This document shows positions 1 to 64,000 of a stretch of 64,000 nucleotides of DNA, piece by piece (position 1 is the first letter of the stretch; every line of letters begins with the position of its first letter). The stretch lies in contig JANQHT010000068.1 of assembly GCA_028282545.1 (NCBI GenBank), positions 1 to 64,000 of the forward strand, given 5' to 3'. The translations under genes were made by a program, and so were the position numbers. This stretch comes from Spirochaetales bacterium (lineage in GTDB: Bacteria > Spirochaetota > Spirochaetia > DSM-27196 > Alkalispirochaetaceae). The notes under the pieces are model-generated. The model had not been told where the DNA came from. It ran no database searches and was given only the letters and a program-made list of their open reading frames with translations.

Positions 1-1
1 G

Positions 2-1519
2 CAGGCCTTGCCGTACAGAGTGGTGAACGCGCGGCGCGTGCTCCTTCTGGGCGAGGTCACCGGCACCAACGTGTGGCTTGCGCTTCGTGAAGGCGCGCGG
101 GAGATCACGGTCGTTCAACCGCACGCGGCGCTCGCACGAATCTTCGGCGATCTCGACTTGGCGCCGTTTTCCGATCCACGAGTTCGCACGGTCACCGTCG
201 ATCCCAGGACCTATCTCCATCGCAGTGAAGATCGGTACGACGTGATCCAGTTCGTCGTCGCCGAGGGAATGCCGGCGACCACCGGTGGCTTATCGTCCTT
301 CGTAGAGGATCACCTTTTGACGAGGGAGGGCGTTGCGGCTGCGTATGGTCTGTTGGCTCCGGGCGGAGCGATCGTCGCTACCAGGGGGCTTCAGAACCCA
401 CCTCGCGACAACATTCGCCTCTTCGCCCTGTTCCACGCGGCGCTGTTGGACCGCGGCGTCCCGATCCCCGGTGAGCGGATCGTTCAGGGCCACAACTATC
501 TTGCCGCAACCACGATCGCTTTTGCTCGGCCCCTGGAAGAAGCGGAAGTTGTGCGGCTCGCGGCGGCCGCGGCGGAGGTATCGATCGATCTGGACTACCG
601 TCCGGGAATCACCGCGTCGGACCTCACGGAACGCCACCGGATCGCCGGTCCTGAAGATTTGCCGGGGTCGCACCTCTATCACGCCGCCCTGGCGATCACC
701 GGCGGCGAGGAAGAGGCGTTGTACGACCGTTGGCCGTTTCTGGTGCGACCACCCACCGATGATCGCCCCTTCTTTCACACGTTTTTTCGCCCCTCTTCTC
801 TCCGATCGATCGTGTCGACCTACGGGGAGACGTGGTACCGGCGCATCGAACTCGGCGTGGTTGTGGTCGTGGTTACCCTTGTCCTATCGGCCGTGGCCGG
901 GTCGGTACTGATCGCGCTCCCGCTCCTGGCCGACTCTCGGAGGTCTCGTGCGCGGAACGCGGGATACGCATTCTGGCAGGCCGTTCATTTTTCCGCGATT
1001 GGCGCCGGGTTTGTGCTGCTGGAGATACTCATGATCCAGCAACTGACGCGGTTTCTCGGTTCCGTGGAACTATCCACCGCCGTTGCGCTGACCGGTTTGC
1101 TCACCGCGGCCGGTGCCGGAAGCGTGTTCGAATCGCGGCTCACGCTCGCTCCGCGACGCATCGTGGGAATCGCCGCGGCGGCGACCCTCGTGGCGCTCCC
1201 GTCTGTATACCACCTCCTTGTGTATGCGACTCCGTTGGCCGCACGGCTGCCGTCGGCCGCTCGCGTTGTCGCGGCGTTGCTTTTCATGGCGCCGGTCGCT
1301 TTCCCGTTGGGATTCCAGATGCCTGCGGGAATACGGGCCGTTGCCGCCGTTTCCCCCGATCGCGTCCCACTGTGCTGGGCGGTGAATGGTGTCGTTTCGG
1401 TTATTGCCGCGCCGGCCGCCGTCCTCCTGGCGGTCGCGTTCGGGTATGCCGGTGTCGCGATTGCCGGTGCGCTTTGCTACGGCACTGTTCTCGTGGCGTC
1501 GCGTTTTCTCGCGTCGTGA
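2..1519 (+). CDS. Membrane protein with spermidine-synthase-like domain, 5' end cut off
   Basis: The reading frame is open to the left edge, so the true start lies outside the window. The first ~240 residues look like the Rossmann-type methyltransferase fold of spermidine synthase relatives (LLLGEVTGTN near the start, then a stretch with TTGGLSSFVEDHLLTREG). From about residue 280 the protein becomes hydrophobic, with six or seven probable membrane segments. Such fused transmembrane/spermidine-synthase proteins are common in environmental bacteria and their substrate is generally unknown. The canonical acidic polyamine-binding residues could not be confirmed, so aminopropyltransferase activity should not be assumed. 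The ECF sigma gene follows 43 bp later on the same strand. Confidence 0.7.
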   Translation, partial: QALPYRVVNARRVLLLGEVTGTNVWLALREGAREITVVQPHAALARIFGDLDLAPFSDPRVRTVTVDPRTYLHRSEDRYDVIQFVVAEGMPATTGGLSSFVEDHLLTREGVAAAYGLLAPGGAIVATRGLQNPPRDNIRLFALFHAALLDRGVPIPGERIVQGHNYLAATTIAFARPLEEAEVVRLAAAAAEVSIDLDYRPGITASDLTERHRIAGPEDLPGSHLYHAALAITGGEEEALYDRWPFLVRPPTDDRPFFHTFFRPSSLRSIVSTYGETWYRRIELGVVVVVVTLVLSAVAGSVLIALPLLADSRRSRARNAGYAFWQAVHFSAIGAGFVLLEILMIQQLTRFLGSVELSTAVALTGLLTAAGAGSVFESRLTLAPRRIVGIAAAATLVALPSVYHLLVYATPLAARLPSAARVVAALLFMAPVAFPLGFQMPAGIRAVAAVSPDRVPLCWAVNGVVSVIAAPAAVLLAVAFGYAGVAIAGALCYGTVLVASRFLAS

Positions 1520-1562
1520 ATACACCCAAAGGCGATCTCGTCCGTCGATATAGGTGAACACT

Positions 1563-2096
1563 ATGGCCGGCGAACGGGACGAGCGATTTGAAACCGCCTA
1601 TGTCGAGGAAAAGGCCCGTTTTGTAGCACGAGTCCGTTCCGCCGGGCGAACGATCGAAGAGGCGGAAGACTTGGTGCACGACGTCTACGTTGAAACGTTT
1701 TACCGCCTTCCGAAATTGGTGGGAATCATCAACCTCCCCGCGTGGATCAGTTCGCGTCTCACGAGGCGCGTGATCGATGCGTGGCGACACGACCGCGTCA
1801 CCGAGGCGGCCGGCTCGTGTGACGTGGGCACCGACACGGTGAACGAGATCGTGGCAGCCACCGGACTGGACCCGCTCGATTCGTACGTTCGAGATCGTCT
1901 GGTGGATGCGTTGAACGATGCCATGAAGGCGCTCCCCGCCGCCCAGCGGCGAGTGATCGAAGCGCAGGTGTTCGGGTGCCGGACCTTCCGCGAGATAGCC
2001 GAAGAGACCGGTGAAAACATCGACACGATCAAGGCTCGCAAGCGCTACGCCTTACAGAACCTGGCGCGCGCCCTGCGGCACTGGATCGAAGAGTAA
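1563..2096 (+). CDS. RNA polymerase sigma factor, ECF/sigma-70 family
   Basis: A 177-aa protein with the two conserved sigma parts. Region 2 (about residues 25-80) contains EEAEDLVHDVYVETFYRLPK and an arginine-rich RRVIDAWRHDR. Region 4 (about 120-175) contains ALPAAQRRVIEAQVFG and a helix-turn-helix FREIAEETGENIDTIKARK. The ATG at 1563 is preferred over the GTG at 1554 because AGGTGA lies at suitable spacing before it. It would redirect RNA polymerase to a small regulon. No recognisable anti-sigma factor is encoded beside it; the next gene, 12 bp downstream, is a small membrane protein that might take that role. Confidence 0.88.
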   Translation: MAGERDERFETAYVEEKARFVARVRSAGRTIEEAEDLVHDVYVETFYRLPKLVGIINLPAWISSRLTRRVIDAWRHDRVTEAAGSCDVGTDTVNEIVAATGLDPLDSYVRDRLVDALNDAMKALPAAQRRVIEAQVFGCRTFREIAEETGENIDTIKARKRYALQNLARALRHWIEE

Positions 2097-2108
2097 AGGA
2101 GGGACACG

Positions 2109-2531
2109 ATGTCCGCACGAAACGACAATTGCGATTCCGACGGTTGGTGGGAAGAACGAACGCTCCCCGAGAAGATCGCCCTGGGTGTGCTCTTCGCGCT
2201 CCTCGGTATCGGCGCGATCTTCCTCTTTGGATGGATCGTCATGCTCCTATGGAACTGGCTGATGCCGGACATTTTCGGGCTTCCGCACGTCACCTACTGG
2301 CAAGCCTGGGGGCTGATGCTCTTGAGCTGCATCTTTTTCAAGGGGTTTGGTTCCGGTGACAACGGTGGTGGACGGCGCCGCGATCGCCGGCGTCGCAAAG
2401 AGCTTCGGCGCTACATGTCGGAAGAGACGGACGGGGGTGACGGCAACGCTGGCGGGGACCCGCCGGGATCGATGGACCCGGACGGGCGACCGGACGACCA
2501 ACCGGGTGGGTCCGAAGGCACCGCCGGGTAA
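2109..2531 (+). CDS. Small membrane protein co-transcribed with the ECF sigma factor
   Basis: 140 aa with a strong AAGGAGG ribosome site before ATG. Two hydrophobic helices are visible at about residues 20-50 (ending LLWNWLMPDIFG) and 55-75 (WGLMLLSCIFF). A basic stretch (RRRDRRRRKELRR) follows, then a Gly/Asp/Pro-rich tail. The LLWNWLMP...FGLP...YWQAWGLMLL pattern is shared by small proteins of unknown function found near ECF sigma genes in other bacteria. The spacing of 12 bp implies one operon with the sigma factor. A sensory or anti-sigma-like role is a guess from context only; no zinc-binding anti-sigma motif is present. Confidence 0.72.
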   Translation: MSARNDNCDSDGWWEERTLPEKIALGVLFALLGIGAIFLFGWIVMLLWNWLMPDIFGLPHVTYWQAWGLMLLSCIFFKGFGSGDNGGGRRRDRRRRKELRRYMSEETDGGDGNAGGDPPGSMDPDGRPDDQPGGSEGTAG

Positions 2532-2718
2532 CCGGCGCTCCGGCGGGGGTGTGTAGACCTCCGCCGGGCTCCGTTCGAACCGTCCGCCGCCGCGACGCCA
2601 AACGCGATCGAGAGCGCGAAGATCCGACCGAGCCGCTTCGCCAGGGGCGAAGCCGGTGCCGCCGTCGAAATCAACACGATTGCGACGAGTGCACGGGCGA
2701 GGTAGTTCTTTGCCGGGT

Positions 2719-2979
2719 TTATACGTGAACCTCGTGTTCGCACACAAGGTGCGTCTCGTGGCAGGTGGAGCACTCCTCGATACGATGGTGTTCGGTGAAC
2801 GTGTTCCAGTGTTCACGCTGTGAAACTGAGAGAATCCCATTCCCGCCGCACAGCGGGCACGTGTTTCCCAGCGCAGCCAGGATCGCATGCCGGATAAAGG
2901 CGGACCGGTTTTCGATTCCTGTCATGGCCGGGGCGAGCTGTTCGTCAACCTTGAACGTGATTACTTCGGCTTTCGTCAC
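2719..2979 (-). CDS. Ribbon-helix-helix protein with C-terminal zinc ribbon
   Basis: 86 aa from a GTG start, chosen because GGAGGT sits 7 nt upstream. The N-terminal 40 residues (VITFKVDEQLAPAM...NRSAFIRHAILAAL) match a CopG/Arc-type ribbon-helix-helix DNA-binding fold. This is followed by a four-cysteine zinc ribbon (CPLC at residues 41-44 and CSTC at 70-73) and a His/Cys-rich tail. It is probably a small metal-binding transcription regulator. It is divergent from the SpoIIAA-like gene at 3103, and the 123-bp shared upstream region could hold its operator. The frame stays open further upstream, but that part overlaps the neighbour and lacks a ribosome site. Confidence 0.75.
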   Translation of the reverse strand: MTKAEVITFKVDEQLAPAMTGIENRSAFIRHAILAALGNTCPLCGGNGILSVSQREHWNTFTEHHRIEECSTCHETHLVCEHEVHV

Positions 2980-3009
2980 CAATAGACCTCCGAGGTAATA
3001 TTTCGTGTT

Positions 3010-3038
3010 GCCATACGAATCGCGTAACGAAAGGTCAA
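3010..3038 (-). promoter_or_regulatory. Candidate promoter for the ribbon-helix-helix gene
   Basis: On the minus strand TTGACC is followed after 17 bp by TATGGC, about 30 bp upstream of the GTG start at 2979. The -35 is good and the -10 is weak, so this is a candidate only. Confidence 0.35.
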
Positions 3039-3102
3039 TTGCAGAAGACCCTTTGGTTGCCTGTTGTTCGATGATGTACACTGTGTGCGGAGTGTTTCGC
3101 GA

Positions 3103-3489
3103 ATGATCACGCGTGACTATGACGTCCAAAACGACGAAGTAACCGTTTACCTCTCCGGGGTCGTTCGGAAAGAAGAGCTTTTCGACTACTACCGGACGGC
3201 GACCGCCGATCCGGACCGGGACAAAAAGCGATTCGCGATCGTGCTTGTGGACGACGACATCAGGATCGATTTCGACTCGTTGGAGATGGTGGAACTGCAC
3301 CGGTACACTCGTCCACCGATTGCGGGGCGGATTCCTCGCTACACCGCCGTGGTTGCCTCCGCCGGTACCGGTTCTCTCTACGCGCGCATATTCCAACAGC
3401 TCATGTCGGTCCCCCGGTACAACGTGCGCGTCTTCTCCGACGAAACGTCGGCACGTAACTGGATCGAGACGATGAAGAGGCTTGGCTGA
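3103..3489 (+). CDS. SpoIIAA/STAS-like small protein
   Basis: 128 aa from ATG 3103, preceded by GGAG about 10 nt upstream; an earlier in-frame start at 3064 has no ribosome site. The sequence runs as alternating strands and helices: an N-terminal ITRDYDVQNDEVTVYLSG strand pair, a central FAIVLVDDDIRIDF strand, and an ending VRVFSDETSARNWIETM typical of SpoIIAA-like/STAS proteins. No phosphorylatable serine in the SpoIIAA position could be identified with confidence. Function is unknown; proteins of this shape often act as cytoplasmic binding or regulatory partners. It is divergent from the zinc-ribbon regulator. Confidence 0.65.
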   Translation: MITRDYDVQNDEVTVYLSGVVRKEELFDYYRTATADPDRDKKRFAIVLVDDDIRIDFDSLEMVELHRYTRPPIAGRIPRYTAVVASAGTGSLYARIFQQLMSVPRYNVRVFSDETSARNWIETMKRLG

Positions 3490-3501
3490 CCTAAGGCGTT
3501 A

Positions 3502-4482
3502 CTAACCGTCCGGATGGAGATGGCACGCAACGCGGTGTTGCTCGCCTATTAGTACAGGGTCCCCCGTCGGGCACGGTTCGAATGCCTTCGGACAGCGCGG
3601 ATGAAAGTTGCATCCCCTTGGTGGGTTGAGCGGACTCGGGATGTCGCCTTGCAGAATGACTCGCGCGCGCATCCGCTCCGTCTTCGGATCCGGGACAGGA
3701 ACCGCGGAAAGCAACGCCTCCGTGTACGGGTGCCTGGTCTCTTCGTAGAGCGCAATCCGGTCCGCGCTTTCGACAATTCGACCCAGGTACATCACCGCAA
3801 TGCGGTCACTGAAGTGCTGAACCGCCGAAAGGTCGTGGGCGATAAAGAGGTACGTCAGCCCGAGTTCACGTTGGAGTTCCTCCAGCAAATTCATAACGCC
3901 CGCCTGGATCGACACATCCAATGCAGCGATCGGCTCGTCGCATACAATGAACTCCGGTTCAGTGGCCAAGGCCCGTGCAATACCTACCCGCTGACGTTGA
4001 CCTCCTGAGAACTCGTGGGGATACCTGTTGCGATAATCGGGGTTGAGCCCAACCATCTCCAACAGCTCTCCGACCCGCGAGTTTCGGGAGCGCCTCGATC
4101 TTGCCGGCCCGTGGATCTCGATCGGCTCCCCGACGATGGTCCCGATCGACATACGGGGGTCGAGCGACGCGTAGGGGTCCTGAAAGATCATCGCCACCCG
4201 TTTTCGTAGTGATCGCAGTTCGCGCTTGGGCAGGGCCGTTACGTCGACACCGTCGAAGACCACGCTTCCCCCCGTTGGTTCAATGAGCCGGAGAATCGCC
4301 AGACCGGTTGTCGTTTTGCCGCACCCCGATTCGCCGACCAGGCCGAGCGTTTCACCCCGTCGAACCGAAAACGAGACGCCGTCAACGGCTCTGACCGTAT
4401 TGAAGGTGCGTGTGATTGCGCCGCCGGCGCGCACCGGAAAGTGGACAAAAAGGTCGTGGACATCAACTAGCGTGTCGGTCAC
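3502..4482 (-). CDS. Peptide-type ABC transporter ATP-binding protein (OppF/DppF-like)
   Basis: 326 aa from GTG 4482, whose first bases overlap the stop of the upstream ATPase gene (4-nt overlap GTGA). It shows Walker [11 protein letters not shown]-loop [14 protein letters not shown], signature [15 protein letters not shown], Walker [13 protein letters not shown] and the switch histidine in IAHDL. The cysteine-containing C-terminal domain ([14 protein letters not shown]) is characteristic of oligopeptide/dipeptide ATPases. It is the last gene of the five-gene importer on the minus strand. It energises import together with the OppD-like subunit. The substrate could be peptides, nickel or other small molecules; sequence alone does not separate these. 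Confidence 0.93.
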
Positions 4483-5462
4483 GATTTGGCCTCGAGGGGG
4501 TAGTGGCACGCGGCCCCGTGCGTCCCGCCCAGGGATTCCATCTGTGGGATTGTATCGTCGCAGCGAGCGCCGTCGGCATGGGCGCACCGCGGTGCAAAGG
4601 GGCATCCGGCAGGCATCAAAACGGGATCGGGGGGCATGCCGGCGATAGTCATCAGTTTGGCCGGCCGCTCCTTCCCCGGTTTCGGGATGGACCCGAGCAG
4701 GGCCCGCGTATATGGGTGACGCGGCGTAGCGAAGAGATTATCCACGGAAGCCTGCTCCATGAAACGACCGCCGTACATGACGTGGACGCGATCTGCGATC
4801 CCCGCCACCACCCCCAGGTCGTGGGTGATCCAGATGACCGCCATGCCGATCTTTTCCTGGAGGCGTCCAACCAGCTCAACGATCTGCGCCTGGGTAGTGA
4901 CGTCCAGCGCCGTTGTCGCCTCGTCGGCTACGAGGACGTCAGGATCACAGGCAAGCCCCATGGCGATCATGACGCGCTGGCGCATACCGCCCGACATCTG
5001 ATGCGGGTAGTTTTTCAGCCGTTCCTTCGGCGAGGGGATCCCCACCAGGTCCAGCAGGTCCGTTGCGCGATTTTGTGCCGCCTTACCTTTGAGTCTTAGG
5101 TGATGTTCCATCGGTTCAATGAGCTGATACCCGATCGTTCGGACCGGGTTCAGCGACGCCATGGGGTCCTGGAAAATCATCGCCATGCCTTTGCCGCGAA
5201 TCGACCGCCACTCCCGCGGCGGCAGGTCGAGGAGTTCCCGGCCGTGATACCGCACCGATCCGGTCACCAGGGCCGGAGGCTGCGGAAGGAGACCCATAAG
5301 CGCGAGAACTCCAACGCTCTTGCCGGAGCCTGACTCGCCGACGATCGCGAGTGTTTCGCCCCGGTTGATAGTGTAGGAGATTCCGTTAACTACGTGAGCG
5401 ACTCCGCGTTTTGTACCAAAACGGACGGTTAGATCACGGACTTCCAAGATTGCGTCATTCAT
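4479..5462 (-). CDS. Peptide-type ABC transporter ATP-binding protein (OppD/DppD-like)
   Basis: 327 aa. Walker A is GESGSGKS, the Q-loop is [13 protein letters not shown], the signature is [15 protein letters not shown] and Walker B is [12 protein letters not shown], with the switch histidine in WITHDLG. The C-terminal cysteine motif ([15 protein letters not shown]) marks the oligopeptide/dipeptide ATPase subfamily. Its ATG overlaps the stop of the upstream permease by 4 nt (ATGA), and its own stop overlaps the next ATPase start, so translation of the operon is coupled. It pairs with the OppF-like ATPase as a heterodimer on the cytoplasmic face. Confidence 0.93.
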
Positions 5463-6340
5463 ACCGACTGCCCGCGCGATTCGATCACGGACTTCTGCTT
5501 TGGATCCAGGGCGTCTCTGAGCCCGTCACCAACAAAGTTGAACGCTACCACCGTGACAAGGATGGCAACACCGGGAAAGATGCCCATCCACGGCGCCTGC
5601 TGGAAGAAGTTGCGTCCCTCCGCTAGCATACGCCCCCACGCCGGATTCGGCGGTTGAACGCCCAGTCCGAGGAACGAGAGTGCCGCCTCGGAGAGAATGG
5701 CAAAGGCGAGGGAAAGCGTTGTCTGAACGATAATCGGTGCCAGGACGTTTGGAAGGATGTGACGAAGGATGATACGACCGTCCCGTGCACCCAGCGACCG
5801 GGCGGCGCGAATATATACCTCCTCGGAAACAACCAGGACGCTTCCCCGCGTGATCCGCGCGAAGATCGGCGTGTACACGAGGCCAATAGCGATCATCGCG
5901 TTGCCGATACCGGGACCGAGCACGGCCAGGATCGCTATTGCGAGCAGAATCGCGGGAAACGAGAACAGCACGTCCATAATTCGCATAAGGACGGCGTCGA
6001 TCGTCCCGCGATAGTATCCCGCCACGAGCCCCACCGGAACGCCCACGGCCAGGGCAAAGCCGACCGCGATGAACCCGACCTGGAGGGATACCCGGGCCGC
6101 GACGAGTACGCGGGTGAACACGTCCCGCCCCAGTTCGTCCGTTCCGAACCAGTGCGCACCTGATGGTCCGGTGAGGCGATTCGCGATGTCGATATCGTTA
6201 ATGCCGTACGGTGCAACCGCTTCTCCGATGACGCCGACGACGACCAGGAGCGCAAGTACGCAAAGCCCGACCACCGCCAGGCGGTTGGCAAGCAGAATCT
6301 GCAACGTCTCACGAGTCCTCGATGTCGGTTTTTCGTTCAC
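5459..6340 (-). CDS. Peptide-type ABC transporter permease (OppC/DppC-like)
   Basis: 293 aa from GTG 6340, overlapping the upstream permease stop by 4 nt. The N-terminal cytoplasmic segment and first membrane helix (LAVVGLCVLALLVVVGVIGEA) are followed by a periplasmic part with HWFGTDELGRDVFTRVL, a hallmark of DppC/OppC proteins. Then come five helices, with the EAA-type coupling loop near YIRAARSLGARDGRIILRH. The frame remains open upstream of 6340, but that part runs through the OppB-like gene in another frame and is not coding. Inner-membrane channel half of the importer. Confidence 0.93.
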   Translation of the reverse strand: MNEKPTSRTRETLQILLANRLAVVGLCVLALLVVVGVIGEAVAPYGINDIDIANRLTGPSGAHWFGTDELGRDVFTRVLVAARVSLQVGFIAVGFALAVGVPVGLVAGYYRGTIDAVLMRIMDVLFSFPAILLAIAILAVLGPGIGNAMIAIGLVYTPIFARITRGSVLVVSEEVYIRAARSLGARDGRIILRHILPNVLAPIIVQTTLSLAFAILSEAALSFLGLGVQPPNPAWGRMLAEGRNFFQQAPWMGIFPGVAILVTVVAFNFVGDGLRDALDPKQKSVIESRGQSV

Positions 6341-7281
6341 GAGACGCGCACCCGTGGATCGAGCCTCGCGTAGATGACGTCCACGAGCAAGTTGATCACC
6401 AAGAACATAAAGGCGATGTAGAGGACTGAACCCTGAAGAACCGTAAAATCGCGATCCTTCACCGCGGTAAGGGCGAGCCGTCCGAGACCGGGCCACGCGA
6501 AAATAACCTCTACCACCACAACGCCCCCGAGCAGGAAACCCAGTTGCAGTCCAACCACGGTTACGATGGGAATCCACGCATTCGGAAGGACGTGTCGCCG
6601 GACGACCTGCCACTCGGAGAGACCCTTCGCACGCGCGGTGATGACGTAGTGCTGGTTCAATGCCTCCAGAACCGCTGATCGAACAAACCGGGTGATGATG
6701 GAGCCGGAGATCAGTCCCACCGTCATGGCGGGAAGGATGATGTGGCGGATCCATTCGCCGATTCCGTCACCGATTTGCGTATACCCCGAGGACGGAAACC
6801 ACCCAAGTGTCAGCGAAAAGAGCAAGATGTACATGACTCCGGCCCAGAAATCTGGAAGAGATATTCCGATCTGGCTTGCCGCCGATACCGCGTAGTCCAG
6901 GCCGGTGCCGGATCGCACAGCCGAGATGATCCCCGCAGGGAGCGCCACCAGGAGCGCGATGAACAATGCTGCCATGGCGAGCGTGATCGTCGCGGGAAGT
7001 CGTTCCAGGATCAACTGTGTCACCGGCTGGCCGTTTCTGAAACTCACGCCGAGGTCGCCCGTCAGAGCGCCGCCGAGCCATGAAACGTACTGTTGGGCAA
7101 GGGGACGATCGAGCCCCAAATCGGCTCGGAGCGAGTCATACAAATCCTGGTCAAACCGGGTGCCGAGGGCAACACGTACGGGATCGCCGGGAACCAGGTG
7201 CATCAGCGCGAATACGACGATGCTGACCCCTATCAGAGCCAGGAGCATCTGGAATATCCGTTTGATCAGGAAGGCACGCAT
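6337..7281 (-). CDS. Peptide-type ABC transporter permease (OppB/DppB-like)
   Basis: 314 aa from ATG 7281; a TTG at 7314 would add 11 residues, and neither start has a convincing ribosome site. The beginning (LIKRIFQMLLALIGVSIVVF) and the loop with LVPGDPVRVALG and LGLDRPLAQQYVSWL are typical of DppB/OppB. Six membrane helices are apparent, and the coupling loop contains YVITARAKGLSEWQVVRRH. It forms the membrane pore with the OppC-like protein. A small hairpin (7319-7342) lies between the binding-protein gene and this one. Confidence 0.93.
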   Translation of the reverse strand: MRAFLIKRIFQMLLALIGVSIVVFALMHLVPGDPVRVALGTRFDQDLYDSLRADLGLDRPLAQQYVSWLGGALTGDLGVSFRNGQPVTQLILERLPATITLAMAALFIALLVALPAGIISAVRSGTGLDYAVSAASQIGISLPDFWAGVMYILLFSLTLGWFPSSGYTQIGDGIGEWIRHIILPAMTVGLISGSIITRFVRSAVLEALNQHYVITARAKGLSEWQVVRRHVLPNAWIPIVTVVGLQLGFLLGGVVVVEVIFAWPGLGRLALTAVKDRDFTVLQGSVLYIAFMFLVINLLVDVIYARLDPRVRVS

Positions 7282-7318
7282 TACAGATGCCGGCGGAACC
7301 CGGTCCGGCCGCAACGCC

Positions 7319-7342
7319 GAACCGGGGTTTTTCGGCCGGTTC
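7319..7342 (-). terminator. Hairpin between binding-protein and permease genes
   Basis: Inverted repeat GAACCGG (7319-7325) and CCGGTTC (7336-7342) with a 10-nt loop, in the gap between the binding-protein stop and the OppB-like start. There is no U-run after it, so it is more likely an mRNA processing/stabilising or attenuating hairpin than a full terminator. Confidence 0.4.
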
Positions 7343-7346
7343 TCCT

Positions 7347-8900
7347 CTATTGGAGTGACGCTTCCACGAAGCGTATGGCGTTGTCACCCCTCGTGGCGTA
7401 CCCCTGTACGTCACCACGCCAGGCGTTGATGTTGTCGGGGTTGTACAGGTAGATGTAGGACGCATCGTCAACAATGAGCTTTGCCGCTTGGTCGTAGAGG
7501 GCGCGTCGCGCCGCCTGGTCCGTTTCGACCCGGCCTGCGTCGAGCAGTCTATCCACCTCGGAGTTGGCGTACCCCTGAAAGTTAAATCCGCCGGTCGAGT
7601 GGTGCTGCGCGTAGTAGAAATCGTCTGGATCGATGTTACCGATCCAGCTCAGGATAAACGCATCGAACTCTCCCTTACCTTGAAGGTCGAGCCACGTGGA
7701 GAAGTCCACATCGTTGATCTCTACGGTGACCCCGATCGCCGCGAGTTGCGCCGCAATCACCTGCGCCTGCGTTACCGTCTCAGGAAAATCGCTGGTCACC
7801 AGGAATTGGATCGAAAGATCCGACACGCCGGCCTGTTCAAGGAGCGCCTTCGCACCGTCCACATCCGCGGCCCGGTACGGTGCATAGTCGAAGTACCACG
7901 CCGCGTTTGACGCTGGAATCGCGGTCTGGTTCGCCGTAGCAGCACCGAACTGCGCCGCTTCCGCGATGACGTCGCGATCAATTGCCATCGCCAGGGCGCG
8001 TCGTACACGGGCGTCATCAAAGGGCGCGCGATTCTGATTCAGCGCAAAATAGTGGTAGTCACCGCCGGGAACGCGTCCTACCGTAATGCCCGATTCGGCG
8101 GCGAGCGACTCGATGTCCTGCGGTGGAACGGCGTCGATCCAATGGACCTCGCCGGTCCGCAGTGCCGTCAACTTGGTACCTGCATCGGGGATCTGCACAA
8201 AGCGGATTCCCTCGAGTTTCGGGAACCCTTCGTCGGCGCGCCAGTAATCTGGGTTCTTCTCCAGAACGATCCCCTCGTCAGGCGACCGTGAGACGAACCG
8301 AAAGGGTCCGGTACCGACCGGGTTCGTCCCGATCGATCCATTCTCGACGATCTCCCGGGGCACGATCGCCATTCCCTTGAACCCGGCGATCGACACCAGC
8401 AGGTTGGGACTGGGCTGTTTCAGCGAGATCACGACGGTGGAATCGTCGGGGGCGGACATCGATTCGACCGCACCGAAGCGCCATCCGTTGAGTCCCTCGT
8501 CGATAACGCGTTGAAAACTATACACAACGTCTTCCGCCACGAGTTCGCGCCCGTTGTGGAAGCGCACACCGTCCCGAAGCATAAACGTCCAAGTCAGGTT
8601 GTCGTCGCTGATCTCCCAGCTCTCGGCCAGGGCCGGTTCCATTGAGAGATCTTCTGCCGGTTGAACCAGCGTATCGTACACATTCTCCAGAACTTGGAAA
8701 CTCGCGTAGGCGCTCGTCTTGTGTGGGTCCAACTGGTCCGGCTCCGAGCCCTGGGCGGCGATCAGGATGGAGGTGTCTGACATCTCAACAGCGGTGGCCG
8801 CATCGTCTGTCTTCGTTGACTCTCCCCGACCGCCGGCAAAGGCGGTGAATGTACAGGCTATCATCAGGATAATGATGCTCCAGCGCATTTTTGCCGTCAT
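7347..8900 (-). CDS. Extracytoplasmic solute-binding protein of a peptide-type ABC importer (SBP family 5)
   Basis: 517 aa. ATG 8900 is preceded by GGAGGA at good spacing. An N-terminal signal peptide (MRWSIIILMIACTFTAFA, then GGRGES) directs export; no clear lipobox is present. The family-5 signature region PALAESWEISDDNLTWTF and RDGVRFHNGRELVAEDV is conserved, followed by PVGTGPFRF. This is the first gene of the importer operon and should bind peptide or another small ligand and deliver it to the two permeases. A recognisable promoter lies at 8936-8964. Confidence 0.93.
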   Translation of the reverse strand: MTAKMRWSIIILMIACTFTAFAGGRGESTKTDDAATAVEMSDTSILIAAQGSEPDQLDPHKTSAYASFQVLENVYDTLVQPAEDLSMEPALAESWEISDDNLTWTFMLRDGVRFHNGRELVAEDVVYSFQRVIDEGLNGWRFGAVESMSAPDDSTVVISLKQPSPNLLVSIAGFKGMAIVPREIVENGSIGTNPVGTGPFRFVSRSPDEGIVLEKNPDYWRADEGFPKLEGIRFVQIPDAGTKLTALRTGEVHWIDAVPPQDIESLAAESGITVGRVPGGDYHYFALNQNRAPFDDARVRRALAMAIDRDVIAEAAQFGAATANQTAIPASNAAWYFDYAPYRAADVDGAKALLEQAGVSDLSIQFLVTSDFPETVTQAQVIAAQLAAIGVTVEINDVDFSTWLDLQGKGEFDAFILSWIGNIDPDDFYYAQHHSTGGFNFQGYANSEVDRLLDAGRVETDQAARRALYDQAAKLIVDDASYIYLYNPDNINAWRGDVQGYATRGDNAIRFVEASLQ

Positions 8901-8935
8901 TTTTATTCCTCCACTATTTTAAATATTTATTATCG

Positions 8936-8964
8936 ATACTATCGGGGTGTTTTCCGGTGTGCAA
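8936..8964 (-). promoter_or_regulatory. Candidate promoter of the peptide-type importer operon
   Basis: Minus strand TTGCAC, 17-bp spacer, TAGTAT, then an AT-rich leader of about 35 nt to the ribosome site and ATG 8900. The -35 and -10 each match four or five of six consensus positions. Confidence 0.5.
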
Positions 8965-9050
8965 GGCGGGCAGATGATCACCGGACGCGCCGCCCAAGCC
9001 GGCTTTGGTCGCGTGGTGCCTCCAGGCACAGCGGGTAGTATCTTTGTGCC

Positions 9051-10091
9051 GTGAAATCATCAACGTACTTCGTGGATTCCATCCTGAGCCCGGTCAACGC
9101 CGGCGATGGGGGGCGGGCGGAACCGGCGCCCGTGGACGATACGGAGCTTCTCGACGCCTACTCCCGGGCGGTTACCACGGTGGTAGACAGGGTAGGGCCG
9201 TCGGTCGTTTCGATCGGTGTGAAGCGACCGGACCGCGCGCCGGACGCAGCCTATCACGGTGGCGACGAATCGGCTGCGGCCGGATCGGGTGTTATCGTCA
9301 CCCCCGACGGGTTCATCCTGACGAACGACCATGTGGTGAACGGCTTCTCCGACATCCGCGCCACCTTCACGGACGGACGATCAGCCGTGGCGGAAGTCAT
9401 CGGCCGCGACCCGGCAACCGACCTGGCACTTCTCAAGGTTCACAACGAGGTTCTTCCCGCCGCGGTGCTCGGTGACTCGGACCGGCTGCGTCCGGGGCAG
9501 CTCGTAATCGCCCTGGGAAACCCCTTCGGCTTCCAGAACACCGTTTCCGCCGGTATCGTGTCCGCCCTGGGGCGTTCCTTGCGAAGCGAGTCGGGACGTC
9601 TGATCGAAGGCATCGTTCAGAGTGACGTAGCGATGAATCCGGGCAACTCCGGGGGCCCCCTGCTGGACAGCGCCGGCCGCGTAGTAGGTATCAATACGGC
9701 GATCATCCGTTCCGGCCAGGGGATCAGTTTTTCCGTGCCCGTCAACACGGCCCGGTTCGTGATCAGCGAACTGGTCCGCCATCAAAAGGTACGACGGGCG
9801 AAACTCGGTATCGCAGCGAAGGTGAGGCCGGTCCCGCGCCGCTTCCAGCGAGCGATAGGCCACGACGCGCCAACGGTGGTGGAGATCGTCGATCTCGAGC
9901 GGGGCGGCCCCGCCGCCCGGGCGGGGTTGCAGAGCGGGGATTTCATCATCGCCGTTGATGACATCCACGTTTCGAATATGGACGACATTCACCGCGAATT
10001 GAGCGTTCACGAACCGGGCGCGGAGGTGCGTATTTCCTCGTGGCGGCGGGGCGGAGAGCGAATGGTCATCGTCGTCGCCGGGGAGGCGTAA
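9051..10091 (+). CDS. HtrA/Deg-type serine protease with one PDZ domain
   Basis: 346 aa from GTG 9051. The trypsin-like domain carries the triad His94 (TNDHVV), Asp124 (DPATDLALLK) and Ser200 (NPGNSGGPL), all in HtrA-type contexts. A single PDZ domain follows at about residues 255-345 (GGPAARAGLQSGDFIIAVDD). Family members degrade or refold damaged envelope proteins. Unlike typical HtrA, no signal peptide or membrane anchor is visible with this start, so it may be cytoplasmic or the start may be mis-set. No strong ribosome site was found. The SfsA-like gene follows immediately and may overlap. Confidence 0.9.
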   Translation: MKSSTYFVDSILSPVNAGDGGRAEPAPVDDTELLDAYSRAVTTVVDRVGPSVVSIGVKRPDRAPDAAYHGGDESAAAGSGVIVTPDGFILTNDHVVNGFSDIRATFTDGRSAVAEVIGRDPATDLALLKVHNEVLPAAVLGDSDRLRPGQLVIALGNPFGFQNTVSAGIVSALGRSLRSESGRLIEGIVQSDVAMNPGNSGGPLLDSAGRVVGINTAIIRSGQGISFSVPVNTARFVISELVRHQKVRRAKLGIAAKVRPVPRRFQRAIGHDAPTVVEIVDLERGGPAARAGLQSGDFIIAVDDIHVSNMDDIHRELSVHEPGAEVRISSWRRGGERMVIVVAGEA

Positions 10092-11320
10092 TCACCGCCG
10101 TCGGCCCGTTGACGACGGCCCTCTTCATTCATCGCCGGAACCGGTTCGTGGTTGAAGCGGAGATCGACGGAACGGCCACAACCGCCTCACTCCCGAACCC
10201 GGGCCGAATGCAGGAGATCCTGATTCCCGGTACCCGGTTACAGTGCCTCCCTGGTCCGGAAGGAGCAAAACACCCCTGGCGCGTTGTGGGCGTTCTCGAT
10301 CGTCCCACCCCCGGCTCGGCACTATACCTCGATACGGGCGGTACGAACCGTGTAGCGGCCCACGCAATCAACACGAAACAGATTCCGGCACTCGCCGACT
10401 ACGCTCTGGACCGTCGCGAGGTCCGCGTCCCCGGCACTCGCAGCCGTATCGACTTCCTGCTGCGCCACCGTACCAGCGGCGATCCCCTCTTCCTCGAAGT
10501 CAAGTCGTGCACGCTTTTTACCGGGCGATGGGCGATGTTTCCCGACGCGATAACGGAACGAGGGACCCGACACGTCCGCGAACTCGCCGAGCTTGCAGGC
10601 AGCGGGGCCACACGGTTCAGCGACGCACCACGGTCCATTGCCGCGGCGATCCTCGTGGTCGTCCATCACACCGGCCCCGATTGCTTCCTCCCCGACTACC
10701 ACGCGGATCTGGATTTTTCGCGAACCTTGTACGCGCTGCGCGACACCGTGCGGGTGATCGCATTCGGCGTGCGCTGGAACCAGGAGATGCAGCTTGACGG
10801 ATACCGCCCGGACATCACGGTCCCCTGGCGTGTTCTGCCCCCGCTTCTTGAGGACCGCGGTTCCTACCTCGTTCTCCTGCGTATGGACCGGGAGCGGACG
10901 CTCACCATAGGTGCGCTGGGAGACGTTCATTTTTTGCCGGGGTTCTACCTCTACGTGGGCTCGGCGATGCGGAATCTCTCCGCCCGCGTCGCCCGTCACC
11001 GACGCGACGGTCGGAAGCGGCCGCACTGGCATATCGACTACCTGCGCGAATCGACCACGTTTGTCGACAGCTACGCAATCAGGGAACCGTGGCGCCGGGA
11101 AACGGACATCGTCGCTACCCTGCGGCCCTTGGCCGCCGGCGACGTTCCCGGTTTCGGCGCGAGCGACTCACCGCTGCCCTCCCACCTTCTCTACTTTCGG
11201 AATGATCCACGCCCCACGGAGGCGTTCCAGAAGGAAATTCTCCGGCTCCGGCGGTACGGTCCCGACCGGCTCCTAAAAGAGCACAAACGCAGGGGGGAGA
11301 CGCCGTCGGATGATCCGTGA
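10040..11320 (+). CDS. SfsA family protein fused to a DUF123 (GIY-YIG-like) domain
   Basis: The first ~240 residues match SfsA: FIHRRNRFVVEAEIDG, SLPNPGRMQEILIPG, SRIDFLLRH, LFLEVKSCTL and MFPDAITERGTRHVREL. SfsA is a nuclease-like DNA-binding protein first linked to sugar fermentation. The last ~150 residues match DUF123: GFYLYVGSAMRNLSARVARH and PHWHIDYL. The start is unresolved. GTG 10040 lies inside the protease gene; an ATC at 10091 has a well-spaced GGGGAGG before it but would be a very rare start codon; TTG 10109 is a third choice. All give an intact SfsA core. It probably forms an operon with the protease. Confidence 0.88.
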   Translation: MAAGRRANGHRRRRGGVITAVGPLTTALFIHRRNRFVVEAEIDGTATTASLPNPGRMQEILIPGTRLQCLPGPEGAKHPWRVVGVLDRPTPGSALYLDTGGTNRVAAHAINTKQIPALADYALDRREVRVPGTRSRIDFLLRHRTSGDPLFLEVKSCTLFTGRWAMFPDAITERGTRHVRELAELAGSGATRFSDAPRSIAAAILVVVHHTGPDCFLPDYHADLDFSRTLYALRDTVRVIAFGVRWNQEMQLDGYRPDITVPWRVLPPLLEDRGSYLVLLRMDRERTLTIGALGDVHFLPGFYLYVGSAMRNLSARVARHRRDGRKRPHWHIDYLRESTTFVDSYAIREPWRRETDIVATLRPLAAGDVPGFGASDSPLPSHLLYFRNDPRPTEAFQKEILRLRRYGPDRLLKEHKRRGETPSDDP

Positions 11321-11327
11321 CAAACTG

Positions 11328-11780
11328 CTATCGGCAGGCGCCGCTGTAGCATTCGCAGAAGACCCGGTCCCAGCCGATGTCGTACCCTTGCCTCGTTTTG
11401 TCTGCTTCGCTTCCGAGCGCTTCCCACCCTGAATGGGTGAGTGTAACCGTACACCCCTCCGAGGAAGCGGCAAAGACCACTTCCACCACCTGTTCAGTTT
11501 CCGCCGACCTCCCCGGGTGCCAGGTGAAGCGGAGCAGCGACGGCGGCTCCCACGCGGTCACGCGACCCCAGTCGTGACGCGTACCGTCGTCCAGTACCTC
11601 GTAGACGTCTCCGCCCGCTCGACACTGGAGAACGCACCGAACCGACCTGGAACCGCCGATCGAGTGGGAGTCCAATGGCCACCACGTGTCTATGCCGTCG
11701 GTGAAGAGGGCGAACGCCCGCTCAGGCTCGAGGTCCACGGTGATCGTTTTTACGATCGGGTCAACTGTACCAACCGTCAT
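11328..11780 (-). CDS. SRPBCC/AHSA1-like ligand-binding domain protein
   Basis: 150 aa. It shows the START/SRPBCC pattern of AHSA1-like proteins: VDLEPERAFALFTDGIDTWW at the start, WGRVTAWEPPSLLRFTWHPG in the middle, and VEVVFAASSEGCTVTLTHSGWEALG near the end. These small helix-grip proteins bind hydrophobic ligands or act in stress responses. It starts 3 bp after the ArsR-type gene stop. ArsR-SRPBCC gene pairs are a widespread arrangement, so the regulator upstream probably controls it. Confidence 0.88.
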   Translation of the reverse strand: MTVGTVDPIVKTITVDLEPERAFALFTDGIDTWWPLDSHSIGGSRSVRCVLQCRAGGDVYEVLDDGTRHDWGRVTAWEPPSLLRFTWHPGRSAETEQVVEVVFAASSEGCTVTLTHSGWEALGSEADKTRQGYDIGWDRVFCECYSGACR

Positions 11781-11783
11781 CTC

Positions 11784-12107
11784 CTACTCCTTGTTGTCGG
11801 TTTCAGCCGCCCGGCCGGCAGCCGATTGGAACGCCCGCAGCGCGTCATCCCAGAAACCGTCGATGTACGCCCGCACCGCGATCAGCCCGGAAGGGTCGAT
11901 CGCATAACGCCGCCGGGCACCCTCGGCGGAACTCGCGACCAAGCCCGCCGCCTTCAGGACCGCCAGGTGTTGTGAGACGGCCGGTTGACTGATCGGCACG
12001 ATCCGACCGATTTCACCGACCGTGGCACTCCCGTTCCTGAGTAGTTCCATGATCTTCCGCCGCGTGGGATCCGCCAACGCCCGTAGTGACGTTTCATAAG
12101 TATCCAC
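11784..12107 (-). CDS. ArsR-family winged-helix repressor
   Basis: 107 aa from GTG 12107. The core is an ArsR-type wHTH: YETSLRALADPTRRKIMELL, then the recognition helix in ISQPAVSQHLAVLKAAGLV and the wing ARRRYAIDP. The metal-binding CVC motif of classical ArsR is absent, as is normal for members paired with SRPBCC genes. The start codon lies inside an inverted repeat, and the likely promoter places transcription at or one base before the GTG. This suggests a leaderless, self-repressed mRNA. It heads a two-gene operon with the SRPBCC gene. Confidence 0.9.
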   Translation of the reverse strand: MDTYETSLRALADPTRRKIMELLRNGSATVGEIGRIVPISQPAVSQHLAVLKAAGLVASSAEGARRRYAIDPSGLIAVRAYIDGFWDDALRAFQSAAGRAAETDNKE

Positions 12108-12130
12108 GAATATAAATGTATACTTATGAA
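12093..12130 (-). promoter_or_regulatory. Operator: 11-bp perfect inverted repeat over the ArsR promoter and start
   Basis: TTCATAAGTAT (12093-12103) and ATACTTATGAA (12120-12130) are exact reverse complements separated by 16 bp. One arm covers the ArsR start codon region and the other sits in the promoter spacer. This is the expected layout for autorepression by the ArsR-type protein encoded here. Confidence 0.75.
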
Positions 12131-12143
12131 TAAATCTCGTCAA
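12115..12143 (-). promoter_or_regulatory. Promoter of the ArsR-SRPBCC pair
   Basis: Minus strand TTGACG, 17 bp, TACATT. The predicted transcription start falls at about 12108, directly at the GTG codon. The same two hexamers with the same spacing occur before the second ArsR operon at 20086-20114. Confidence 0.6.
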
Positions 12144-12232
12144 CCGGCATCCAAAGAAATTGCTCATCGTTGTCTGACGGTAATCTCACATGTGCTCCGT
12201 ACGTTCGCTGCAAACGTTTCGAGGAGGATTCA

Positions 12233-13813
12233 ATGAAACAGGGAACCATCACGTTGTTGCTGATTGCCGTTGCCCTCGGCGCCGGTGCGGCCGGGTTGAC
12301 GGAAACGACGGCGACAATCGTCGACAGCGAGAAGATCGGCACCTTCGACTCCGGTATGGGAGAAGGGGCCGGCGAAATAGTCGTGTTTGACCCCGACTCC
12401 ATACAGCTTCTGGTGGTAAACGCCGCCCAAACGTCCGTCGACGTTGTGGACATTGTCGATCCCGCATCGCCGCGGCTGGTACGACGCATCGACGTGGCGC
12501 GCTACGGCGCGTCCGCCAACAGCGTTGCCGTGCATGACGGCGTCGTGGCCGTCGCGGTGGAGGCGGAGATTCACACCAATCCCGGGTCGGTCGTGTTTTT
12601 CACCACCGGCGGCCGGTACATCAACGAGGTTCGCGTTGGTGCGTTGCCGGACATGGTTACCTTCACACCGGACGGGCGGTACGTGCTGGTCGCCAACGAA
12701 GGTGAACCGAACGACGATTATACGATAGACCCGGAAGGCTCCGTTTCCGTGATCGACATTCGCGGCGGTGTGGAGTCGGCCACGGTGCGTTTTGCAGACG
12801 TCTCGCGAATCACCGTTGACGCAGCGGCGTTTGCCGCCGCCGGCGGCCGCGTCTATGGACCCGGTGCTTCTCCGCTCCAAGACGCTGAGCCGGAGTACAT
12901 CACCGTCTCCGACGACTCGCGCACCGCCTGGGTCGGATTGCAGGAGAACAACACGGTCGTCGAAATCGATGTCCGTTCCGCTCGGGTGACCGCCGTATAC
13001 CCCCTTGGGTACAAGGATCACACCCGGCCGGAGAACGCCTTCGACGCGAGTAACCGGGACGGACGCATCAATATCACCACCCATCCCACCTGGGGCCTCT
13101 ACCAGCCGGACGCGATCGACTCCTTTTCGTGGGCGGGCCGGACCTACCTGGTCACGGCGAACGAAGGCGACGCCCGGGACTACGACGGTTTCAGCGAAGA
13201 AGCGCGTGTGGCAGACCTCGTGCTCGATCCGGTAGCGTATCCGAACGCCGCGGAGCTGCAGGAGGACGCCAACCTGGGGCGGCTCAAGACGACAACGGTT
13301 GGCGGCGACTTCGACGGCGACGGAGATGTTGACCAGATTCTCTCTTACGGCGCGCGTTCCATCACCGTGTGGACTCCCGTGCGTGGCACCCTCCGCCGGG
13401 TTGGCGATACGGGCGCCCAGATCGAGACACGCCTCGCCCGTTTGACACCGGAGGGTTTCAACGCAAACGACGGGATCATCGACGAGTTCGATGAACGCAG
13501 CGACGACAAGGGCCCGGAGCCGGAAGGTGTTGTCGTGGGAATGATCGCGGGTCGTCCCTACGCTTTTGTGGGACTGGAGCGCGCCCTGGGCGGAGTAATG
13601 GTCTTCGACCTCTCCATTCCCGGTCAGCCGGAATACGTCACGTACATCCTGTCCAACGATGGAACGGGCGCCGCCGGAAACGACGTATCTCCGGAGGGAC
13701 TTGCCTTTATACCCGCCGCCCAGAGCCCTACCGGCTCGCCGCTGCTCGTTGCGTCCTACGAGGTATCCGGGACGGTGGCGATCTACGATCTGCACGTTTC
13801 GCCCCGCCGTTAA
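12233..13813 (+). CDS. Exported choice-of-anchor I domain protein (beta-propeller-like)
   Basis: 526 aa. ATG 12233 has a strong GAGGAGG ribosome site. A signal peptide covers about residues 1-20 (ITLLLIAVALGAGAAG). The body shows repeated propeller-like strands with signatures of the choice-of-anchor I family: PDMVTFTPDGRYVLVANEGE, PEYITVSDDSRTAWVGLQEN, FSWAGRTYLVTANEGDARDY and PEGVVVGMIAGRPYAFVGLE. No C-terminal anchor is seen after the propeller; the protein ends soon after the last blade, so it is probably periplasmic or surface-associated. Some relatives are called alkaline phosphatase-like, but no catalytic motif supports that here. Confidence 0.85.
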   Translation: MKQGTITLLLIAVALGAGAAGLTETTATIVDSEKIGTFDSGMGEGAGEIVVFDPDSIQLLVVNAAQTSVDVVDIVDPASPRLVRRIDVARYGASANSVAVHDGVVAVAVEAEIHTNPGSVVFFTTGGRYINEVRVGALPDMVTFTPDGRYVLVANEGEPNDDYTIDPEGSVSVIDIRGGVESATVRFADVSRITVDAAAFAAAGGRVYGPGASPLQDAEPEYITVSDDSRTAWVGLQENNTVVEIDVRSARVTAVYPLGYKDHTRPENAFDASNRDGRINITTHPTWGLYQPDAIDSFSWAGRTYLVTANEGDARDYDGFSEEARVADLVLDPVAYPNAAELQEDANLGRLKTTTVGGDFDGDGDVDQILSYGARSITVWTPVRGTLRRVGDTGAQIETRLARLTPEGFNANDGIIDEFDERSDDKGPEPEGVVVGMIAGRPYAFVGLERALGGVMVFDLSIPGQPEYVTYILSNDGTGAAGNDVSPEGLAFIPAAQSPTGSPLLVASYEVSGTVAIYDLHVSPRR

Positions 13814-13857
13814 CACCAAAGAGATACGGCCGCAAACGGATGCGCGCGCCGTGTATT

Positions 13858-13884
13858 GGGCCGCCCCTCGGGGCGGCCCCTTTT
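13858..13884 (+). terminator. Rho-independent terminator
   Basis: A perfect 10-bp GC stem (GGGCCGCCCC / GGGGCGGCCC) with a 2-nt loop followed by CTTTT, 44 bp after the stop of the choice-of-anchor gene. Because the stem is symmetrical it could also slow transcription from the other side. Confidence 0.85.
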
Positions 13885-13972
13885 GTCTATAATCCCCCTG
13901 GACCTAACCACACGGAGCGCGTCCGTGGTCCACATCCGCGACGAGTACCACTGTCGGTGTAAAATCGGGGAG

Positions 13973-14989
13973 ATGGCGTGGCACAGGCGACTCATGCACG
14001 ATCCGGTACCCCATCTGCTCGAGTCCGCGGACGAACGAATCCGGTATTTCGCTCGACGCGATCTGCTTCGGGAGCAGGTTCCGGAGGTGACAACGCTCTG
14101 GGAATTGCCTTCGGCAATACGCATCGTAAAGCGACAGCAATCCAATGGCCGCTGGATCTACCCAAATCCGAAGGAACACGTTCGTTCGGCGGAGAATTAT
14201 GATCTCTACGAGACGTTCCTGCAGCTGGGAAAACTCGTCGAGATGCACGGGGTTGATCGACGCCACCCCGCGGCGGAACGAGCCGCGGAATACCTCCTAC
14301 GACACCAGACCGATGCCGGGGACATACGGGGTATCTACGGGGACCAGTACTCGCCCAATTACACCGCCGGTATCGTCGAACTGCTCACAAAAGCCGGATA
14401 CGGGGACGACCCGCGTGTACACGCCGCACTCGACTGGCTGCTTTCCATGCGGCAGCACGACGGCGGATGGGCCATACCGGTGCGCACGGCGAATGTTAAA
14501 CTCGCCGAATGGATCGCCCACGACACGATCGAGCCCGATCGGAGTCGACCCTTTTCCTACATGGTCACCGGAGTCGTGTTGCGCGCGTTTGCGTACAACC
14601 CCGCGGCACTTGCGGTGGAGCGAACGCGTACCACGGTCCTCACCGCCGCCGAGCTGGTGCTCTCCAGGCTGTTCAAAGGGGATTTCTACCCGGACCGCAA
14701 GGCGGCTGACTATTGGATCAAGTTCACCTTCCCCTACAACTTCACCGATCTCTTGGCCGTCCTCGATCCCGTCGTTTGCCTCGGGCTCCCGGTGGACCAC
14801 CCACGGGTCCGGGACGGGTTGGAGTGGTTTGTGCGTGAACAGAAGAGCGACGGCAGTTGGGCGGTGAAAACGCTCAAAGGCAAACGGCCCGAACAGCTCC
14901 TATGGATTGCACTCGGGATCGCTCGCCTGTTTATTCGGTTGGATCTCCCGGCAGGCGCCGGGGATACACCAGGCGTGTCGTGCGGTTGA
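13973..14989 (+). CDS. Prenyltransferase/squalene-cyclase-type alpha-toroid protein
   Basis: 338 aa from ATG 13973; ATG 13994 is an alternative. Repeats of the QxxDGxW type are visible: VKRQQSNGRWIYP at about 75, LSMRQHDGGWAIPV near 165 and REQKSDGSWAV near 310. These build the alpha-alpha toroid of squalene cyclases and prenyltransferases. The catalytic DxDD-type motif of true cyclases was not found. The protein lacks a signal peptide and is shorter than cyclases (about 600 aa), so it is probably a toroid protein of other, unknown function. It is followed closely by the EI-type gene on the same strand. Confidence 0.75.
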   Translation: MAWHRRLMHDPVPHLLESADERIRYFARRDLLREQVPEVTTLWELPSAIRIVKRQQSNGRWIYPNPKEHVRSAENYDLYETFLQLGKLVEMHGVDRRHPAAERAAEYLLRHQTDAGDIRGIYGDQYSPNYTAGIVELLTKAGYGDDPRVHAALDWLLSMRQHDGGWAIPVRTANVKLAEWIAHDTIEPDRSRPFSYMVTGVVLRAFAYNPAALAVERTRTTVLTAAELVLSRLFKGDFYPDRKAADYWIKFTFPYNFTDLLAVLDPVVCLGLPVDHPRVRDGLEWFVREQKSDGSWAVKTLKGKRPEQLLWIALGIARLFIRLDLPAGAGDTPGVSCG

Positions 14990-15020
14990 TCGTTCGGTAC
15001 GTCTTCCGTACTTTTTTGAC

Positions 15021-17309
15021 ATGGACCACAGTGCAGTCGCCGACGCGATAGCCGATGTGAGCGAATCCGTAGCGCTATTCGAAGACGCTGAACAGCAAGA
15101 CCGTTTTCTATCAGACGTCATCAAACGGATCGCGGACGCGGTTGGTGCCCTGACCGCGGCGCTCTTCTTCCTCGACCCGGAATCGGGGGAACTCGTGTTC
15201 CGGGCCGGCGTCGACTCGGAAGGACTCTGGGACCGTATGCGGTGCGGTCGGAGCGCCTCGGAACTCCGGTTTCCCCTTGATGGAAACGACGTGGGCCTGG
15301 CGTTTCAAAACACGCAGATCGTGCGAAAGACGTACACGATCGACGATGAGCCGGTCTCCAAGGTAATCGTACCGATCGCCCGCGGCCCCCTTCGGATCGG
15401 GGTCCTGGTCTTCGCCAGGGTCTCCTCGGAAGCGTTCCCGGAGGTAAGCGACGCGGAGATGCTCGCCGCCGCAGCCCGCCTGGGTGATGCGGTTCTGGAC
15501 GCGTCTGTTCTGATTGAAACGGCGAGACAACCGGTTGATTCCGGCCGGCGTCCGGCGCAATCGGGTCCACGTACGATTCGTGGGAGACGAGCGTCCGAAG
15601 GGACGGTTGCCGGTCGGGCGTTGCCGTTCTGGTCCGACCTGGATAGCGCCGCGGACGCCGCGGGCGACACGGCCGACCCGGAAGAGGAGACACGGCGTTT
15701 CGATGCGGCGCTGGAACGGTCGGTTCACCAACTCGATGAGCTGCAGAACATCGATGACGCCGCCGTGGCGGAAGCGGGCCTGTTGATTTTCGCGGCCCAT
15801 CTGATGATGGTAAAGGACACCCAGTTCACCGGGCGGATGAGGAGTCGGGTCGGGGCGGGTGAATCGGCGGTGGACGCCATACGCGGTGTGGTGGAGGAGT
15901 ACGCGGCGCGCTTCTCCGAGATGACCGAAGTCCGTTTGGCGGAGAAGGCGCAGGACGTCCGCGACCTGGGGTATCGCCTTATCACGAATCTCACCGCGGA
16001 AGACGAACACTCCTTTTCCTATGCCGGACGAATCGTCCTCACCCGGCATATCTACCCCTCGGACCTTTATCGACTCAGCGTGGAAGGGGTGTCCGGGCTC
16101 GTGCTGCTCGGTTCCGGCGTGACCGCGCACATTTCCATCCTGGCACGATCACTGGACCTACCCGTCCTCATCACGGACGATCCGTCGATCCTGGAGATCG
16201 AGAGCGGCACTCCCCTGGTCCTGCGTTCAACCGATGGACGCTTGGACGTTGAGCCTCCCACGGAGGTATACCGGGAGGTGCTCCGGATCGCATCCGGCGG
16301 AGCGATCACAGAGCGACCCGTCTCTACACGTTCCGGCCGAACCTCGGACGGCGTTGCCGTTCACGTCCGTGCCAACGTGAACATACTCAAGGATGCCGAT
16401 GACGCGGTCCTTTTCGGGTCGGAAGGAATCGGACTCTACCGGTCGGAGTTTCCATTTATCCTGAAGAACGATTTTCTCTCCGAGGAGCAGCAGTACACGA
16501 TCTACCGCTCCGTGGTGGAAAGCCACGCGGGGAAACCGGTGGACCTTCGTACCGCCGATATCGGCGGTGACAAACTGCTCCAGGGACGCGGAGACGCCGA
16601 GGAGAACCCGTTCCTGGGTGTCCGCGGCATACGGTTTTCACTGGCCAACCGGGAGATGTTCAGAGACCAGCTCAGGGCGATGCTTCGGGCCGGCGCAGGA
16701 GCCGACCTGGGAATCATGTTGCCCATGGTGTCCACGGTGGAAGAGGTGATCGAGGCCAAGACGGAGATTTCCCGGGCCATCGAAAACCTTGCCCGGCGCG
16801 GCGAGGACCACAACGCGGCGCCTCGGGTCGGCGCCATGGTGGAACTCCCTTCGGCGGCGCTCTCCGTGCGCGACCTTGCCGCCGAGGTCGACTTCCTGTC
16901 GATCGGTACGAATGACCTCACGATGTACCTGCTCGCTGTGGACCGGACGAACGAACACTTGAGCCACCTCTACAGCAGCTACCATCCGACCGTTCTCTCG
17001 ACGATCGCATCAATCGCCGAGGCGGCCGGCGAGCTGCGACCGCACCTGTCGGTGTGCGGTGACGCCGCCGCTGATCCGGTCTTGATTCCCTTTTTCGTCG
17101 GCGTCGGTATCAGGACTCTCAGCGTCTCGCCGGGCAATATCAACGTGGTCAAGGAGCGCCTATCAGCCCTGACTGTCCCGGAGGCGGAACAGATCGCAAA
17201 GCAGATGCTCTCCCTCCGCCGTATCAGCGAGATGGAAGCGTTCATAAGCGGGTCCGATTCGGCGTCGGCCGATCGGCGGAGAGCCCGGGTACCTCATCCG
17301 TTGAAGTGA
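15021..17309 (+). CDS. ptsP: GAF-containing phosphoenolpyruvate-protein phosphotransferase (PtsP/EI-Ntr-like)
   Basis: 762 aa from ATG 15021; the ribosome site is weak. The N-terminus (about 20-165) is a GAF sensory domain. Next comes the EI HPr-binding helical domain (about 185-310). The swivelling phosphohistidine domain carries the active His370 in SGVTAHISILARSLDLP. The PEP-binding TIM barrel has GLYRSEFPF, VELPSAALSVRDLA, FLSIGTNDLTMYLLAVDR and the catalytic cysteine in SVCGDAAADP. Such enzymes start a regulatory phosphorelay from phosphoenolpyruvate to HPr-like carriers. No HPr or EIIA gene lies in the window. The N-terminal domain order matches PtsP rather than plain PtsI. Confidence 0.92.
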   Translation: MDHSAVADAIADVSESVALFEDAEQQDRFLSDVIKRIADAVGALTAALFFLDPESGELVFRAGVDSEGLWDRMRCGRSASELRFPLDGNDVGLAFQNTQIVRKTYTIDDEPVSKVIVPIARGPLRIGVLVFARVSSEAFPEVSDAEMLAAAARLGDAVLDASVLIETARQPVDSGRRPAQSGPRTIRGRRASEGTVAGRALPFWSDLDSAADAAGDTADPEEETRRFDAALERSVHQLDELQNIDDAAVAEAGLLIFAAHLMMVKDTQFTGRMRSRVGAGESAVDAIRGVVEEYAARFSEMTEVRLAEKAQDVRDLGYRLITNLTAEDEHSFSYAGRIVLTRHIYPSDLYRLSVEGVSGLVLLGSGVTAHISILARSLDLPVLITDDPSILEIESGTPLVLRSTDGRLDVEPPTEVYREVLRIASGGAITERPVSTRSGRTSDGVAVHVRANVNILKDADDAVLFGSEGIGLYRSEFPFILKNDFLSEEQQYTIYRSVVESHAGKPVDLRTADIGGDKLLQGRGDAEENPFLGVRGIRFSLANREMFRDQLRAMLRAGAGADLGIMLPMVSTVEEVIEAKTEISRAIENLARRGEDHNAAPRVGAMVELPSAALSVRDLAAEVDFLSIGTNDLTMYLLAVDRTNEHLSHLYSSYHPTVLSTIASIAEAAGELRPHLSVCGDAAADPVLIPFFVGVGIRTLSVSPGNINVVKERLSALTVPEAEQIAKQMLSLRRISEMEAFISGSDSASADRRRARVPHPLK

Positions 17310-17339
17310 CGCCTTAGGCAGCACGTCTAGACACAGGCA

Positions 17340-18719
17340 TCAACGTCGCCAGAGCACCGTGTCCGGGTGGAACTGGCTCCAGGCGAACCAGAACGCCTCG
17401 TGACTCGCGAGTGCCGCTGGGGATGTCGACCCACCAACGGTGTTGGTCGCCCGAAGTCCACTTCCCGCGGCCGCCACTGCCACGCCGCGAGCGATGACTC
17501 GTTCACCCGCTTCCAACGCCAGTAGTACCTCGGAAACGGGAAAGGCCAGGGGAGTCCCGTCATTCGCAATCACACCCAAGACGCGTTCCTGGACAGGGAG
17601 CCGAAGGTCCACGTCTCCCACCGGAAAAATGGGGCCCTTGTCGTCACGTCCCCGCAGGGGATCGTACGGGTAGGGAGCGCCCGGGGCGCCGCCGTTGACC
17701 GATAGGATCGTCGTGTCCGGATACTCCCGTTTCCAGTCGCCCCAGGTAGACGTGACGACGCTCACCTGGTTCAGTTTCACACCGGCCGCGCGGAGTGGAC
17801 CCGAAAGCGCCCGGCCCGAGAACGTGTCGATAGCGGACATAGTGGTCAAATCGTAGGAGAGCTTGTTTGATCGAACAAGGAGACCGGACGTTCGCAACAC
17901 CGGCCCGTACGCGCCCACATCGTCCGTGAAGAACGCCTGGGCGGACCCGCAGAGTGTACAGTAGGGCATGGCGAAACGACGACCGCCGAGGGTGTCGTTC
18001 ACCATCTCGTGGATCTCCATGATGTGCTTTGGATACGCTCGGGCTTCGCCGTTGATCACCACGCCGAATACGAGTTTGTCCTCCGGATACCAGTTGCCGC
18101 CGGCCGCGTCTGTCACCGCCGGATCGTCCAGCGCCGGTATACACCGGTAACAGGGAAGTCCGGGGCGCGCATCGATTCGATCGTCAATGAGAACTCCGCC
18201 CCACTCCACGAAACGCCAGTCGACCTGTGTATCGCGGTCATCGAAGAACGGTGCCCACCGGGGGTCGATACGGAGGAAGAGCGCGCGCTTGTCGTCGGAG
18301 TACCCGGGATAGGCGGGGATCTCCCAGGCGATCAGGTGATTCGTGATCGCATTGAAGTTGTCGACCGGCAGCGACACGCCCGTGAGTGCTGCAAACGCGT
18401 CCAGGATGGTCTGCCGGTCGGCACGCCCTGCAAAGCGCCGGGCGTCAGAGACGAACCAAAGCAGACGAGGGTCGCCGCCGGCGCCGATCGATTCAATCGC
18501 CTGTCGATCAAACGCCATACCCCGGACACCGGCAACAAAGGTGTCAATCGCCGCGCGCGCCTCCAATGTGATGTCGCCGCTTGGAGCGGCGGGCGGGGGC
18601 GGGAAGCGGGTGCCGTCGCTTCCAACTAGGTCACGGCCGGGAAGATTGTACCCCGTGAACGCAACGAGAAGAACGATGAGCGCGAAGGCCCTGACCAAAC
18701 CCGACTTCCCCGATACCAC
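17340..18719 (-). CDS. Exported DUF3179 domain protein
   Basis: 459 aa from GTG 18719. An N-terminal hydrophobic helix (AFALIVLLVAFTGYNLPG) is a signal peptide or anchor. The long domain has the DUF3179 landmarks: CYRCIPALDDPAV, VFGVVINGEARAYPKHIMEIHEMVND, FAMPYCTLCGSAQAFFTD, and FSGRALSGPLRAAG. The CTLCG motif and conserved histidines suggest a metal or heme site, but the biochemical role of DUF3179 is not established. It is convergent with the EI-type gene, and its start faces the ArsR-like gene on the same strand 64 bp upstream. Confidence 0.85.
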   Translation of the reverse strand: MVSGKSGLVRAFALIVLLVAFTGYNLPGRDLVGSDGTRFPPPPAAPSGDITLEARAAIDTFVAGVRGMAFDRQAIESIGAGGDPRLLWFVSDARRFAGRADRQTILDAFAALTGVSLPVDNFNAITNHLIAWEIPAYPGYSDDKRALFLRIDPRWAPFFDDRDTQVDWRFVEWGGVLIDDRIDARPGLPCYRCIPALDDPAVTDAAGGNWYPEDKLVFGVVINGEARAYPKHIMEIHEMVNDTLGGRRFAMPYCTLCGSAQAFFTDDVGAYGPVLRTSGLLVRSNKLSYDLTTMSAIDTFSGRALSGPLRAAGVKLNQVSVVTSTWGDWKREYPDTTILSVNGGAPGAPYPYDPLRGRDDKGPIFPVGDVDLRLPVQERVLGVIANDGTPLAFPVSEVLLALEAGERVIARGVAVAAAGSGLRATNTVGGSTSPAALASHEAFWFAWSQFHPDTVLWRR

Positions 18720-18783
18720 CGATCCAATGTACCGCTACCGGTTCCAGGACGGCAAAATGCGGGTGAACCGGGCGCCGGCCGGT

Positions 18784-19842
18784 TCACAGATCCTTCAGGT
18801 ACCGCACTATCTCGTCGGAGAGCGATGCAACCGCGTCGTAGTTCAGCCGGTAAAGAACGTTACGGTTGTCCGGTGAGTGTTCCTCGATCAGGCCCGCTTC
18901 GCGAAGCTGCTTGAGATGGCGGCTCACCACGGACGTTGAAAGCGCAGCGCATTTCGCCACCCGTTTGCCGTTGTACTTGAAGTCATCTGCCGCGATGAGC
19001 TGTAATATCTTCAGCCGGTTTTTGTCGCCCAGGGCGCCGGCAATTCTCAATATCCGTCGATGACGCTCTTGTTGTTGTGATTGAAGGGTTGCGTCCCAGC
19101 GCAGGTCGTAGAGGACCGTGATGTTGCCGTACCCGAAGTACATCTGGTGAGACTTGGCGAAGTGTCGGAGGGGAACAAAAACGAGTTCCCGGTAGGGGGT
19201 ATCCTCGGGAACCGGCGGTGGCAACCAGTCGTGCCCCGTTACCGCCCGGAGTAGTTCGAGAGCACCGCCCCGTTCGCGAATCTCTGCAAGCTCGCGGATG
19301 CTTTTCTCGTATTCCGCACGATTTTCGTCTTTGTGAAGACGGAAGACACCGTTGAAATAGTCGCGCCACAAGGAGACCAGCTCCGATTGCATACGCGGAA
19401 GGTCGTCACACCAGGAGAAGTCGGCGCCCAGGTGCTGTGCGTCGTCACGGACTCCGCGGGCGGCGAGAAAGGCCTCGACCGCGGCTGCGCTGATCTCCTC
19501 CGGCAGCTCCGACTCCGGAAAAACGCGCCCAAGAACGAGGAAGAGGAAACGTCGCGGAGCGAGGCTCTCCACGTGGTCGATGAATCCCGGCAGATCACTC
19601 TGGTCATCCACGTCGAAGGCAAATTCCGCGAGATCCTGTCCGCCGTGGAGCGGTTCATAGCACTCCCGCAGCCGGGATACAAAGGCACTCCCGAGCGTTT
19701 CACGAACAACATCGGTCCATTCCGGATTGCGAGCCGGTTCAAGGATGCTCTTTGCGCTTTCCAGCATTTCCAGAACCGGTGAACGCCGGATTGTTGTTAT
19801 TGCGTCCAGGTCGATTTCGTGGTGTGTCCCGATCGTCGGCAC
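18784..19842 (-). CDS. Large ArsR-family transcription regulator
   Basis: 352 aa from GTG 19842. The C-terminal third is an ArsR-type wHTH (RILRIAGALGDKNRLKILQL, then ALSTSVVSRHLKQLREAGLIEE and a wing NRNVLYRLN). The N-terminal ~230 residues form a longer domain rich in Trp and acidic residues, as in large ArsR regulators of unknown ligand. The 62-aa gene ends directly upstream (stop at 19845), so the two are translationally linked. A strong inverted repeat lies over the promoter of the pair. The regulator probably represses its own operon and perhaps the divergent cutA. Confidence 0.85.
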   Translation of the reverse strand: MPTIGTHHEIDLDAITTIRRSPVLEMLESAKSILEPARNPEWTDVVRETLGSAFVSRLRECYEPLHGGQDLAEFAFDVDDQSDLPGFIDHVESLAPRRFLFLVLGRVFPESELPEEISAAAVEAFLAARGVRDDAQHLGADFSWCDDLPRMQSELVSLWRDYFNGVFRLHKDENRAEYEKSIRELAEIRERGGALELLRAVTGHDWLPPPVPEDTPYRELVFVPLRHFAKSHQMYFGYGNITVLYDLRWDATLQSQQQERHRRILRIAGALGDKNRLKILQLIAADDFKYNGKRVAKCAALSTSVVSRHLKQLREAGLIEEHSPDNRNVLYRLNYDAVASLSDEIVRYLKDL

Positions 19843-19844
19843 GG

Positions 19845-20033
19845 CTACTTACCTCGTTCAACCGCGAGATCGCTGCAACCGGTTTGACGAGCCATTGCTC
19901 CGTCCAGTTGATCTGCCACGCGTCGCAACAACCGTGCCGCCGCGGCGGCAACGGGCGATACCCGGGCTCTTCGTGTGTTCAACGCGTCGCGTTCCCGTTC
20001 CCGGTGCATCGCAAGGTGTTCGTAGCTGGACAT
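19845..20033 (-). CDS. Small Arg-rich protein, first gene of the ArsR operon
   Basis: 62 aa starting at ATG 20033 (MSSYEHLAMHRERERDALN), with AAGGAGG 6 nt upstream, one of the strongest ribosome sites in the window. The N-terminal part is charged and helical and the second half is Ala/Arg-rich; no membrane helix and no metal motif are visible. It ends just before the GTG of the ArsR gene. Not recognised as a known family. The close coupling to the regulator and the operator upstream argue that it is expressed. It might be a co-regulator or a small effector, which is a guess. Confidence 0.65.
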   Translation of the reverse strand: MSSYEHLAMHRERERDALNTRRARVSPVAAAAARLLRRVADQLDGAMARQTGCSDLAVERGK

Positions 20034-20051
20034 GTGCGCCTCCTTCATTTA

Positions 20052-20085
20052 ATTTCACAATTGCATATTCGTGCAACTGTGAAAT
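20052..20085 (-). promoter_or_regulatory. Operator: 14-bp inverted repeat before the ArsR operon
   Basis: Arms at 20052-20065 (ATTTCACAATTGCA) and 20072-20085 (TGCAACTGTGAAAT) match at 13 of 14 positions with a 6-bp spacer. The repeat begins directly downstream of the -10 box, covering the transcription start. It also lies about 60 bp before the divergent cutA start, so it could influence both. Confidence 0.75.
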
Positions 20086-20114
20086 AATGTAATATACCCC
20101 TTGCCGATCGTCAA
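20086..20114 (-). promoter_or_regulatory. Promoter of the 62-aa/ArsR operon
   Basis: Minus strand TTGACG, 17-bp spacer, TACATT, immediately followed by the inverted repeat at 20052-20085. Spacing to the ribosome site and ATG 20033 is normal. Confidence 0.65.
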
Positions 20115-20143
20115 GCGCAATTCGCACCGTGTAGACTCTTGTC

Positions 20144-20470
20144 ATGTCAGATTACATACAGGTCATCACCACGATCGATACGCGCGAACGGGCTGAGGCG
20201 ATCGCCCGTCACCTCGTTGCAGAACGCGTCGCCGCGTGCGCCCAGGTGTCCGGTCCGATCACGAGTACCTACCGATGGAACGATGAGATCGCCACGGACG
20301 AGGAGTGGTACTGCATTGCGAAATCAACGGGAGAGACGTTTACTCGCCTGGAGAGTGCCATCCGGTCCGTACACACCTACGACGAACCGGAGATCATCGC
20401 CGTCCCGATCGCGGCGGGCAGCAACGGTTACCTCGCGTGGGTGACCGCCTCGGTCTCTTCAGCCCCCTGA
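20144..20470 (+). CDS. cutA: CutA1-type divalent-ion tolerance protein
   Basis: 108 aa, full length for the family. It shows the conserved N-terminal VITTIDTRERAEAIARHLV, the AACAQVSGPITSTYRWN segment with the family Cys and Tyr-Arg-Trp, and the C-terminal HTYDEPEIIAVPI. CutA1 forms a very stable trimer, binds Cu(II) and other ions in some bacteria, and is linked to metal tolerance, though its function is still debated. The gene is divergent from the ArsR operon across a shared 110-bp region with a clear operator. The ribosome site is weak. Confidence 0.93.
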   Translation: MSDYIQVITTIDTRERAEAIARHLVAERVAACAQVSGPITSTYRWNDEIATDEEWYCIAKSTGETFTRLESAIRSVHTYDEPEIIAVPIAAGSNGYLAWVTASVSSAP

Positions 20471-20577
20471 CGAAAGGACCTCCTGCTCAAGATAGAGTAC
20501 CGTTGGGATGATAGCAAATCACATTTATGGACGGAGGGCGACGAGCCCTCCGACGACTATGTTTCTGTCAAACTACA

Positions 20578-20746
20578 GGCAGTTCGCATGGTGGAGATCA
20601 CAGTGCCGGATGGAGGCGAATAGCACCAGGCGCGCCCGGAAGGGAGAACAAAACGCGTCTCTGCAGCGTAGCGAAGCCAAGCGTTTTATTCTTCCTTCCG
20701 AAGGCAGCCGTGCCACGGGTATGTGATCTCCACCATGCGAACTGCC
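20578..20746. repeat. 169-bp palindromic element with 25-bp perfect inverted ends
   Basis: The ends (20578-20602 and 20722-20746) are exact reverse complements over 25 bp. Inner parts also pair imperfectly, for example CGGAAGGGAGAACAAAACGC against the complement of the matching stretch near 20680-20700. The whole element could fold into one long hairpin. Both strands can be read as short similar peptides (SSHGGDH...CDLHHANC), a by-product of the symmetry. No transposase is present. It resembles a MITE or dispersed intergenic repeat inserted between cutA and the dehydrogenase gene. Confidence 0.75.
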
Positions 20747-20816
20747 GACGAGATGAGCTTTGTTGACGGAACGACGTTCTTTCACTACAACAGTGTCACA
20801 CATTCCCGGAGGAACC

Positions 20817-21878
20817 ATGAGCAAGAGTTACAAGATCGCGATACTTCCTGGAGACGGTACCGGCCCCGAGGTGGTCGTGGAGGGCATGAAGGTTCTGGGT
20901 GCCGCCGCCGACACGTTCGGGTTTACCCTGGACACGACAACGTTCGATTTCGGGGGCGACCGTTACCTGGAGAAAGGCGAGATACTGCCGGACGGCGCCG
21001 TTGATGAACTCAGGCAGTTTGACGCCATTTACCTCGGCGCGATCGGCCATCCCGACGTGAAACCGGGTATCCTGGAAAAGGGAATCCTCCTCAGGTTGCG
21101 ATTCGAACTCGATCAGTACATCAATCTCCGTCCCGTGAAGCTCTATCCCGGCGTCTGGACGCCGGTCAGGGACAAGGGTCCGGAAGATATCGACTACGTC
21201 GTTGTCCGTGAGAATTCCGGCGGTATCTACACGGGAACCGGTGGATTCAGTATGAAAGGGACCGAGCATGAGGTGGCAACGCAAAGCATGGTCTACACGC
21301 GCCACCAGGTGGAACGCTGCCTTCGTTACGCCTTCGAGTATACGCGGCGACGAAACAAGGAGATGACGCTCGGTCTATGCGGGAAAACGAACGTGCTGAC
21401 CTACGTCTTTGACCTATGGGAACGGGCTTTCCACGAAATCGGTGAGGCCGACTATCCCGACGTAAAACGCGACTACTATCACGTTGACGCCACGACCATG
21501 TGGATGATCAAGAACCCCGAGTGGTTTGACGTCCTGGTCACCAGCAACATGTTCGGAGACATCATTACCGACCTCGGCGCGATGACGCAGGGCGGTATGG
21601 GAATCGCCGCGGGCGGCAATATCAACCCCGAGGGCGTCGGCATGTTCGAGCCGATCGGCGGGTCCGCACCCAAGTACACGGGGCAGAACGTGATCAATCC
21701 CCTGGCGGCGATCGCTGCCGGTGGAATGATGCTCGACACGCTCGGCGAGCGCGAGGCGGCGGACGCGATCGAGTCGGCGATCATGGACGTCACCGGAACC
21801 AAGATTCAGAGCCTGGCGGCGGGGAAAATGGGGTATTCGACCTCGGAAGTGGGCGACATGGTCGCCGAGCGCGTATAA
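20817..21878 (+). CDS. Isopropylmalate dehydrogenase-family NAD-dependent decarboxylating dehydrogenase
   Basis: 353 aa. ATG 20817 has GGAGGA 3 nt upstream. Family motifs: [15 protein letters not shown], the active-site arginine/tyrosine region [15 protein letters not shown], and the magnesium-binding [15 protein letters not shown], plus [18 protein letters not shown]. Standard LeuB has ELTGGIYFG where this protein has ENSGGIYTG, which is closer to tartrate/malate-type relatives. 3-isopropylmalate, tartrate or another 2-hydroxy acid is possible. No leuACD genes are adjacent, which weakens a leucine-pathway call. The promoter region holds the palindromic element. Confidence 0.85.
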
Positions 21879-21887
21879 CCGCTCCGT

Positions 21888-22796
21888 TTAGCCGATGATG
21901 TACTGGATCTCGGTTCGGTAGCGCGCCGGGTTGCCGCGGAAGATCATGCCGGGTCCCTTGAGGTAGATCTCGCGACTGGGCGGTGTAGGCCTGATGCCCC
22001 GGGACGCAATCTCGTCCATCACGACACGGTAGCTGTCGCCGATTGAGTCGTAGCCGCCGGCGTGCAGAACCGAGAGCGCCCGGCCGCCGGATAGGCTCCG
22101 TACGGCGAAACGGTCGCCGCTCCCCTGCACCCACGCCACGCCGCCGTCGATTGGCGAGACCTCTCCTCCGTCGGCGCGTTTTTTCAGTACCGCGATTGCC
22201 TTGTTCATTGTGCCCGATTTGAGCGATAGGCACGCCTCGATGTCGGCGCTCTCCTCCTGATACTCCGCGTCCCAGTAGAGCGAAAACACGGAAACGCCGG
22301 AGAAGCGGCCGAACAGCCGAAAGAGTGGTCCGATGTGTTTTCCAAACTCGTCGTATCGTCCGCGGTACCGCGTCGATGCGATTTCCATTGCCGGCAGTGT
22401 CTTTTCTTCTACGGTAGCGTTCATTGGTGGTTCCTCCAGGTGCGCCTCGATGACGCTGATGGTTGATCGCAGATCCCGCTGGATCGTCCGGTAGCGGGCG
22501 AGCCGCTGCTCAATTTCCCCCGCCTTTCTTCGCAGGTACGCCGCCACGTCACCGTCCTCCTCACACTCCGCGAGGATCTCGGCGATTTCGTCGATTGAAA
22601 ACTCGAAGTTTCGGAGAAGAGCGACCGCCCGCGCGCGCTCGATCGAAGCGTGGTTGTAGTACCGGTATCCATTGGCGGGATCGACCCGGGCGGGTTCGAG
22701 GATTCCCCGCTCGTGGTAGAACCGGAGCGTCTTGACCGACATGCGTGCGATGATTGAAAAATCGCCGATCGAGTACTCCCGTCGCTCTTGCTTCAC
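21888..22796 (-). CDS. MerR-family regulator with GyrI-like effector domain
   Basis: 302 aa from GTG 22796, with GGAG 8 nt upstream. The N-terminal MerR helix-turn-helix (YSIGDFSIIARMSVKTLRFY, then ERGILEPARVDPANGYRYY) is followed by a long dimerisation helix (about 75-120). A GyrI/BmrR-type ligand-binding domain forms the second half (about 130-302). BmrR-like proteins activate efflux or detoxification genes on binding hydrophobic drugs. The start lies 1 nt after the stop of the hydrolase gene, so the two form an operon. Confidence 0.9.
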   Translation of the reverse strand: MKQERREYSIGDFSIIARMSVKTLRFYHERGILEPARVDPANGYRYYNHASIERARAVALLRNFEFSIDEIAEILAECEEDGDVAAYLRRKAGEIEQRLARYRTIQRDLRSTISVIEAHLEEPPMNATVEEKTLPAMEIASTRYRGRYDEFGKHIGPLFRLFGRFSGVSVFSLYWDAEYQEESADIEACLSLKSGTMNKAIAVLKKRADGGEVSPIDGGVAWVQGSGDRFAVRSLSGGRALSVLHAGGYDSIGDSYRVVMDEIASRGIRPTPPSREIYLKGPGMIFRGNPARYRTEIQYIIG

Positions 22797-22797
22797 A

Positions 22798-23829
22798 TTA
22801 CAGCTCCGTTCCCAAGGCCCGAGCCAGAGGGAGTGCAAATCGCGACGGGTCATCCTGGGGGAAGTGACCGCACCCCGGCAGCTCGACGAGCTGTGCACCG
22901 GGTATCGCGTCGCGATAGGCGCCCCCGGCGGGGGGAACAAAATCTTCCGTGCCGACAAAGATCGTTGTCGCCGCCGTTATGCGACCCAGAAACTCCCGCA
23001 CGTCGTACCGCCTTCCGAGCGAAAGGTAGACGGCCGGCTGGATCCAACCACCGGTCAACGCCGGGTCGTTCGCCGCCCGATACCCCCACTCCGCGCTCGT
23101 GGGCATCACCGCGTAGAATCTTCCCATTCCATTGGACAGCGTCGCCAGTTCCTCCTCGGTCCGGTTCCACAGCACCCGGTAGTTGAAGTAGTCCTCGCGC
23201 CATTCACGGTACTCGGGTACCATCGACTCCGGCAAGTGCGCTTCTATCGCCGCGAAGAGGCCATCGTTTTTGTTTGGCATGACCAGCACGGCGGCCGGCG
23301 CGATCAGGACCAGACGATCCACCCGCGAAGGAAACTCCGCCGCGTAGAGAGCGGCCAGGAACGCCCCGTAGGAGTGGCCGACGACGCGAACCGTCTCCTC
23401 TTTTAGCAGGATCCTCAGTCGTTCGATGTCCGCGATCTGCGCCTCGACTCCGAGCGCGTCGGTAAGTATTTCCGCATTGTTCCGCCAGGAGCGCCTTGAG
23501 AACGAGGCGACCGGCCGCGAGGACCTCCCGCTGCCGCGCTGGTCGAAGTGGACAAATGTGAACACCCGGGACAACTCCCGGCTCGTCGGCCACGGTTCGG
23601 GCGGAGGAAGCCCCGGTCCTCCGTGTACGACGATGACCGGTGGACCGCTGCCCACCGTCTCGACGTGGATCGACACGCCGTCGGGCATCGTAACGGTGCT
23701 TTCGTCGATCCGCACCACGGCGGTGTCCACCGATTCCGCGAGCGATCCGGGCGTGTACGATTGACCGCAGCCCATGAGCACCGTTAGGAACGTCACCGTT
23801 GCGGCAAAAAACACCGGTTTTCGAATCAT
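22798..23829 (-). CDS. Alpha/beta hydrolase lipoprotein, proline iminopeptidase-like
   Basis: 343 aa from ATG 23829 with a near-ideal GGAGGG site. A lipoprotein signal (FFAATVTFLTVLMGC, Cys at about 20) anchors it to a membrane. The fold shows the oxyanion motif HGGPGLPPPEP, FDQRGSGRS, the nucleophile GHSYGAFLAAL, and the catalytic His in GCGHFPQDDP. HGGPG plus DQRGSG is typical of S33 prolyl aminopeptidases, but relatives act on many esters and amides. It is co-transcribed with the MerR-type regulator, whose inducer might be related to its substrate. Confidence 0.9.
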   Translation of the reverse strand: MIRKPVFFAATVTFLTVLMGCGQSYTPGSLAESVDTAVVRIDESTVTMPDGVSIHVETVGSGPPVIVVHGGPGLPPPEPWPTSRELSRVFTFVHFDQRGSGRSSRPVASFSRRSWRNNAEILTDALGVEAQIADIERLRILLKEETVRVVGHSYGAFLAALYAAEFPSRVDRLVLIAPAAVLVMPNKNDGLFAAIEAHLPESMVPEYREWREDYFNYRVLWNRTEEELATLSNGMGRFYAVMPTSAEWGYRAANDPALTGGWIQPAVYLSLGRRYDVREFLGRITAATTIFVGTEDFVPPAGGAYRDAIPGAQLVELPGCGHFPQDDPSRFALPLARALGTEL

Positions 23830-23936
23830 TCCAACCCTCCTTCCCCCTTCGGGAATCCCTTTTGACGTAACGGTGGAGCCTCCAGTTAGGGGAGGGTCAA
23901 GAACGAAATTTGCGTTGCCTCGGCCGCCGGCGCCGG

Positions 23937-25823
23937 CTATGCGTTCGCCCCGGGGTTCCACGTATCGGGCAGACCCGGATAACAGACACGCCGATAGCAG
24001 TACGTTTCGTGGGATGCCTGCCGCTGAAGCGCGTTGATCGGCAGCGTATTCCACGGCACCGGATCGGGACGCTCCACTAGGTAGAACTCACCGGAATCCA
24101 TGAGCCACGCCAGGTTGTAGAAGTCGTGTTCGATCGCCCGCCCGCGGACAATCGAGTCGCCGATGTCGTTCGCAAGGAGCGCACTCCGCTGCAGCGCCAC
24201 TTCCGCCAGCGACGCGGATGCCGGTGAAGGGCTGTCGAAACGGTCTGCCGGCACGCTTCGAAAATCCCTGGTACGGGCCGCCATCCATATACCGTCGGTC
24301 CGGAACGACAGTACGCGCTCGCGTGCGCTCTCGAGGTCAGCCTCCATCGATTCGATCGTATCGGGTGTCCGAGCCTCTTCGAGCAGATAGGTGAGGAGCA
24401 GGAGAACCGCCGCCTCGTCTTCGAGAAACGACACGGGGTTTGCGGCGCCCTCAAACGTACTCCGTGCCCAGGAACCGTCCTCGAGCCGGTTCGCCCCCTG
24501 AAGCGCAGCGTATAGAGAGACGGAACGGTCGATCAGCTTCTGTTGACCCAGGCGCCGGCCGGCCACGACGAAGGCAACGCCGGCAAGGGCGTTCCAGGCG
24601 GTGACGATCTTTCCGTCCACGTCCGGCTGCGGTCGCAGGCGGCGCCGTTCCAGCATCGCCGCAAGTGTGCGACGATCCGCGTCGGCAAGGGGCCCGGGCC
24701 GTTTCCGACGGAGATGGTGTCGCCCCTCCACAACGCTCTGCGAGTCGATTTCAAAGAAGGAAGCGGTCCACTCCCCATCGATCGCCTCGAGTTCCTCTCT
24801 ACTCCAGAGGTAGGTGGCGCCCTCCCGGTGATCTGTGTCCGCGTCAAAGGCCGAGGCGAAGAGTCCACGGTCGTCCGCGAAATCGCGCTCAAGGCACGTT
24901 ATGATTCCGTCTGCAATCTGCCCGTACCACTCGTTGCCGAACCGACCAAACGCCTCGGCGTAGACCCAGAGCGCCATCGCCTGGTCGTAGAGCATCTTTT
25001 CGAAGTGGGGAACGGCCCAGGCGCGGTCAACGCAGTAACGGAAGAACCCACCCCCCAGGTGGTCGTGCAGGCCGCCGGCGGCCATCGCGTTTAGTGTCCG
25101 CTGCGCGATCTCGTCGGCCCGTTGGTTCGCGGCGATTGAACCGGCGTGGAGCAGGAACATCAGCGTGTTGTGGGGCGGGAATTTCGACCCGGTTCCAAAT
25201 CCGGCGAAGTTCTCGTCAAATTGCGTGGCGATCCCAGCAATCAGTTCATCTGCCTGGCGGGCGGCAGGTCTCTGGTCGTCCTCCGGCGGAGAGTCTTCCG
25301 AACGGAGCGTGGACTCGGCGGCCGCCCACAGATCGAACTCCGAAACGGAGTCGGCCTTCTCGCGCAGAAACTCCCGGACGCGTCCGATGACGTCGAGAAA
25401 ACCGGGCATCCCGTTGCGTGCCGTCACCGGCAGGTAGGTCAACGCTGCAAAGGGCCGCCCCGCCGGCGTCAGGAACACGTTGAGCGGCCAGCCGCCGCGT
25501 CCCTGGCTCGCCATCTGGAAGCTCATCAGATAGTGGTCTATGTCGGGTCGTTCTTCCCGGTCCACCTTGACGGCGATGAAGTGCTCGTTGAGTGCATTCG
25601 CAACCGCTTCCGACGAGAACGCCTCGGCGGCCATGACGTGACACCAGTGACACGTGGCGTACCCCACGGAGACGAAGAGCGGCGTACCCGTTTCGCGCGC
25701 CACCCGTAGCGTCTCTTCGGACCACTCCTGCCACCAAACGGGGTTTTCCGCGTGTTGGCGAAGGTAGGGCGACGTGGCGTCTGATAGGGCGTTTCGCTGC
25801 ATTTCGACCGACCGCATCACCAT
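23937..25823 (-). CDS. YyaL-type thioredoxin-domain protein (DUF255)
   Basis: 628 aa from ATG 25823, or 622 aa from the ATG at 25805, which fits the family N-terminus (NALSDATSPYLRQHAENPVWW) better. The first ~170 residues are a thioredoxin-like DUF255 domain with the redox motif CHWCHVM and FVSVGYATCHWCH context. The rest is an (alpha/alpha)6-barrel related to N-acylglucosamine 2-epimerases (GGLHDHLGGGFFRYCVDRAW, PHFEKMLYDQA). The family is widespread and its substrate is unknown; human SPATA20 is a member. It stands alone, 107 bp upstream of the hydrolase gene on the same strand. Confidence 0.92.
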   Translation of the reverse strand: MVMRSVEMQRNALSDATSPYLRQHAENPVWWQEWSEETLRVARETGTPLFVSVGYATCHWCHVMAAEAFSSEAVANALNEHFIAVKVDREERPDIDHYLMSFQMASQGRGGWPLNVFLTPAGRPFAALTYLPVTARNGMPGFLDVIGRVREFLREKADSVSEFDLWAAAESTLRSEDSPPEDDQRPAARQADELIAGIATQFDENFAGFGTGSKFPPHNTLMFLLHAGSIAANQRADEIAQRTLNAMAAGGLHDHLGGGFFRYCVDRAWAVPHFEKMLYDQAMALWVYAEAFGRFGNEWYGQIADGIITCLERDFADDRGLFASAFDADTDHREGATYLWSREELEAIDGEWTASFFEIDSQSVVEGRHHLRRKRPGPLADADRRTLAAMLERRRLRPQPDVDGKIVTAWNALAGVAFVVAGRRLGQQKLIDRSVSLYAALQGANRLEDGSWARSTFEGAANPVSFLEDEAAVLLLLTYLLEEARTPDTIESMEADLESARERVLSFRTDGIWMAARTRDFRSVPADRFDSPSPASASLAEVALQRSALLANDIGDSIVRGRAIEHDFYNLAWLMDSGEFYLVERPDPVPWNTLPINALQRQASHETYCYRRVCYPGLPDTWNPGANA

Positions 25824-25967
25824 AACGTACCGATTCCTGGTGTGCGGCGGAAAGCGAGGAAGCGCCTCCGGATGGGCAGCGGTCAGGGTCCATCACTACT
25901 CCGGTCCAAGCAACGGCGTACGAGGTGTTTGTCCAGTAGGTGTAGGTGGCGACAGAACTCTCAAGCT

Positions 25968-26720
25968 CTACGCCAGTTCCGCAAGCACCGCCTCGCAGAA
26001 CGGCGCGATGTCCCCGTCGATCCGGTAGTCGGCGTAGTCGTCGAGTGGGGTGGGTCCGCGCGTCACGATTGCCAGGGCCGCACCGTTCCGTTTTGCCTCA
26101 ATGGGAAATCCCGCGGCGGGATAGACCGAAAGCGTCGATCCGAGAGCGATCATGATCTCACAGGCCATCGCGACCTTCTCCGCTCTGGCCATATCCGGGG
26201 AGCGCAGATTCTGGCCGAACATCACCGTGGTCGGTTTGAGAAAGCCGCCGCAGAACTCGCACGTGGGCGGTGCAATCGCATCCGCCTGCAAGCCCTCCAT
26301 GTGATCCAACACGCGGCCGGCCGGTTGTCTGCGCCCGCAGTCGATACATTCGATCTCCAGGTTCGAGCCGTGCAAGTTCACCACCTGGTCCGCGGTCAAT
26401 CCGGCTTTCTCGTGAAGGCCGTCGATGTTCTGGGTGATGACGCCCACCAGGGTGCCTCGCCGGCCCAGTTCCGCCGCCAATTGGTGCGCTGCACCGGGAC
26501 GGGCGTCCCGTAGCGCCGGCCAGACCGACGCCTTGTGCGCCCAGTACTCGCGCCGTTTCTGTTCACTGGCCAGGAACTCCTGGAAATAGACGGGCTGGTA
26601 CCGTTCGTACCGGCCGCCGGTACCGCGGTAATCTGGAATACCGCTGTCGGTGGAAATCCCCGCGCCGGTAAACAACGCGACGCGGGGGGATTCGATAATC
26701 CCTTCGATCAGATCCTGCAT
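25968..26720 (-). CDS. Sir2-family NAD-dependent protein deacylase
   Basis: 250 aa, normal length for bacterial sirtuins. NAD-binding GAGIS (19-23) and TQNID (96-100), the catalytic His117 in LHGSN, and the structural zinc site Cys125, Cys128, Cys154 and Cys157 are all present, followed by ALGSTLSVYPAAGFP. The enzyme removes acyl groups from lysines, consuming NAD. The CobB-type substrate-specificity residues Tyr/Arg for succinyl-lysine are not evident, so deacetylation is more likely. It is not clearly in an operon; the upstream gap to the next minus-strand gene is short. Confidence 0.93.
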   Translation of the reverse strand: MQDLIEGIIESPRVALFTGAGISTDSGIPDYRGTGGRYERYQPVYFQEFLASEQKRREYWAHKASVWPALRDARPGAAHQLAAELGRRGTLVGVITQNIDGLHEKAGLTADQVVNLHGSNLEIECIDCGRRQPAGRVLDHMEGLQADAIAPPTCEFCGGFLKPTTVMFGQNLRSPDMARAEKVAMACEIMIALGSTLSVYPAAGFPIEAKRNGAALAIVTRGPTPLDDYADYRIDGDIAPFCEAVLAELA

Positions 26721-26732
26721 ATCGGGTCCATG

Positions 26733-27395
26733 TTACAACCCGATGCGCGCTCCGAGAACCAGGCGACCCCGTGGGTCGGGATAAAAGAACGGCTGCGGTT
26801 CGAACCGTTTGCTCCCCGACTCGATCTGCCGGCGTGCGAGCTTCTCCGCGTCGTTGGACGCGATCTCGCCGAGGATGGCCTGTACAAGGGCGCCCCCGAC
26901 CAGTACGCCGAAGGCCGGCAATAGAGACGCAATGCTCTCACCGTGCCAGGCGTCGCCGATTTCGCGGAACGAGTCATTGATGTAGCCGACCTCCCCGAAT
27001 TGCACTTCATCCGGGAGAACGAAGTAGGCGCCGACGATCGTACCCGCCACGACTGCTACGGAAGTTGTCGTGAAGAGCGCACCCCGAAGGTTCTCGTCGA
27101 TCATGAAGTGGCCCGAACCGGGCATAAACCGCGAAGACTGCCGCGCCCGGCGAACGTAGTTCTCCTCCTGGGCGGTCACGGACAACCGGGCACCCAGTTC
27201 GCGGAGTTCACCGATCGTGATGTCGTCGAGTGACTCCGATTCACGTTCGTCGAGAAACTCGCCGATCGCCGCGTCGTAGGGTCGCAACTCCTCTTCTTCG
27301 AGATCCCACTCGTGCATCATATCCCCCGGATGCGCGAAGAGCGCCACCGGGAGGATGATCAGAACACACAAAGCCGTAAGTCTTTGAATCATCAT
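26733..27395 (-). CDS. Exported protein of unknown function
   Basis: 220 aa from ATG 27395, with GAGAGG upstream. A signal peptide (LTALCVLIILPVALFA) is followed by HPGDMMHEWDLEEEELRPYD, an acidic helical segment up to about residue 80, and two hydrophobic stretches (TSVAVVAGTIVGAYFVLP at about 110 and SLLPAFGVLVGGALVQAIL at about 160). It ends with DPRGRLVLGARIGL. Not recognised as a known family. It may be periplasmic or outer-membrane associated. The gene ends 12 bp upstream of the sirtuin start on the same strand, so co-transcription is likely. Confidence 0.7.
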   Translation of the reverse strand: MMIQRLTALCVLIILPVALFAHPGDMMHEWDLEEEELRPYDAAIGEFLDERESESLDDITIGELRELGARLSVTAQEENYVRRARQSSRFMPGSGHFMIDENLRGALFTTTSVAVVAGTIVGAYFVLPDEVQFGEVGYINDSFREIGDAWHGESIASLLPAFGVLVGGALVQAILGEIASNDAEKLARRQIESGSKRFEPQPFFYPDPRGRLVLGARIGL

Positions 27396-27568
27396 CTGTA
27401 CCTCTCTGTATGATGTAACACCGGAACGTGGCCATGGTGTCCCCACTGGTACGGAAACGCGCCCGCCGGGGCGATAGCGCGCCCACGGGTGCGAACGCGG
27501 CCCGCCGGTACGTGTGGTAAAATACTACCTGACCGGGTGCCGTTGCGCCGATCTGAGAATTATGTGAT

Positions 27569-28234
27569 GTGCCGATGTCGCGTTTGATGAGACAACTGAA
27601 CCACCTCTTGCTCGGACGTTACGGTGATGCCTCCGGTGGACCGGGGCGCGCAAGGGGACGCGGATTGAGATTGGGTACCAGCTTCGCTACTTCCATTGCG
27701 GCATCGGTCTTCGTCGCTATCCTGCTTGCGGCCCTCCTTCTCGGCGGTTGTGTTACGGACGACGAAGATGTTGTTCTCGAATCTCGGGACGAGGTGTTGC
27801 TGCTGCTCTCGAACGGCACCGTCGTGGACGAGTCGCGGGCATTGATGTGGAGCGCAACCGACAACGGCGTCGATATCTCATTCGACGCGGCCGTAGACTA
27901 CGTGGACGAGTACGAGTTGGCCGGATACGGAGACTGGCGGTTGCCGACACTCCAGGAACTGGAATCGCTCCTGGTTGAGGGAGCGCAGAACCCGGCCCCG
28001 CCCGGTCCGGGATGCTTTGGGGAGTACGATATCCATCCGTTTATCAAACTGACCTGTTGCTGCCCCTGGGCCTTGCAGGATGAGGGTACGCGGGCTGCCA
28101 GTTTCCCCTTTATTCCAGGCATGGCGCAGGGGACGATGTGGCACCACAACTCGGGACGGAGCGGCAATCGCGTGCTGCCGGTTCGTGACCTGGAGGCGGA
28201 GTGGATCGCGCCTCCGGCCTCCTCCTCCGAATAG
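27569..28234 (+). CDS. Lipoprotein with DUF1566 (Lcl C-terminal) domain
   Basis: Up to 221 aa. The hydrophobic stretch VFVAILLAALLLGGC is a lipoprotein signal with Cys at about residue 61. The n-region is unusually long with the upstream GTG/ATG starts; TTG 27665, preceded by AAGGGG, would give a normal signal peptide. The domain shows VDESRALMWSATDNG and AGYGDWRLPTLQELESLL, the standard DUF1566 signature, with a Cys cluster (LTCCCPWA). DUF1566 proteins are surface-exposed and of unknown role. The ending is convergent with the carboxyltransferase gene. Confidence 0.8.
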   Translation: MPMSRLMRQLNHLLLGRYGDASGGPGRARGRGLRLGTSFATSIAASVFVAILLAALLLGGCVTDDEDVVLESRDEVLLLLSNGTVVDESRALMWSATDNGVDISFDAAVDYVDEYELAGYGDWRLPTLQELESLLVEGAQNPAPPGPGCFGEYDIHPFIKLTCCCPWALQDEGTRAASFPFIPGMAQGTMWHHNSGRSGNRVLPVRDLEAEWIAPPASSSE

Positions 28235-28263
28235 GTTCACGCGGCGCGATTGGCAACGCATCG

Positions 28264-30189
28264 CTACGCCAGGCGCAGGAGTTCCTGGTCCGATTGCACC
28301 TGTTCGCCGGCGCTCACGAGCACTTCCTGGACGATTCCCGCCGTCGGCGCGAACACCTCGGTTTGCATCTTCATCGCCTCGAGGATCAGGAGGCACTCGC
28401 CATCGCTCACCTCTTGTCCCGGTGTGACGTCCACCCTGAGGATCGTTCCCGGGAGAGCTGCCGTAACGGAGGTGCCCTTCGTAGCTGACCCCGACCTTGC
28501 CGGTGCCGTCCCGGCAGGTGCCGAGCTTTGAGTGGACGTGGGCGCCGGTGAGCGCGGATTCGCGACCGGCGCAGCACTCCGGACCGGTGTCGCCGTTGCA
28601 CTCGTGCCCGCCGGACCTCCCGGGGGCACCGCGTCGCCGGGACTGACGGCGATCTGGCGGGAACCGATTGTCGCGGTGTTGCCGTCGACGGACACGGTGT
28701 AGCTCTTTCCGGCAACACGGACCGTATACGCCGCGGGGCCCTTCCTTGGTCCCGCGGCCGCGGCACTTCCCGCTTCCGACGTGTCGTCCGGGTCCTTCTT
28801 CCGGATGTTCCGCTTTGCCTCTCCCTTCAGATAGGCGATTCCCTTTTCAAGACACGTGGCGGCGATAAAGACGTTCTCGTCGGTAATCTCGATGCCCTCT
28901 TTGCGGAGCTGCGCTTCGGCCGCAGAACGTCCCTTGTTTGCGTCCCGATCGTTGATATCCCGGGGATTCTCGGTGGTCGGCGGCAGTTTGAGCTGCTCCT
29001 CCGCCAGTTTGACAACCTCGGGATCCGGTGGTAGCGGCGTTCGGCCGAAGTATCCGAGGACCATCTTTCCGTACCCATCGCCGATCTTTTTCCAAGGACC
29101 GAACATGACGTTGTTGAAGGCCTGTTGGAAATAGAACTGCGACACCGGCGTGACTGAAGTACCGAAACCGCCACGTTTCACGACCTCTCGCATGGCGGCG
29201 ATGATCTCGGGAAAACGGTCCAGGGTACCGGCATCGCGCATCATCTGCGTGTTGGCCGTAAGGGCTCCGCCCGGCATCGGGGAGAAGGGGATCATCGGTT
29301 CCACGATGGCCGCTTCGGGCGGCAGGAAGTAATCCCGCATCTGGTGCTTGAAAAGCGCTTCCGCTTCCATGACCTTCTCGATATCGACATCCAGGTCATA
29401 TTCGGTGCCGCGAAGCGCGTGCCACATGATGACTAGGTCCGGTTGTGACGTACCCCCCGATACCGGCGCAAGGCTCAGATCGATTCCTACTGCGCCGGCG
29501 TCCAGGGCGGCCTTGTAGCAGATGACGCTCGTTCCAGCCGTCTCGTGCGTGTGAAACCGAATCGGGATCTCCGGCGGCACCCGCCGTCGCGCCTCCTTGA
29601 TCGACCGGTATACCGTTTCCGGCGTGGCCGTACCGGAGGCGTCCTTGTAACACACGGAGTCGAAGGGGATGCCCGAATCGAGGATCTCCTGGAGTTTGCC
29701 CGTATAGAACTCTTCGTCGTGGGCCCCGCTGACACCCGGAGGAAGGCCCATGAGCGTCACGCATATCTCGTGATTCAGACCGGCGTTCTGGATTGCCCGC
29801 CCGCTGTAGTTGAGGTTCTCGATATCGTTCAACGCGTCGAAATTGCGGATCGTCGTCACGCCGTGTTTTTTGAAGAGCACCGCGTGCAGGTCGATGATAT
29901 CGCTGCTCTGGGAGTCCAGGCCGACTACGCTGATTCCGCGCGCCAGGGTTTGCAGATTCGCCTCCGGCCCCACCGCGGCACGTGACGCGTCCATCATGGC
30001 AAAGGCATCCTCGTTCGCGTAAAAATAGAGCGACTGGAAACGGGCGCCGCCACCGATCTCGAAATGGTGAAGGCCGGCTTCGGCGGCCGCCTCCAGGGCC
30101 GGAAGGTAGTCGTCCGTCAATACCCGAGCACCGTAGGCGGACTGGAAGCCGTCACGAAATGCCGTGACCATCACGTCGATTTTCTTCAT
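28264..30189 (-). CDS. oadA: Biotin-dependent oxaloacetate decarboxylase alpha / pyruvate carboxylase B-type subunit
   Basis: 641 aa from ATG 30189, after GGAGG. The N-terminal ~300 residues are the HMGL-like TIM barrel of carboxyltransferases (MVTAFRDGFQSAYGARVLT, CYKDASGTATPETVYRSI, FHTHETAGTSVICY), then the conserved PYC/OADA domain. A long Ala/Pro-rich linker (about 470-570) leads to a biotinyl domain with the biotin lysine 607 in EAMKM. It would move CO2 between biotin and oxaloacetate/pyruvate. No OadB sodium pump, gamma subunit or biotin carboxylase gene is nearby, so its partner must be encoded elsewhere. Confidence 0.92.
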   Translation of the reverse strand: MKKIDVMVTAFRDGFQSAYGARVLTDDYLPALEAAAEAGLHHFEIGGGARFQSLYFYANEDAFAMMDASRAAVGPEANLQTLARGISVVGLDSQSSDIIDLHAVLFKKHGVTTIRNFDALNDIENLNYSGRAIQNAGLNHEICVTLMGLPPGVSGAHDEEFYTGKLQEILDSGIPFDSVCYKDASGTATPETVYRSIKEARRRVPPEIPIRFHTHETAGTSVICYKAALDAGAVGIDLSLAPVSGGTSQPDLVIMWHALRGTEYDLDVDIEKVMEAEALFKHQMRDYFLPPEAAIVEPMIPFSPMPGGALTANTQMMRDAGTLDRFPEIIAAMREVVKRGGFGTSVTPVSQFYFQQAFNNVMFGPWKKIGDGYGKMVLGYFGRTPLPPDPEVVKLAEEQLKLPPTTENPRDINDRDANKGRSAAEAQLRKEGIEITDENVFIAATCLEKGIAYLKGEAKRNIRKKDPDDTSEAGSAAAAGPRKGPAAYTVRVAGKSYTVSVDGNTATIGSRQIAVSPGDAVPPGGPAGTSATATPVRSAAPVANPRSPAPTSTQSSAPAGTAPARSGSATKGTSVTAALPGTILRVDVTPGQEVSDGECLLILEAMKMQTEVFAPTAGIVQEVLVSAGEQVQSDQELLRLA

Positions 30190-30344
30190 CAATCCTCCGT
30201 GGTCACGCTACCGCGAAGCCACGGCCGGCCACAAGGCGGATGCGAAGCCGTTGTGCCGAGTGAGTGGAGATATTGCCGCTATTTTGTCGGTCGCCGGCCG
30301 ATTTTTAACGACAACGACCGAGATGTTGCATTCAACCCCGGTTG

Positions 30345-31925
30345 CTACGGTCTAAATACGACGCCGTACGATCCGTACGACTCGTCGGTGACTACCTGCC
30401 ATGTCTGACCGTCCGCCGATCCACGAACGATACCACCCCGGTTGGTGACGCCCATGAACCCGTTGCCGATTGCCGTGATGTCGACCGGCCACCCGGGCAG
30501 ACCCGATACATCGTGGGCGGACCAGATGTCGCCGGCGTCCAGTGAAACGAGCATCGTTGCGTCGGTACCGTTGAGCTGCGACATGGCGACAAAAACGCCG
30601 TCCCTCTCCGCTCCGGCGAGTACCGCGTACGCCGCCGTGGTTACACCGGTTGAATTGATTACCCAGTCCGTATCGCCGTCCGCCGGCTCCAGGTCCGTTC
30701 CGTCGAGTATGCCGCCGGGGCTTCCCGGTTGGCCCGTCAGGGCGATCCATTCGGTATCGTCGTCGGTCGCGAAGAGTTCGACGATCATCTGGTTTGGGCG
30801 ATTGGCGTCGTCGGCGACCGAGGTTGTCCAGGTTACGCCGTTGTCGGTGGAGAAGACGCCGGTATCCGGTGGGGCGCCCGCGGCTACCCACGTATCCTTG
30901 GCGGCATCGTACATCACCGCATGGATTTCCACGCCGCCGGTCCACGCCTCGGTCCAGGAGACGCCATCGGGGCTCCTCAGAATGACGCCGTTTCCCGCGG
31001 CGATCCAGACGCCGTTGGAGAACTCCACGACAAAGAGGTCCCGCGTTGTAACGGAAGCAGAGCCCACCATCGTCCACTCTGACCCGTTGTTCGACCAGTA
31101 GACGTAGCCACCGGTGCCGACGGCAACGATGCGGCCCTGGTTGTTGACCACCCCCGCCCGGAGGCGACCGACACCGTTAAGTTGGATCGGGTTGGTGGAC
31201 CAGGTGGACCCGTTTTCCGAGTAGACGATTTGCGGCCGGTCAACGCCATTGGCGTCAATCCGATAGGACATGAGGAAGTAGTGCGAATCAGCGGCGCTGA
31301 CCGTGTCTCCCCCGGTACCGCCGTCGCCGCCGACATCGATGCGCGTCATATCGTACGGAGTTCCATCCACCGTAAGGGTGCCGGCGGTCACGGCGGAAAG
31401 GTCGAGCGATGTGGCAGAGTAGGTGTACACCGCAGCGCCGCCTTCCACCGACATCGACGAAAAAAGGGCATCGGTACCGCTAACCGTCATCGTTGCATCG
31501 ATCTCGACGGTGAGTGTACTCGCCGCCGCGTTATCGGTGAACGCGATATCGGCCGAGCCGTTGTACGTCTCGTCGTAGGGGACTCCGTCAGCCTCCGGCA
31601 CGACATCGGTGATCGTCACATCCAGCGCGACCGTCGAACCGGACGACGCGGTGGTCGTGACGGAGATACCCGGAGGATAGTCGCCTGTGTCGTAGTCGGG
31701 AAAGGTCTGACCCGCGGGCGGGTCACCGCCTCCGTCAAGGATGGCTTCGATCAAGCCTCCCACGACTTCCATCGCGGCGACCGCTTCCGGATCGGTGATG
31801 AGCGATCCACCGGTGTCTTCCTCCTCTTCCAGGCCGAGCAGTTCCTGAATGTTGCATCCGGACAGCGCGATTATCGCGATACCGATCACAACCGCGATAC
31901 GCAGAGCAGGTGAGATTCGAGACAT
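30345..31925 (-). CDS. Lipoprotein with Asp-box repeats (sialidase-like beta-propeller)
   Basis: 526 aa from ATG 31925, with GGAGGT before it. The signal AVVIGIAIIALSGC has a perfect lipobox. An acidic N-terminal part (to about 200) is low-complexity and strand-rich. The C-terminal ~310 residues contain at least five Asp-box motifs of the S-x-D/N-x-G-x-x-W type: YSENGSTW, WSNNGSEW, RSPDGVSW, STDNGVTW and GSADGQTW. They form a propeller as in sialidases and Ycf48-like proteins. Catalytic sialidase residues were not identified, so it is better seen as a surface binding protein. It is divergent from the AraC-type gene, and the start of this gene is part of the segment copied at 62923-63329. Confidence 0.85.
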   Translation of the reverse strand: MSRISPALRIAVVIGIAIIALSGCNIQELLGLEEEEDTGGSLITDPEAVAAMEVVGGLIEAILDGGGDPPAGQTFPDYDTGDYPPGISVTTTASSGSTVALDVTITDVVPEADGVPYDETYNGSADIAFTDNAAASTLTVEIDATMTVSGTDALFSSMSVEGGAAVYTYSATSLDLSAVTAGTLTVDGTPYDMTRIDVGGDGGTGGDTVSAADSHYFLMSYRIDANGVDRPQIVYSENGSTWSTNPIQLNGVGRLRAGVVNNQGRIVAVGTGGYVYWSNNGSEWTMVGSASVTTRDLFVVEFSNGVWIAAGNGVILRSPDGVSWTEAWTGGVEIHAVMYDAAKDTWVAAGAPPDTGVFSTDNGVTWTTSVADDANRPNQMIVELFATDDDTEWIALTGQPGSPGGILDGTDLEPADGDTDWVINSTGVTTAAYAVLAGAERDGVFVAMSQLNGTDATMLVSLDAGDIWSAHDVSGLPGWPVDITAIGNGFMGVTNRGGIVRGSADGQTWQVVTDESYGSYGVVFRP

Positions 31926-31983
31926 AACGGGTACCTCCGTATACCTACCATGCACTCAAACTCCGCCGCCTGCGCCCCAAAAC

Positions 31984-33147
31984 ATGATTTGGGACGCTAT
32001 ACTGGCGAGAATGACGATCTTGCAGTTCGTGGCAACACTCGGGGCGGTCCAGGGTGCGCTGCTCCTGGCGCTCGTGGCGCTTCGGTTCCGCCGCGCCCAG
32101 AACTACCCGCTTGCGCTGCTCCTGCTCGTCTATTCGCTTCGTATGGGAACGATCCCCGCCTGGAACCCTCAGACGATGGTGGCGTTCCGGTGGATGCTTC
32201 CTTTGACGACTCCGCTGCCGTTTCTCTTCGGTCCGCTGCTTTGGTGGTTCGCCCACGAACTGAGCAATGACACCGGCATTCGGACGACGCCGCGGATCCT
32301 CTTGCACTTTGTTCCGTACGCTCTGGACGTTCTCTTCACGACGGCAATCGCCGTTACCATGAGTAACGCCGCGTACGCTGCCATGTTTGCGTCGATTTTC
32401 GCGGGAGAACCACCGCTGCATCTCATAATCCGTAACGCCGGCAAGGTGGTTGTGAACGTGACCTACGTCACTCTGGCCGTACGGCTTGCGTTCCGCCGCC
32501 GACCGGCGGCGGAAGCAACGCCGCATCAGCGGATGTGGCTCCGCTGGTTGGTGGTAACACCGATCGTTTCACTCGCCCTGTTCGCGTTTGTGGCCCTGGT
32601 CCCGGCAGCATCCGCGCGGCTGGCGCGCGGTGAGGCCACCCCGTTCGTTCTGCTCTCGGCGGCTATGGCCCTGCTGATCTACGTCTTTTCGTTTCTCATG
32701 GTGTTGGCACCGGAAGTTCCGTCGGGAACATCGCGTCTTCCCGGCGGCGTGGCGCGATATCGGCGCGGGGCAAGCGATATCGACAAAGGCGAGTACGCCG
32801 ATATCGCCGGCAAAGTGGAGACGATGTTAACCGCCGGGGCGTATCGTGATCCGGATCTTTCCCTGGATTCGATGGCAAAGATGGTCGGTATTCATCCGTC
32901 CAAACTATCGCACGCGATCAACCATGAGTTTGGTCGGTCCTTCCCCGCTCTTATCGGGCGACGGCGCGTTGACGCGTTTCTGGAGGCGGCACAAAAGGGA
33001 GAACTCCGGGACAGGAGCATTCTCGACCTCGCCTTCGATGTCGGGTTCTCGTCCAAGAGTACCTTCAACCGCGTTTTCAAGGCGGCGACGGGCGAATCAC
33101 CCACGCAGTTCCGCGAACGTGCAAGGAGCGCGCACGATGTACGCTAA
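31984..33147 (+). CDS. AraC-family regulator with N-terminal membrane domain
   Basis: 387 aa from ATG 31984; ATG 32011 is the alternative. Both methionines are conserved in the decayed copy at 63.1 kb. The first ~240 residues hold about seven membrane helices (from LQFVATLGAVQGALLLALVA to MALLIYVFSFLMVLAP). The C-terminal ~100 residues are an AraC DNA-binding domain (LSLDSMAKMVGIHPSKLSHA and ILDLAFDVGFSSKSTFNRVF). Such membrane-bound regulators bind DNA while sensing a membrane or external signal. The stop overlaps the start of the alcohol dehydrogenase gene by 11 nt, which makes that gene the most likely target. Confidence 0.9.
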   Translation: MIWDAILARMTILQFVATLGAVQGALLLALVALRFRRAQNYPLALLLLVYSLRMGTIPAWNPQTMVAFRWMLPLTTPLPFLFGPLLWWFAHELSNDTGIRTTPRILLHFVPYALDVLFTTAIAVTMSNAAYAAMFASIFAGEPPLHLIIRNAGKVVVNVTYVTLAVRLAFRRRPAAEATPHQRMWLRWLVVTPIVSLALFAFVALVPAASARLARGEATPFVLLSAAMALLIYVFSFLMVLAPEVPSGTSRLPGGVARYRRGASDIDKGEYADIAGKVETMLTAGAYRDPDLSLDSMAKMVGIHPSKLSHAINHEFGRSFPALIGRRRVDAFLEAAQKGELRDRSILDLAFDVGFSSKSTFNRVFKAATGESPTQFRERARSAHDVR

Positions 33148-34222
33148 AAGGACGATGAAAGCGATCGTGACAACCGGCGTAGGCGACTATGACAAACTGG
33201 AGTACCGGGACGTTCCCGTTCCCGTCCCGGGCGCGAACGAGGTTCTTCTGAAGGTTCTGGCGGCCGGCGTGAACAACACTGATATCAATACGCGCGTCGG
33301 GTGGTACTCCGCGAACGTGACCGGCGCAACCAATGATACCGCGGTCAACAACGCCGAGGAGTCCGCCCATGGCGTACGCGCCGACGGCGGTTGGAACGAC
33401 GCGACTCCCTTTCCCTTTATCCAGGGAACCGACTGTTGCGGTTTGGTTGAGGCGGCTGGATCGCGCGTAGAGAGCGCCCCGATCGGGCGCCGCGTCCTCG
33501 TGCGGGCGTGTATGCGAACCCACGGTTTTGCATCGCTGGAAAACGCCTGGATGGGCTCCGATTTCGACGGCGCCTTTGCACAGTACGTGACCGTCCCAGC
33601 CACCGAGGTCTTCCCGGTCGAGTGTGGATGGAGCGATGAGGAGCTGGCCACCGTTCCCTGCGCCTACGGCACGGCCGAAAACATGCTGCACCGGGCGGGG
33701 GTCGCACCGGGCGAAACCGTCCTGGTGGCGGGCGCTTCCGGCGGCGTCGGTTCCGCCGCGGTCCAGTTGGCACATCGCCGTGGAGCTACCGTGATTGCCG
33801 TGACGGGGACGGCAAAAGCGGGGTGCCTCCGGGTGATAGGTGCAAACATCGTCATCGTGCGCGGTTCCGACCTGATCGTCGCGCTCGGTGAGAACAGCGT
33901 TGACGTGGTGGTGGACAACGTTGGTGGAGACGCCTTTCCGAAGATGTTGCAACTCCTGCGGCGCGGCGGGCGGTACGTCTCGTCCGGCGCCGTTGCCGGT
34001 CCCATCGTTGCCCTGGACCTTCGTACCATGTACTTGAAGGACCAGACGCTCATCGGTTGCACCGCTTGGGACGAACCGGTCTTTCCGAATCTGATCGGCT
34101 ATATCGAACGCGGAGAGATCAAACCGCTCCTGGAGAAGACGTTCCCCCTGGAGCGGATCGCGGACGCGCAACGAGAGCTTATCAAGCGCGAACACGTGGG
34201 GAAGTTCGTGCTCGCGCCGTAG
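33137..34222 (+). CDS. Medium-chain alcohol dehydrogenase / quinone-oxidoreductase-type enzyme
   Basis: 361 aa from ATG 33137, with AAGGAG 8 nt upstream; ATG 33155 is possible. The GroES-like N-terminus (IVTTGVGDYDKLEYRDVPVP, VLLKVLAAGVNNTDINTR) is followed by a family insert ending GWNDATPFPFIQGTDCCG. The Rossmann part has GETVLVAGASGGVGSAAVQL and VDVVVDNVGGDAFPKML. The usual catalytic zinc ligands of alcohol dehydrogenases are not evident, so an NADPH-dependent reductase is equally possible. It overlaps the AraC-type gene. Its middle (33293-33416) is duplicated in decayed form at 63211-63329. Confidence 0.9.
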   Translation: MYAKRTMKAIVTTGVGDYDKLEYRDVPVPVPGANEVLLKVLAAGVNNTDINTRVGWYSANVTGATNDTAVNNAEESAHGVRADGGWNDATPFPFIQGTDCCGLVEAAGSRVESAPIGRRVLVRACMRTHGFASLENAWMGSDFDGAFAQYVTVPATEVFPVECGWSDEELATVPCAYGTAENMLHRAGVAPGETVLVAGASGGVGSAAVQLAHRRGATVIAVTGTAKAGCLRVIGANIVIVRGSDLIVALGENSVDVVVDNVGGDAFPKMLQLLRRGGRYVSSGAVAGPIVALDLRTMYLKDQTLIGCTAWDEPVFPNLIGYIERGEIKPLLEKTFPLERIADAQRELIKREHVGKFVLAP

Positions 34223-34602
34223 GTGGTGCCCTTCGCATTTCGGAGCGGGACTACGGTTGGATGTTACGTCGTGAAAGACGACGCCTGCGGTTCCGTTACT
34301 CCGGGGCGCTGCCGGTGGATTTTGTATCGCTGCGTGAAGACCAATCGAGGTTACGAGATCCGCGTCAGGTGCGATTCCTTGGTTTTCCTGTATCCCGTAC
34401 ACCAGCAAAGCGACCGATCGCGGTGCCATCGAATCACGCTCGCCACTGTCCGCTGATCGTACGCTCCGTTTCACGAGTGAAGAGCCAAGTTGGACATAAT
34501 ATATCGAGATTATTAATATAAAATTACCATTTATCCGTCACCACGAGTGAGCGAGCGTTGTGGACCAATACGTGGCGTTTGTGGATAGGGTAGGAGTGGA
34601 AG
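34223..34602 (+). other. Intergenic region behind the alcohol dehydrogenase
   Basis: 380 bp without an intact gene. It holds the 54-bp GH65-like fragment at 34310-34363 and, near the right end, an AT-rich stretch (around 34495-34530) that probably carries the promoter for the gene at 34603. AGGAG lies at good distance before that ATG. Confidence 0.6.
34310..34363 (+). pseudogene. Fragment resembling the GH65-like gene
   Basis: In the frame opening at 34223, 18 codons read C-R-W-I-L-Y followed by RCVKTNRGYEIR. The GH65-like protein encoded at 60770-62767 has C-C-W-I-M-S followed by RCVKTERGYEIR at 62006-62059. Differences sit largely at third codon positions. Nothing outside the 54 bp was aligned by eye, so this is either a short fossil of a lost gene or a chance likeness; the former seems more probable. 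Confidence 0.45.
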
Positions 34603-36321
34603 ATGAATCGAGAGAAGAACACCCTACGACGAATTGGGTTGACGACGGTGGTTACGTTTCTCTTGGCTACCTTACCGGTCGCAACGGTGAGTCCGAAAGA
34701 GGATGAGATTATCGAAGGAGTGACGTCGGTCCTCAAATCGCGAATCGAGGTCAACCTTCGGGTTCTTTTCGAACGAACGCTCGCGAATAACCAGCTGCTC
34801 GAGAAATACGCACCAAACATCGCGTTCGCTGCAAAGTCGGAGGACCTGTTGTGGCTCTTGTCGGAACCGGATCTGTTCGAAACCGTGATCGCCGCCGACC
34901 TTGTGCACATCCAGAACGAGGCGTTCGAGTGGTTTCTGGAGTCGCTTTTCAGAGAAATACTCGTCATCAACGCCGTTAACGTGGACAATGTGAAGGATCC
35001 ACCCTGGTTCACGGAAACGTTGTGGCTTCTCTTTGAGGATCTCCACGCTGAGTTCTCCGATAACGCCACCGATCCTACGTGGAACTTTAATGACAGTGAC
35101 ATCGAGTCGTTCGTCGATTCCGTTTTCGACCTCGTGGAGGGGGGAAGGCTCTCGAACTCTGCGGACAATCTCTCGGCTCCGGTGTCGTCGGGTCTGTACA
35201 CGCTCTTGATTCTGGGATCAGTTACGAGCGAGACGTTCGGGAGCGGCGAATCGTCGTTCCCAATGGCAATTGATGCAATGGTCGAGACTCATAGGAGCTC
35301 ACCGATTGATGCGATAGAGCATCTGACCGATTTCTACGAGCACGTTTTTGACCCGATAGTGCAATCGGTCGGCCCGTTTCGCGAGGATTTGGCGCTGGTG
35401 CGGTCAATTGTGGAACCAACCGGCGACGCTACCCATAAGGCCGGCGAGGGTACCGGCGCGAACCGGCAGGCGATTCTCGACCGGATCGATTCGGTCGACG
35501 GCTATCTCGACAAGATCGAGAAGCGAGTCACCAATCGATTGGACGACATTTCGTCTCTGGTCGCAGATACCGAGAAGCTGCTACGTGCTTTTGATCTGGA
35601 CCGCCTCGGGGAAACAGTTGAGACGATCAGCACCCACCAACCGATAGAATCAGACGACCTGATTAACCTCGCCTACGTCTCGGTCTCATTGATCGAACTC
35701 GTGGAGTACGTCGGATCTGAAAATCTCGACGACCGTGATTTTCGCGCACTCGACGACGCTACACGGGTGATTCTTGTTGCCGTCCAAATCGTCGAAATCG
35801 CAAAGGCACATGACGCGACAACCGCGGAAGAGGTCGCGGGAATCATCGAAAGCTATCTCCTGCCCCCGGTGAGCTACGAAAGCAAACGCCGTTCCGGGGT
35901 TCATGCGTTCGTGAGCGCCTACGCCGGCGTGGCGCTTACGCCGTTGGCTTTTCGCGACTACACGGCCGACACCTCGGATGACTGGTTTATGCCCTCTGTC
36001 CCGCTCGGTATCGAACTGTCCGTCGCGGGTACGCGCTACTACAAGAGAAACGAAACACGCGCTCGCAGATCGTTGTGGCCGATATCGTTCTTTGTCAGTC
36101 CTGTCGACTTCCTGGGACCGCTCGTCGCCCAGGTTCAGGACAATGACCGCGATTGGAGGTTTGAGGATGTTCTGCTGCCTAGTGCACACCTGACGGTCGC
36201 CGTTCCCGACCTCCCGTTGTCGGTGGGCGTGGCGTGGCGAGGGATTTTGGGCGGCGATGACGTGACCCACCATCTCGGAGTGGTGGCGTCCGTCGACGTG
36301 CCGCTGCTCCAACTCTTTTAA
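34603..36321 (+). CDS. Large exported protein of unknown function
   Basis: 572 aa. ATG 34603 follows AGGAG. A signal peptide is present (IGLTTVVTFLLATLPVATVS). The long middle part is helical and acidic, with a coiled-coil-like stretch at about 285-345 (ILDRIDSVDGYLDKIEKRV). From about residue 425 the sequence becomes strand-rich (HAFVSAYAGVALTPLAFRDY, PLGIELSVAG, LSVGVAWRGILGG, VDVPLLQLF) and ends in Phe, as outer-membrane beta-barrel proteins do. I do not recognise a family. Codon use is less GC-rich than in flanking genes. It begins a three-gene set with the DUF1353 and hydrolase genes. Confidence 0.75.
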   Translation: MNREKNTLRRIGLTTVVTFLLATLPVATVSPKEDEIIEGVTSVLKSRIEVNLRVLFERTLANNQLLEKYAPNIAFAAKSEDLLWLLSEPDLFETVIAADLVHIQNEAFEWFLESLFREILVINAVNVDNVKDPPWFTETLWLLFEDLHAEFSDNATDPTWNFNDSDIESFVDSVFDLVEGGRLSNSADNLSAPVSSGLYTLLILGSVTSETFGSGESSFPMAIDAMVETHRSSPIDAIEHLTDFYEHVFDPIVQSVGPFREDLALVRSIVEPTGDATHKAGEGTGANRQAILDRIDSVDGYLDKIEKRVTNRLDDISSLVADTEKLLRAFDLDRLGETVETISTHQPIESDDLINLAYVSVSLIELVEYVGSENLDDRDFRALDDATRVILVAVQIVEIAKAHDATTAEEVAGIIESYLLPPVSYESKRRSGVHAFVSAYAGVALTPLAFRDYTADTSDDWFMPSVPLGIELSVAGTRYYKRNETRARRSLWPISFFVSPVDFLGPLVAQVQDNDRDWRFEDVLLPSAHLTVAVPDLPLSVGVAWRGILGGDDVTHHLGVVASVDVPLLQLF

Positions 36322-36334
36322 GGAGGCGAAAGCA

Positions 36335-36823
36335 ATGGGAAGCCAAGTTCAGTACGCGTGCTATACGGAGGTTGCGTCCACGGCAAAGTATCGCCTCCAC
36401 TGCGACTATCGCTACCGGACAGCGATCAAACACGAGAAAAGCGTTGGTTCACAATTCATCGATCTCGGCGCTGATGGTGTACTCGACATCAAGGCGGGGT
36501 TCCATTGGGACGGGCCGAGCGGTCCGCTTCCCGACTGGCAGCAGTACATGCGCGCGTCTCTTGTGCACGACGCGTTGTACGAGCTGTTTCGTATGGGAAT
36601 ACTCCCCGATGACGACGAGTATCTGGACGCCGCCGACAAGCATTTTCGCGATATCTTGAAGGAGGACGGCGTTGAAGGTGGTGTGGCAGACCTCTTCTAT
36701 CGAACAATCAAATCCAAGCCTGTACGCCGCTACGCCCTCACGCGCGCCCCAATGAACCTGGAAACGGTCTACTACGCGGGCAACCCCGCGAAGTTCAATA
36801 AAATCGGTTGCGAATGCCCCTAA
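36335..36823 (+). CDS. DUF1353 protein
   Basis: 162 aa with an AAGGAGG site before ATG 36335. The DUF1353 signature is clear: a strand with VLDIKAGFHWDGPSGPLPDW, then YMRASLVHDALYELFRMGIL. DUF1353 proteins are frequent in phages and mobile regions and are of unknown activity; their conserved Asp/His pattern suggests an enzymatic or metal-binding site. The gene starts 13 bp after the exported 572-aa gene and ends 29 bp before the hydrolase gene, so the three are probably one transcript. Confidence 0.85.
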   Translation: MGSQVQYACYTEVASTAKYRLHCDYRYRTAIKHEKSVGSQFIDLGADGVLDIKAGFHWDGPSGPLPDWQQYMRASLVHDALYELFRMGILPDDDEYLDAADKHFRDILKEDGVEGGVADLFYRTIKSKPVRRYALTRAPMNLETVYYAGNPAKFNKIGCECP

Positions 36824-36852
36824 CGGGAGTTGCCCAACCAAAGGGAGGTAGT

Positions 36853-37602
36853 ATGGGAAAGCAGGTGCGGATCGTCGCCTTGCACGGCATCGGAAACCAC
36901 GAGACGGGGTTCTACGAGGCGAAGCTCAAACGCATACAGGCGGCGCTCGATAGTGCGTCGGTTCACGTCACGGAGGCGTCGGGTGTGCTCTACGCACACC
37001 ACGCGGCGACAAACGCGAACGCGTACTGGGACGATATCGACCACGAAGATATCGCACTCAAAGAGATACGGAGGTTCCTGCTGGACAACGGCAGCGACGC
37101 CACGGTGTACGGGACAAAACCGCACAAGGCGAACAGCAACTATAGGAAGATCCACGACCAGGTAAAAGGTCACCTGACGGACCAACTGGGGCAGATGGTA
37201 GACGGCGAACGGCTCGTCGTGTGGGCCTCCTCATTTGGTGGGCACCTCTTCTCCGATCTTCTCTGGGACGAGCAGAAGAAGAAAACCGCTTTGGATAGCG
37301 ACCTCCGCGAACGGCTCGCTCTCCTTGTGACGACCGGATGCAACATTCCGCTCTTTGTCGCTGGACTCCAAGAACGAGAGCTCTTCGAACGGCCGAACGA
37401 CACCTTCTCCTGGCTGAACATCTTCGACCGGGACGACATCCTCGGGTGGCCGCTTCGTCCGTTGGGCGGTGCGTACGCCGCCGATTGGATATCCGACGCG
37501 GTTATCAACGCCGGATTACCGGTGATAAGCCATCGGAACTATTGGACGCGAAGAAGGGTCGTGGAGAGGATCAAAGATACGATCGTTGCGGCCGTTTCGT
37601 AG
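36853..37602 (+). CDS. Alpha/beta hydrolase-like protein
   Basis: 249 aa from ATG 36853, after AAAGGGAGGT. It begins with the hydrolase pattern IVALHGIGNHETGFY, has a nucleophile-elbow-like WASSFGGHLFSDLL, and ends with HRNYWTRRRVVERIKDTI. The elbow reads A-S-S-F-G-G rather than G-x-S-x-G, acceptable for lipase-like relatives. There is no signal peptide. A section around residues 155-195 (VTTGCNIPLFVAG...F.W.NIFD) is echoed in the remnant at 50541-50664, so the cell has carried at least two copies. Substrate unknown. Confidence 0.75.
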   Translation: MGKQVRIVALHGIGNHETGFYEAKLKRIQAALDSASVHVTEASGVLYAHHAATNANAYWDDIDHEDIALKEIRRFLLDNGSDATVYGTKPHKANSNYRKIHDQVKGHLTDQLGQMVDGERLVVWASSFGGHLFSDLLWDEQKKKTALDSDLRERLALLVTTGCNIPLFVAGLQERELFERPNDTFSWLNIFDRDDILGWPLRPLGGAYAADWISDAVINAGLPVISHRNYWTRRRVVERIKDTIVAAVS

Positions 37603-37627
37603 AGCCCTACGAAACAGGACCAGCCGA

Positions 37628-37930
37628 TCACGCCGGCACGGACCCTGCCAACGCCAACGCCAACGCGCCCGTCAGGAGGAAGAAGATCCACACGAACATC
37701 TTACGTAGCGCCTCCGAGATGCCCGACGTCAGCGCGATCGCTATTTCCACCACCCCGTAGCCGATGAAGCTGACGCCCGCCAAGAGTGCCATTGGGCTCC
37801 ACGCGCCGGTGGACGGGGGTCGCAACCCTTCAATCCACAGCGCGACGGTGAGAAGGACAAAGTTGACCGTAATCAGGTGAAAAAGAGCGTGAAAGACCTT
37901 CTTCGGAACGGCGGGACAATCGGACTCCAA
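37628..37930 (-). CDS. Small membrane protein
   Basis: 100 aa with three probable membrane helices (FHLITVNFVLLTVALWI, MALLAGVSFIGYGVVEIAIAL, MFVWIFFLLTGALALALAG). The start is uncertain: TTG 37930 has no ribosome site and no better start is evident downstream. It is convergent with the hydrolase gene. Not recognised as a known family. It could be a shortened remnant of a longer membrane protein. Confidence 0.5.
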   Translation of the reverse strand: MESDCPAVPKKVFHALFHLITVNFVLLTVALWIEGLRPPSTGAWSPMALLAGVSFIGYGVVEIAIALTSGISEALRKMFVWIFFLLTGALALALAGSVPA

Positions 37931-38020
37931 CGGGGGGATGTTTAAATACGAAAAGTAAGTTTAAAGATGAAGCCTACAAGATAACAGAATCCTTGTCGTT
38001 TGCGACGAAAGGCGGATTTA

Positions 38021-39082
38021 CTACCATTCGAGCGAGTAGATCGATGAATCGTAGTGGAACCGGCCGTACACGGAGAATCCTGCCACATTCCGAAACCCGG
38101 TGAAGTACGAGTCGTTGAAACTGATTCCTACTGCAAGGACGCGATTGGGTCGAAACTCGGCCGATGTTCCAACACGGGGTTCAGCCCATTCGTTGGCGGC
38201 GAATTGAAGGTGTGCATCAAAACGCTCGCTGACGAATCGGAAGTGCACCTCTTTGAAGTATGAAACGAGATCAAGTACGGGGGTGATCTCCAATCGCGCG
38301 TCTTCGTCTCCTATGGTGGCCGTGGCCCCGCCGGCAACGTAATCCTCCGCGGTATGCGCATACTGGAGCAGCAGATCCAGCGCGTAGTCGTACTCTTCTA
38401 CCATGCGAAACAACAAAAGATTCGAACTGTAGAGGTCCGAGCGGCTGATCAACGAAAAAACGCGGGCGCGATCGAAATCGGCATGGACCATGTCGAGTCG
38501 AAGTCCGGAATCAAGAACGTCCGCCGCGATCGTGACCGGCGCCAGCACGGCGAGGTATCCCATGGCGTAGATAGCAGCGGTAGATCCCTCTTCCAAAGGC
38601 GCGTCTACCTCTTGGAACGGAATCTCGTTGACAACCCCGTAATGAAAACGGCCGATCTCGGTGTTAAGGCGAATCGCGGAGACAAGGCTGGTTCGCGCAT
38701 ATCCGCGCACGTACTCTCCGAACTCCTCTGCAAACAGCAGGCCGTTCGCGTAACTGTAGAGAGACAACCACTCGATAGGCGTGAGTTGGTAGAAGAAATT
38801 GTAGTCGAATAGCCGGGTCGTAATCGGGTCTCCGTCAGTGATCTCCGGCCCAAGTCGGTACGAGTCGAGGGGCGACGCGAAGAGATATACGTCCAGTGCG
38901 TTCTCCACATCGGTGTAGCGGTCGGTAAACGCCCGAAAGGAATTGGTCGTGTCAATGTAGGCGTCGAATACCGCGTCCACATCGTCTATCGAGGCGACAT
39001 CATGAGCGTGCAAATCGGACGGAATCCACAGCGCCCCAGCGCAACAGAGCGCGATCGAGAGCCGACGCAGTTCATGATTCAT
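38021..39082 (-). CDS. Exported protein, probable outer-membrane beta-barrel
   Basis: 353 aa from ATG 39082. A signal peptide (RLSIALCCAGALWIPSDLHA) is followed by a helical acidic segment. From about residue 90 many alternating strands with aromatic residues follow (LFDYNFFYQLTPIEWLSLYS, IGRFHYGVVNEIPF, VHFRFVSERFDAHLQFAANE, VAGFSVYGRFHYDSSIYSLEW). A terminal aromatic residue (Trp) is typical of outer-membrane barrels. No family recognised. The region before the start is AT-rich but lacks an obvious ribosome site. Confidence 0.7.
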   Translation of the reverse strand: MNHELRRLSIALCCAGALWIPSDLHAHDVASIDDVDAVFDAYIDTTNSFRAFTDRYTDVENALDVYLFASPLDSYRLGPEITDGDPITTRLFDYNFFYQLTPIEWLSLYSYANGLLFAEEFGEYVRGYARTSLVSAIRLNTEIGRFHYGVVNEIPFQEVDAPLEEGSTAAIYAMGYLAVLAPVTIAADVLDSGLRLDMVHADFDRARVFSLISRSDLYSSNLLLFRMVEEYDYALDLLLQYAHTAEDYVAGGATATIGDEDARLEITPVLDLVSYFKEVHFRFVSERFDAHLQFAANEWAEPRVGTSAEFRPNRVLAVGISFNDSYFTGFRNVAGFSVYGRFHYDSSIYSLEW

Positions 39083-39111
39083 AAACTAGAATGATAGGTT
39101 GTTATGTTTTT

Positions 39112-39422
39112 GTGTCAAGCCACGGTTTCTACTGGGCGGACCGCGCCGAAGCCGCGAAATCCGTAAGACGAGACCATGCATCGTTGTTTCTCCTGACGAA
39201 CTAAACGCGAATATGGGCACATTCATAGTTGCACCAATGACAACCGGTGGGTACGCCTACCCATTCAGAATAGCGTGCAGCTTCCACGGCAAATCCGGCT
39301 ACATTGTTTTGGATCAACTTCGGACGGTGGACCGCAACCGTTTGGCAAAGAAGCTCGGCACGATGGATGCGTCTTCTTTGGCAGAATCGCTCGAAGTGCT
39401 GTAGGCGATGTTTGCGCCGTAG
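39112..39422 (+). pseudogene. Broken MazF/PemK-type toxin gene
   Basis: The core EIRKTRPCIVVSPDELN, then FIVAPMTT and SGYIVLDQLRTVDR is a clear MazF ribonuclease. The gene is damaged at both ends. The expected N-terminus GFYWAD is found from GTG 39112 but in another frame, so a frameshift lies around 39142-39155. Near the C-terminus a TAG at 39402 interrupts SLEVL, after which the same frame continues A-M-F-A-P to a second stop at 39420, the usual MazF ending. No mazE is upstream. Confidence 0.8.
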
Positions 39423-39616
39423 CTGCTTGCTTGGTTCCAGTTGAGCCATTTTCAAAGACCGGGAAATACGACGCCCTGTCAACGGCGGACGAAGATCACA
39501 CAAGGGGGCTGGGGCCGACGGCATCCGTATTAGGTGCCGATAGGAGGATGCTGATTGGGTCTCGATTGCAGCCGGTGACCGTCAGTTACTAACATATGGC
39601 AAAACGGCAGTCGACG

Positions 39617-39639
39617 ATGGTACTGATTCGTAGTACCAT
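39617..39639 (+). promoter_or_regulatory. Operator of the hicAB pair
   Basis: ATGGTACT (39617-39624) and AGTACCAT (39632-39639) form a perfect 8-bp inverted repeat with a 7-bp spacer, ending 6 bp before the HicA start. HicB-type antitoxins bind such sites to repress their own operon. Confidence 0.65.
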
Positions 39640-39645
39640 TTTCGT

Positions 39646-39900
39646 GTGAACCGAAAACACGAGCAAACACTCGGATTGATCTTCCAGAATCCGCCTCAGG
39701 CAAACATCAATTGGGCCGACATCGAGAAATTGCTCGTTGCGCTGGGGGCCACAATCACCGAAGGCCGAGGTTCACGGGTCCGCATCAAACTCGGTGAGGT
39801 TCGTGCAGTGTTCTACCGACCGCATCCTCGAAAGGAAACGGACAAAGGCGCGGTGAGATCGATGCGCAGGTTCTTGGAGAGCGCGAGGGTAACACCATGA
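39646..39900 (+). CDS. hicA: HicA-type toxin
   Basis: 84 aa from GTG 39646. It has the HicA double-stranded-RNA-binding-like fold: ADIEKLLVALGATITEGRGS, VRIKLGEVRAVFYRPHPRKE, and the C-terminal AVRSMRRFLES. The catalytic histidine lies in RPHP. HicA is a translation-independent mRNA interferase that halts growth when its antitoxin is lost. The stop overlaps the antitoxin start by 4 nt (ATGA), the normal order for hicAB. An 8-bp inverted repeat just upstream is a probable autoregulatory site. Confidence 0.9.
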   Translation: MNRKHEQTLGLIFQNPPQANINWADIEKLLVALGATITEGRGSRVRIKLGEVRAVFYRPHPRKETDKGAVRSMRRFLESARVTP

Positions 39901-40232
39901 TGACGTACAAGAGTTATGTTGGCGATGTCGAGTACGATGACGAAATGAAGCTGTTCCACGGGGAGGTGGTGAATACCCGAGACGTTATCACGTTCCAGGG
40001 ATCGTCCGTGGAAGAGCTGGAACAGGCGTTTCGCGACTCAGTTGAAGATTACATTGCTTGGTGCGAAGAGGAAGGTGTATCGTCCGAGAAGCCGTATTCG
40101 GGACGATTCAACCTTCGCCTCTCGCCGGAGCTGCACCGAGAGGTCGCGATCGCAGCGAAGCGGCAGAACAGATCGATAAACGCGTTTGTTGAAAAGGCGA
40201 TCGAGAATGAACTACGGACCGTGAAGAGATAA
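39897..40232 (+). CDS. hicB: HicB-type antitoxin
   Basis: 111 aa. The N-terminal HicB fold (YVGDVEYDDEMKLFHGEVVN, ITFQGSSVEELEQAFRDSVE) neutralises the toxin. The C-terminal 45 residues (FNLRLSPELHREVAIAAKRQ and SINAFVEKAIENEL) are a ribbon-helix-helix DNA-binding domain, so this antitoxin can repress its own operon. The frame overlaps the toxin by 4 nt. It appears intact, in contrast to the broken mazF 240 bp upstream. Confidence 0.92.
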   Translation: MMTYKSYVGDVEYDDEMKLFHGEVVNTRDVITFQGSSVEELEQAFRDSVEDYIAWCEEEGVSSEKPYSGRFNLRLSPELHREVAIAAKRQNRSINAFVEKAIENELRTVKR

Positions 40233-40444
40233 AGACCGTAGACCGCACCACATCTCAATCGGATCACGGGTGAGATCCTCGGAAACTCACGTTCTCGATA
40301 TTCGAAAAGCCGTCTAAATATGCCCGCTTGATTCAGCGCCTATGGACTCCCTGAGCAAGATGCACACGGACAATGGCGGCGGCCCCCTCGGGAGCGCCCA
40401 GGGAAACGACGCGACCGGCGGCGTACAGTCTTAGGTCGTAACAG

Positions 40445-40490
40445 AAAAAGCTGAATCGGTGTCCGCGGGAGTACAACGCGGACGGACCGT
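40445..40490 (-). terminator. Possible terminator of the cyclase/ABC operon
   Basis: On the minus strand, GTCCGCG (40477-40483) pairs with CGCGGAC (40461-40467), with flanking ACCG/CGGT able to extend the stem. Five T residues occur at 40449-40445. The T-run is about 11 nt from the stem, so termination would be imperfect. Confidence 0.4.
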
Positions 40491-40501
40491 TTCCTTGTTG
40501 G

Positions 40502-41368
40502 TTATCCTTTGATCGACCCGCCGGTCAATCCACTGACAAGATATCGCTGGCCGAATCCTGCGAACAATACAATGGGAATGTTCATCAGTACCGCCACCGC
40601 TCCAAGCTGGCCGTATAGAATTCCCTCGTCGGTACGCACTTGGGACGCAAGGACCGGTAAGGTCGGTGCCTCGAACATTGTCAAAGCGAGGGGAAGCGTG
40701 AGTTCGTTCCACGACAGGATAAACGCGAAGATCGCCGTTGCGACCAATCCGGGCGCCGCCAGCGGAAGGATGACTCGAACAAACGCGCCCATCACCCCGC
40801 ATCCGTCAATCAGCGCTGCATCCTCTAAGTTCTTGGGAAGGTCCTGAAAAAACCCCTCGAGCATCCAGGTCGTCATTGGGATGTTCAACGCAGTAAACGG
40901 AAGGATCAATCCAAGGAGGGTATCGTGCCACCCTACCACGTTGTACAGCATAAATAGCGGAACCACGAGGGCGATCGGTGGTACCATTCGAGTACCGAGA
41001 ATGATGAAGTTAATCGCCGTCGTTCCCCGTGGACGGAGGCGGCTCAAGGCGTACGCGCTGAGTGCCGACGCCGTTATTGCTCCCCCAACGCTCGCGGCCG
41101 TAACGACCATGGTGTTGTATAACAGTTTTACGAACGGGAAGGTGCGAAACTGGTACGCAAAGCGACCGGTGCCCCTACCCAATATGCTCAGGTAATTTTG
41201 AAATGTCGGAGTAAAGATGAACTTCGGTGGCCATGCCACAATATCTGCAGGCGATTTGAGGCTTGTCATCAGTATCCATACGAACGGAAGCGTCGAGGTA
41301 AGGAGAAGTATAAATATCGTGACGGACGGAACGAGGCCGAGCCGTCTCTTTCTGGGAATGTAGTTCAC
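40502..41368 (-). CDS. CUT1-type ABC transporter permease (MalG-like)
   Basis: 288 aa from GTG 41368, overlapping the upstream permease stop by 4 nt. Six membrane helices are apparent. The EAA coupling loop is the family standard EDAALIDGCGVMGAFVRVILPLAAPGL. The N-terminal VPSVTIFILLLTSTLPFVWIL and the C-terminal LVSGLTGGSIKG ending are typical of MalG/UgpE-like subunits. It is the last gene of the minus-strand operon, followed by a possible terminator. Substrate is unknown; the operon context (cyclase-family enzyme) suggests something other than a plain sugar. Confidence 0.92.
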   Translation of the reverse strand: MNYIPRKRRLGLVPSVTIFILLLTSTLPFVWILMTSLKSPADIVAWPPKFIFTPTFQNYLSILGRGTGRFAYQFRTFPFVKLLYNTMVVTAASVGGAITASALSAYALSRLRPRGTTAINFIILGTRMVPPIALVVPLFMLYNVVGWHDTLLGLILPFTALNIPMTTWMLEGFFQDLPKNLEDAALIDGCGVMGAFVRVILPLAAPGLVATAIFAFILSWNELTLPLALTMFEAPTLPVLASQVRTDEGILYGQLGAVAVLMNIPIVLFAGFGQRYLVSGLTGGSIKG

Positions 41369-42264
41369 AATGGCTCCCGTGAGGTCAATCGGATGTACAA
41401 GACACTGAGGACAACAGTCAAGATTACGAGGAGCCACGATAAGGCCGATGCCATTCCCATGTCGTAGAAGAAGAACCCCTGTCGGTAGATTTCGATTCCT
41501 ATGACGTTGGTGCGGTCCAGCGGGCCACCTCCCGTAAGCACCCATGGAATCGGGAAGTTTCTCAACGCAAACATAGTACGAAAGATAAGAGACACGAGAA
41601 TGACCGGCCGGAGCAGGGGAACGGTTACCCGTATGAACGTCTGCCAGGGGCTTGCCCCGTCGACCTGAGCGGCGTCGAGTAGTTCCTCCGGTATCGCCTG
41701 GAGTCCCGCCAGAATCATCAGTATCACAAACGGAGTCGACCGCCACACGTCGACGGCAACTATGGCTGCAAAGGCCCAATCGGCACCCAGCCACACTTGC
41801 GGGTCGATGCCCAGCAATCCCACCAAATAGTTGAGAACGCCCCGATCGGCATGCAAGATCATGCGCCAGCTCAAAGCGACGACAGCAGGAGATGCCATCA
41901 TGGGAAGCAGGATGGCCAGTCGGATGATGTTTCGCCATTTGAACTGTTGATTGAGTATCATGGCGATTCCGACTCCCAGAACCATCTCGAAAGCGACGGA
42001 GAAGAAAACAAACCGGAGGGTAATCATCAATGAGCGAAGCACTTGCTCGCGCCGCAGCAGCACAAGATAGTTTCTGATGCCTACAAATAGTCGGCGGGGC
42101 TCCATGAGCGGCCAGTCGAAGAGCGAAATTACCAGGCTGTACATCAATGGTGCCAACAGCGCGATAAACAGGATGATCATAGACGGTAGAATCATTGAGT
42201 ACGCGTACCGTTCTCGTGACACCTCAAGCCAGTGAACAAATCCGTTTGAGCCCTGAAATCTCAT
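41365..42264 (-). CDS. CUT1-type ABC transporter permease (MalF-like)
   Basis: 299 aa from ATG 42264. It starts with a short cytoplasmic segment and the helix YAYSMILPSMIILFIALLAP, has six helices overall and the coupling loop EELLDAAQVDGASPWQTFIR. It lacks the large periplasmic P2 loop of E. coli MalF, as most CUT1 permeases do. The gap of about 100 bp to the binding-protein gene upstream contains a strong hairpin. No ATPase gene is in this operon. Confidence 0.92.
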   Translation of the reverse strand: MRFQGSNGFVHWLEVSRERYAYSMILPSMIILFIALLAPLMYSLVISLFDWPLMEPRRLFVGIRNYLVLLRREQVLRSLMITLRFVFFSVAFEMVLGVGIAMILNQQFKWRNIIRLAILLPMMASPAVVALSWRMILHADRGVLNYLVGLLGIDPQVWLGADWAFAAIVAVDVWRSTPFVILMILAGLQAIPEELLDAAQVDGASPWQTFIRVTVPLLRPVILVSLIFRTMFALRNFPIPWVLTGGGPLDRTNVIGIEIYRQGFFFYDMGMASALSWLLVILTVVLSVLYIRLTSREPL

Positions 42265-42310
42265 GTAGTTCCCACCACCATCGGACTTCGGTGTCGATCG
42301 CGTAGACCGT

Positions 42311-42341
42311 GCTCCAATCCCCATGCGGCGGGGATTGGAGC
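42311..42341 (-). terminator. Hairpin between binding-protein and permease genes
   Basis: GCTCCAATCCCC (42311-42322) and GGGGATTGGAGC (42330-42341) are perfect complements with a 7-nt loop. Without a U-run it probably stabilises the binding-protein mRNA and lowers permease expression, as known for maltose- and histidine-type operons. Confidence 0.6.
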
Positions 42342-42368
42342 AATAATCATCGGCCGATATTCTACCAA

Positions 42369-43664
42369 CTATCTTCTTGACAATACGGCATTTACATCGC
42401 GCTCGGCTATTTCAAGTGCTTCTTCGACGGTGATTTCGCCGAGCAATGCTCGTTCGATTTGTGCTGCCAAGGCATCCACGATTCTGTCCCAGTCTTTGTG
42501 CAACGGTCGCGCCCGGGATGACGCCAGTACCGACTTGATGTTCGATGCGACCGGAACCGCTTCTACAAATGCCGGATCGTCATACACGGCCAACACGCTT
42601 GGAGTATTCGAATGATTGACGGCCAACCGAAGTTGCTCGTCGTATGATCCGATGAAGTTCAGAAACTTGGCGGCGGCTTCCTGATTCCTGGAGTATCGAT
42701 TGATTCCCAGAGACCAGGTCGGTGCCGTTGGGACACCGGTCTGCAATCCGGTGCCTTCCCCGTACGGGAAATGGGGTAACAGGGCGAAGTTGCCGTAGTG
42801 AGGGAAATCAGGATCGTTGACCACGGTATATCTCGGGGCATACTCAATATTCATAAATGCCAACCCGGTTTGCAGCGCCTCAACGGCTTCTGCGATCGAA
42901 TAGGTGATAGCCCCGGGGGGAGTATATTGAAAGAGTTCAACGAAGGTTTTGGTGGCCCGAATACCGTTTGGGGTATTGAATGCGGCCCGAGTGCCATCCT
43001 CGTTGAGCAACTCGGTATTGTAGCTGTACAGGATACCGCTGTACTTGTCGAGCATATAGGGTCTCGGTGTGTACTGCGAGGCGTACGCGTACACGCCGGC
43101 TTCCGGGTCGTTGACCGTTCTTGCCACGCGCAGGAAATCTTCCCACGTGCGCACGTCCGACGGTTGGATTCCGTGTTGATCCCAGATGTCGCGGCGGTAG
43201 ATCACGATGTCAGTACCGACTCGCACGGGGATCATATACGTTGAACCGTCGCGCTTGAAGTCTCGCATCAGGGACGGCATCAATCCGTTTATGACTTCTT
43301 GATCGATCAAGCCGTCCAGGGGCGTAAGATACGAGTACATCTGTTCGTACCACTCGTCGTTGACCGCGATTATGTCGGGTGTCGAACGGCCTCCGCTCAA
43401 CGCTAGAAACTGTCGATCACGAACATCCTGGTAGGGGAAGAACAGCGTTTCAACCTCGATCCCCGTCTCTTCCTCGAACTTCCTCGCGGCCGCGGCGAGC
43501 GTGTTTCCCGACCCACCTGAGGACACCATCATGATCAGACGCTGTTCCTCGACCGGCACAGTTGATGCCCCTTCCGGTTGCCCCGAGGCGTACGCAGTGG
43601 TCGCGCAGAGCACAACGCCCAATATGATCATCAGTACCCAAAGACCTGAAGTCTTGTTTTTCAT
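42369..43664 (-). CDS. CUT1-type ABC transporter substrate-binding protein
   Basis: 431 aa with an AAGGAGG site before ATG 43664. The signal peptide (LWVLMIILGVVLCATTAYA, then SGQPEGAS) has no lipobox cysteine at the expected site. The mature part matches family-1 binding proteins: LAAAARKFEEETGIEVETLF at the start, PDIIAVNDEWYEQMYSYLTPLD, and NQEAAAKFLNFIGS near residue 325. It would deliver its ligand to the two permeases downstream. Its position directly after the double cyclase gene suggests it imports that enzyme's substrate or product precursor. Confidence 0.92.
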   Translation of the reverse strand: MKNKTSGLWVLMIILGVVLCATTAYASGQPEGASTVPVEEQRLIMMVSSGGSGNTLAAAARKFEEETGIEVETLFFPYQDVRDRQFLALSGGRSTPDIIAVNDEWYEQMYSYLTPLDGLIDQEVINGLMPSLMRDFKRDGSTYMIPVRVGTDIVIYRRDIWDQHGIQPSDVRTWEDFLRVARTVNDPEAGVYAYASQYTPRPYMLDKYSGILYSYNTELLNEDGTRAAFNTPNGIRATKTFVELFQYTPPGAITYSIAEAVEALQTGLAFMNIEYAPRYTVVNDPDFPHYGNFALLPHFPYGEGTGLQTGVPTAPTWSLGINRYSRNQEAAAKFLNFIGSYDEQLRLAVNHSNTPSVLAVYDDPAFVEAVPVASNIKSVLASSRARPLHKDWDRIVDALAAQIERALLGEITVEEALEIAERDVNAVLSRR

Positions 43665-43726
43665 TTTCCCCGCCTCCTTCTCAACGGTTTCTCATGACGC
43701 GTCCATAACGCGTGTATTTCACACCA

Positions 43727-45253
43727 TCAATCCCACTCTTCGACGACGAATACCTGCGTTGGAGCGGAACGCAGTCCCAAGAGGTTGAACGGAAGGGACG
43801 CAACCAGGAAACGCGATTTTCGGATCAGCCACGTACTGATTGCGCCCTCGGTGATCGGAATCCGGTTCTGGGAGAACAGTCGGTAGTTATTGCCCGTCGG
43901 CGGCACTCCTTTCAATGGAGACTGCTGCTCGATGCCGGCCAGATCGGTAACCAAAGCCTTGATTTCTCGGTCGATCAGCCATTGAACCGCATCTTCCGCA
44001 AGGTAGGGGCTCAGATCGATAAAAGCCTCTTGTCCGAAGTAGCGATCCATGTGGCCGGTTCGGAGTACAACGATATCGCCTCTCTGTACCGATCCCGCGG
44101 CCCGTTTCATAGTCTCGCGAGTAATGCACTGACGGGCACCGATATTTCGGATATCGATCAGAGAGCCGTACCCAACCAGCTTTTCCAGCGGAACGCTGTT
44201 CAGATCGCGGTACCCATTGGGAGCCGCGCCGACGGACATGTGTGTCCCCAGATGGCTGGTAAACGAGATGTAGTGCGCGCCGGAGGTGTCGTTGACACCA
44301 AACTGCCCCGCACGGTTTGATCCGCGTTGACCTACCAGGTATGGGTGAAGCTGAAACCACCTTTGGAAGTGTGCTTTCTGATCGAGCGGCTCAATCCTTT
44401 GAGGTAGATAATCCGGCGTGAGGTTCGTATCGGGAAACTCATGTAACCGGTGCGAGAGATCGGTCAGTTTGAGCCCGTTGGAACTCTCTTCAACCGCAAT
44501 GATCCGTGCGTATCCACCGGTAACGTACCGTCCCTTGAGCGGCAGCCCGATTAGTACAAGCACCCGATCGCTTCCGACTTTATCCAGTCTTGCGAGATCT
44601 TCGATGATGAGACACTTGTTAAGGTGCATGACTTCGTGCACCGGAAAGTTCATCTTTCCGCTCGGCGCCTCGAATGACCGCGTATCTAAGCCGACTCCGA
44701 CCACTCCTTTTTCTTTGACCAGCCAGTCAGCGGTATCCTTCGCGAGACCTCCGCTTGACCCATACAGATCCGCGGTCGGGCGCTCGGGCGATTCCACATA
44801 TCGATTGCTATGGTCGGTGCGAACCAGCACGGTGTCGCCTGGTTGGACTATTTTGTCGTATTTTTCGAAGTACTTTTTTTCTAAATCTAGGGAATCAACG
44901 TCCGTCACATCGAGTATAACGGCTTCGTTGACCAGGTGATCCGTGCGTACCTGTGACAGGTCACGCACGAATGCGGTTTTTCCGTCGACATCCGGGTAGT
45001 ACCATTTTTCGGGGAAGTAGACCTCCGCATGGGTGCCGGGACACGGATCAACCGTGTAACGAATCTCAACGGTCGGGTCTTCAGGGCTATTTTCATATCC
45101 GAAAATCGAACACTCGACGTATCCCATTATCTCTGACCGGGTGCGCGAGTCACTGGGTGGCTCTACATGATGCGCAGGGGGTTCGATTGCGATCGGAGGT
45201 TCATCGACCGGATATGGATACGGGGTGACACTCAAATCTAGCGGACGTCTCAT
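43727..45253 (-). CDS. Double-domain cyclase-family (kynurenine-formamidase-like) protein
   Basis: 508 aa from ATG 45253, with AAGGAG 7 nt upstream. Two tandem cyclase (PF04199-type) domains can be seen. The first (about 40-250) has CPGTHAEVYFPEKW, then VVGVGLDTRSFEAPSG. The second (about 260-508) has TSHLGTHMSVGAAPNGY and IKALVTDLAGIEQQSP. The usual metal motif is HxGTHxDxPxH. Domain one has Cys for the first His and Glu for Asp, and domain two has Ser for Asp. Hydrolysis of an amide or cyclic ester is plausible but the metal site is altered. Most relatives have one domain of 200-300 aa. Confidence 0.8.
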   Translation of the reverse strand: MRRPLDLSVTPYPYPVDEPPIAIEPPAHHVEPPSDSRTRSEIMGYVECSIFGYENSPEDPTVEIRYTVDPCPGTHAEVYFPEKWYYPDVDGKTAFVRDLSQVRTDHLVNEAVILDVTDVDSLDLEKKYFEKYDKIVQPGDTVLVRTDHSNRYVESPERPTADLYGSSGGLAKDTADWLVKEKGVVGVGLDTRSFEAPSGKMNFPVHEVMHLNKCLIIEDLARLDKVGSDRVLVLIGLPLKGRYVTGGYARIIAVEESSNGLKLTDLSHRLHEFPDTNLTPDYLPQRIEPLDQKAHFQRWFQLHPYLVGQRGSNRAGQFGVNDTSGAHYISFTSHLGTHMSVGAAPNGYRDLNSVPLEKLVGYGSLIDIRNIGARQCITRETMKRAAGSVQRGDIVVLRTGHMDRYFGQEAFIDLSPYLAEDAVQWLIDREIKALVTDLAGIEQQSPLKGVPPTGNNYRLFSQNRIPITEGAISTWLIRKSRFLVASLPFNLLGLRSAPTQVFVVEEWD

Positions 45254-45400
45254 GAAAGCTCCTTGAGGCACTGAAATTGCATTGCCTTCACCCAACGCTG
45301 CGCCGGGTCGTGCAACAATTGAGATCATGATCAGTCGTGAATGGGGAAACCGCAAGTACGGGAGGTACTCAGAAGGTACCGAGTTATGTGAAGAGCTCTG

Positions 45401-46066
45401 TTAGAGAAAATGAATGTATCGTTCGGCGACGTGCGCAGCGTCTTTGCGCGTCTCGACACCGATTGTCTCATAGATACGGCTCAACCGGTTCTTGACCGTT
45501 TGCTCGGCGAAGTGGACGATTTGTGCGATCTCCCGGTTGCTGTAGCGCTCCACCAGCAGACGCAAAATGCGCCGCTCCTTGGGCGAAAGGCGATAGTACC
45601 ATTCCGGCAGGCTCGTTCCATCGAAACCGCCGTGATACACCGAACCGGTCGAGGGACGTAGGACCTTTTGCGCGATGTTGGCAGGAAGCAGGAATGCCCC
45701 GGTTTTGATTGTCCGGAGCGCGTCGATGAGATCCTGTACCGGCATGTCTTTCAACAGGTAGCCAATAGCGCCGTACGATACCGCCTGTTTCACGTATTCG
45801 TCATCATCGTAGGCTGTCAACATGACAATCCGGATATCCGGAAATTCGCCGTGGATGATTCTGACCGCGGATACGCCGCTCAGTTCCGGCATCCTGACAT
45901 CGAGTAGAACGATATCAGGTTTGTGCGTGCGGGCAAGATCTACGGCCTCGGCACCGCTGTAGCCCACCGCGACAACCTCAAGGTCCGGTGCAGTGCTCTG
46001 TAGGACCTCGGTCAGGCTCTGCACGAACAGCGTCTGATCGTCTACAAGGACAATTCGTCCATTCAT
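45401..46066 (-). CDS. NarL/LuxR-type response regulator
   Basis: 221 aa. Receiver domain with VLVDD (acidic pair Asp9/Asp10), the phosphorylation site Asp56 in IVLLDVRMPE, Thr in MLTAYDD and Lys in YLLKDM. The C-terminal LuxR HTH has LSPKERRILRLLVERYSNREIAQIV and EQTVKNRLSRIYETIGV. It overlaps the kinase gene by 4 nt and precedes the cyclase gene by about 150 bp. It probably activates the cyclase and importer genes downstream. A short inverted repeat upstream of the kinase gene could be its binding site. Confidence 0.95.
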   Translation of the reverse strand: MNGRIVLVDDQTLFVQSLTEVLQSTAPDLEVVAVGYSGAEAVDLARTHKPDIVLLDVRMPELSGVSAVRIIHGEFPDIRIVMLTAYDDDEYVKQAVSYGAIGYLLKDMPVQDLIDALRTIKTGAFLLPANIAQKVLRPSTGSVYHGGFDGTSLPEWYYRLSPKERRILRLLVERYSNREIAQIVHFAEQTVKNRLSRIYETIGVETRKDAAHVAERYIHFL

Positions 46067-47271
46067 GTTTTTACCGGAACCACCACTGGAGCATCTGAAA
46101 CCAATGGGATTTTTGCGGTTGCCACGAACCCCGTATCGGAGAAATATGCAACTTCTCCACCCAGGGCGGATACGCGCTCCCGCATCCCGTGAAATCCGAT
46201 TCCCTCCTCAATTACTACCGCGCCGATGCCGTTGTCCCTAACGGAAACGTACATCCAGTCTCCGTCCTCCAGAAGGGTAACCGTCACATCAGTTGCTTGA
46301 CCGTGTCGAAACGCGTTGGTCAGACACTCCTGAACGAAATGGTAGATCGTAGCCGAAACAGAGGAATGCTCAACGCGGGCTCTCCGTGCGTGCAAACGAA
46401 GGGTGACTTTGACACCGGTTGAACGTTCATATACCTGTAGCAGCTCCTGTAGCGCTTCGACACCGTGCGGGATGCCGTGGTTCGGCTGTCGCAGCAATCG
46501 GAGAACCCGTCGTGTTTCAAAGTGCCCGGTCTGCGCTTGGTGTTTGATCGTTTGGACCAACTCCCTTGACTTCGTTGGATTCGAATCCAACGAAGATACC
46601 GCGGCCTCGCAAAGCATGGTGATGTTTGTGAGCGTGTAAGCGATATCGTCGTGGATCTCTCGGGTAATGCGATGACGCTCCTCTATCAATCCCTGCCGGC
46701 GGGCAAGCCGGGCGAAATCGCTGTATCCGACGTTGGCGTCGGAAAGGCTTTGCACAGTGGCTTCCAGATGGCCTAGACGCAATGCCGTTTCTTCGCTACG
46801 GTTGAGCAAACGCATCCATTTTCTCAAGAGATGCACGATTACCACACTCCATGCCGCAAGGGCAGCTACCGTGACTATACTCGTCGTACCGATAGCATCC
46901 CGAAATGGCGTGGATACGTTCATCAATACGGTGATCCAAGCGATATGGGCGGCCAAGGCGGCTGTGGCCATCGCCGGGCTTCCAAGCTCGCTTGTGATTA
47001 ATGCAATCAGAAACACCAACGTTAACCGCATCCCTATCGCGTCGGCGAACGGAATACTGGCAACCGAAATGAGGAACACTGCGATCAGGATGCATACCAG
47101 ACGGAGGGCCCGGAATGCCACTCCGAATACGGTCAACACGGCAACGATCGCCATCAATACCAGGAACTGTTGCATCCAATCCGATAAAAACCCTTGTCCG
47201 CGGATCGCAAAGAAACTCTGTACAGCGAGTGTGCCGACAACGACCACCGCCGCGGCGGATGAAGTTTTCAT
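46063..47271 (-). CDS. NarL-family sensor histidine kinase (HisKA_3)
   Basis: 402 aa. Five or six hydrophobic helices cover residues 1-150, with little periplasmic sequence between them, so it probably senses within or at the membrane. The HisKA_3 dimerisation domain holds the phospho-accepting His207 in EERHRITREIHDD. A HATPase_c domain follows (FVQECLTNAFRHGQATDV, VRDNGIG, EGIGFHGMRERVSALGG). It overlaps the response regulator by 4 nt. It heads the operon with the cyclase and ABC genes, so the transported compound may be its signal. Confidence 0.94.
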   Translation of the reverse strand: MKTSSAAAVVVVGTLAVQSFFAIRGQGFLSDWMQQFLVLMAIVAVLTVFGVAFRALRLVCILIAVFLISVASIPFADAIGMRLTLVFLIALITSELGSPAMATAALAAHIAWITVLMNVSTPFRDAIGTTSIVTVAALAAWSVVIVHLLRKWMRLLNRSEETALRLGHLEATVQSLSDANVGYSDFARLARRQGLIEERHRITREIHDDIAYTLTNITMLCEAAVSSLDSNPTKSRELVQTIKHQAQTGHFETRRVLRLLRQPNHGIPHGVEALQELLQVYERSTGVKVTLRLHARRARVEHSSVSATIYHFVQECLTNAFRHGQATDVTVTLLEDGDWMYVSVRDNGIGAVVIEEGIGFHGMRERVSALGGEVAYFSDTGFVATAKIPLVSDAPVVVPVKT

Positions 47272-47363
47272 GTGCCCAATTGATAGTATTTCGCCAAAAT
47301 CCAGTTACGCAATAGCTCCTTTCCCGTCGAGTTGAACCGGGAGTTCCTTGATGACCTCTTGGG

Positions 47364-47381
47364 TGTACGTCGGTACGTACA
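47364..47381. promoter_or_regulatory. Candidate regulator-binding inverted repeat
   Basis: TGTACGT (47364-47370) and ACGTACA (47375-47381) pair perfectly across 4 bp, about 95 bp upstream of the kinase start and 155 bp upstream of the divergent gene at 47537. The size suits a dimeric LuxR-type regulator, but this is an inference. Confidence 0.35.
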
Positions 47382-47536
47382 GGGACGCTACCCGTCTCTT
47401 CGCCGGGGCTCAACGATTTTTGTCACTGATAGAACGCTGTTTCTAACACCGTTTTAATAGATATTCTTGTGAATCATGATAAAATAGTTTAATATTATCT
47501 TGACCGTAATTTTCCGTGTGTGGGAGTGAGATAGTC

Positions 47537-47977
47537 GTGACACGATTTCGTTTTCCGATAACTGTACTATTCCTTTTTACGATCATTGCCATTCGTGCTG
47601 AGGCGCAGTTCGCGACGTTTCTTTTTCGTTGGAACAGCGTCGAAATGGTTCAGGACTACGCTGCGATTCCCGAGTGGGTTACAACGGTCTCCCTTCAGTA
47701 TGGTCAGGGATACAGTGAATCGCGAGAACTTGGGGAGCGAGAAAACGTTCGGGTGAGTGTTGATTTGTTGGCACCGGCGCGAATCGATATCCAGGTTTTC
47801 GGAGGTTACGAGTGTCTGTGTTTCGGACGGGCGGAATATGAATTGAAACTGCACGAGTTTGTTGCCGGGAAGCCGGAACGAATCCAAGTCCCCCTTCGAG
47901 TTATTGATGAGAGTGGAGTCGAGGGAACCGCAACAGTTGCGCAATGGGTATTCGAGATCTTTGTGACAAGGGAATAA
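47537..47977 (+). CDS. Exported small protein of unknown function
   Basis: 146 aa from GTG 47537, with GGGAG upstream. A signal peptide (FPITVLFLFTIIAIRAEA) is followed by a strand-rich domain of about 120 residues (EWVTTVSLQYGQGYSESREL, RENVRVSVDLLAPARIDIQV, ATVAQWVFEIFVTRE) with one Cys-x-Cys pair (CLC). It looks like a small beta-sandwich protein for the periplasm. No family recognised. It is divergent from the two-component operon across an AT-rich region. Confidence 0.65.
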   Translation: MTRFRFPITVLFLFTIIAIRAEAQFATFLFRWNSVEMVQDYAAIPEWVTTVSLQYGQGYSESRELGERENVRVSVDLLAPARIDIQVFGGYECLCFGRAEYELKLHEFVAGKPERIQVPLRVIDESGVEGTATVAQWVFEIFVTRE

Positions 47978-48020
47978 GGGGCCTCTGACACTCAATCTCC
48001 ATTGATTGGTAGAATCCGGT

Positions 48021-48797
48021 ATGCCGTCCAAGCGTGCGTACTATCGCACCTCCGAAGTCGCACGCTCGGTAGGTGTGCACCCCAACACAATTCGCTGGTA
48101 CGAAAGTGCCGGGCTATTGGGCCCGATTGACCGCGACACCAATGGATACCGCCGGTTCTCCGCTGCGAATCTCGTAGAAGCGAAGCTTGTCTACCGCGCA
48201 ACGCGCGTAACATGGATGTCGGGAGTTGTCCGCTCGACGGCATTGGAGATCCTTGCACTCGTACGCGAGGGAGCGCTGGTTGAAGCGGCAACGCGGATCG
48301 ATCAACTGGTCGATCATCTGAACCGTGAGATCGCTCTCGCCCGCGAGGCGTTGGCCGTGATTGCGGAGTGGCTCTCAGGGTTCGGTGAGCTGCGTTCCGC
48401 TACAACTACACTGATTCCCATCCGGAAAGCCGCGCACATTACCGCGACCACGGCCGATCAAATTCGCAACTGGGAGCGAAACGGCCTGTTGATTCTCCCC
48501 CGCGATCGCCACAACGGCTACCGTGTATTCGGTGACCTGGACCTGTCGCGGCTCAAGGTCATCCGACTGTGCCGGTTGGCAGGGTACAGCATCACCGCGA
48601 TCCGGCGTCTGATGGCAGCGGTTGATCAGACCCCAGGCGGTACCGCTCTGGATCTGGAGCGCGTGGCAAACTGTCCCACTGAGGAAGAGAAATGGTACGA
48701 AACGTTCCCGACCGATGTGTGGATTTCAACATTGACACGGCATCGCGACACGATTGACGAGATGATTCCATTAATTGCGAAGTTGAAAACCCTCTAA
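48021..48797 (+). CDS. Regulator with two tandem MerR-type DNA-binding domains
   Basis: 258 aa from ATG 48021. Two MerR winged-helix domains occur in one chain. The first is residues ~5-70 (YRTSEVARSVGVHPNTIRWY, then ESAGLLGPIDRDTNGYRRF). The second is ~130-205 (IRKAAHITATTADQIRNWE, then RNGLLILPRDRHNGYRVFG). A helical segment joins them. MerR proteins normally dimerise to bring two domains together; here one chain carries both. The ABC-2 exporter genes begin 48 bp downstream on the same strand and are the likely targets. Confidence 0.88.
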   Translation: MPSKRAYYRTSEVARSVGVHPNTIRWYESAGLLGPIDRDTNGYRRFSAANLVEAKLVYRATRVTWMSGVVRSTALEILALVREGALVEAATRIDQLVDHLNREIALAREALAVIAEWLSGFGELRSATTTLIPIRKAAHITATTADQIRNWERNGLLILPRDRHNGYRVFGDLDLSRLKVIRLCRLAGYSITAIRRLMAAVDQTPGGTALDLERVANCPTEEEKWYETFPTDVWISTLTRHRDTIDEMIPLIAKLKTL

Positions 48798-48845
48798 AAG
48801 CCCACCAAGGTTTTATCCTTTTAGCATATCCAACAGGAGGGAACC

Positions 48846-49613
48846 ATGGGGCACGTAGTGGAGGTGAGGGCGCTTCATAAGCATTATGGACGCGGCACGC
48901 ACGCTTTGCGAGGTGTGGATCTGACAATTGAAGAGGGCGAACGCTTCGCGTTGCTTGGGCCGAACGGTGCCGGCAAGTCCACACTCGTACGCATCGTCGC
49001 CGGTCTTTCGACACGTGATAGTGGCGAGACGGTGGTTTCCGGGGTTGATCCCGGTCGGCAGCCTCGGACACTGCAGTGGAAGGTGGGAGTCGTTCCTCAG
49101 GAGAACGATCTCGATCCCTTGGAAACACCGGAGTCGATGGTGACGTTCCAATGCCGGCTCTTCGGTATGAACCACCGTGACGCCCGTGAACGTTGCGATG
49201 AGCTTCTGACGACATTCAACCTCGAACCATTTCGCGGAAAAAAAGCGTCGGAACTATCGGGAGGAAACAAACGCCGATTGCACTGCGCGCTGGCGCTCGT
49301 TCATCGCCCTCGCCTGCTGTTCCTCGACGAACCCACAACGGGTATGGACCCGGAAGTACGCCGGAGCTTCTGGCAGGTATTGCTCAGGGCCAACGAGCGC
49401 GACGGAACGACACTGTTTCTTACCACGCAGTACCTTGAAGAGGCGGAACAACACACCGATTCGATCGCTCTGATCCATGATGGAACGATCCTCTTCCGTG
49501 GATCGGTACGCGACTTCAAGGGGCGCGTCGACAAAACCGGTGGTGTTTCTTTGGAAGAGAGTTATCTCTTATGGCTCAAGGAGCACAGGAGGAAGGAGGT
49601 GGCCTGTGTCTAA
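48846..49613 (+). CDS. ABC-2 type transporter ATP-binding protein
   Basis: 255 aa. ATG follows AGGAGGG. Walker A is GPNGAGKST, the signature is LSGGNKRRLHCALAL, Walker B is LLFLDEPTTGMD and the D-loop and switch region follow (LFLTTQYLEEAEQ). The sequence is closest to drug/antibiotic-type exporters of the DrrA/CcmA group. It overlaps the permease gene by 8 nt, so the two are translated together. The double MerR gene upstream probably controls them. Confidence 0.93.
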   Translation: MGHVVEVRALHKHYGRGTHALRGVDLTIEEGERFALLGPNGAGKSTLVRIVAGLSTRDSGETVVSGVDPGRQPRTLQWKVGVVPQENDLDPLETPESMVTFQCRLFGMNHRDARERCDELLTTFNLEPFRGKKASELSGGNKRRLHCALALVHRPRLLFLDEPTTGMDPEVRRSFWQVLLRANERDGTTLFLTTQYLEEAEQHTDSIALIHDGTILFRGSVRDFKGRVDKTGGVSLEESYLLWLKEHRRKEVACV

Positions 49614-50367
49614 TTCGGGACTTTTGCTCGTCTATCGCGGGGCGCGGAAGTTGTTGCGTTCTCCCGGTACCGTCGTGATGGGTCTTGCGTCGAGTCTGTT
49701 TTTCTTGATCGTGTACAACGCCGGGATCGGCGGAATTGGTGACCTCGGCGCGTTCGGCGGTGCCGGGTATTTCGCGTTTCTGTTCCCATTGGGAACCGTT
49801 TCGCTGGCAATGGGTTCGGCGGCAGGCGCCGGACAAAGCCTACATGCCGACCTCAACTCGGGGTATTTTCGTCGCCTCTTTCTCAGTCCGGTTCCCCGCT
49901 GGGCATTCGCAGCAGCGCCGATCATTGCCGACGCATTGGCCACCGCGATTACCAGCACTGCGCTTATAGGCGTTGCGCTGATATTCGGATTGCCCCTGCG
50001 GTTTGGTCCATCGTCCTTTGTATCTGTCGTTGCGATATCGATATTGTGGGGGCTGGCGCTTTCCGGGATCTCCGGTGGCATCATGCTGCGAACGGGTAAA
50101 CCGGGCGGTGCTCGTATGGTCACCACCGCTGTTTTCCCATTGATCTTTCTCAGTACGACATTTCTGCCGCGTGAACTGATCGATAGCGAGTGGCTTCTAT
50201 TAGTGAGCCGTATCAACCCGGTAACCTATATACTTGAGGCGCAACGCTTTGTTCTTGGTGGAACCGGGAGCTTTGCCGATTTTGCAACGGGATTCGTGCT
50301 TTCCGGTTGTCTGGCTTTGGCCGGCACGGTGTACGCGCTGACGGGAACGAACAAAATTTTGGTGTGA
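49606..50367 (+). CDS. ABC-2 type transporter permease
   Basis: 253 aa from GTG 49606, with GGAAGGAGGT upstream. Six hydrophobic helices with the ABC-2 layout: VVMGLASSLFFLIVYNAGIG, AFLFPLGTVSLAMGS, SGYFRRLFLSPVPRWA (the coupling helix region), ALIGVALIFGLPL, ISILWGLALSGISGGIML, and a last helix before the C-terminus. INPVTYILEAQRF is a typical late motif. It forms the membrane part of the exporter with the ATPase. The cargo is unknown, perhaps a drug or lipid-like compound. Confidence 0.92.
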   Translation: MSNSGLLLVYRGARKLLRSPGTVVMGLASSLFFLIVYNAGIGGIGDLGAFGGAGYFAFLFPLGTVSLAMGSAAGAGQSLHADLNSGYFRRLFLSPVPRWAFAAAPIIADALATAITSTALIGVALIFGLPLRFGPSSFVSVVAISILWGLALSGISGGIMLRTGKPGGARMVTTAVFPLIFLSTTFLPRELIDSEWLLLVSRINPVTYILEAQRFVLGGTGSFADFATGFVLSGCLALAGTVYALTGTNKILV

Positions 50368-50540
50368 TCTACAGCGGAATTCCAAGGCATCGTCCACCAC
50401 TGCGAAGCCCCATTCCTGAATGCGACATCGATCTCCGACTACGTATCCATTTGTCTCACACTGCGCTCATTCGAATGTACGTGCGACTTCCGACAAGCTC
50501 CGCACCCATTTCGGTCACAACGCGTTCGGCAACGATATTA

Positions 50541-50664
50541 TGCAGGTCTTTTGGTCACGACCGGGTGCAACGTTCCTCTCTTTGCTGCGGGCAGGCCGGA
50601 ACCGAAGCCTTTCGATCGCCGGAGCGACGCTTTCCAGTGGATCAATATCTATGACAAGATTGTG
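50541..50664 (+). pseudogene. Remnant of a second hydrolase gene
   Basis: Translation gives LVTTGCNVPLFAAG, then F.RRSDAFQWINIYDK. The intact hydrolase at 36853-37602 has LVTTGCNIPLFVAG, then FERPNDTFSWLNIFDR in the same order and spacing. Upstream, another frame reads HFGHNAFGNDIM, which would suit the nucleophile region, so a frameshift is likely near 50540. No start or ribosome site is present. The fragment ends at the stop of the radical SAM gene. Confidence 0.65.
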
Positions 50665-50668
50665 CGGG

Positions 50669-52894
50669 CTAACCGTTCGCGTTTAGTTCGGTCAGGTAGC
50701 GGCGGTACTTCTTCGGCAGGAAGTGTTGTTGGAGGGCGAGATTGGTTCGATCCTCGATAGCGATGTGGCGGACGTAATCGCGCCATAGATTCTGCATCGC
50801 CTCATCGCCGCGGGTATCCGATTCGGCGGTCGTGTCGAACGGTGCTCCCTCGTCCGCCGAGCCAAAATGGAGATGGGTGCCGTCGTAGAAGGCAAGCTCG
50901 TGTCGTTTTCTGTCGATGATGTACCATCGCCCGGTGTGCATGCGCTCCACAAAGGAGGGCGCGATCACCGGCAGCAGGCGGCAATCGGGTTCCATTTCGG
51001 CGACCCACAGATCGTCCCCCCGTTTGACAAAACGGAGAATCCCCAGAAAGCGTTCCGCCTCATGAAGGAGGCGTCGCCGGCCCTCCTCGGCTCGGAGAAC
51101 CGCCTCGTCGAACGCAGGCGCGTCCAGTTGACCTCGGTCGATGGAGCCTCGCGCGAGAACCACGAGACTCCTCTCAATCCCGGGCAACTCCGATAGGAAG
51201 GCGTGATAGATCAACGTGTACCGGGAGCGGTTGCGTCCCAGGCGTCGGGCGACGCGAACCGCACCGGCACTGTCCGTTTCGATCAGGCGATCTTCGATGA
51301 AGAGGTCGTTCTGGTGGTCGGAGTGCCGATTCGTGGCAACGATCTCTTCAGGAATACGATCGACTCGTTCCACGACCGCATCGAAGAGGGTGAGGAGACC
51401 GGCAAAGGTACCGTCGTAGAGCAGGCGGTATCGTTTTGTAGGCGGCACGGTACCGATTTCGTTTTTCTTCACTCCCGCGAGAGAGGGGAGGGACGCGTGT
51501 GTTGCCGGACGGGCCGGCCGCGCACGTTGGTTGGCCGTCCGGGCCACAGGTCGCTTCCCGGTGGGCCGGTTCGGCGAGCGGCGCTCTCGTTGGTCCGGCG
51601 GGACCGCGGTATCGCTCGGTTCGTTTGGAAAGATAGAGAGTTGTCCCCACGCCGCAACGCTGCGCCCTCCTGTACCATCCGCCGTAGGTGGTGCTTCGTT
51701 CGTCGTCTTCCCGGCAAAGAGTGCCCGGAGGTGGTCCGGCGGTAGATCACACGCTTCGATACGGAGACCGTTGCAGGTGATGAAGTAGCGTGCCCGATTG
51801 AGCGCGATACCGAATCGTTTGAGCAGATCAAAGGTGAGACGTGTCCGCCGTCGTGTGTGAACGATCCGCCTGGCGCCCTGTAGCCCTATCCCCGGCACCC
51901 GCAGGAGGAGCCGATAGTCGGCGCGCTGCACGTCTATGGGAAAGAGGTCGTAGTTGCGCAGCGCCCAGGCAAGTTTTGGATCCACCTCGCTATCCATCTC
52001 CTCCTGGCCCTCGGTGAAAAGTTCCGCCACGTCGTAGTGGTAGAGCCGGATGAGCCAGTCCACCTGGTAGAGACGGTGCTCCCGTTGTAGCGGCGGGGAG
52101 TCCGCCGATGGTAGGCGACGGTCGGAACCGACCGGCATGTAGGCCGAGTAATAGACGCGGCGCATCGCGAGGCGGTTGTAGAGGTGTGACGCCAGGGTAA
52201 CGATCGTTCGGTCGCTCTCGGGGCTTGCACCGACGATGAGCTGGGTCGACTGGCCCGCGGGCGCAAAGGTCGGAGTGTGGCTCAGGCGTCTGTGATCCTC
52301 CTGCGTCTCCCGTAGCTTGTCCGCGAGGCGGCCCATCGTTCCAACGATGGCGCGCTTGGTCTTCTGTGGCGCCAAAGCGGTGAGGCTCTGTTCCGAGGGC
52401 AGCTCGATGTTGACGCTTATCCGATCGGCGTAGAGGCCCGCCTCGTTGACACATCGCTCCGAGGCGCCGGGTATCGCCTTGAGGTGGATGTAGCCGCCGA
52501 AGCCCTCATCCCGACGAAGCCGCCTGGCTACCGCTATGAGCCTGTCCATTGTGTAGTCTGGATCACCGAGGATGCCCGAACTGAGGAAGAGACCCTCGAT
52601 GTAGTTGCGCTTGTAGAAGTTGATGGTGAGATCGACGAGTTCCTGTACGGTGAACGTGCAGCGCCTGACGTCGTTGCTGCGTCGACTGACGCAGTAGGCG
52701 CAGTCGTAGATGCAATGGTTGGAGAAGAGGACCTTTAACAGGGAGACGCAGCGACCATCAGCGGCCCAGCTATGGCAAACACCCGCGGGCCGCGCTGCGC
52801 CGATGGTGCCGGCGCGAGCGCTCCCGCTGGATGCGCAGGACGCATCGTACTTGGCCGAGTCCGCGAGGATGGCAAGCTTGTCCGCCAGATCCAT
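50669..52894 (-). CDS. Radical SAM protein fused to a DUF4130 domain (DNA modification/repair-linked)
   Basis: 741 aa from ATG 52894. The N-terminal half is a radical SAM enzyme of the putative DNA modification/repair family. It has the iron-sulfur motif in NHCIYDCAYCVSRR and helix-hairpin-helix elements (LLLRVPGIGLQGARRIVHTR). After a low-complexity Arg/Pro-rich linker (about 415-480) the C-terminal ~260 residues match DUF4130 (YDGTFAGLLTLFDAVVE near its start and the ending LALQQHFLPKKYRRYL). In most bacteria these are two neighbouring genes; here they are one. The start codon directly follows a 30-bp palindrome and no ribosome site exists, consistent with a leaderless mRNA. Confidence 0.88.
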   Translation of the reverse strand: MDLADKLAILADSAKYDASCASSGSARAGTIGAARPAGVCHSWAADGRCVSLLKVLFSNHCIYDCAYCVSRRSNDVRRCTFTVQELVDLTINFYKRNYIEGLFLSSGILGDPDYTMDRLIAVARRLRRDEGFGGYIHLKAIPGASERCVNEAGLYADRISVNIELPSEQSLTALAPQKTKRAIVGTMGRLADKLRETQEDHRRLSHTPTFAPAGQSTQLIVGASPESDRTIVTLASHLYNRLAMRRVYYSAYMPVGSDRRLPSADSPPLQREHRLYQVDWLIRLYHYDVAELFTEGQEEMDSEVDPKLAWALRNYDLFPIDVQRADYRLLLRVPGIGLQGARRIVHTRRRTRLTFDLLKRFGIALNRARYFITCNGLRIEACDLPPDHLRALFAGKTTNEAPPTADGTGGRSVAAWGQLSIFPNEPSDTAVPPDQRERRSPNRPTGKRPVARTANQRARPARPATHASLPSLAGVKKNEIGTVPPTKRYRLLYDGTFAGLLTLFDAVVERVDRIPEEIVATNRHSDHQNDLFIEDRLIETDSAGAVRVARRLGRNRSRYTLIYHAFLSELPGIERSLVVLARGSIDRGQLDAPAFDEAVLRAEEGRRRLLHEAERFLGILRFVKRGDDLWVAEMEPDCRLLPVIAPSFVERMHTGRWYIIDRKRHELAFYDGTHLHFGSADEGAPFDTTAESDTRGDEAMQNLWRDYVRHIAIEDRTNLALQQHFLPKKYRRYLTELNANG

Positions 52895-52924
52895 AAAAAT
52901 ACTATACATATGTATAGTATTTTT
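52895..52924. promoter_or_regulatory. 30-bp perfect palindrome before the radical SAM gene
   Basis: The 15-bp half site ATGTATAGTATTTTT (52910-52924) is matched exactly by its complement at 52895-52909. The palindrome ends one base before the ATG and covers the -10 and spacer of the likely promoter. The centre ACTATACATATGTATAGT resembles LexA-type boxes in layout, though not in exact sequence. Confidence 0.75.
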
Positions 52925-52929
52925 TGCAA
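52901..52929 (-). promoter_or_regulatory. Promoter of the radical SAM gene, probably leaderless
   Basis: Minus strand TTGCAA, 17 bp, TATAGT, then six bases ATTTTT and the ATG. Transcription would start at or next to the start codon. Confidence 0.55.
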
Positions 52930-52983
52930 GCACGCTATCGTGCCGCGATGCGCATCGTGGGACGCCACAATGCACGCCGTGGC

Positions 52984-53916
52984 TTACGAGAAGAGTGTTG
53001 GATCGTTGTTCAGGAGGGTAGGCACCGTGAGTGAGAGTCCGCAAACCTCGTTTATGAGCTTCGCGAAATGGGTTACCAGCACCGGTGAGTTGAGCTCGTC
53101 CGGGTGATGCATAAAGAAGTAGATACGACGGATGCCGTTATCGAGCCACACTTTGATACGATTCGCCCAATCGTCCAACCGACTGTAGTCGGAGGGGTGA
53201 AGGTTGCCCCCCACGAATCGAATAAAGGCCTCGGGTACGGTGAGGCGCTGGTGAAGCACGTCGCGTCTGCCCGGCGTGTCGGTGATGACGGCGCCGACAC
53301 CGAACTCCCGGAGCATCGCAAAGGTTTCGTCGTAGACGCCGACATCGGCGAACCAGGCGGGGTGGCGGAACTCGACCGTGAGAGGGTAGCGATCTCTTGG
53401 GAAGGCTTCCAGGTAGGTTGATAGCGTATCGAACCCGGCGGGAGAGAACGTGGGCGGGAGTTGGAGAAAGAGCGTACCGAGATGGGGGCCAAAGCCGTCC
53501 ACGCCGCGGAGAAAGTCCGTTGTCAACCGCTCCGCTCCCTTGAGCCGCTGCCAATGGGAGACGCCCTGAAAGATCTTGGGACAGAAGAGAAAATCTCGCC
53601 CGGTCTGGGCGGCCCACCCCGCCATGCGTTCCGCCTGGGGCATCTGATGATAGGTGGCGTTCAGCTCCACGCTGTTGAAGTTCCCGGCGTAGACGCTGAG
53701 GAAGCAGGCCGATTTCGTGCCTCGCGGATAGAGCTGACCTATCCAGTCGCTTCGACCCCATTTTGCGCAGCCCAGAAAGAGGCGTTGATCCTTGGTGCCC
53801 GTCGGATTGACCCCTTCCGGCACGTGTGGCGTGGCCAGGAGTTGTATCGTGTCCGCGTGATCACCGGGGAGGCTCAGATCTAGGTCGTCGAGGTTCGCTA
53901 CCTTTCCGAAATCCAT
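52984..53916 (-). CDS. DUF72 family TIM-barrel protein
   Basis: 310 aa. The DUF72 core is clear: LFLGCAKWGRSDWIGQLYPRG, the NSVELNATYHQMP motif, the RDFLFCPKIFQGVSHWQRL strand, LGTLFLQLPPTFSP, PLTVEFRHPAWF and the C-terminal YFFMHHPDELNSP. The fold is a TIM barrel; the biochemical function is not known. An N-terminal extension of about 40 residues precedes the barrel. It is 90 bp upstream of the radical SAM gene on the same strand, but the palindromic promoter between them suggests separate control of the latter. Confidence 0.9.
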   Translation of the reverse strand: MDFGKVANLDDLDLSLPGDHADTIQLLATPHVPEGVNPTGTKDQRLFLGCAKWGRSDWIGQLYPRGTKSACFLSVYAGNFNSVELNATYHQMPQAERMAGWAAQTGRDFLFCPKIFQGVSHWQRLKGAERLTTDFLRGVDGFGPHLGTLFLQLPPTFSPAGFDTLSTYLEAFPRDRYPLTVEFRHPAWFADVGVYDETFAMLREFGVGAVITDTPGRRDVLHQRLTVPEAFIRFVGGNLHPSDYSRLDDWANRIKVWLDNGIRRIYFFMHHPDELNSPVLVTHFAKLINEVCGLSLTVPTLLNNDPTLFS

Positions 53917-53980
53917 GAACCGATGGGAATTGTACGCCAGGAGACCGGTCGCCGCAACAGAACGGCTGGTGGTTCAACAG

Positions 53981-54030
53981 TTCAGGCTGTCCCAGAACCC
54001 GGATGGACAGGGGTTGTGGGACAGCCTGAA
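53981..54030. repeat. 50-bp hairpin element
   Basis: TTCAGGCTGTCCCA (53981-53994) pairs perfectly with TGGGACAGCCTGAA (54017-54030). AACCC/GGGTT extends the stem after one mismatch, giving about 20 bp with a 10-nt loop. No U-run follows directly. It separates the divergent DUF72 and sugar-import transcription units, and may be a REP-like element. Confidence 0.6.
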
Positions 54031-54107
54031 ATGCTGCTCCGCGTCGTTTTTTCTTGACAGGCCGGAATTTTCCCCCTAACCTTTTTGTTAAATAGGGCAT
54101 TAAACAA

Positions 54108-54125
54108 AACGAAAACGTTTTTGTT
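54108..54125 (+). promoter_or_regulatory. LacI-type operator 1
   Basis: Imperfect palindrome around AAAACGTTTT (54112-54121), the central C-G typical of LacI/GalR/CcpA sites. Lies about 70 bp before the binding-protein start; TTGACA at 54054-54059 upstream is a candidate -35. Confidence 0.65.
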
Positions 54126-54146
54126 GAAGTGTTTGTAAAGTTTGTT

Positions 54147-54162
54147 TCGAAAACGTTTTCGA
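54147..54162 (+). promoter_or_regulatory. LacI-type operator 2
   Basis: Perfect 16-bp palindrome TCGAAAACGTTTTCGA, centred 38 bp from operator 1 and about 33 bp before the start at 54195. The paired sites suit binding by the LacI-type protein encoded at 57382. Confidence 0.75.
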
Positions 54163-54194
54163 TTTGTCGTGCCAAACAATCAAGGAGGGTTCCT

Positions 54195-55505
54195 ATGCAA
54201 AAGGGTACGATGTTCGTCGTCACGGCGCTGCTGCTGTTCGGTATCGCTTTGCCGCTCTTTGCCGGTGGCGACGCGGAGGAGCAGGCCGACGGGGTAGTCG
54301 AACTCGTCATTCCTCACTACAAGGCGGGTCAAAATGTCGGTGCGCGCTTCTTTTTGCCGCAGGTCGAACGCTTCAACGCGGCGTATGAGGGGCGGTATCG
54401 CATCGTCATCGAAGAGTTGCCACAGGACGGCTACAGAGACAAGATCAAGCAACTGGCCCAGCAGGATCGGCTCCCTGCGTTGATCGAGGGTGCGGACCAC
54501 ATCTGGTTCGAGGACGTTATGGTGGCGAACGACCGCGTCCTTGATCTTGGGCCCTGGCTCGATGAACACCCCGAGATCGGGTCCTTGCTCATCGACGACG
54601 CCGTCGAGTACAACACACAGGGCGGGAAGATCGTCAGCCTTCCCTTTGCGGTCGTTCGTCCGATCGGTCTCTTCTACAACGAGACGCTCTATGAGCCGAC
54701 GCAGAGGATCGGCGCGATGACCTTTGACGAGTTCGTCGCGTCCTTGGGCGACGACAGGATCGCCTTTATGACGAGTGAGAACGCCTGGACTACGGGTCTC
54801 TTTCTCACCTCCCTTATCATGGACGAGCCGGGCGGTGTAGAGATGCTGAGAGCTGGCGTGGTCGACAAGGTCTACGACTACACGGGCCCCATCTGGCTCG
54901 CCGCAACGACGAAGCTGCAGCGCTTCCTCCAGGATCACGCCACGCTGAACACTTTGGGGGCGGCCTACGCCGACGCTGCCAACGCCTTTATGAGCCGGAA
55001 CGCTGCGGTCATCGCCAACGGGCCGTGGATGGTCAACGATTTCACACCCGATGCAGCGGACAAGTGGTCGGGAGGCTTCAGCGGTGAACAGGTCCGCGGC
55101 GACATCTATCCCGGCAACGCCGCGATCGCGAACGTTATGGACTACAACTGGTGGATCCCCGTCTCCGCTTCAGAGCGAGAACGTGAAGCGGCTCTGGCCT
55201 TTCTCGAGTTCATGATGCAACCCGATGAACTGGAGGCGTTTATGCTCGCCGAAGGGGGAACCGCACCCAAACTGGATGTCTCTCCGGACTTCCTGGAAGC
55301 GCTGGCGGAGAACCCGATCCTCAGCGACCTTGCGACCGCCGTGAACGCAGATACGGCGTTCTCGGTAGCCGTCTACGACGTGATGCCCAACTCAATCGCC
55401 AACGAGGAGTTCGGCAAGCAGTTGCCTAAACTGATCGACGGCTCGTTTACGCCCGCCGAGTTCCTGGCGGAACTCACGGAGAAGGCTGAAGAGACGCGCA
55501 TGTAG
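54195..55505 (+). CDS. CUT1-type ABC transporter substrate-binding protein
   Basis: 436 aa. ATG 54195 follows AAGGAGGG. A signal peptide (FVVTALLLFGIALPLFA, then GGDAEEQ) leads to a family-1 binding protein. It shows ARFFLPQVERFNAAYEGRY near the start, DKIKQLAQQDRLPALIEG and a late AALAFLEFMMQPDELEAFML. It is the first gene of the disaccharide operon: binding protein, two permeases, LacI regulator and two GH65-family genes. Two LacI-type palindromes sit upstream. The enzymes downstream suggest that the ligand is an alpha-linked glucose disaccharide such as kojibiose, trehalose, maltose or nigerose. Confidence 0.93.
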   Translation: MQKGTMFVVTALLLFGIALPLFAGGDAEEQADGVVELVIPHYKAGQNVGARFFLPQVERFNAAYEGRYRIVIEELPQDGYRDKIKQLAQQDRLPALIEGADHIWFEDVMVANDRVLDLGPWLDEHPEIGSLLIDDAVEYNTQGGKIVSLPFAVVRPIGLFYNETLYEPTQRIGAMTFDEFVASLGDDRIAFMTSENAWTTGLFLTSLIMDEPGGVEMLRAGVVDKVYDYTGPIWLAATTKLQRFLQDHATLNTLGAAYADAANAFMSRNAAVIANGPWMVNDFTPDAADKWSGGFSGEQVRGDIYPGNAAIANVMDYNWWIPVSASEREREAALAFLEFMMQPDELEAFMLAEGGTAPKLDVSPDFLEALAENPILSDLATAVNADTAFSVAVYDVMPNSIANEEFGKQLPKLIDGSFTPAEFLAELTEKAEETRM

Positions 55506-55528
55506 GTGTGCGACGAGGAATCGTCGAA

Positions 55529-55556
55529 CGGGAGCGCGGCATCCGTCGCGTTCCCG
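55529..55556 (+). terminator. Hairpin between binding-protein and permease genes
   Basis: CGGGAGCGCG (55529-55538) pairs with CGCGTTCCCG (55547-55556), one G-U pair, 8-nt loop. A second small hairpin CGACGA/TCGTCG lies at 55511-55526. No U-run. Probably sets the ratio of binding protein to permease. Confidence 0.5.
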
Positions 55557-55598
55557 ATCCTCAGGTAACGGGTTGTCCAACGGGCGGGGGGAGGTGTC

Positions 55599-56480
55599 GT
55601 GAAACTCGATAGAATCAGCCAAAAGAGCCTGCCCTGGGTCTACCTCTTTATCCTACCGTCGGTGCTTGTCTTCCTGATCTTCTATCTCGTGCCGATCGTA
55701 ACGGTCTTTGCGACGAGCCTTACGCACTGGGACGGCTACAACGCGCCCGTGTTCGAGGGACTCCAGAACTACGGGCGACTCTTTACCCGAGACTCATTTC
55801 TCATTTCGCTGCGGAACCTTTTGTGGTGGTCCGTCATCGCGGCCACGCTCCACGTGGGCTTCGGCGTGCTTATCGCGTTTCTCTTCTATCGAAGGTCCAC
55901 GGGGTGGAGGGCGGTCCGGGCCGCCTTTATGATTCCCAACGTCATATCGGCCGCGGCACTGGCCATGATCTACCGTTTCCTCTTCAACAACGACTTTGGT
56001 CTGTTGAACGGCTTCATCCGTATCTTCGCGCCCAACTTTTCGGTCAACTGGCTCTTTCAGTCACCCTACGCCTTCTGGGCCGTGACCCTTACGTGGCTGT
56101 TTTACGCCGTCATCGTGACGCTCATCGTTCACGCGGAGCTGATGTCGATTCCTACGGAACTTCACGAGGCGGCCCACATCGACGGCGCGTCCGAGTTCCA
56201 GATCGCCGCCCGGATCGACCTCCCCTTGTGTCGCTACTCGATCGGAACGAGCGTGATCCTCGCGATTACGTCGCGCATCGCCATGTACGAAGCGGTCGCG
56301 CTCACGACGCGGGGCGGGCCCGGCGACGACACGATGAACATCCCGATCATCCTGGTGAACTCGATCACAGACTTGAACTACGGCTTTGCGAACGCCGCCG
56401 CCGTCGTCATGTTCCTCCTGGGGATTCTCACTCTGCTGTTGGTCAACTGGCTGTTCAAAATGAACAAGCGCGGTTTCTGA
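55599..56480 (+). CDS. CUT1-type ABC transporter permease (MalF-like)
   Basis: 293 aa from GTG 55599, with GGGGGGAGGT upstream. Six helices; the first is VYLFILPSVLVFLIFYLVPI. The coupling loop is ELHEAAHIDGASEFQIAARID. TRGGPGDDTMNIPIILV near the end is typical of MalF-type subunits. It is followed 11 bp later by the second permease. The two form the channel of the importer. Confidence 0.93.
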   Translation: MKLDRISQKSLPWVYLFILPSVLVFLIFYLVPIVTVFATSLTHWDGYNAPVFEGLQNYGRLFTRDSFLISLRNLLWWSVIAATLHVGFGVLIAFLFYRRSTGWRAVRAAFMIPNVISAAALAMIYRFLFNNDFGLLNGFIRIFAPNFSVNWLFQSPYAFWAVTLTWLFYAVIVTLIVHAELMSIPTELHEAAHIDGASEFQIAARIDLPLCRYSIGTSVILAITSRIAMYEAVALTTRGGPGDDTMNIPIILVNSITDLNYGFANAAAVVMFLLGILTLLLVNWLFKMNKRGF

Positions 56481-56491
56481 GGAGGTACGGA

Positions 56492-57358
56492 GTGGCGAGT
56501 GGTGGTGTAGTCGAGAACGACGTAGCACACAGGACACGAAAGATCGTCTTCGGCGTTCTCACGTACGCGGTTCTTCTTTTTGTGTTCGTTGTCTCCGCCT
56601 TTCCCATCCTGTGGGTCGCCATGTCAGCGTTTAAGGACAACGCGGCCATCCTTACGAGCCCCTTCGCGCTGCCGAATCAGCTGAATTTCGACGCCTTTGT
56701 CGAGGTCTTCACCCAATACAGCTTCCAGATCTTCACGGTGAACTCACTTTTCGTGGCGGGTTTCGCGACGATCATCTCGCTCGTGATCTACGCCATGGGG
56801 GCGTACGTCATCGCGAAATACAACTTCCCCGGGAAGAACCTCCTCTACATCCTCTTTACGCTCACGTTGCTCGTGCCGCCTCACACAAAGGCGCAGCCGA
56901 TATTCTCGTTGATCCTCGATCTGGGCATCTACGACACCAAGCTCGCGCTGGTGTTTGTCTACATCTCGTTTGGTATGGCCATTTCCATGTTCATTTTGCG
57001 CTCCACGTTTACCTCTATCCCCAAGGAGTTCAGCGAGGCGGCCGCCATCGAAGGGGCGGGATTCTTTCGGATCTTCTGGACGATTCACATGCCCCTCGCG
57101 CGCACCGGCATGGCGACCGCCGGTACCATGATGTTTCTTGCCCACTGGAACGAGTTCTTCTACGCCCTGCTCCTGACAACCTCTCCCGCACATCGTACCC
57201 TTCCCCTGGCGCTCGCCTTCTTCACTGAGGCGTTTTCCTACGACTACACGCAGATGTTTGCAGCTCTCACCGTCGTGGTGATTCCCGGCATTCTGATCTA
57301 CGTGTTCGCGCAGGAGCAGATTCAGACGAGCTTCGCCTCGTCCGGCGTGAAGGGATAG
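56492..57358 (+). CDS. CUT1-type ABC transporter permease (MalG-like)
   Basis: 288 aa from GTG 56492, with GAGGAGG upstream. The sequence starts with a short cytoplasmic arm and the helix YAVLLFVFVVSAFPILWVAM. The coupling loop is EFSEAAAIEGAGFFRIFWTI. It ends with VFAQEQIQTSFASSGVKG, the usual MalG-type C-terminus. The frame is open much further upstream, but that part lies within the MalF-like gene. No ATPase gene is in the operon, so a shared MsmK/MsmX-type ATPase from elsewhere is likely. Confidence 0.93.
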   Translation: MASGGVVENDVAHRTRKIVFGVLTYAVLLFVFVVSAFPILWVAMSAFKDNAAILTSPFALPNQLNFDAFVEVFTQYSFQIFTVNSLFVAGFATIISLVIYAMGAYVIAKYNFPGKNLLYILFTLTLLVPPHTKAQPIFSLILDLGIYDTKLALVFVYISFGMAISMFILRSTFTSIPKEFSEAAAIEGAGFFRIFWTIHMPLARTGMATAGTMMFLAHWNEFFYALLLTTSPAHRTLPLALAFFTEAFSYDYTQMFAALTVVVIPGILIYVFAQEQIQTSFASSGVKG

Positions 57359-57381
57359 GTCAGAGGCGGAACTCCGATACA

Positions 57382-58389
57382 ATGGACCATATGACGATAC
57401 GAGACGTAGCGAATCGTGCCGGAGTCTCGGTGACTACAGTATCAAAGGCGTTGAACAACTACCCCGATGTGAGTGCTGAGACGCGCGCGCGAATCAAGAA
57501 GGTCGCCATCGACATGGGCTATCGTCCCAACCCGATCGCCTCCAGCCTGGTGCGGAGAGAGAGCAACATCATCGGCTACGTCATGTCGAGCCTGCAGAGC
57601 CACCCCAACACATCGATTCTCGGCGAGTACTTGAGCGGGGTTTTTACCAGCTTCACGAAGACCGACTATGAGGTGATGTTCCTGCCGGTGGACACGCAGA
57701 TCCAGCGGAGGAAGAGCTACGCGCGCTTTGTCAGCGACTACCACCTCGCCGGCACAATTCTCCAGGGTCTGCGCATGGACGACCGCTACTTCGTCGAGGC
57801 GAAGCAGTCGTCGACGCCTTGTGTGCTCATAGACATCGCGTCGGAGAGTCCGGGGATCGGCAGCGTCATGATCGACAACCGTGCCGCCTCTCGGGAGGCC
57901 GTTTCCTACCTTGTGAAGCGGGGGCACCGTCGAATCGCCCACGTTGCGGGCCTGGCAACCGCCTGGGTTACGCAGGCGCGTCTCGCGGGCTATCGGGACG
58001 CCCTGGAGGTGGCCGGTCTTGCCTTCGATCCGAACCTCGTCGTGTACGCCGACTTTCTCGAGCAGCGCGCCTTCGAGACGGCGCGGGCACTGCTCCGTCA
58101 CAGGCAAGACGTCACGGCGATCTTCTGCGCCTCGGACCTCATGGCCATGGGCGTGATGAGGGCGGCCCGCGATCTGGGCCTCGCGATGCCCGACGATCTC
58201 GCTCTCTTCGGTTTTGACAACGTGGAGTGGGCCGGCTACGTCTCCCCCCCTCTCTCCACCGTGGACCAGGATTTCCACGCCCTCGGTTACGAGGCGGCCC
58301 GGCTCCTGCACCGCATCGTGTCGGGGCGGTCGGAAGGGGGCGTCCAGCTGATACCTTACAGAACCATCTTACGGGAGAGTGCCGGATAG
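57382..58389 (+). CDS. LacI-family transcription regulator
   Basis: 335 aa from ATG 57382, or 332 aa from ATG 57391. The LacI helix-turn-helix is TIRDVANRAGVSVTTVSKAL, then the hinge with YRPNPIASSLVRR. The periplasmic-binding-protein-like effector domain contains HRRIAHVAGLATAW, FCASDLMAMGVMRAARDLG and ALFGFDNVEWAGYVSPPLST. It sits between the transport genes and the GH65 genes. It probably represses the operon through the AAAACGTTTT palindromes at 54108-54162 until a sugar is bound. Confidence 0.95.
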   Translation: MDHMTIRDVANRAGVSVTTVSKALNNYPDVSAETRARIKKVAIDMGYRPNPIASSLVRRESNIIGYVMSSLQSHPNTSILGEYLSGVFTSFTKTDYEVMFLPVDTQIQRRKSYARFVSDYHLAGTILQGLRMDDRYFVEAKQSSTPCVLIDIASESPGIGSVMIDNRAASREAVSYLVKRGHRRIAHVAGLATAWVTQARLAGYRDALEVAGLAFDPNLVVYADFLEQRAFETARALLRHRQDVTAIFCASDLMAMGVMRAARDLGLAMPDDLALFGFDNVEWAGYVSPPLSTVDQDFHALGYEAARLLHRIVSGRSEGGVQLIPYRTILRESAG

Positions 58390-58413
58390 ACATCCGGCGC
58401 GTACGGGAGAACC

Positions 58414-60759
58414 ATGGTTTCCTACGACGACTACACCACGGACGGTTTTGAAATCTCGGAGATCCACTTCGACGCGACGAATCTGGGCAAATGGGAGAGC
58501 ATTCTCTGCCAGGGCAACGGCTACATGGGCGTCAGGGCGGCACACGAGGAGCGCTATCCCGGCGAGCGGCGCAATCTCTTCGTTGCGGGCACCTATAACC
58601 GCTTTGACGAGCACGAGCAGACCGAACTCCCCAATGGAGCGGACCTGATCGGGCTGGATCTCGGCTTGAACGGCGAGCCCTTTAACCTCATTGCCGGCAC
58701 GATTCACGACTACCGCCGGACCCTCAACCTGAACAACGGGGAGTTGGGGCGATGGATAACGTGGAGCACGGAGGCGACGGGCCGGATGCACCTCGAGTTT
58801 ATGCGCTTCGTGTCGCTCCGCGACCTTCACCTCTTCTGTAGGCGCGTCGTCGTTACCCCTCTGGAGCGCGACGTGGAGGTCGTTCTCACGACCGGGATAG
58901 ACGGCCGTATGACCAACAGCGGCGTCTCTCACTTCTCGTATCGGAGCATGCGCGCCCCCGACGAAGGGACGCTCCAGCTCATGCAGACCACGACCCAGAG
59001 CCGGGTAGCCTTCGCGTTTGCCCTTTGCGATCGGCTGCAACGAGGCCGTGAGGACGCGACGGTTCGCGGCCACGCCGAAGGGGGGCGTCGCCTCATACGG
59101 CGAGTATATCGCCTCCGTCTGGCCAAGGGGGAGAGTCTGGAGCTGGAGCAGGCCGCGACGGTACACACAGACCGCGACAGAGACGTCGACCTTTCTACGG
59201 GTGAGTCGCTCGCCGCCGTGAATCTCGCCTACCTTCGCGATCGGGCCGATCGAACGTACGAAGAGCACCTGTCGGCAAGCACTGAGGCGTGGAACGCCCA
59301 TGTGTGGTCCGGCGCCCCCGTGCATATCGAGTCGGAGCGCGCCGTAGACCTCCGCGCGCTACGCTTCGCCCGCTACCACCTGACGGCGATTACACCGGCT
59401 CACGACAGACGTATGAATATCGGCGCCAAGGGGCTTTCGGGCGAGGGGTACAAGGGCCACGTCTTCTGGGACACGGAGATATTTATGCTTCCCTACTTCA
59501 CCCTCACCACGCCCGAGGTTGCCAGGAGCCTCCTTGAGTACCGCGGCCACTGCCTTCCGACGGCTCGGAGGAAGGCCAATGAGAACGGATACAGGGGCGC
59601 CATGTTCCCGTGGGAGTCGGCGTGGATTGACGACGGTGAGACCACCCCCGAGTACGGCGACGTGGATGTCCACACGGGCGAACAGATCCGTATCTGGTGC
59701 GGCGCCATCGAGCATCACATCACCGCCGACGTCGCATTGGGCGTGTGGCACTACTTCATGGCGAGCGATGATCAGGAGTTTATGGATGCCGTAGGCTACG
59801 AGATTATCTTCGAAGCGGCCGCCTTTTGGGCATCGCGACTGGAGTGGGACGAGGCGCAGGGCGTCTACGGTATTACCGACGTCATAGGTCCCGACGAGTA
59901 CAAGGAGCACGTGGACAACAACGCCTACACCAATTACGGTGCGTGGTGGTGCCTCGCCAACGCTCTGAACTGTGCAGAGTCGCTCCGCGCGAAACGTCGT
60001 ACACTCTACGACCGTTTCGACCGTGAACTGGGTCTCGCCCACGCGGTGGACGTGTGGCGCGACCGCGTTTCCACGGTCTATCTACCAAAGCCAAACGGGG
60101 AGGGGATCGTTCCTCAGGACGATACCTATCTGAGCCTTGACCAGATCGACCTTTCGCCGTACAGGAGCGCCCAGAGCCCCGGCGCGATCTTCAAAGAGCT
60201 TACCCTCGCGCAGGTCGGCAAGCTCCAGGTCTCAAAGCAGGCCGATGTGGTGCTGCTTATGGTCATCTTCGACGAACTCTTTGACGCACGAGTTCGAAAG
60301 GTGTGTCTGGACTACTACGAGTCCCGCACCCTCCACGACTCTTCCCTCTCCCTATCGGTCCACTCTCTGCTCGCCGCGGACCTGGGTGAAACCGAGCGCG
60401 CATACGAGTTTTTCAGGCGCGCCTGTATGATCGATATGGGTCCCAATATGAAGAGTTCGGACGCCGGCATTCACGCCGCCTCCCTGGGAGGGATATGGCA
60501 GTGCGTGGTCTTTGGTTTCGGAGGCTTCCGACCGCGGATCGACGGCGTGCTCAGGATCCGGCCGCGCCTTCCAAAAGCGTGGAGCGAACTCTCCTATTCA
60601 GTGCGTTGGAAGCGGCGGAGGCTCGATGTATGCGTGGACCACCGGCGTGTGCATATCCGCGTAGACGGCGACGAGCCGGCCCACCTCGACGTTGCAGGCG
60701 CGTCGTATACGGTTCATCGCGAACTGGATCTCGCCTACGAACCCGCCGCGGTCGTGTGA
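58414..60759 (+). CDS. Glycoside hydrolase family 65 phosphorylase (kojibiose/maltose/trehalose type)
   Basis: 781 aa, the normal length of GH65 phosphorylases. The N-terminal beta-sandwich has LGKWESILCQGNGYMGVRA. The (alpha/alpha)6 catalytic barrel has GLSGEGYKGHVFWDTEIFML and the catalytic acid Glu495 in VIGPDEYKEHVDNNAYTN. The phosphate-binding region is ...VSKQADVVLLMVIF. The enzyme would split a disaccharide with phosphate into beta-glucose 1-phosphate and glucose or another sugar. The exact substrate cannot be read from sequence. No beta-phosphoglucomutase gene is in the window. Confidence 0.92.
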   Translation: MVSYDDYTTDGFEISEIHFDATNLGKWESILCQGNGYMGVRAAHEERYPGERRNLFVAGTYNRFDEHEQTELPNGADLIGLDLGLNGEPFNLIAGTIHDYRRTLNLNNGELGRWITWSTEATGRMHLEFMRFVSLRDLHLFCRRVVVTPLERDVEVVLTTGIDGRMTNSGVSHFSYRSMRAPDEGTLQLMQTTTQSRVAFAFALCDRLQRGREDATVRGHAEGGRRLIRRVYRLRLAKGESLELEQAATVHTDRDRDVDLSTGESLAAVNLAYLRDRADRTYEEHLSASTEAWNAHVWSGAPVHIESERAVDLRALRFARYHLTAITPAHDRRMNIGAKGLSGEGYKGHVFWDTEIFMLPYFTLTTPEVARSLLEYRGHCLPTARRKANENGYRGAMFPWESAWIDDGETTPEYGDVDVHTGEQIRIWCGAIEHHITADVALGVWHYFMASDDQEFMDAVGYEIIFEAAAFWASRLEWDEAQGVYGITDVIGPDEYKEHVDNNAYTNYGAWWCLANALNCAESLRAKRRTLYDRFDRELGLAHAVDVWRDRVSTVYLPKPNGEGIVPQDDTYLSLDQIDLSPYRSAQSPGAIFKELTLAQVGKLQVSKQADVVLLMVIFDELFDARVRKVCLDYYESRTLHDSSLSLSVHSLLAADLGETERAYEFFRRACMIDMGPNMKSSDAGIHAASLGGIWQCVVFGFGGFRPRIDGVLRIRPRLPKAWSELSYSVRWKRRRLDVCVDHRRVHIRVDGDEPAHLDVAGASYTVHRELDLAYEPAAVV

Positions 60760-60769
60760 GGAGCGGCAC

Positions 60770-62767
60770 GTGCGATCGCGTACAATGACGAACTGCGGTC
60801 CGGAGGTACCCCACGCCCATGTGAGCAACGGCGTCATCGGCCTCAATGTGCCGCGGTCGCCGTTCCTCTCCGGGGAGGCGCGCGTCGCCGGCTCGTACGA
60901 GTCGTGCGAGGAGTACGATTCGGAGGCACTGGCCCAGGTTCCCTACCCGTTGGCGCTTTGCTGCGCCGTCGACGGCAGGGGGCTGTCGGAGCGTGGAGCC
61001 GCCACTTGGTCCCAGACGTATGACTTCGCGTGCGGTGAGCTGAGAACCGAACTCGTCTACTCCGTCTCCACGGGCAAGCTCGTCGTCTCGGACGTGGTCT
61101 TCTGTTCTCGCTCCACGCCCTCGATCATGGCGCGGAGGCTTTATCTACGAGCTGACGCACCGTTGTCGGTGCGTCTCGACTTCTTTATCGATATCGAGGG
61201 GGTGCGGGGTGATTTCCGCGACGCCTACGGTGAACACGGAGATGTGGACTGGACGGTGCTGTGGGAGACCGTCGGAGGGCGCTCTTCCCTCGGCATCTCC
61301 TTTCGCCTCGATATCACCGCCTCGAGGGCGCCCGTCGTCAGGCGAGTCGAGGAAGCGCGCGTACGCGTGAAGAGCGAGATCGATAGGGGAGGGGAACTCG
61401 TCGTCTCGCAACTGGTTGCGATGGTACCCGATACTCTTCACCGCGAGCCCCATTGGCAGGCGTTGCGTCTCGTCCGCGCAGCGACGTGGCGCGGTTGGGA
61501 CGATATCCGGGAGAACAACCGTCACGCCTGGAACGTGTTGTGGCGTTCGCGCGTCCGGCTCATGGGTGCGGGGGAGCGGTGGCAGGACGTCGCCGACGCT
61601 GCCTTCTTTTACCTTCACGCCGCCGCCCACGACGCGTCGCCATACAGCATTCCTCCTTACGGACTCTCATCCACGGCCTACAACGGGCACATCTTCTGGG
61701 ATACGGAGACGTTTATGCTTCCGGTGCTCCTGTTTACGTCGCCCAAGGTGGCGTCGAACTTGCTTCGCTACCGCGCGGAGCGACTTCCCGCGGCACGAGC
61801 AAACGCGGCCCTTTCCGGGTATGGGGGTGCGATGTTCCCCTGGGAGAGAGGCTCCGACGGCTGCGAGCTCACCCCCGTCTTTGCGCCTACTTCCGAGGAG
61901 CACCACGTGAGCCTCGACGTCGCCGTTGCGTGCCTTCAGTACGCCTACGTTGCCGGAGACGCGTCCTTTGTGTGGAGCGTCTTGGTTCCATTGCTCCGCG
62001 ACGTCTGCTGCTGGATTATGAGCCGTTGCGTGAAGACGGAGCGCGGCTACGAGATCCGGCACGTCGTCGGTATCGACGAGGGGATCGTTGACATCGATAA
62101 CAATGCCTACACGAATATTGCCGCCAAGATCGTCCTGGAAGGTACGGCGCGCTTGATCGAGGGGAGCGACCTCGACGTGGACCCCGGTGCGCTGCGAGCG
62201 GTAGCGAGAGAGATGTTCATCCCGGTGGATGCCGAACTGGGCGTCATCGTAAAGCACGACCGCTACCGCTACGCGGGCGGCCCGTGCAATGCTGAAACCC
62301 TCGCCGCCTTCTACCCCCTTGGCTACCGCCACACCGATCCTGCGGTCGAGGCGGCCACGTTCGACTACCACCTTGGACTCGCCGATACGGTGCTTCACCT
62401 CCCCATGCTCTCGCCCCTCTTCGGCGTTTGGGCCGCTCGCCGGGGAGACCGGGGCCGCTCCCTCGACTTTTTCACCAGAGGTTTTATGGACTTCGTCTGT
62501 GATCCGTTCGACAGCTTTTCAGAGTGGCGCTCTGAAACGCGTCCCCTCTTCCTTACCAATCCGGCCGGCTTTCTGGGCTCGTGTATCTACGGCCTGAGCG
62601 GCCTCGTTCCGGACGCCGGCGATCCCCAGGCGTGGGGCCGCTTCCCCGTCGTCCTGCCCGAGGGCTGGGACGCGGTCGAGGTGGAACGTATCTGGATCAG
62701 GGGGCGACCGGCCTCCCTCCGAGCTTGTCACGGCGCGCAACGGGCGAGTGTTGAGTGGCTGGATTGA
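60770..62767 (+). CDS. GH65-like glycosidase/phosphorylase
   Basis: 665 aa from GTG 60770, with GAGGAG 6 nt upstream; it starts 10 bp after the GH65 gene. It shares GH65 landmarks: GLSSTAYNGHIFWDTETFML, SGYGGAMFPWE and a catalytic region with IDEGIVDIDNNAYTNIA. The canonical GPDEY has become GIDEG, keeping the Glu. It is shorter than the phosphorylases and resembles acid-trehalase/ATHL1-like GH65 proteins that hydrolyse. It probably acts on a related or larger glucoside imported by the same system. A 54-bp piece similar to part of it is found at 34310. Confidence 0.85.
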   Translation: MRSRTMTNCGPEVPHAHVSNGVIGLNVPRSPFLSGEARVAGSYESCEEYDSEALAQVPYPLALCCAVDGRGLSERGAATWSQTYDFACGELRTELVYSVSTGKLVVSDVVFCSRSTPSIMARRLYLRADAPLSVRLDFFIDIEGVRGDFRDAYGEHGDVDWTVLWETVGGRSSLGISFRLDITASRAPVVRRVEEARVRVKSEIDRGGELVVSQLVAMVPDTLHREPHWQALRLVRAATWRGWDDIRENNRHAWNVLWRSRVRLMGAGERWQDVADAAFFYLHAAAHDASPYSIPPYGLSSTAYNGHIFWDTETFMLPVLLFTSPKVASNLLRYRAERLPAARANAALSGYGGAMFPWERGSDGCELTPVFAPTSEEHHVSLDVAVACLQYAYVAGDASFVWSVLVPLLRDVCCWIMSRCVKTERGYEIRHVVGIDEGIVDIDNNAYTNIAAKIVLEGTARLIEGSDLDVDPGALRAVAREMFIPVDAELGVIVKHDRYRYAGGPCNAETLAAFYPLGYRHTDPAVEAATFDYHLGLADTVLHLPMLSPLFGVWAARRGDRGRSLDFFTRGFMDFVCDPFDSFSEWRSETRPLFLTNPAGFLGSCIYGLSGLVPDAGDPQAWGRFPVVLPEGWDAVEVERIWIRGRPASLRACHGAQRASVEWLD

Positions 62768-63335
62768 GGCGCCGCAGGGAGGCTTCGAACAGCGCTCTCC
62801 GTGAACTTCAATCGGGTCGCCGTGCGATCGTGTGGTATCCCGTTGGGGGAGGCGGGGTTTCGACTCACGCCCCTGCACGGGGGACGGCTTGAACAATTGC
62901 AGGAAAAAAGACGCATCGCAGGTTCAGGCCGAGCAGTTCCTGAATGGTGCATGCGGACAGTGTGATCACCACGCGACCTGTCACAACCGCGAACAGGACA
63001 CGCAGAGAAGGAGGTGTTCGAGATATAACGGCTATTTTTACATATATTATGTACCCGAACTCTGCTGCCTGCGCCCCAACACATGATCTGGGACGCTATA
63101 TTGGTGAAAATGTCGATGTTGCGGTTCGTGGCAGCCTTCGGGACCGTCCGGGGTACCCTGCTCCTGGCGATTGCGGCGCTTCGATTCCGCCGCACCCAGA
63201 ACTCCCCGCGTTGGATGATACTCCGCGAACGTGACCGGCGCCACCAATGAAACCGCAGTCAACAACGCCGTGGAGTCTGCTGATGGCGAACGCGCTGACG
63301 GCGGTTGGAATGAAGCGACCCCTTTCCCTGGACCT
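62768..63335. other. Region behind the GH65 operon
   Basis: No intact gene. The first ~155 bp show nothing I can name. From 62923 to 63329 lies the decayed AraC/dehydrogenase copy described separately. The last bases lead into the 3' end of the minus-strand exported-protein gene. Confidence 0.7.
62923..63329 (+). pseudogene. Decayed, internally deleted copy of the lipoprotein/AraC/dehydrogenase locus
   Basis: 62923-63205 follows 31828-32109 closely: the lipoprotein signal region, the spacer, and an AraC-type N-terminus reading MIWDAILVKM then LRFVAAFGTVRGTLLLAIAA. At about 63205-63212 the likeness jumps to 33293 and continues into the dehydrogenase (GATACTCCGCGAACGTGACC, matching 33303-33322 at nearly every base) up to about 63329/33416. 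A segment of about 1.18 kb is missing between. Stops interrupt every original frame. It lies directly behind the GH65-like gene. Confidence 0.85.
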
Positions 63336-63905
63336 TTATTTCGATCGTACTCGCCGGCCCGTCGGGTAGCCAATCAATGTGCCTATGATCAATCCGACGA
63401 ACGGCAGAATCCAGTCACGTCGGTTCCTTCGATCCTTTCCATCATTCTGAGGTTCCCACGCAACCGTTCGGGCTCCGTTGATTGAGTTGATTCGGAGAGC
63501 ACCATTCTTCTCGAAGGTCTCTGAGTACGTCTGTATTCGATAGTCGTGATTACCGTGATCCCAAAACTTGAACAGTGGTGCGTCGGCCTGTTCATAATAC
63601 ATCATCCCGAATGATCCGGTAGCCGTATACACTACCGCGTATTTCGGATCACCGTGTTGATCGAAATAGGTGGTTTTATGTCTCCCATTGCTCAGGATAA
63701 CTTCTTCACGCACTATTCGGCCATGTGAATTGAGTGTCCGGACTACGGTCGTCCCGTCATCGAGGATACGAGTCGTCGCCCGTTCTTCGGCTCCGCACAG
63801 GTGAATCGAGCACGACAAAAACACTGTAATGCAAACAAGGAAACGTAACAGGCCGTACCGAGCATTCCCAACAAGGTGGGAACCAGTTCTTGTTGTTGCA
63901 ATCAT
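63336..63905 (-). CDS. Exported protein with C-terminal membrane anchor
   Basis: 189 aa from ATG 63905; no strong ribosome site, and the frame is open further upstream. A signal peptide (RFLVCITVFLSCSIHLCGA) is followed by a strand-rich domain (TTRILDDGTTVVRTLNSHGR, HKTTYFDQHGDPKYAVVYTA) resembling MORN-like or antirestriction-type repeats loosely. A final helix (WILPFVGLIIGTLIGYPTG) and basic tail RRVRSK would fix it to the inner membrane. Not recognised as a known family. Its 3' end abuts the decayed copy at 62923-63329. Confidence 0.65.
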   Translation of the reverse strand: MIATTRTGSHLVGNARYGLLRFLVCITVFLSCSIHLCGAEERATTRILDDGTTVVRTLNSHGRIVREEVILSNGRHKTTYFDQHGDPKYAVVYTATGSFGMMYYEQADAPLFKFWDHGNHDYRIQTYSETFEKNGALRINSINGARTVAWEPQNDGKDRRNRRDWILPFVGLIIGTLIGYPTGRRVRSK

Positions 63906-64000
63906 GACTGAAGTGTAGCCGTTGGTTTCAGGAAATAAAACGAATAAAACTCCTGGACGCGTTGCTCCAGGCACCACGATACTATCTGAACCCAGATGAG

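Follow-up and report, generated by a model that had tools for sequence, protein, structure and literature searches.

The arsR gene of the Spirochaetales contig JANQHT010000068.1 poses a compact question. An inverted repeat covers both its promoter and its first codons, and the gene appears to begin with a GTG just past the -10 hexamer. Is the repeat an operator for the ArsR protein itself, and is the GTG also the 5' end of the mRNA? We analyzed the 64,000-nucleotide stretch of DNA that contains the locus, referred to below as the window. The repeat, the promoter, arsR, and the SRPBCC-domain gene that follows it are all on the minus strand (Table 1). We consider it highly likely that the locus is an autorepressed leaderless operon of the type of Rv2034 of Mycobacterium tuberculosis, with arsR followed by the SRPBCC-domain gene and with two abutting operator sites. 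The predicted promoter and sites, the gene order, the lack of a Shine-Dalgarno sequence, and the conservation can be read from the DNA.

Table 1. Features of the arsR locus, in window positions; L004 is the nearest relative from the same order among the matches listed
Feature	Positions	Strand	Basis or remarks
-35 hexamer TTGACG	12138..12143	-	Promoter scan; TTGACA at the same place in L004
-10 hexamer TACATT, 17 nt from the -35	12115..12120	-	Promoter scan; TACACT in L004
Operator site 1 (predicted), ATAAGT-ATAC-ATTTAT	12112..12127	-	Promoter spacer through -10 into discriminator
Operator site 2 (predicted), ATTCGT-GGAT-ACTTAT	12096..12111	-	Start codon and codons 2 to 4; dyad inside codon 2
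Arm 2 of the repeat, outer half of site 1	12120..12130	.	Spacer of the promoter, with the first -10 base
Arm 1 of the repeat, outer half of site 2	12093..12103	.	Within coding sequence, codons 2 to 5 (from second base of codon 2)
GTG start codon, probably 5' end of leaderless mRNA	12105..12107	-	Promoter spacing, relatives
Upstream in-frame ATG (127-aa reading), considered not to be the start	12165..12167	-	No counterpart in L004
arsR, 107 aa, HTH_5 / metalloregulator ArsR-SmtB family	11784..12107	-	Profile search
AAGGAGTAGGAG, Shine-Dalgarno of SRPBCC gene	11781..11792	-	Sequence inspection
SRPBCC / AHSA1-domain gene, second gene of the operon	11328..11780	-	AHSA1, E 2.6e-10

The two arms, TTCATAAGTAT (arm 1) and ATACTTATGAA (arm 2), are exact and form the perfect 11-bp inverted repeat of the original prediction, with 16 nt between them; the repeat-finding tool gave a longer version, 14 nt at 93%. 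In dinucleotide shuffles of positions 12050-12233, a perfect repeat of 11 bp and a loop of up to 30 nt occurred in 6 of 5,000, and in shuffles of positions 12080-12150 in 3 of 5,000. Across the window, such perfect 11-bp repeats took up 20 arm positions in 8 clusters, compared with 0 to 5 positions in each of ten shuffled windows. The two copies of the arm TTCATAAGTAT at the arsR locus are the only ones in the 4.28-Mb assembly, which is 86% complete. The promoter TTGACG-17-TACATT was likewise found where it had been placed and is the sole sigma-70-like match in positions 11700-12700. Its score of 9 of 12 is not significant alone, since shuffles gave a mean of 0.4 matches at that score. The placement of the arms held for one of them: the promoter-spacer arm is where it was said to be, with the first base of the -10 included, but the arm assigned to the start codon covers codons 2 to 5 and not the GTG.

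We then considered the start of the gene. Seven nucleotides separate the -10 hexamer from the GTG, and the promoter spacing predicts a transcript start at 12107, the G of the GTG, within 2 nt on either side. The predicted absence of a ribosome-binding site was borne out, as the longest match to TAAGGAGGTGA between -18 and -4 of arsR was 3 nt. The SRPBCC gene, which begins 3 nt past the arsR stop codon (the stop ends at 11784), has the Shine-Dalgarno sequence AAGGAGTAGGAG, whereas the arsR start has none. A promoter ending 5 to 8 nt before an ATG or GTG that opens at least 90 codons was found at three places in the 64 kb (12107, 39082, and 52894), and the same scan on the window read backwards found none. 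A second -10-like hexamer, TATATT (12114-12109), would begin the RNA inside codon 2; no -35 was seen 16 to 18 nt from it. GTG may be a weak start for a leaderless mRNA. The 171 leaderless starts listed for S. meliloti are all AUG, partly by that paper's definition (PMC3616915), and changing the ATG of acuR to GTG is reported to have much reduced, but not abolished, expression (PMC3017554). Of 18 Spirochaetes genomes, 6 are reported to have leaderless genes, at an average of 3.9% (PMC3160421).

The predicted operator has two parts. Site 1 differs at one position from ATAAGTN4ACTTAT, is the best match to it in the assembly, and ends 4 nt before the GTG; it gives the window an RTAAGT-N4-ACTTAY palindrome close upstream of the start. 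Site 2 has two mismatches, with a good half, ACTTAT, in codons 3 and 4 and a poor other half. Its pairing is 4 of 7, and the center in codon 2 ties with a center on the start codon. The locus thus probably has two 16-bp dimer sites end to end, whose outer halves form the 11-bp repeat, and not one operator for one dimer. A search of the assembly for ATAAGTN4ACTTAT with up to 2 mismatches returned 17 places, compared with 33 for the reversed control, and so gave no evidence of targets beyond the two sites at arsR.

To compare the locus with its relatives, we sampled 82 loci (L003, L004, and L033 to L112, the last being the best 80 of a longer list); L005 to L032, 36 to 48% identical, were left out of the sample. 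L061 was dropped for want of a usable arsR 5' end and L076 for want of a start by the rule, and starts were set by hand for L003, L033, L039, L040, L064, L068, L080, and L106. The remaining 80 loci were divided by eye, from operator and N terminus, into group A (26 loci) and group B (54 loci). Among the matches listed, group A comprises the window, L004, Alphaproteobacteria, actinomycetes, Acidimicrobiia, Gemmatimonadetes, a Chloroflexi metagenome-assembled genome (MAG), and a MAG labelled Euryarchaeota. Ten plasmid loci were also chosen by hand among 60 matches listed (198 records); L123 and L130, which have no start codon at the expected place, were excluded from the dyad test, leaving eight.

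L004, whose ArsR is 65 to 67% identical to that of the window, has the promoter TTGACA-17-TACACT, a perfect site 1 (ATAAGTATACACTTAT), TTCGTG with a GTG start, and ACTTAT in codons 3 and 4. Before the start, 28 of 38 bases agree between the window and L004, while further upstream 67 of 300 agree, which is chance level. In group A as a whole, the position of site 1 recurs, and the region from -50 to +12 holds 72 copies of TAAG or CTTA, compared with 1.1 expected from other segments of the same loci; every one of the 26 loci has at least two. Among the matches listed, the SRPBCC gene directly follows arsR in 25 of the 26 loci, the longest Shine-Dalgarno matches before the starts are 0 to 4 nt, and four starts, including that of the window, are GTG.

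A dyad whose axis falls just after the first base of the start codon gave a mean pairing of 0.68 in the 26 group A loci, compared with a background of 0.28 (z 11.8), and the same center gave z 4.8 in the eight plasmid loci. This center was the sole best of eight tested in 20 of the 26 loci and was tied in 4. Pairing reached 6 or 7 of 7 in 10 of the 26 and at least 5 in 14, while 2.2% of control places reached 6 or 7 of 7 at the best of the eight centers. The clearest example is ATAAGTC-ATG-ACTTAT (L033). No convincing site 2 was seen in L036, L040, and L050 of group A or in the plasmid loci L129 and L131.

To ask whether the coding half is an operator, we compared codon choice there with the rest of the gene. 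Threonine at codons 2 and 3 of group A is encoded by ACT in 15 of 15 cases, compared with 3 of 111 threonines after codon 6 of those genes, and tyrosine at codons 2 to 4 by TAT in 16 of 18, compared with 14 of 41. Both tests, of codons and of pairing, were repeated with loci less than 80% identical: 29 of the 34 for codons and, leaving aside L003, L004, and L126, 26 for pairing. In the 29 distinct loci, threonine is ACT in 17 of 19 cases at codons 2 to 4, in 2 of 7 at codons 5 to 13, and in 7 of 127 later; tyrosine is TAT in 17 of 18, compared with 19 of 53 elsewhere. As a control, codons 2 to 4 of the SRPBCC genes at 22 group A loci gave ACT in 1 of 19 cases. The two halves of site 2 also covary: 109 of 156 pairs matched within the 26 distinct loci, compared with a mean of 89.7 (standard deviation 4.4) when the halves were re-dealt, and none of 5,000 re-dealings reached 109. 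Paired halves are seen, for example, in GTTAGCCACGGCTTAC and GTAAGCC-ATG-GCTAAC of Methylobacterium (L125), and in GTTAGTGG|CCACTAAC over the GTG of Mesorhizobium (L126). All these statistics on the relatives, the dyad pairing included, are strong but not exact, because kinship among the loci inflates them and group A was picked by eye.

From these sequence comparisons, the coding half of the dyad appears to fix the codons ACT TAT. We lean, by a modest margin, toward a family-wide arrangement in which an operator dyad lies in or next to a leaderless start codon, so that the same bases would double as half-site, transcript start, start codon, and codons 2 to 4, and the recurrent N-terminal M-(T/A)-Y would have been imprinted by the DNA site and not required by the protein. 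This placement of the dyad seems to span several phyla and one metagenome bin labelled archaeal. In that bin, L049 (MAG labelled Euryarchaeota RBG_16_67_27), the same operator layout lies over a GTG start, and TATAAATA, which is TATA-box-like, lies at -30 to -23, as expected of an archaeal leaderless promoter. The putative operator of L049 is thus at the usual distance from the start codon, although the promoter is TATA-like. A family-wide start-codon operator dyad with an N-terminal imprint was not found in print among the open-licence papers listed, and a search of that literature for the half-site string gave nothing relevant among the papers listed.

The ArsR protein of the window exceeds the cut-offs of PF01022 (E 1.1e-16; Pfam) and NF033788 (E 4.2e-24; NCBIfam). 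The SdpR family autorepressor profile (NF033789) was rejected, with 66.4 bits against a curated cut-off of 100. A metal- or thiol-sensing site of Cys/His ligands was not found in the protein, which has no cysteine and one histidine in its 107 residues; among the matches listed, 22 of the 26 group A proteins are free of cysteine. A Cys/His sensor site is not universal among ArsR-family members. The protein is therefore an ArsR/SmtB member by fold but not evidently a metal sensor. The ligand that would release it is probably not a metal.

The closest studied relative that we found is Rv2034. We take the polyketide_cyc2 domain of Rv2035 to belong to the SRPBCC superfamily. We also take the window ArsR to be 51% identical to Rv2034 over 96 aa; the Rv2034 sequence used is consistent with PMC3338718 in A32, in E35, and in having C61 as its sole cysteine. 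According to that report, Rv2034 represses itself, is a dimer, and is not relieved of repression by any of seven metals; Rv2034 to Rv2036 are taken as one operon, in which Rv2035 has the polyketide_cyc2 domain (PMC3338718). DNase I protection is reported from -30 to +3 on the coding strand and from -26 to +8 on the other, a length that fits the GTG as +1 to +3, and the bound element is 20 bp long, with 4 bp as the spacer between its halves, one of which is enough in vitro (PMC3338718). The Rv2034 mRNA is listed in category L, leaderless (PMC3898074, Table 2).

The reported Rv2034 motif is CCGTAAGT-N4-ACTTACGG followed by TTCGTG (PMC3338718), and the layout of site 1 matches this footprint motif, GTAAGTCTAAACTTAC. 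Rv2034 thus reads GTAAGT-N4-ACTTAC and then GGTTCGTG, where the window reads ATAAGT-N4-ATTTAT and then ATTCGTG; the half-site differs, being GTAAGT in Rv2034 and ATAAGT in the window. Two further differences concern the protein and its reach. C61 is reported to be needed for dimer formation and binding, whereas the window ArsR has no cysteine, and dosR, phoP, and groEL2 are reported as further targets of Rv2034, whereas the 86%-complete assembly shows no second strong site. The footprint over the start, autorepression, and the leaderless category are experimental results for Rv2034 only; for the window we infer binding, transcript start, and ligand. The layout was thus already known piecewise from Rv2034, and the window adds a case of that kind. 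The relatives, the layout of L004, and the published Rv2034 work together lend support to the predicted operator identity, autorepression, and leaderless start.

Lambda cI and Tn1721 tetR are autoregulated, with repressors and operator positions unrelated to those of the window. Both are cited as leaderless repressor mRNAs in the discussion of PMC3017554. The acuR-acuI-dddL operon of Rhodobacter sphaeroides, described in the same paper, is leaderless with the repressor gene first. Its inverted repeat, like that of arsR, overlaps the promoter. Its repressor is translated less than the later genes (PMC3017554). However, AcuR belongs to the TetR family and responds to acrylate, and the paper describes the repeat as lying on the promoter, not as crossing the ATG (PMC3017554).

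In the mechanism that we propose, RNA polymerase would use TTGACG-17-TACATT and initiate at the GTG or within about 2 nt of it, and the mRNA would therefore have no leader. arsR would be translated as a leaderless message and the SRPBCC gene through its own Shine-Dalgarno sequence. ArsR dimers would occupy the two abutting 16-bp sites, one from the spacer to the discriminator and the other over the start codon and codons 2 to 4, and bound ArsR would exclude polymerase. A ligand would release ArsR, and both proteins would then be made. The original prediction had proposed that the repressor might block both polymerase binding and the start of translation-ready mRNA. A block of transcription by DNA-bound repressor is consistent with the layout, but we saw nothing to suggest that translation is blocked separately: over its first 80 nt, the predicted mRNA folds less well than its shuffles do (z +1.86).

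The prediction had also implied a single operator, in which one ArsR dimer, or two, would read the 11-bp arms as a long palindrome centered at 12111.5. The arms are indeed perfect at the window, and site 2 by itself is weak. However, the arm centers are 27 bp apart, a spacing unsuited to one winged-helix dimer, many relatives carry two 16-bp palindromes spaced 16 to 17 bp apart, and the reported Rv2034 element, with its 4-bp spacer and sufficient half, is 20 bp long. We consider a single operator unlikely and replace it with two adjacent 16-bp sites, as in many of the relatives. A longer gene is quite improbable. It would start at the ATG at 12167 (127 aa), with a promoter further upstream and with the repeat inside the coding sequence, and the frame is open from 12167. 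Against it, the 20 nt before that ATG hold no ribosome-binding site (match of 3 nt or less), and L004 lacks an ATG in its upstream open frame and is unrelated to the window beyond the -35. Among the matches listed, the only start candidate of most group A relatives sits at the operator, and the annotated plasmid relatives L124, L125, L126, and L129 begin at or right after it. The 20 added residues would also come largely from promoter and operator DNA.

The repeat lies within a 125-bp intergenic region shared with a divergent choice-of-anchor I gene (start 12233), and it could mainly serve that gene or another regulator. We regard this as very improbable: more than 100 bp separate the repeat from the start of the divergent gene, the motif recurs before relatives of the window ArsR in several phyla, and L004 keeps the sites although tblastn (E 1 or better) finds no such neighbor in the 1.5 kb upstream of it. 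That the repeat arose by chance in an AT-rich patch might be argued from the eight clusters of such repeats in the window and from the promoter score, but the shuffles (6 of 5,000), together with the conservation, the codon imprint, and the covariation, leave this with a negligible probability.

The preferred reading, an Rv2034-type leaderless operon with two operator sites, unites three separate published facts on Rv2034 (the footprint over the start, autorepression, and the leaderless mRNA) into one architecture, which would recur far outside mycobacteria. It also suggests a simple rule for the true starts of such genes, which are open to misplacement by gene callers (at the window, a form of 127 aa is possible), and it offers a clean case in which a DNA regulatory site appears to fix N-terminal codons and residues of a protein.

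Group B, mostly actinobacterial ArsR-SRPBCC operons of the MHAFDVLGDPVRRR type, resembles the window in combining ArsR with an AHSA1-domain gene, in its ACTTATATAAG half-sites, and in the short distance from promoter to start. It differs in where the half-sites are: they cover the -35, with most TAAG copies from -24 to -29 and most CTTA copies from -30 to -34, and are almost absent near the start codon. A tblastn search with group A proteins matched an SRPBCC gene at 1 of the 54 group B loci, but the absence that this suggested was rejected, as all 7 loci scanned of the 54 have an AHSA1 neighbor. Peaks of palindromicity within the group B coding sequence were ascribed to shared coding sequence and not to operators.

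Among the plasmids, L126 (Mesorhizobium ciceri pMESCI01, near 1974) has a long perfect palindrome, GTTCGCGTTAGTGG|CCACTAACGCGAAC, centered in codon 2 of an annotated GTG start; its ArsR-SRPBCC operon has the layout of the window with another operator sequence. The Rhodococcus plasmids L123 and L130 carry ArsR-SRPBCC operons with the operator in place and GTA at the expected start codon, and their arsR gene is absent from the PLSDB table, which is itself incomplete. Relatives were also sought in viral contigs, and none was confirmed.

Elsewhere in the window, a perfect 30-bp palindrome, AAAAATACTATACATATGTATAGTATTTTT, at 52895-52924 (-) takes up the promoter TTGCAA-17-TATAGT. The -10 of that promoter ends 6 nt short of the ATG of gene 52894-50669 (-), whose product, of 741 aa, fuses TIGR03916 (radical SAM DNA modification/repair) with TIGR03915. 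This is probably a second leaderless gene whose promoter contains an operator. The palindrome resembles what we take to be an SOS box. Its core, TATACATATGTATA, is shared by G000:C74:39647, and sites with 2 to 3 mismatches elsewhere in the assembly numbered 23, compared with 49 for the reversed control, so that taken together they do not exceed chance. A third leaderless-type start belongs to 39082-38021 (-), with TTGACA-16-TATCAT, 8 nt, and an ATG; its 353-aa protein has no Pfam match. The gene at 10040-11320 (+) encodes an SfsA nuclease that carries a DUF123 domain as a C-terminal fusion. Finally, a hairpin, TGCTCCAATCCCC/GGGGATTGGAGCA, with a loop of about 6 nt lies at 42310-42342 and is possibly a terminator or attenuator.

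Follow-up and report, generated by a model that had tools for sequence, protein, structure and literature searches.

A probable LexA operator in the class Spirochaetia, at the putatively leaderless promoter of a radical SAM-DUF4130 gene

Error-prone polymerases form a conserved core of SOS regulons (PMC8565304). The LexA-bound operators that control such genes have been described in several lineages. In Escherichia coli and other gammaproteobacteria, the SOS box is TACTG(TA)5CAGTA (CTGT-N8-ACAG). In Leptospira interrogans, LexA1 is associated with the box TTTG-N5-CAAA (PMC3789691). In the Bacteroidota, two LexA motifs are known, CTAA-N5-TTAG and GGA-N5-TCC; the first is bound by a non-canonical LexA in EMSA, and COG1573-COG4277 are listed as SOS targets (PMC8565304). 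SOS regulation of the UDG/COG4277 pair is already published for organisms elsewhere in the bacterial tree (PMC8565304), and the regulatory principle is known.

What operator serves the class Spirochaetia? Our literature search for an SOS box in this class, with most subscription papers outside its coverage, returned the Leptospira motif only. Here we analyse a stretch of 64,000 nucleotides from a member of the Spirochaetales (the window), in which a long palindrome lies directly in front of a radical SAM gene. The features discussed below are these:

50669 to 52894, minus strand: radical SAM-DUF4130 fusion gene (TIGR03916 and TIGR03915), 741 amino acids
52892 to 52894, minus strand: start codon ATG, also the predicted transcription start of a leaderless mRNA, 6 nt past the -10 element
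52895 to 52924, no strand assigned: 30-bp perfect palindrome, AAAAATACTATACATATGTATAGTATTTTT, read directly from the sequence
52901 to 52918, no strand assigned: predicted LexA box, 18 conserved bp, ACTATACA-NN-TGTATAGT, recognised from class orthologues and SOS genes
52901 to 52906, minus strand: -10 element TATAGT, coinciding with the right half-site of the operator
52924 to 52929, minus strand: -35 element TTGCAA, with a 17-bp spacer to TATAGT
52984 to 53916, minus strand: DUF72 gene, the immediate upstream neighbour of the radical SAM gene on the same strand

We conclude that the palindrome is probably the LexA (SOS) operator of this organism, and we put the probability of this reading at roughly 0.87.

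The 741-residue protein matches TIGR03916 (rSAM_link_UDG) with 581 bits (cut-off 343.5; 1e-174) and TIGR03915/DUF4130 with 165.9 bits (cut-off 112.25; 1e-48). Because both curated models score above their cut-offs in one protein, the gene is confirmed as a radical SAM-DUF4130 fusion, as had been proposed from the window alone. We take COG4277 to be the radical SAM family of this gene. DUF4130 has been predicted to be an enzyme related to mutagenesis, and it is linked with SplB-like radical SAM proteins and with uracil DNA glycosylases (PMC3765255). That association is based on gene neighbourhood; the operator and promoter anatomy described here comes from the present work. Elsewhere in the same genome lies another copy of this radical SAM gene (G000:C42:18950-19657), 75-79% identical, fragmented and interrupted by an in-frame stop, which looks like a decayed paralogue. 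The window also encodes a MerR-type protein (48006-48797) of the fused-dimer kind, whose single chain holds two MerR DNA-binding domains; its gene adjoins ABC transporter genes.

The original prediction described, at 52895-52929, a perfect 30-bp palindrome, very unlikely to have arisen by chance, that covers the -10 element and spacer of a promoter TTGCAA-17-TATAGT. Direct reading of the sequence bears this out. TTGCAA-17-TATAGT occurs once on the minus strand of the window, the palindrome overlaps it, the 18-bp operator covers its spacer and -10 element, and the ATG follows 6 nt past TATAGT. No perfect palindrome in the window is longer; the runner-up, CTTCGTTGGATTCGAATCCAACGAAG, has 26 bp and lies at 46570-46595. 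Palindromes of at least 30 bp are expected about 1e-4 times in 64 kb at the composition of the window. AT-rich palindromes arise more readily than GC-rich ones, so that an accident in an AT-rich promoter has to be considered, but even at 80% AT the expectation is at most 0.006, and the same box stands in the same place before a 58%-identical orthologue in a relative (G032) and across the class. Conservation and expectation together rule out a chance palindrome.

The conservation is best seen in the promoters of orthologous genes. We sought the 18-bp core, ACTATACATATGTATAGT, in the organism's own genome and 60 relatives, allowing up to two mismatches. Matches were found in 24 of these 61 genomes, with a reversed-pattern control near zero. 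When the centre is relaxed (ACTATACA-NN-TGTATAGT) and at most one mismatch is allowed, 76 of 394 class genomes carry the box, and the reversed pattern again scores near zero. One genome of the class, G064, matches a plasmid of Borrelia turicatae at 100%, which identifies the class as Spirochaetia. The G032 orthologue has the exact core 5 nt from its start codon. A search of the class with TIGR03916 placed 31 genomes above the cut-off, and 30 promoters of class orthologues were fetched. Just upstream of the start, 27 of the 30 have a box with no more than four mismatches, and 26 of these no more than three. Choosing the best 18-mer within about 145 bp of each promoter slightly inflates the conservation; shuffles of the same segments, which control for this choice, almost never reach a box match. 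Positions C2, C7, G12, T13 and T18 are invariant in the 27 matching promoters, and most class orthologues have a TTGC-type -35 element at 17-18 bp. The palindromic site overlaps the promoter of the gene it is proposed to regulate, as an SOS box should. Diverged forms of the box are also seen, in several families, at genes of a more distantly related radical SAM subfamily.

Not all of the palindrome is conserved. The outer A/T arms, which extend the core to 30 bp, show no conservation in the orthologues, so part of the 30-bp length is incidental. This comparison shows the putative operator proper to be the inner 18 bp, 52901-52918.

The same comparison bears on whether the palindrome acts as RNA, either as a structured leader or by forming a hairpin or intrinsic terminator for the DUF72 gene upstream. 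The strand does fold well, forming a stem of 13 bp (z = -3.6 relative to shuffled sequences) with a run of T at its end. The stem, however, is almost all A-T, it draws on the unconserved outer arms, and what is conserved is an 18-bp core whose position relative to the -35 element, the -10 element and the start codon is fixed. Moreover, the predicted transcription start lies downstream of the palindrome, which would therefore be absent from the gene's own mRNA. We reject the hairpin or terminator as highly improbable.

Where does transcription begin? The 6-nt spacing and the standard distance from the -10 element to +1 put the start at the start codon, from which we infer that the gene has a leaderless mRNA with +1 at the first base of that codon. 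The promoter had been called apparently leaderless from the window alone, and comparison lends indirect support to this: in 16 of 28 class orthologue promoters the distance from the -10 element to the start codon is likewise exactly 6 nt. Leaderless mRNAs are reported to be common in Leptospira (PMC5243855).

The box is not confined to one gene. Relatives also carry it upstream of classical SOS genes: imuA (a weak RecA-like match), followed by imuB (IMS domain) and dnaE2; umuD (NF007621, 141 bits, cut-off 110); and dnaE-type polymerases (L236, L042). At another locus (L043), it lies 12 nt from the start of a DUF72 gene; the window gene that immediately precedes the radical SAM gene belongs to this family too.

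A search of the organism's own genome for the palindrome, proposed as a check of the original prediction, found just one near-perfect and one weak site besides that of the window, two or three sites in all. The first is the perfect site of the window. The second, ACTATACATATGTATAGA (G000:C74:39649-39666; L004 3650-3667), has one mismatch. It is flanked on one side by a type III DNA methyltransferase gene and on the other by a 65-aa ORF with an SDH-type serine protease gene; this is possibly an SOS-controlled defence-type locus. The third, with two mismatches (G000:C9:4482-4499; L003, L005), is upstream of a DUF1820 gene adjoining fpg/mutM. In relatives of the same family, one box is common to DUF1820 and a divergent imuA. 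A search of the own genome with a relative's ImuB as the query, run without a positive control on an assembly that is 86% complete, did not find imuB. The small number of sites and this negative both count against the LexA reading.

Which protein would bind the box? The genome encodes one LexA (G000:C116:18520-19119), which aligns with the LexA proteins of E. coli and Thermotoga maritima. It has the winged helix, the Ala-Gly cleavage site (VAAG) and the Ser/Lys dyad (GDSM serine, VTLKR lysine) of a LexA, with all of these motifs intact. It is the only PF00717 (S24 peptidase) protein found in the genome, and of nine further genomes examined, six likewise have LexA as their only such protein. 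A lexA match is present in 73 of 76 boxed genomes vs 260 of 318 unboxed ones (Fisher p = 0.001, in lineages that are not independent). Of the three boxed genomes without a match, two (G155, G257) have sites apparently inside genes and the third (G177) is 58% complete.

A different, non-LexA repressor might nevertheless own the box and control the imu cassette, umuD and the radical SAM gene. Two observations would suit such a protein. The first is that the main lexA and recA, which usually though not universally carry an SOS box, have none: no box was found in the 12.5 kb searched at the organism's own lexA locus, at the main lexA loci of relatives apart from scattered weak sites at a distance of about 1 kb, or in the 30 recA loci read. 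A feedback loop at the main lexA is accordingly rejected. The second is that the LexA recognition helix (SVKGAYDH) is not the same as in E. coli, so that its binding specificity cannot be read off. Across the class these helices mostly read ISVKGAYDHVKAL. In the large family f32, most of whose genomes lack the box, the two sampled LexA proteins read ISLRAVQDHISAL; a tie between this difference and the absence of the box is suggestive only.

A box at lexA is not a defining feature of an SOS operator, because lexA of L. interrogans serovar Lai is reported as not autoregulated (PMC3789691), like the main lexA here. In many genomes of the class, an ntrC-like response regulator gene immediately precedes lexA and overlaps it (for example L188 3512-5478), so that lexA may be transcribed from the promoter of that operon. 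Against a separate repressor stand the lack of a second S24 candidate in the genome, the distribution of lexA among boxed and unboxed genomes, and the second lexA genes of some relatives (L191, L292, L294, L190). These are preceded by related palindromes, ACCAGACATTTGTCTGGT in three genomes and GCTATACACTTGTATGC in G031, where there are two; in G022 and G031 the second lexA is directly upstream of imuA. The palindromes appear to be a diverged LexA2 box.

The behaviour of the orthologous gene in other phyla, where it carries known LexA boxes, is a further argument. We read the upstream regions of its relatives in named genomes. Five loci of Cellvibrio/Saccharophagus type (Cellvibrionaceae-type gammaproteobacteria) have CTGT-N8-ACAG, and one Clostridium has GCGAACATATGTTTG, a single mismatch from the Gram-positive box. 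In the Bacteroidota, CTAA-N5-TTAG is found at 24 of 60 loci, against 0.4 expected. No SOS box was found upstream of the gene in Moraxella, Psychrobacter and Neisseria, which are not known to have LexA. The related Acinetobacter is reported to be without LexA (PMC11332147). The SOS box in front of the gene is thus that of the local lineage, and LexA is therefore the natural ligand here too. A dedicated non-LexA repressor is, on balance, unlikely. The early guess of a damage-responsive, LexA-like regulator is well supported by the box at SOS genes and class orthologues and by LexA being the sole S24-type protein found.

On this reading, a LexA dimer on the box would block RNA polymerase. After DNA damage, RecA filaments would form and prompt LexA to cleave itself. 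Transcription from the freed promoter would then begin at the A of the ATG (+1), and the repair-type radical SAM enzyme would be translated from a leaderless mRNA.

What is new is a predicted LexA operator sequence that we have not found described for Spirochaetia, set on a predicted leaderless promoter. It offers a large class, the one that includes Borrelia, a concrete SOS-box sequence, in a phylum for which the Leptospira motif was the only one found described. Because its promoter carries the LexA box of the local clade, the radical SAM-DUF4130 enzyme emerges, on strong comparative evidence, as a core SOS gene that crosses phyla. The arrangement further points to a form of SOS control in which the operator and the -10 element of a leaderless promoter are fused. 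More tentatively, the class may combine an undescribed LexA box with a stripped-down SOS regulon in which lexA and recA are unboxed; in this organism the regulon may have shrunk to essentially one strong target, with the leaderless radical SAM-DUF4130 gene as its main dedicated SOS effector.

How does this site compare with the known operators? The LexA2-type boxes near imuA in related families, ACCAGACA-NN-TGTCTGGT, share with it the frame AC---ACA-NN-TGT---GT and precede the second lexA, but they depart from the consensus at 4 of 16 defined positions and are absent from the organism's own genome, which has a single lexA. The Leptospira system belongs to the same phylum but to another class, and its box differs in sequence and spacing and has recA among its targets. 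The Bacteroidota motifs likewise control the UDG/COG4277 pair and error-prone polymerases, but through another box and another LexA-like protein family (PMC8565304). In E. coli, lexA and recA are boxed, whereas here the main lexA and recA are not, and the inner half-site is ATACA/TGTAT here vs GTATA/TATAC there. The E. coli box is nevertheless like the window site in three respects: it is a palindromic operator over a sigma-70-type promoter, it has the same outer TACT...AGTA, and it controls error-prone polymerases.

Follow-up and report, generated by a model that had tools for sequence, protein, structure and literature searches.

A decayed second copy of a lipoprotein/AraC/dehydrogenase locus behind a GH65 operon in a Spirochaetales bacterium, with a scrap of a GH65 gene beside the intact locus

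The window analysed here, bases 1-64000 of an 88.9-kb contig, belongs to a fragmented 4.28-Mb assembly (86% complete) of a Spirochaetales bacterium. Between 30 and 34 kb it holds an intact locus in which a lipoprotein gene on the minus strand is separated by a divergent promoter region from the gene of an AraC-type regulator, which in turn is followed by a dehydrogenase gene (Table 1); the top NCBIfam match of the dehydrogenase is the quinone oxidoreductase PIG3 family, below the cut-off. Behind a sugar-enzyme (GH65) operon, 31 kb from this locus, lies a stretch of about 405 bases that repeats parts of it, and a short piece of the second GH65 gene is found shortly after the intact dehydrogenase gene.

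Table 1. Features of the intact locus, the second GH65 gene and the remnants of both in the window
Feature	Position	Strand	Description or basis
Lipoprotein gene	30345..31925	-	Intact; 526 aa, YCF48/PSII_BNR-like C-terminal stretch
Operator-like palindrome of the intact locus (putative function)	31975..31995	+	CCCCAAAACATGATTTGGGAC; pattern search
AraC-type regulator	32011..33147	+	Intact; 378 aa, hydrophobic N-terminal region and HTH_18
Medium-chain dehydrogenase	33137..34222	+	Intact; 361 aa, ADH_N and ADH_zinc_N
Frameshifted 74-bp scrap of the second GH65 gene	34289..34362	+	78% ungapped identity to 61984-62058
Second GH65 gene, source of the scrap and left neighbour of the pseudogene	60692..62767	+	Top NCBIfam match kojibiose hydrolase, below cut-off
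Pseudogene remnant of the lipoprotein/AraC/dehydrogenase locus, whole	62925..63329	+	Two collinear blastn matches
Lipoprotein 5' end remnant	62925..63026	-	ISRTPPSLRVLFAVVTGRVVITLSACTIQELLGL vs MSRISPALRIAVVIGIAIIALSGCNIQELLGL
Copied divergent intergenic/promoter region	63027..63109	.	77% identical; alignment to intact spacer
Operator-like palindrome of the copy (putative function)	63074..63094	+	CCCCAACACATGATCTGGGAC; sole other exact genome match 31975-31995
AraC remnant, codons 1-33	63110..63209	+	Alignment to intact AraC
Deletion junction, CGC common to AraC 32108-32110 and dehydrogenase 33293-33295	63207..63209	+	blastn alignments, direct reading of sequence
Dehydrogenase remnant, codons 53-93	63207..63329	+	blastn and codon alignment

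When 62701-63600 was compared with the window by blastn, 62925-63209 matched 31830-32110 (78.4% over 287 columns, E 1.8e-64) and 63207-63329 matched 33293-33416 (87.9% over 124 columns, E 5.8e-39), both in the order and orientation of the intact locus. The next-best match in the window covers 24 bp (E 0.001), and a search of the whole 4.28-Mb assembly with the remnant returns only the two intact-locus matches; chance similarity is ruled out as their source by the E-values and by the uniqueness of the hits. A previous sequence-only reading of this DNA had taken 62923-63329 for a decayed, collinear copy of the AraC/dehydrogenase locus and had proposed aligning 62900-63350 with 31800-33450 as a check: identity, order and orientation all hold, the similarity being far above random, and the right end was placed exactly, the left one 2 bases too early. 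Ungapped identity to the intact locus amounts to 81.2% in the lipoprotein start, 77.1% in the intergenic part, 83.0% in the AraC start and 88.6% in the dehydrogenase. Gene conversion of the dehydrogenase part (88% versus 83%) was considered and dismissed, the rate difference not being significant (P 0.25), and neither a tRNA nor an Rfam element was found at the junctions.

All three genes are disabled in the copy. What is left of the lipoprotein gene corresponds to the first 32 codons of the intact one plus a 6-base, in-frame insertion, with similarity stopping after 34 codons; the start codon has changed from ATG to ATA and the lipobox-like LSAC is retained. The AraC frame continues across the junction and meets a stop after 46 codons, and in the dehydrogenase piece codon 56 has turned from TGG into TGA and one base has been deleted. 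A lost start, a stop, a frameshift and truncation thus occur together with significant similarity to intact genes (E 2e-64 and 6e-39), the combination by which pseudogenes are recognised, and the earlier statement that stops and shifts had ended coding is borne out. Missing from the copy are 1,182 bp of the intact locus (32111-33292), and also the whole lipoprotein gene after codon 32 and about 0.8 kb at the 3' end of the dehydrogenase gene. The sequence-only reading was therefore right about an internal deletion of 1.2 kb and understated the erosion, most of the lipoprotein and dehydrogenase genes being gone as well; the CG-rich join that it described (CCGCG/CGCGCG) shrinks to a 3-base overlap, CGC. 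Such a gap with such an overlap is the pattern that a short-homology deletion would leave, but it points only weakly to that mechanism, because three shared bases in DNA of about 60% G+C are too short to separate from chance. Seven bases from the end of the remnant stands the stop codon of an ORF of about 50% G+C (63336-63977, minus strand), whose secreted-looking product of 213 aa has no Pfam or NCBIfam match.

The substitutions are distributed differently in the two coding pieces. In the dehydrogenase piece they fall on codon positions 1/2/3 as 1/2/11, so that 11 of 14 are third-position changes (P 7e-4 versus one third), whereas the AraC piece shows no third-position excess (7/4/6); the difference between the two patterns has a P of 0.03. 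Because of this excess, the dehydrogenase copy may have remained under selection for a while once the two copies had separated, which suggests that it was functional coding DNA before its decay, but changes on the intact copy alone could explain much of the pattern: the excess is also compatible with half of the changes having occurred on the intact, selected copy (P 0.08). With homologues from the order as outgroups, nine of the 14 differences were assigned to the copy and five to the intact gene, which are small numbers.

A self-comparison of the contig revealed that the intact locus, too, carries a remnant of the other locus. Beyond the intact dehydrogenase gene, 66 bases after its stop codon, a scrap of GH65 sequence with a one-base deletion encodes VPLLRG-CRWILYRCVKTNRGYEIR, corresponding to VPLLRDVCCWIMSRCVKTERGYEIR in the second GH65 gene. 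The match is unique genome-wide (E 2e-8) and reaches 56.3 bits, against at most 31.9 bits for other 380-bp intervals of the contig and at most 29.2 bits in 200 shuffles. Other GH65 genes were rejected as the source, because the scrap is most similar to the window's own second GH65 gene, and 24 GH65 loci from other genomes match it less well. The relatives of this gene in the order are only ~30% identical (best about 31%). It reads GIDEG where the first GH65 gene has GPDEY. Each of the two loci thus contains a remnant of genes that are intact at the other (62925-63329 and 34289-34362), as reciprocal loss would leave; the sequence-only reading, sound as far as this locus is concerned, had overlooked the GH65 scrap. 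That two loci hold scraps of each other is a new observation here and speaks for a duplication of neighbouring genes, after which the losses were complementary.

Homologues of the AraC regulator occur in 28 of the 46 genomes of the order. Among the AraC and dehydrogenase loci fetched from other genomes, most of them with only ~1.5 kb of flank, none has the two genes side by side; in one locus of an uncultured Spirochaeta MAG (L103), the lipoprotein and AraC genes adjoin, and only that pair is kept. The two dehydrogenase copies share a variable loop, which is missing in the nine homologues of other genomes whose sequence extends over this part. Remnant and intact locus are mutually closest relatives, the adjacency and the dehydrogenase loop being common to both and present in no other locus examined. 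A search of related genomes for an intact second copy behind a GH65 operon, as had been proposed, came back empty: neither such a copy nor a genome with both blocks complete was found among 46 genomes from the order, 297 from the class and a scan of genome contigs, but this absence says little, the set having no congener in it.

We regard 62925-63329, with a probability of roughly 0.85, as the remains, no longer functional, of a second copy of the divergent arrangement (lipoprotein gene to the left, AraC and dehydrogenase genes to the right), derived from duplicated neighbours with complementary loss. The homology of the remnant, its order, orientation and uniqueness, its disabling changes and the 1,182-bp gap are plain from the comparison. 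Neighbouring genes, namely the AraC/dehydrogenase locus beside a GH65 gene, would once have been present twice; by complementary loss, the AraC and dehydrogenase genes would then have survived at 32-34 kb, those for GH65 at 58-63 kb, and a scrap of the lost partner would have been left beside each. The middle of the copy would have been lost by deletion between very short repeats, and at its right end, now abutting a gene of 50% G+C, further sequence would have been lost or replaced. At both remnants the G+C content falls (from 64% to 54% past 34 kb and from 63% to 52% past 63 kb), which might mean that DNA acquired at a later time was added at these points. The duplication probably took place after the adjacency had formed, because AraC and dehydrogenase adjoin in no other fetched locus, and the copied order is probably older than the duplication, since only lipoprotein and AraC genes adjoin in L103. 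The present order, in which the AraC/dehydrogenase locus is followed by the GH65 scrap and the GH65 gene by the AraC/dehydrogenase scrap, cannot be reached by a simple tandem duplication and reciprocal loss alone; to arrive at it, one has to assume three units, a permuted copy or some further rearrangement.

Whether the locus was once duplicated or a copy was gained and then decayed had been left as a pair of alternatives by the sequence-only reading; both keep a place, and the shared loop and adjacency favour duplication after the adjacency had formed. Horizontal transfer of the second copy out of a sister species, either by itself or together with the GH65 operon, with later decay, appears unlikely, if still worth serious thought: the divergence of 12-22% and the third-position excess in the dehydrogenase resemble the divergence of functional orthologues, and the right-hand locus may be foreign, given that the second GH65 gene matches nothing in the order at better than about 31%, but no examined genome has a sequence nearer to the remnant than the intact copy, the adjacency common to both copies was seen in this genome only and the GH65 region, at 63% G+C, is native-like. 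We therefore lean, short of proof, towards duplication within the lineage. It is hardly credible that a small mobile or repeated element happened to carry the pieces; a dispersed repeat family does exist in this genome, yet the remnant has exactly one counterpart, whose gene parts it follows in order except for a gap. Membership of a repeat family was likewise rejected, there being only two copies.

The copied promoter region raises the question of function. A palindrome like TCCCAAAATGTGAAATGGGACG lies upstream of many AraC homologues, and this genome has exactly two matches to the pattern YCYCANNANRNNANNTGGGAC, one in the intact spacer and one in the copy. Over 46 genomes it was found 18 times, versus 7 for the reversed pattern, and of the 16 sites outside this genome, 7 have an AraC homologue no more than 1.5 kb away, an enrichment that is partly built in, as the pattern was constructed from these same upstream regions. 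The form TCCCAnAATGnnAAATGGGAC stands upstream of AraC-type regulators across the order (loci L106-L123), and some relatives have extra sites by other genes (four in G019). We propose the palindrome as a candidate operator for this AraC family, and the extra sites near other genes could constitute a regulon; a literature search on the palindrome found nothing. That the remnant was kept as a functional element, with promoter and palindrome driving a 46-codon membrane peptide or binding the AraC regulator, is nevertheless very improbable. The palindrome is retained, a -10-like TATATT comes near the intact TATACT and the AraC start reads MSMLRFVAAFGTVRGTLLLAIAALRFRRTQNSPRWMILRERDRRHQ ahead of the stop, but no part is less conserved than the spacer (77%), its palindrome differs from the intact one by two changes, the changes in the AraC part show no preference for third positions and no second genome retains the element. 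Slightly more doubtful again is that the retained promoter and palindrome still bind the regulator, either serving as a decoy or giving rise to a short new membrane peptide made from the AraC start. Most likely, the remnant does nothing now.

Taken by itself, 62925-63329 is an ordinary pseudogene remnant, to which the reciprocal remnants between two loci are added. Reciprocal gene loss after duplication is known mainly from eukaryotic genome duplications and likewise leaves each locus with one gene set and a remnant of the other; here, in contrast, the case is local and bacterial, one of its two sides is documented by no more than 74 bp, and the gene order calls for additional steps. As far as the available text of the reports on bacterial pseudogenes and remnants removed by deletion goes (PMC522871, PMC2916853), these are likewise truncated, frameshifted, stop-containing intergenic copies with internal deletions, whereas the present one extends over three genes together with a divergent promoter, and its parental locus holds a scrap of a gene of the other locus. 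The window thereby provides a clean case of multi-gene decay in an uncultured spirochaete lineage, with two loci bearing mutual scraps, and in its analysis a candidate operator for this AraC family came to light as well. Finding both copies in a congener would date the duplication and show the former linkage of AraC/dehydrogenase and GH65 genes.

Elsewhere in the window, positions 20509-20746 belong to a dispersed repeat of ~230 bp, which has at least 40 copies in the genome (77-95% identical; another at G000:C73:65328-65501). It is strongly self-complementary, with a long hairpin CCGGAAGGAAGAACAAAACGC...GCGTTTTGTTCTTCCTTCCGG and outer arms GCAGTTCGCAT...ATGCGAACTGC, has no Rfam match and may be a MITE-like or structured repeat. 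Between flanks of 60-64% G+C, about 16 kb of lower G+C (50-58%) extend from 34400 to 51000, possibly an acquired island; they contain mostly unassigned proteins at the left, a HicB-like gene, a two-component pair and ABC transporter genes.
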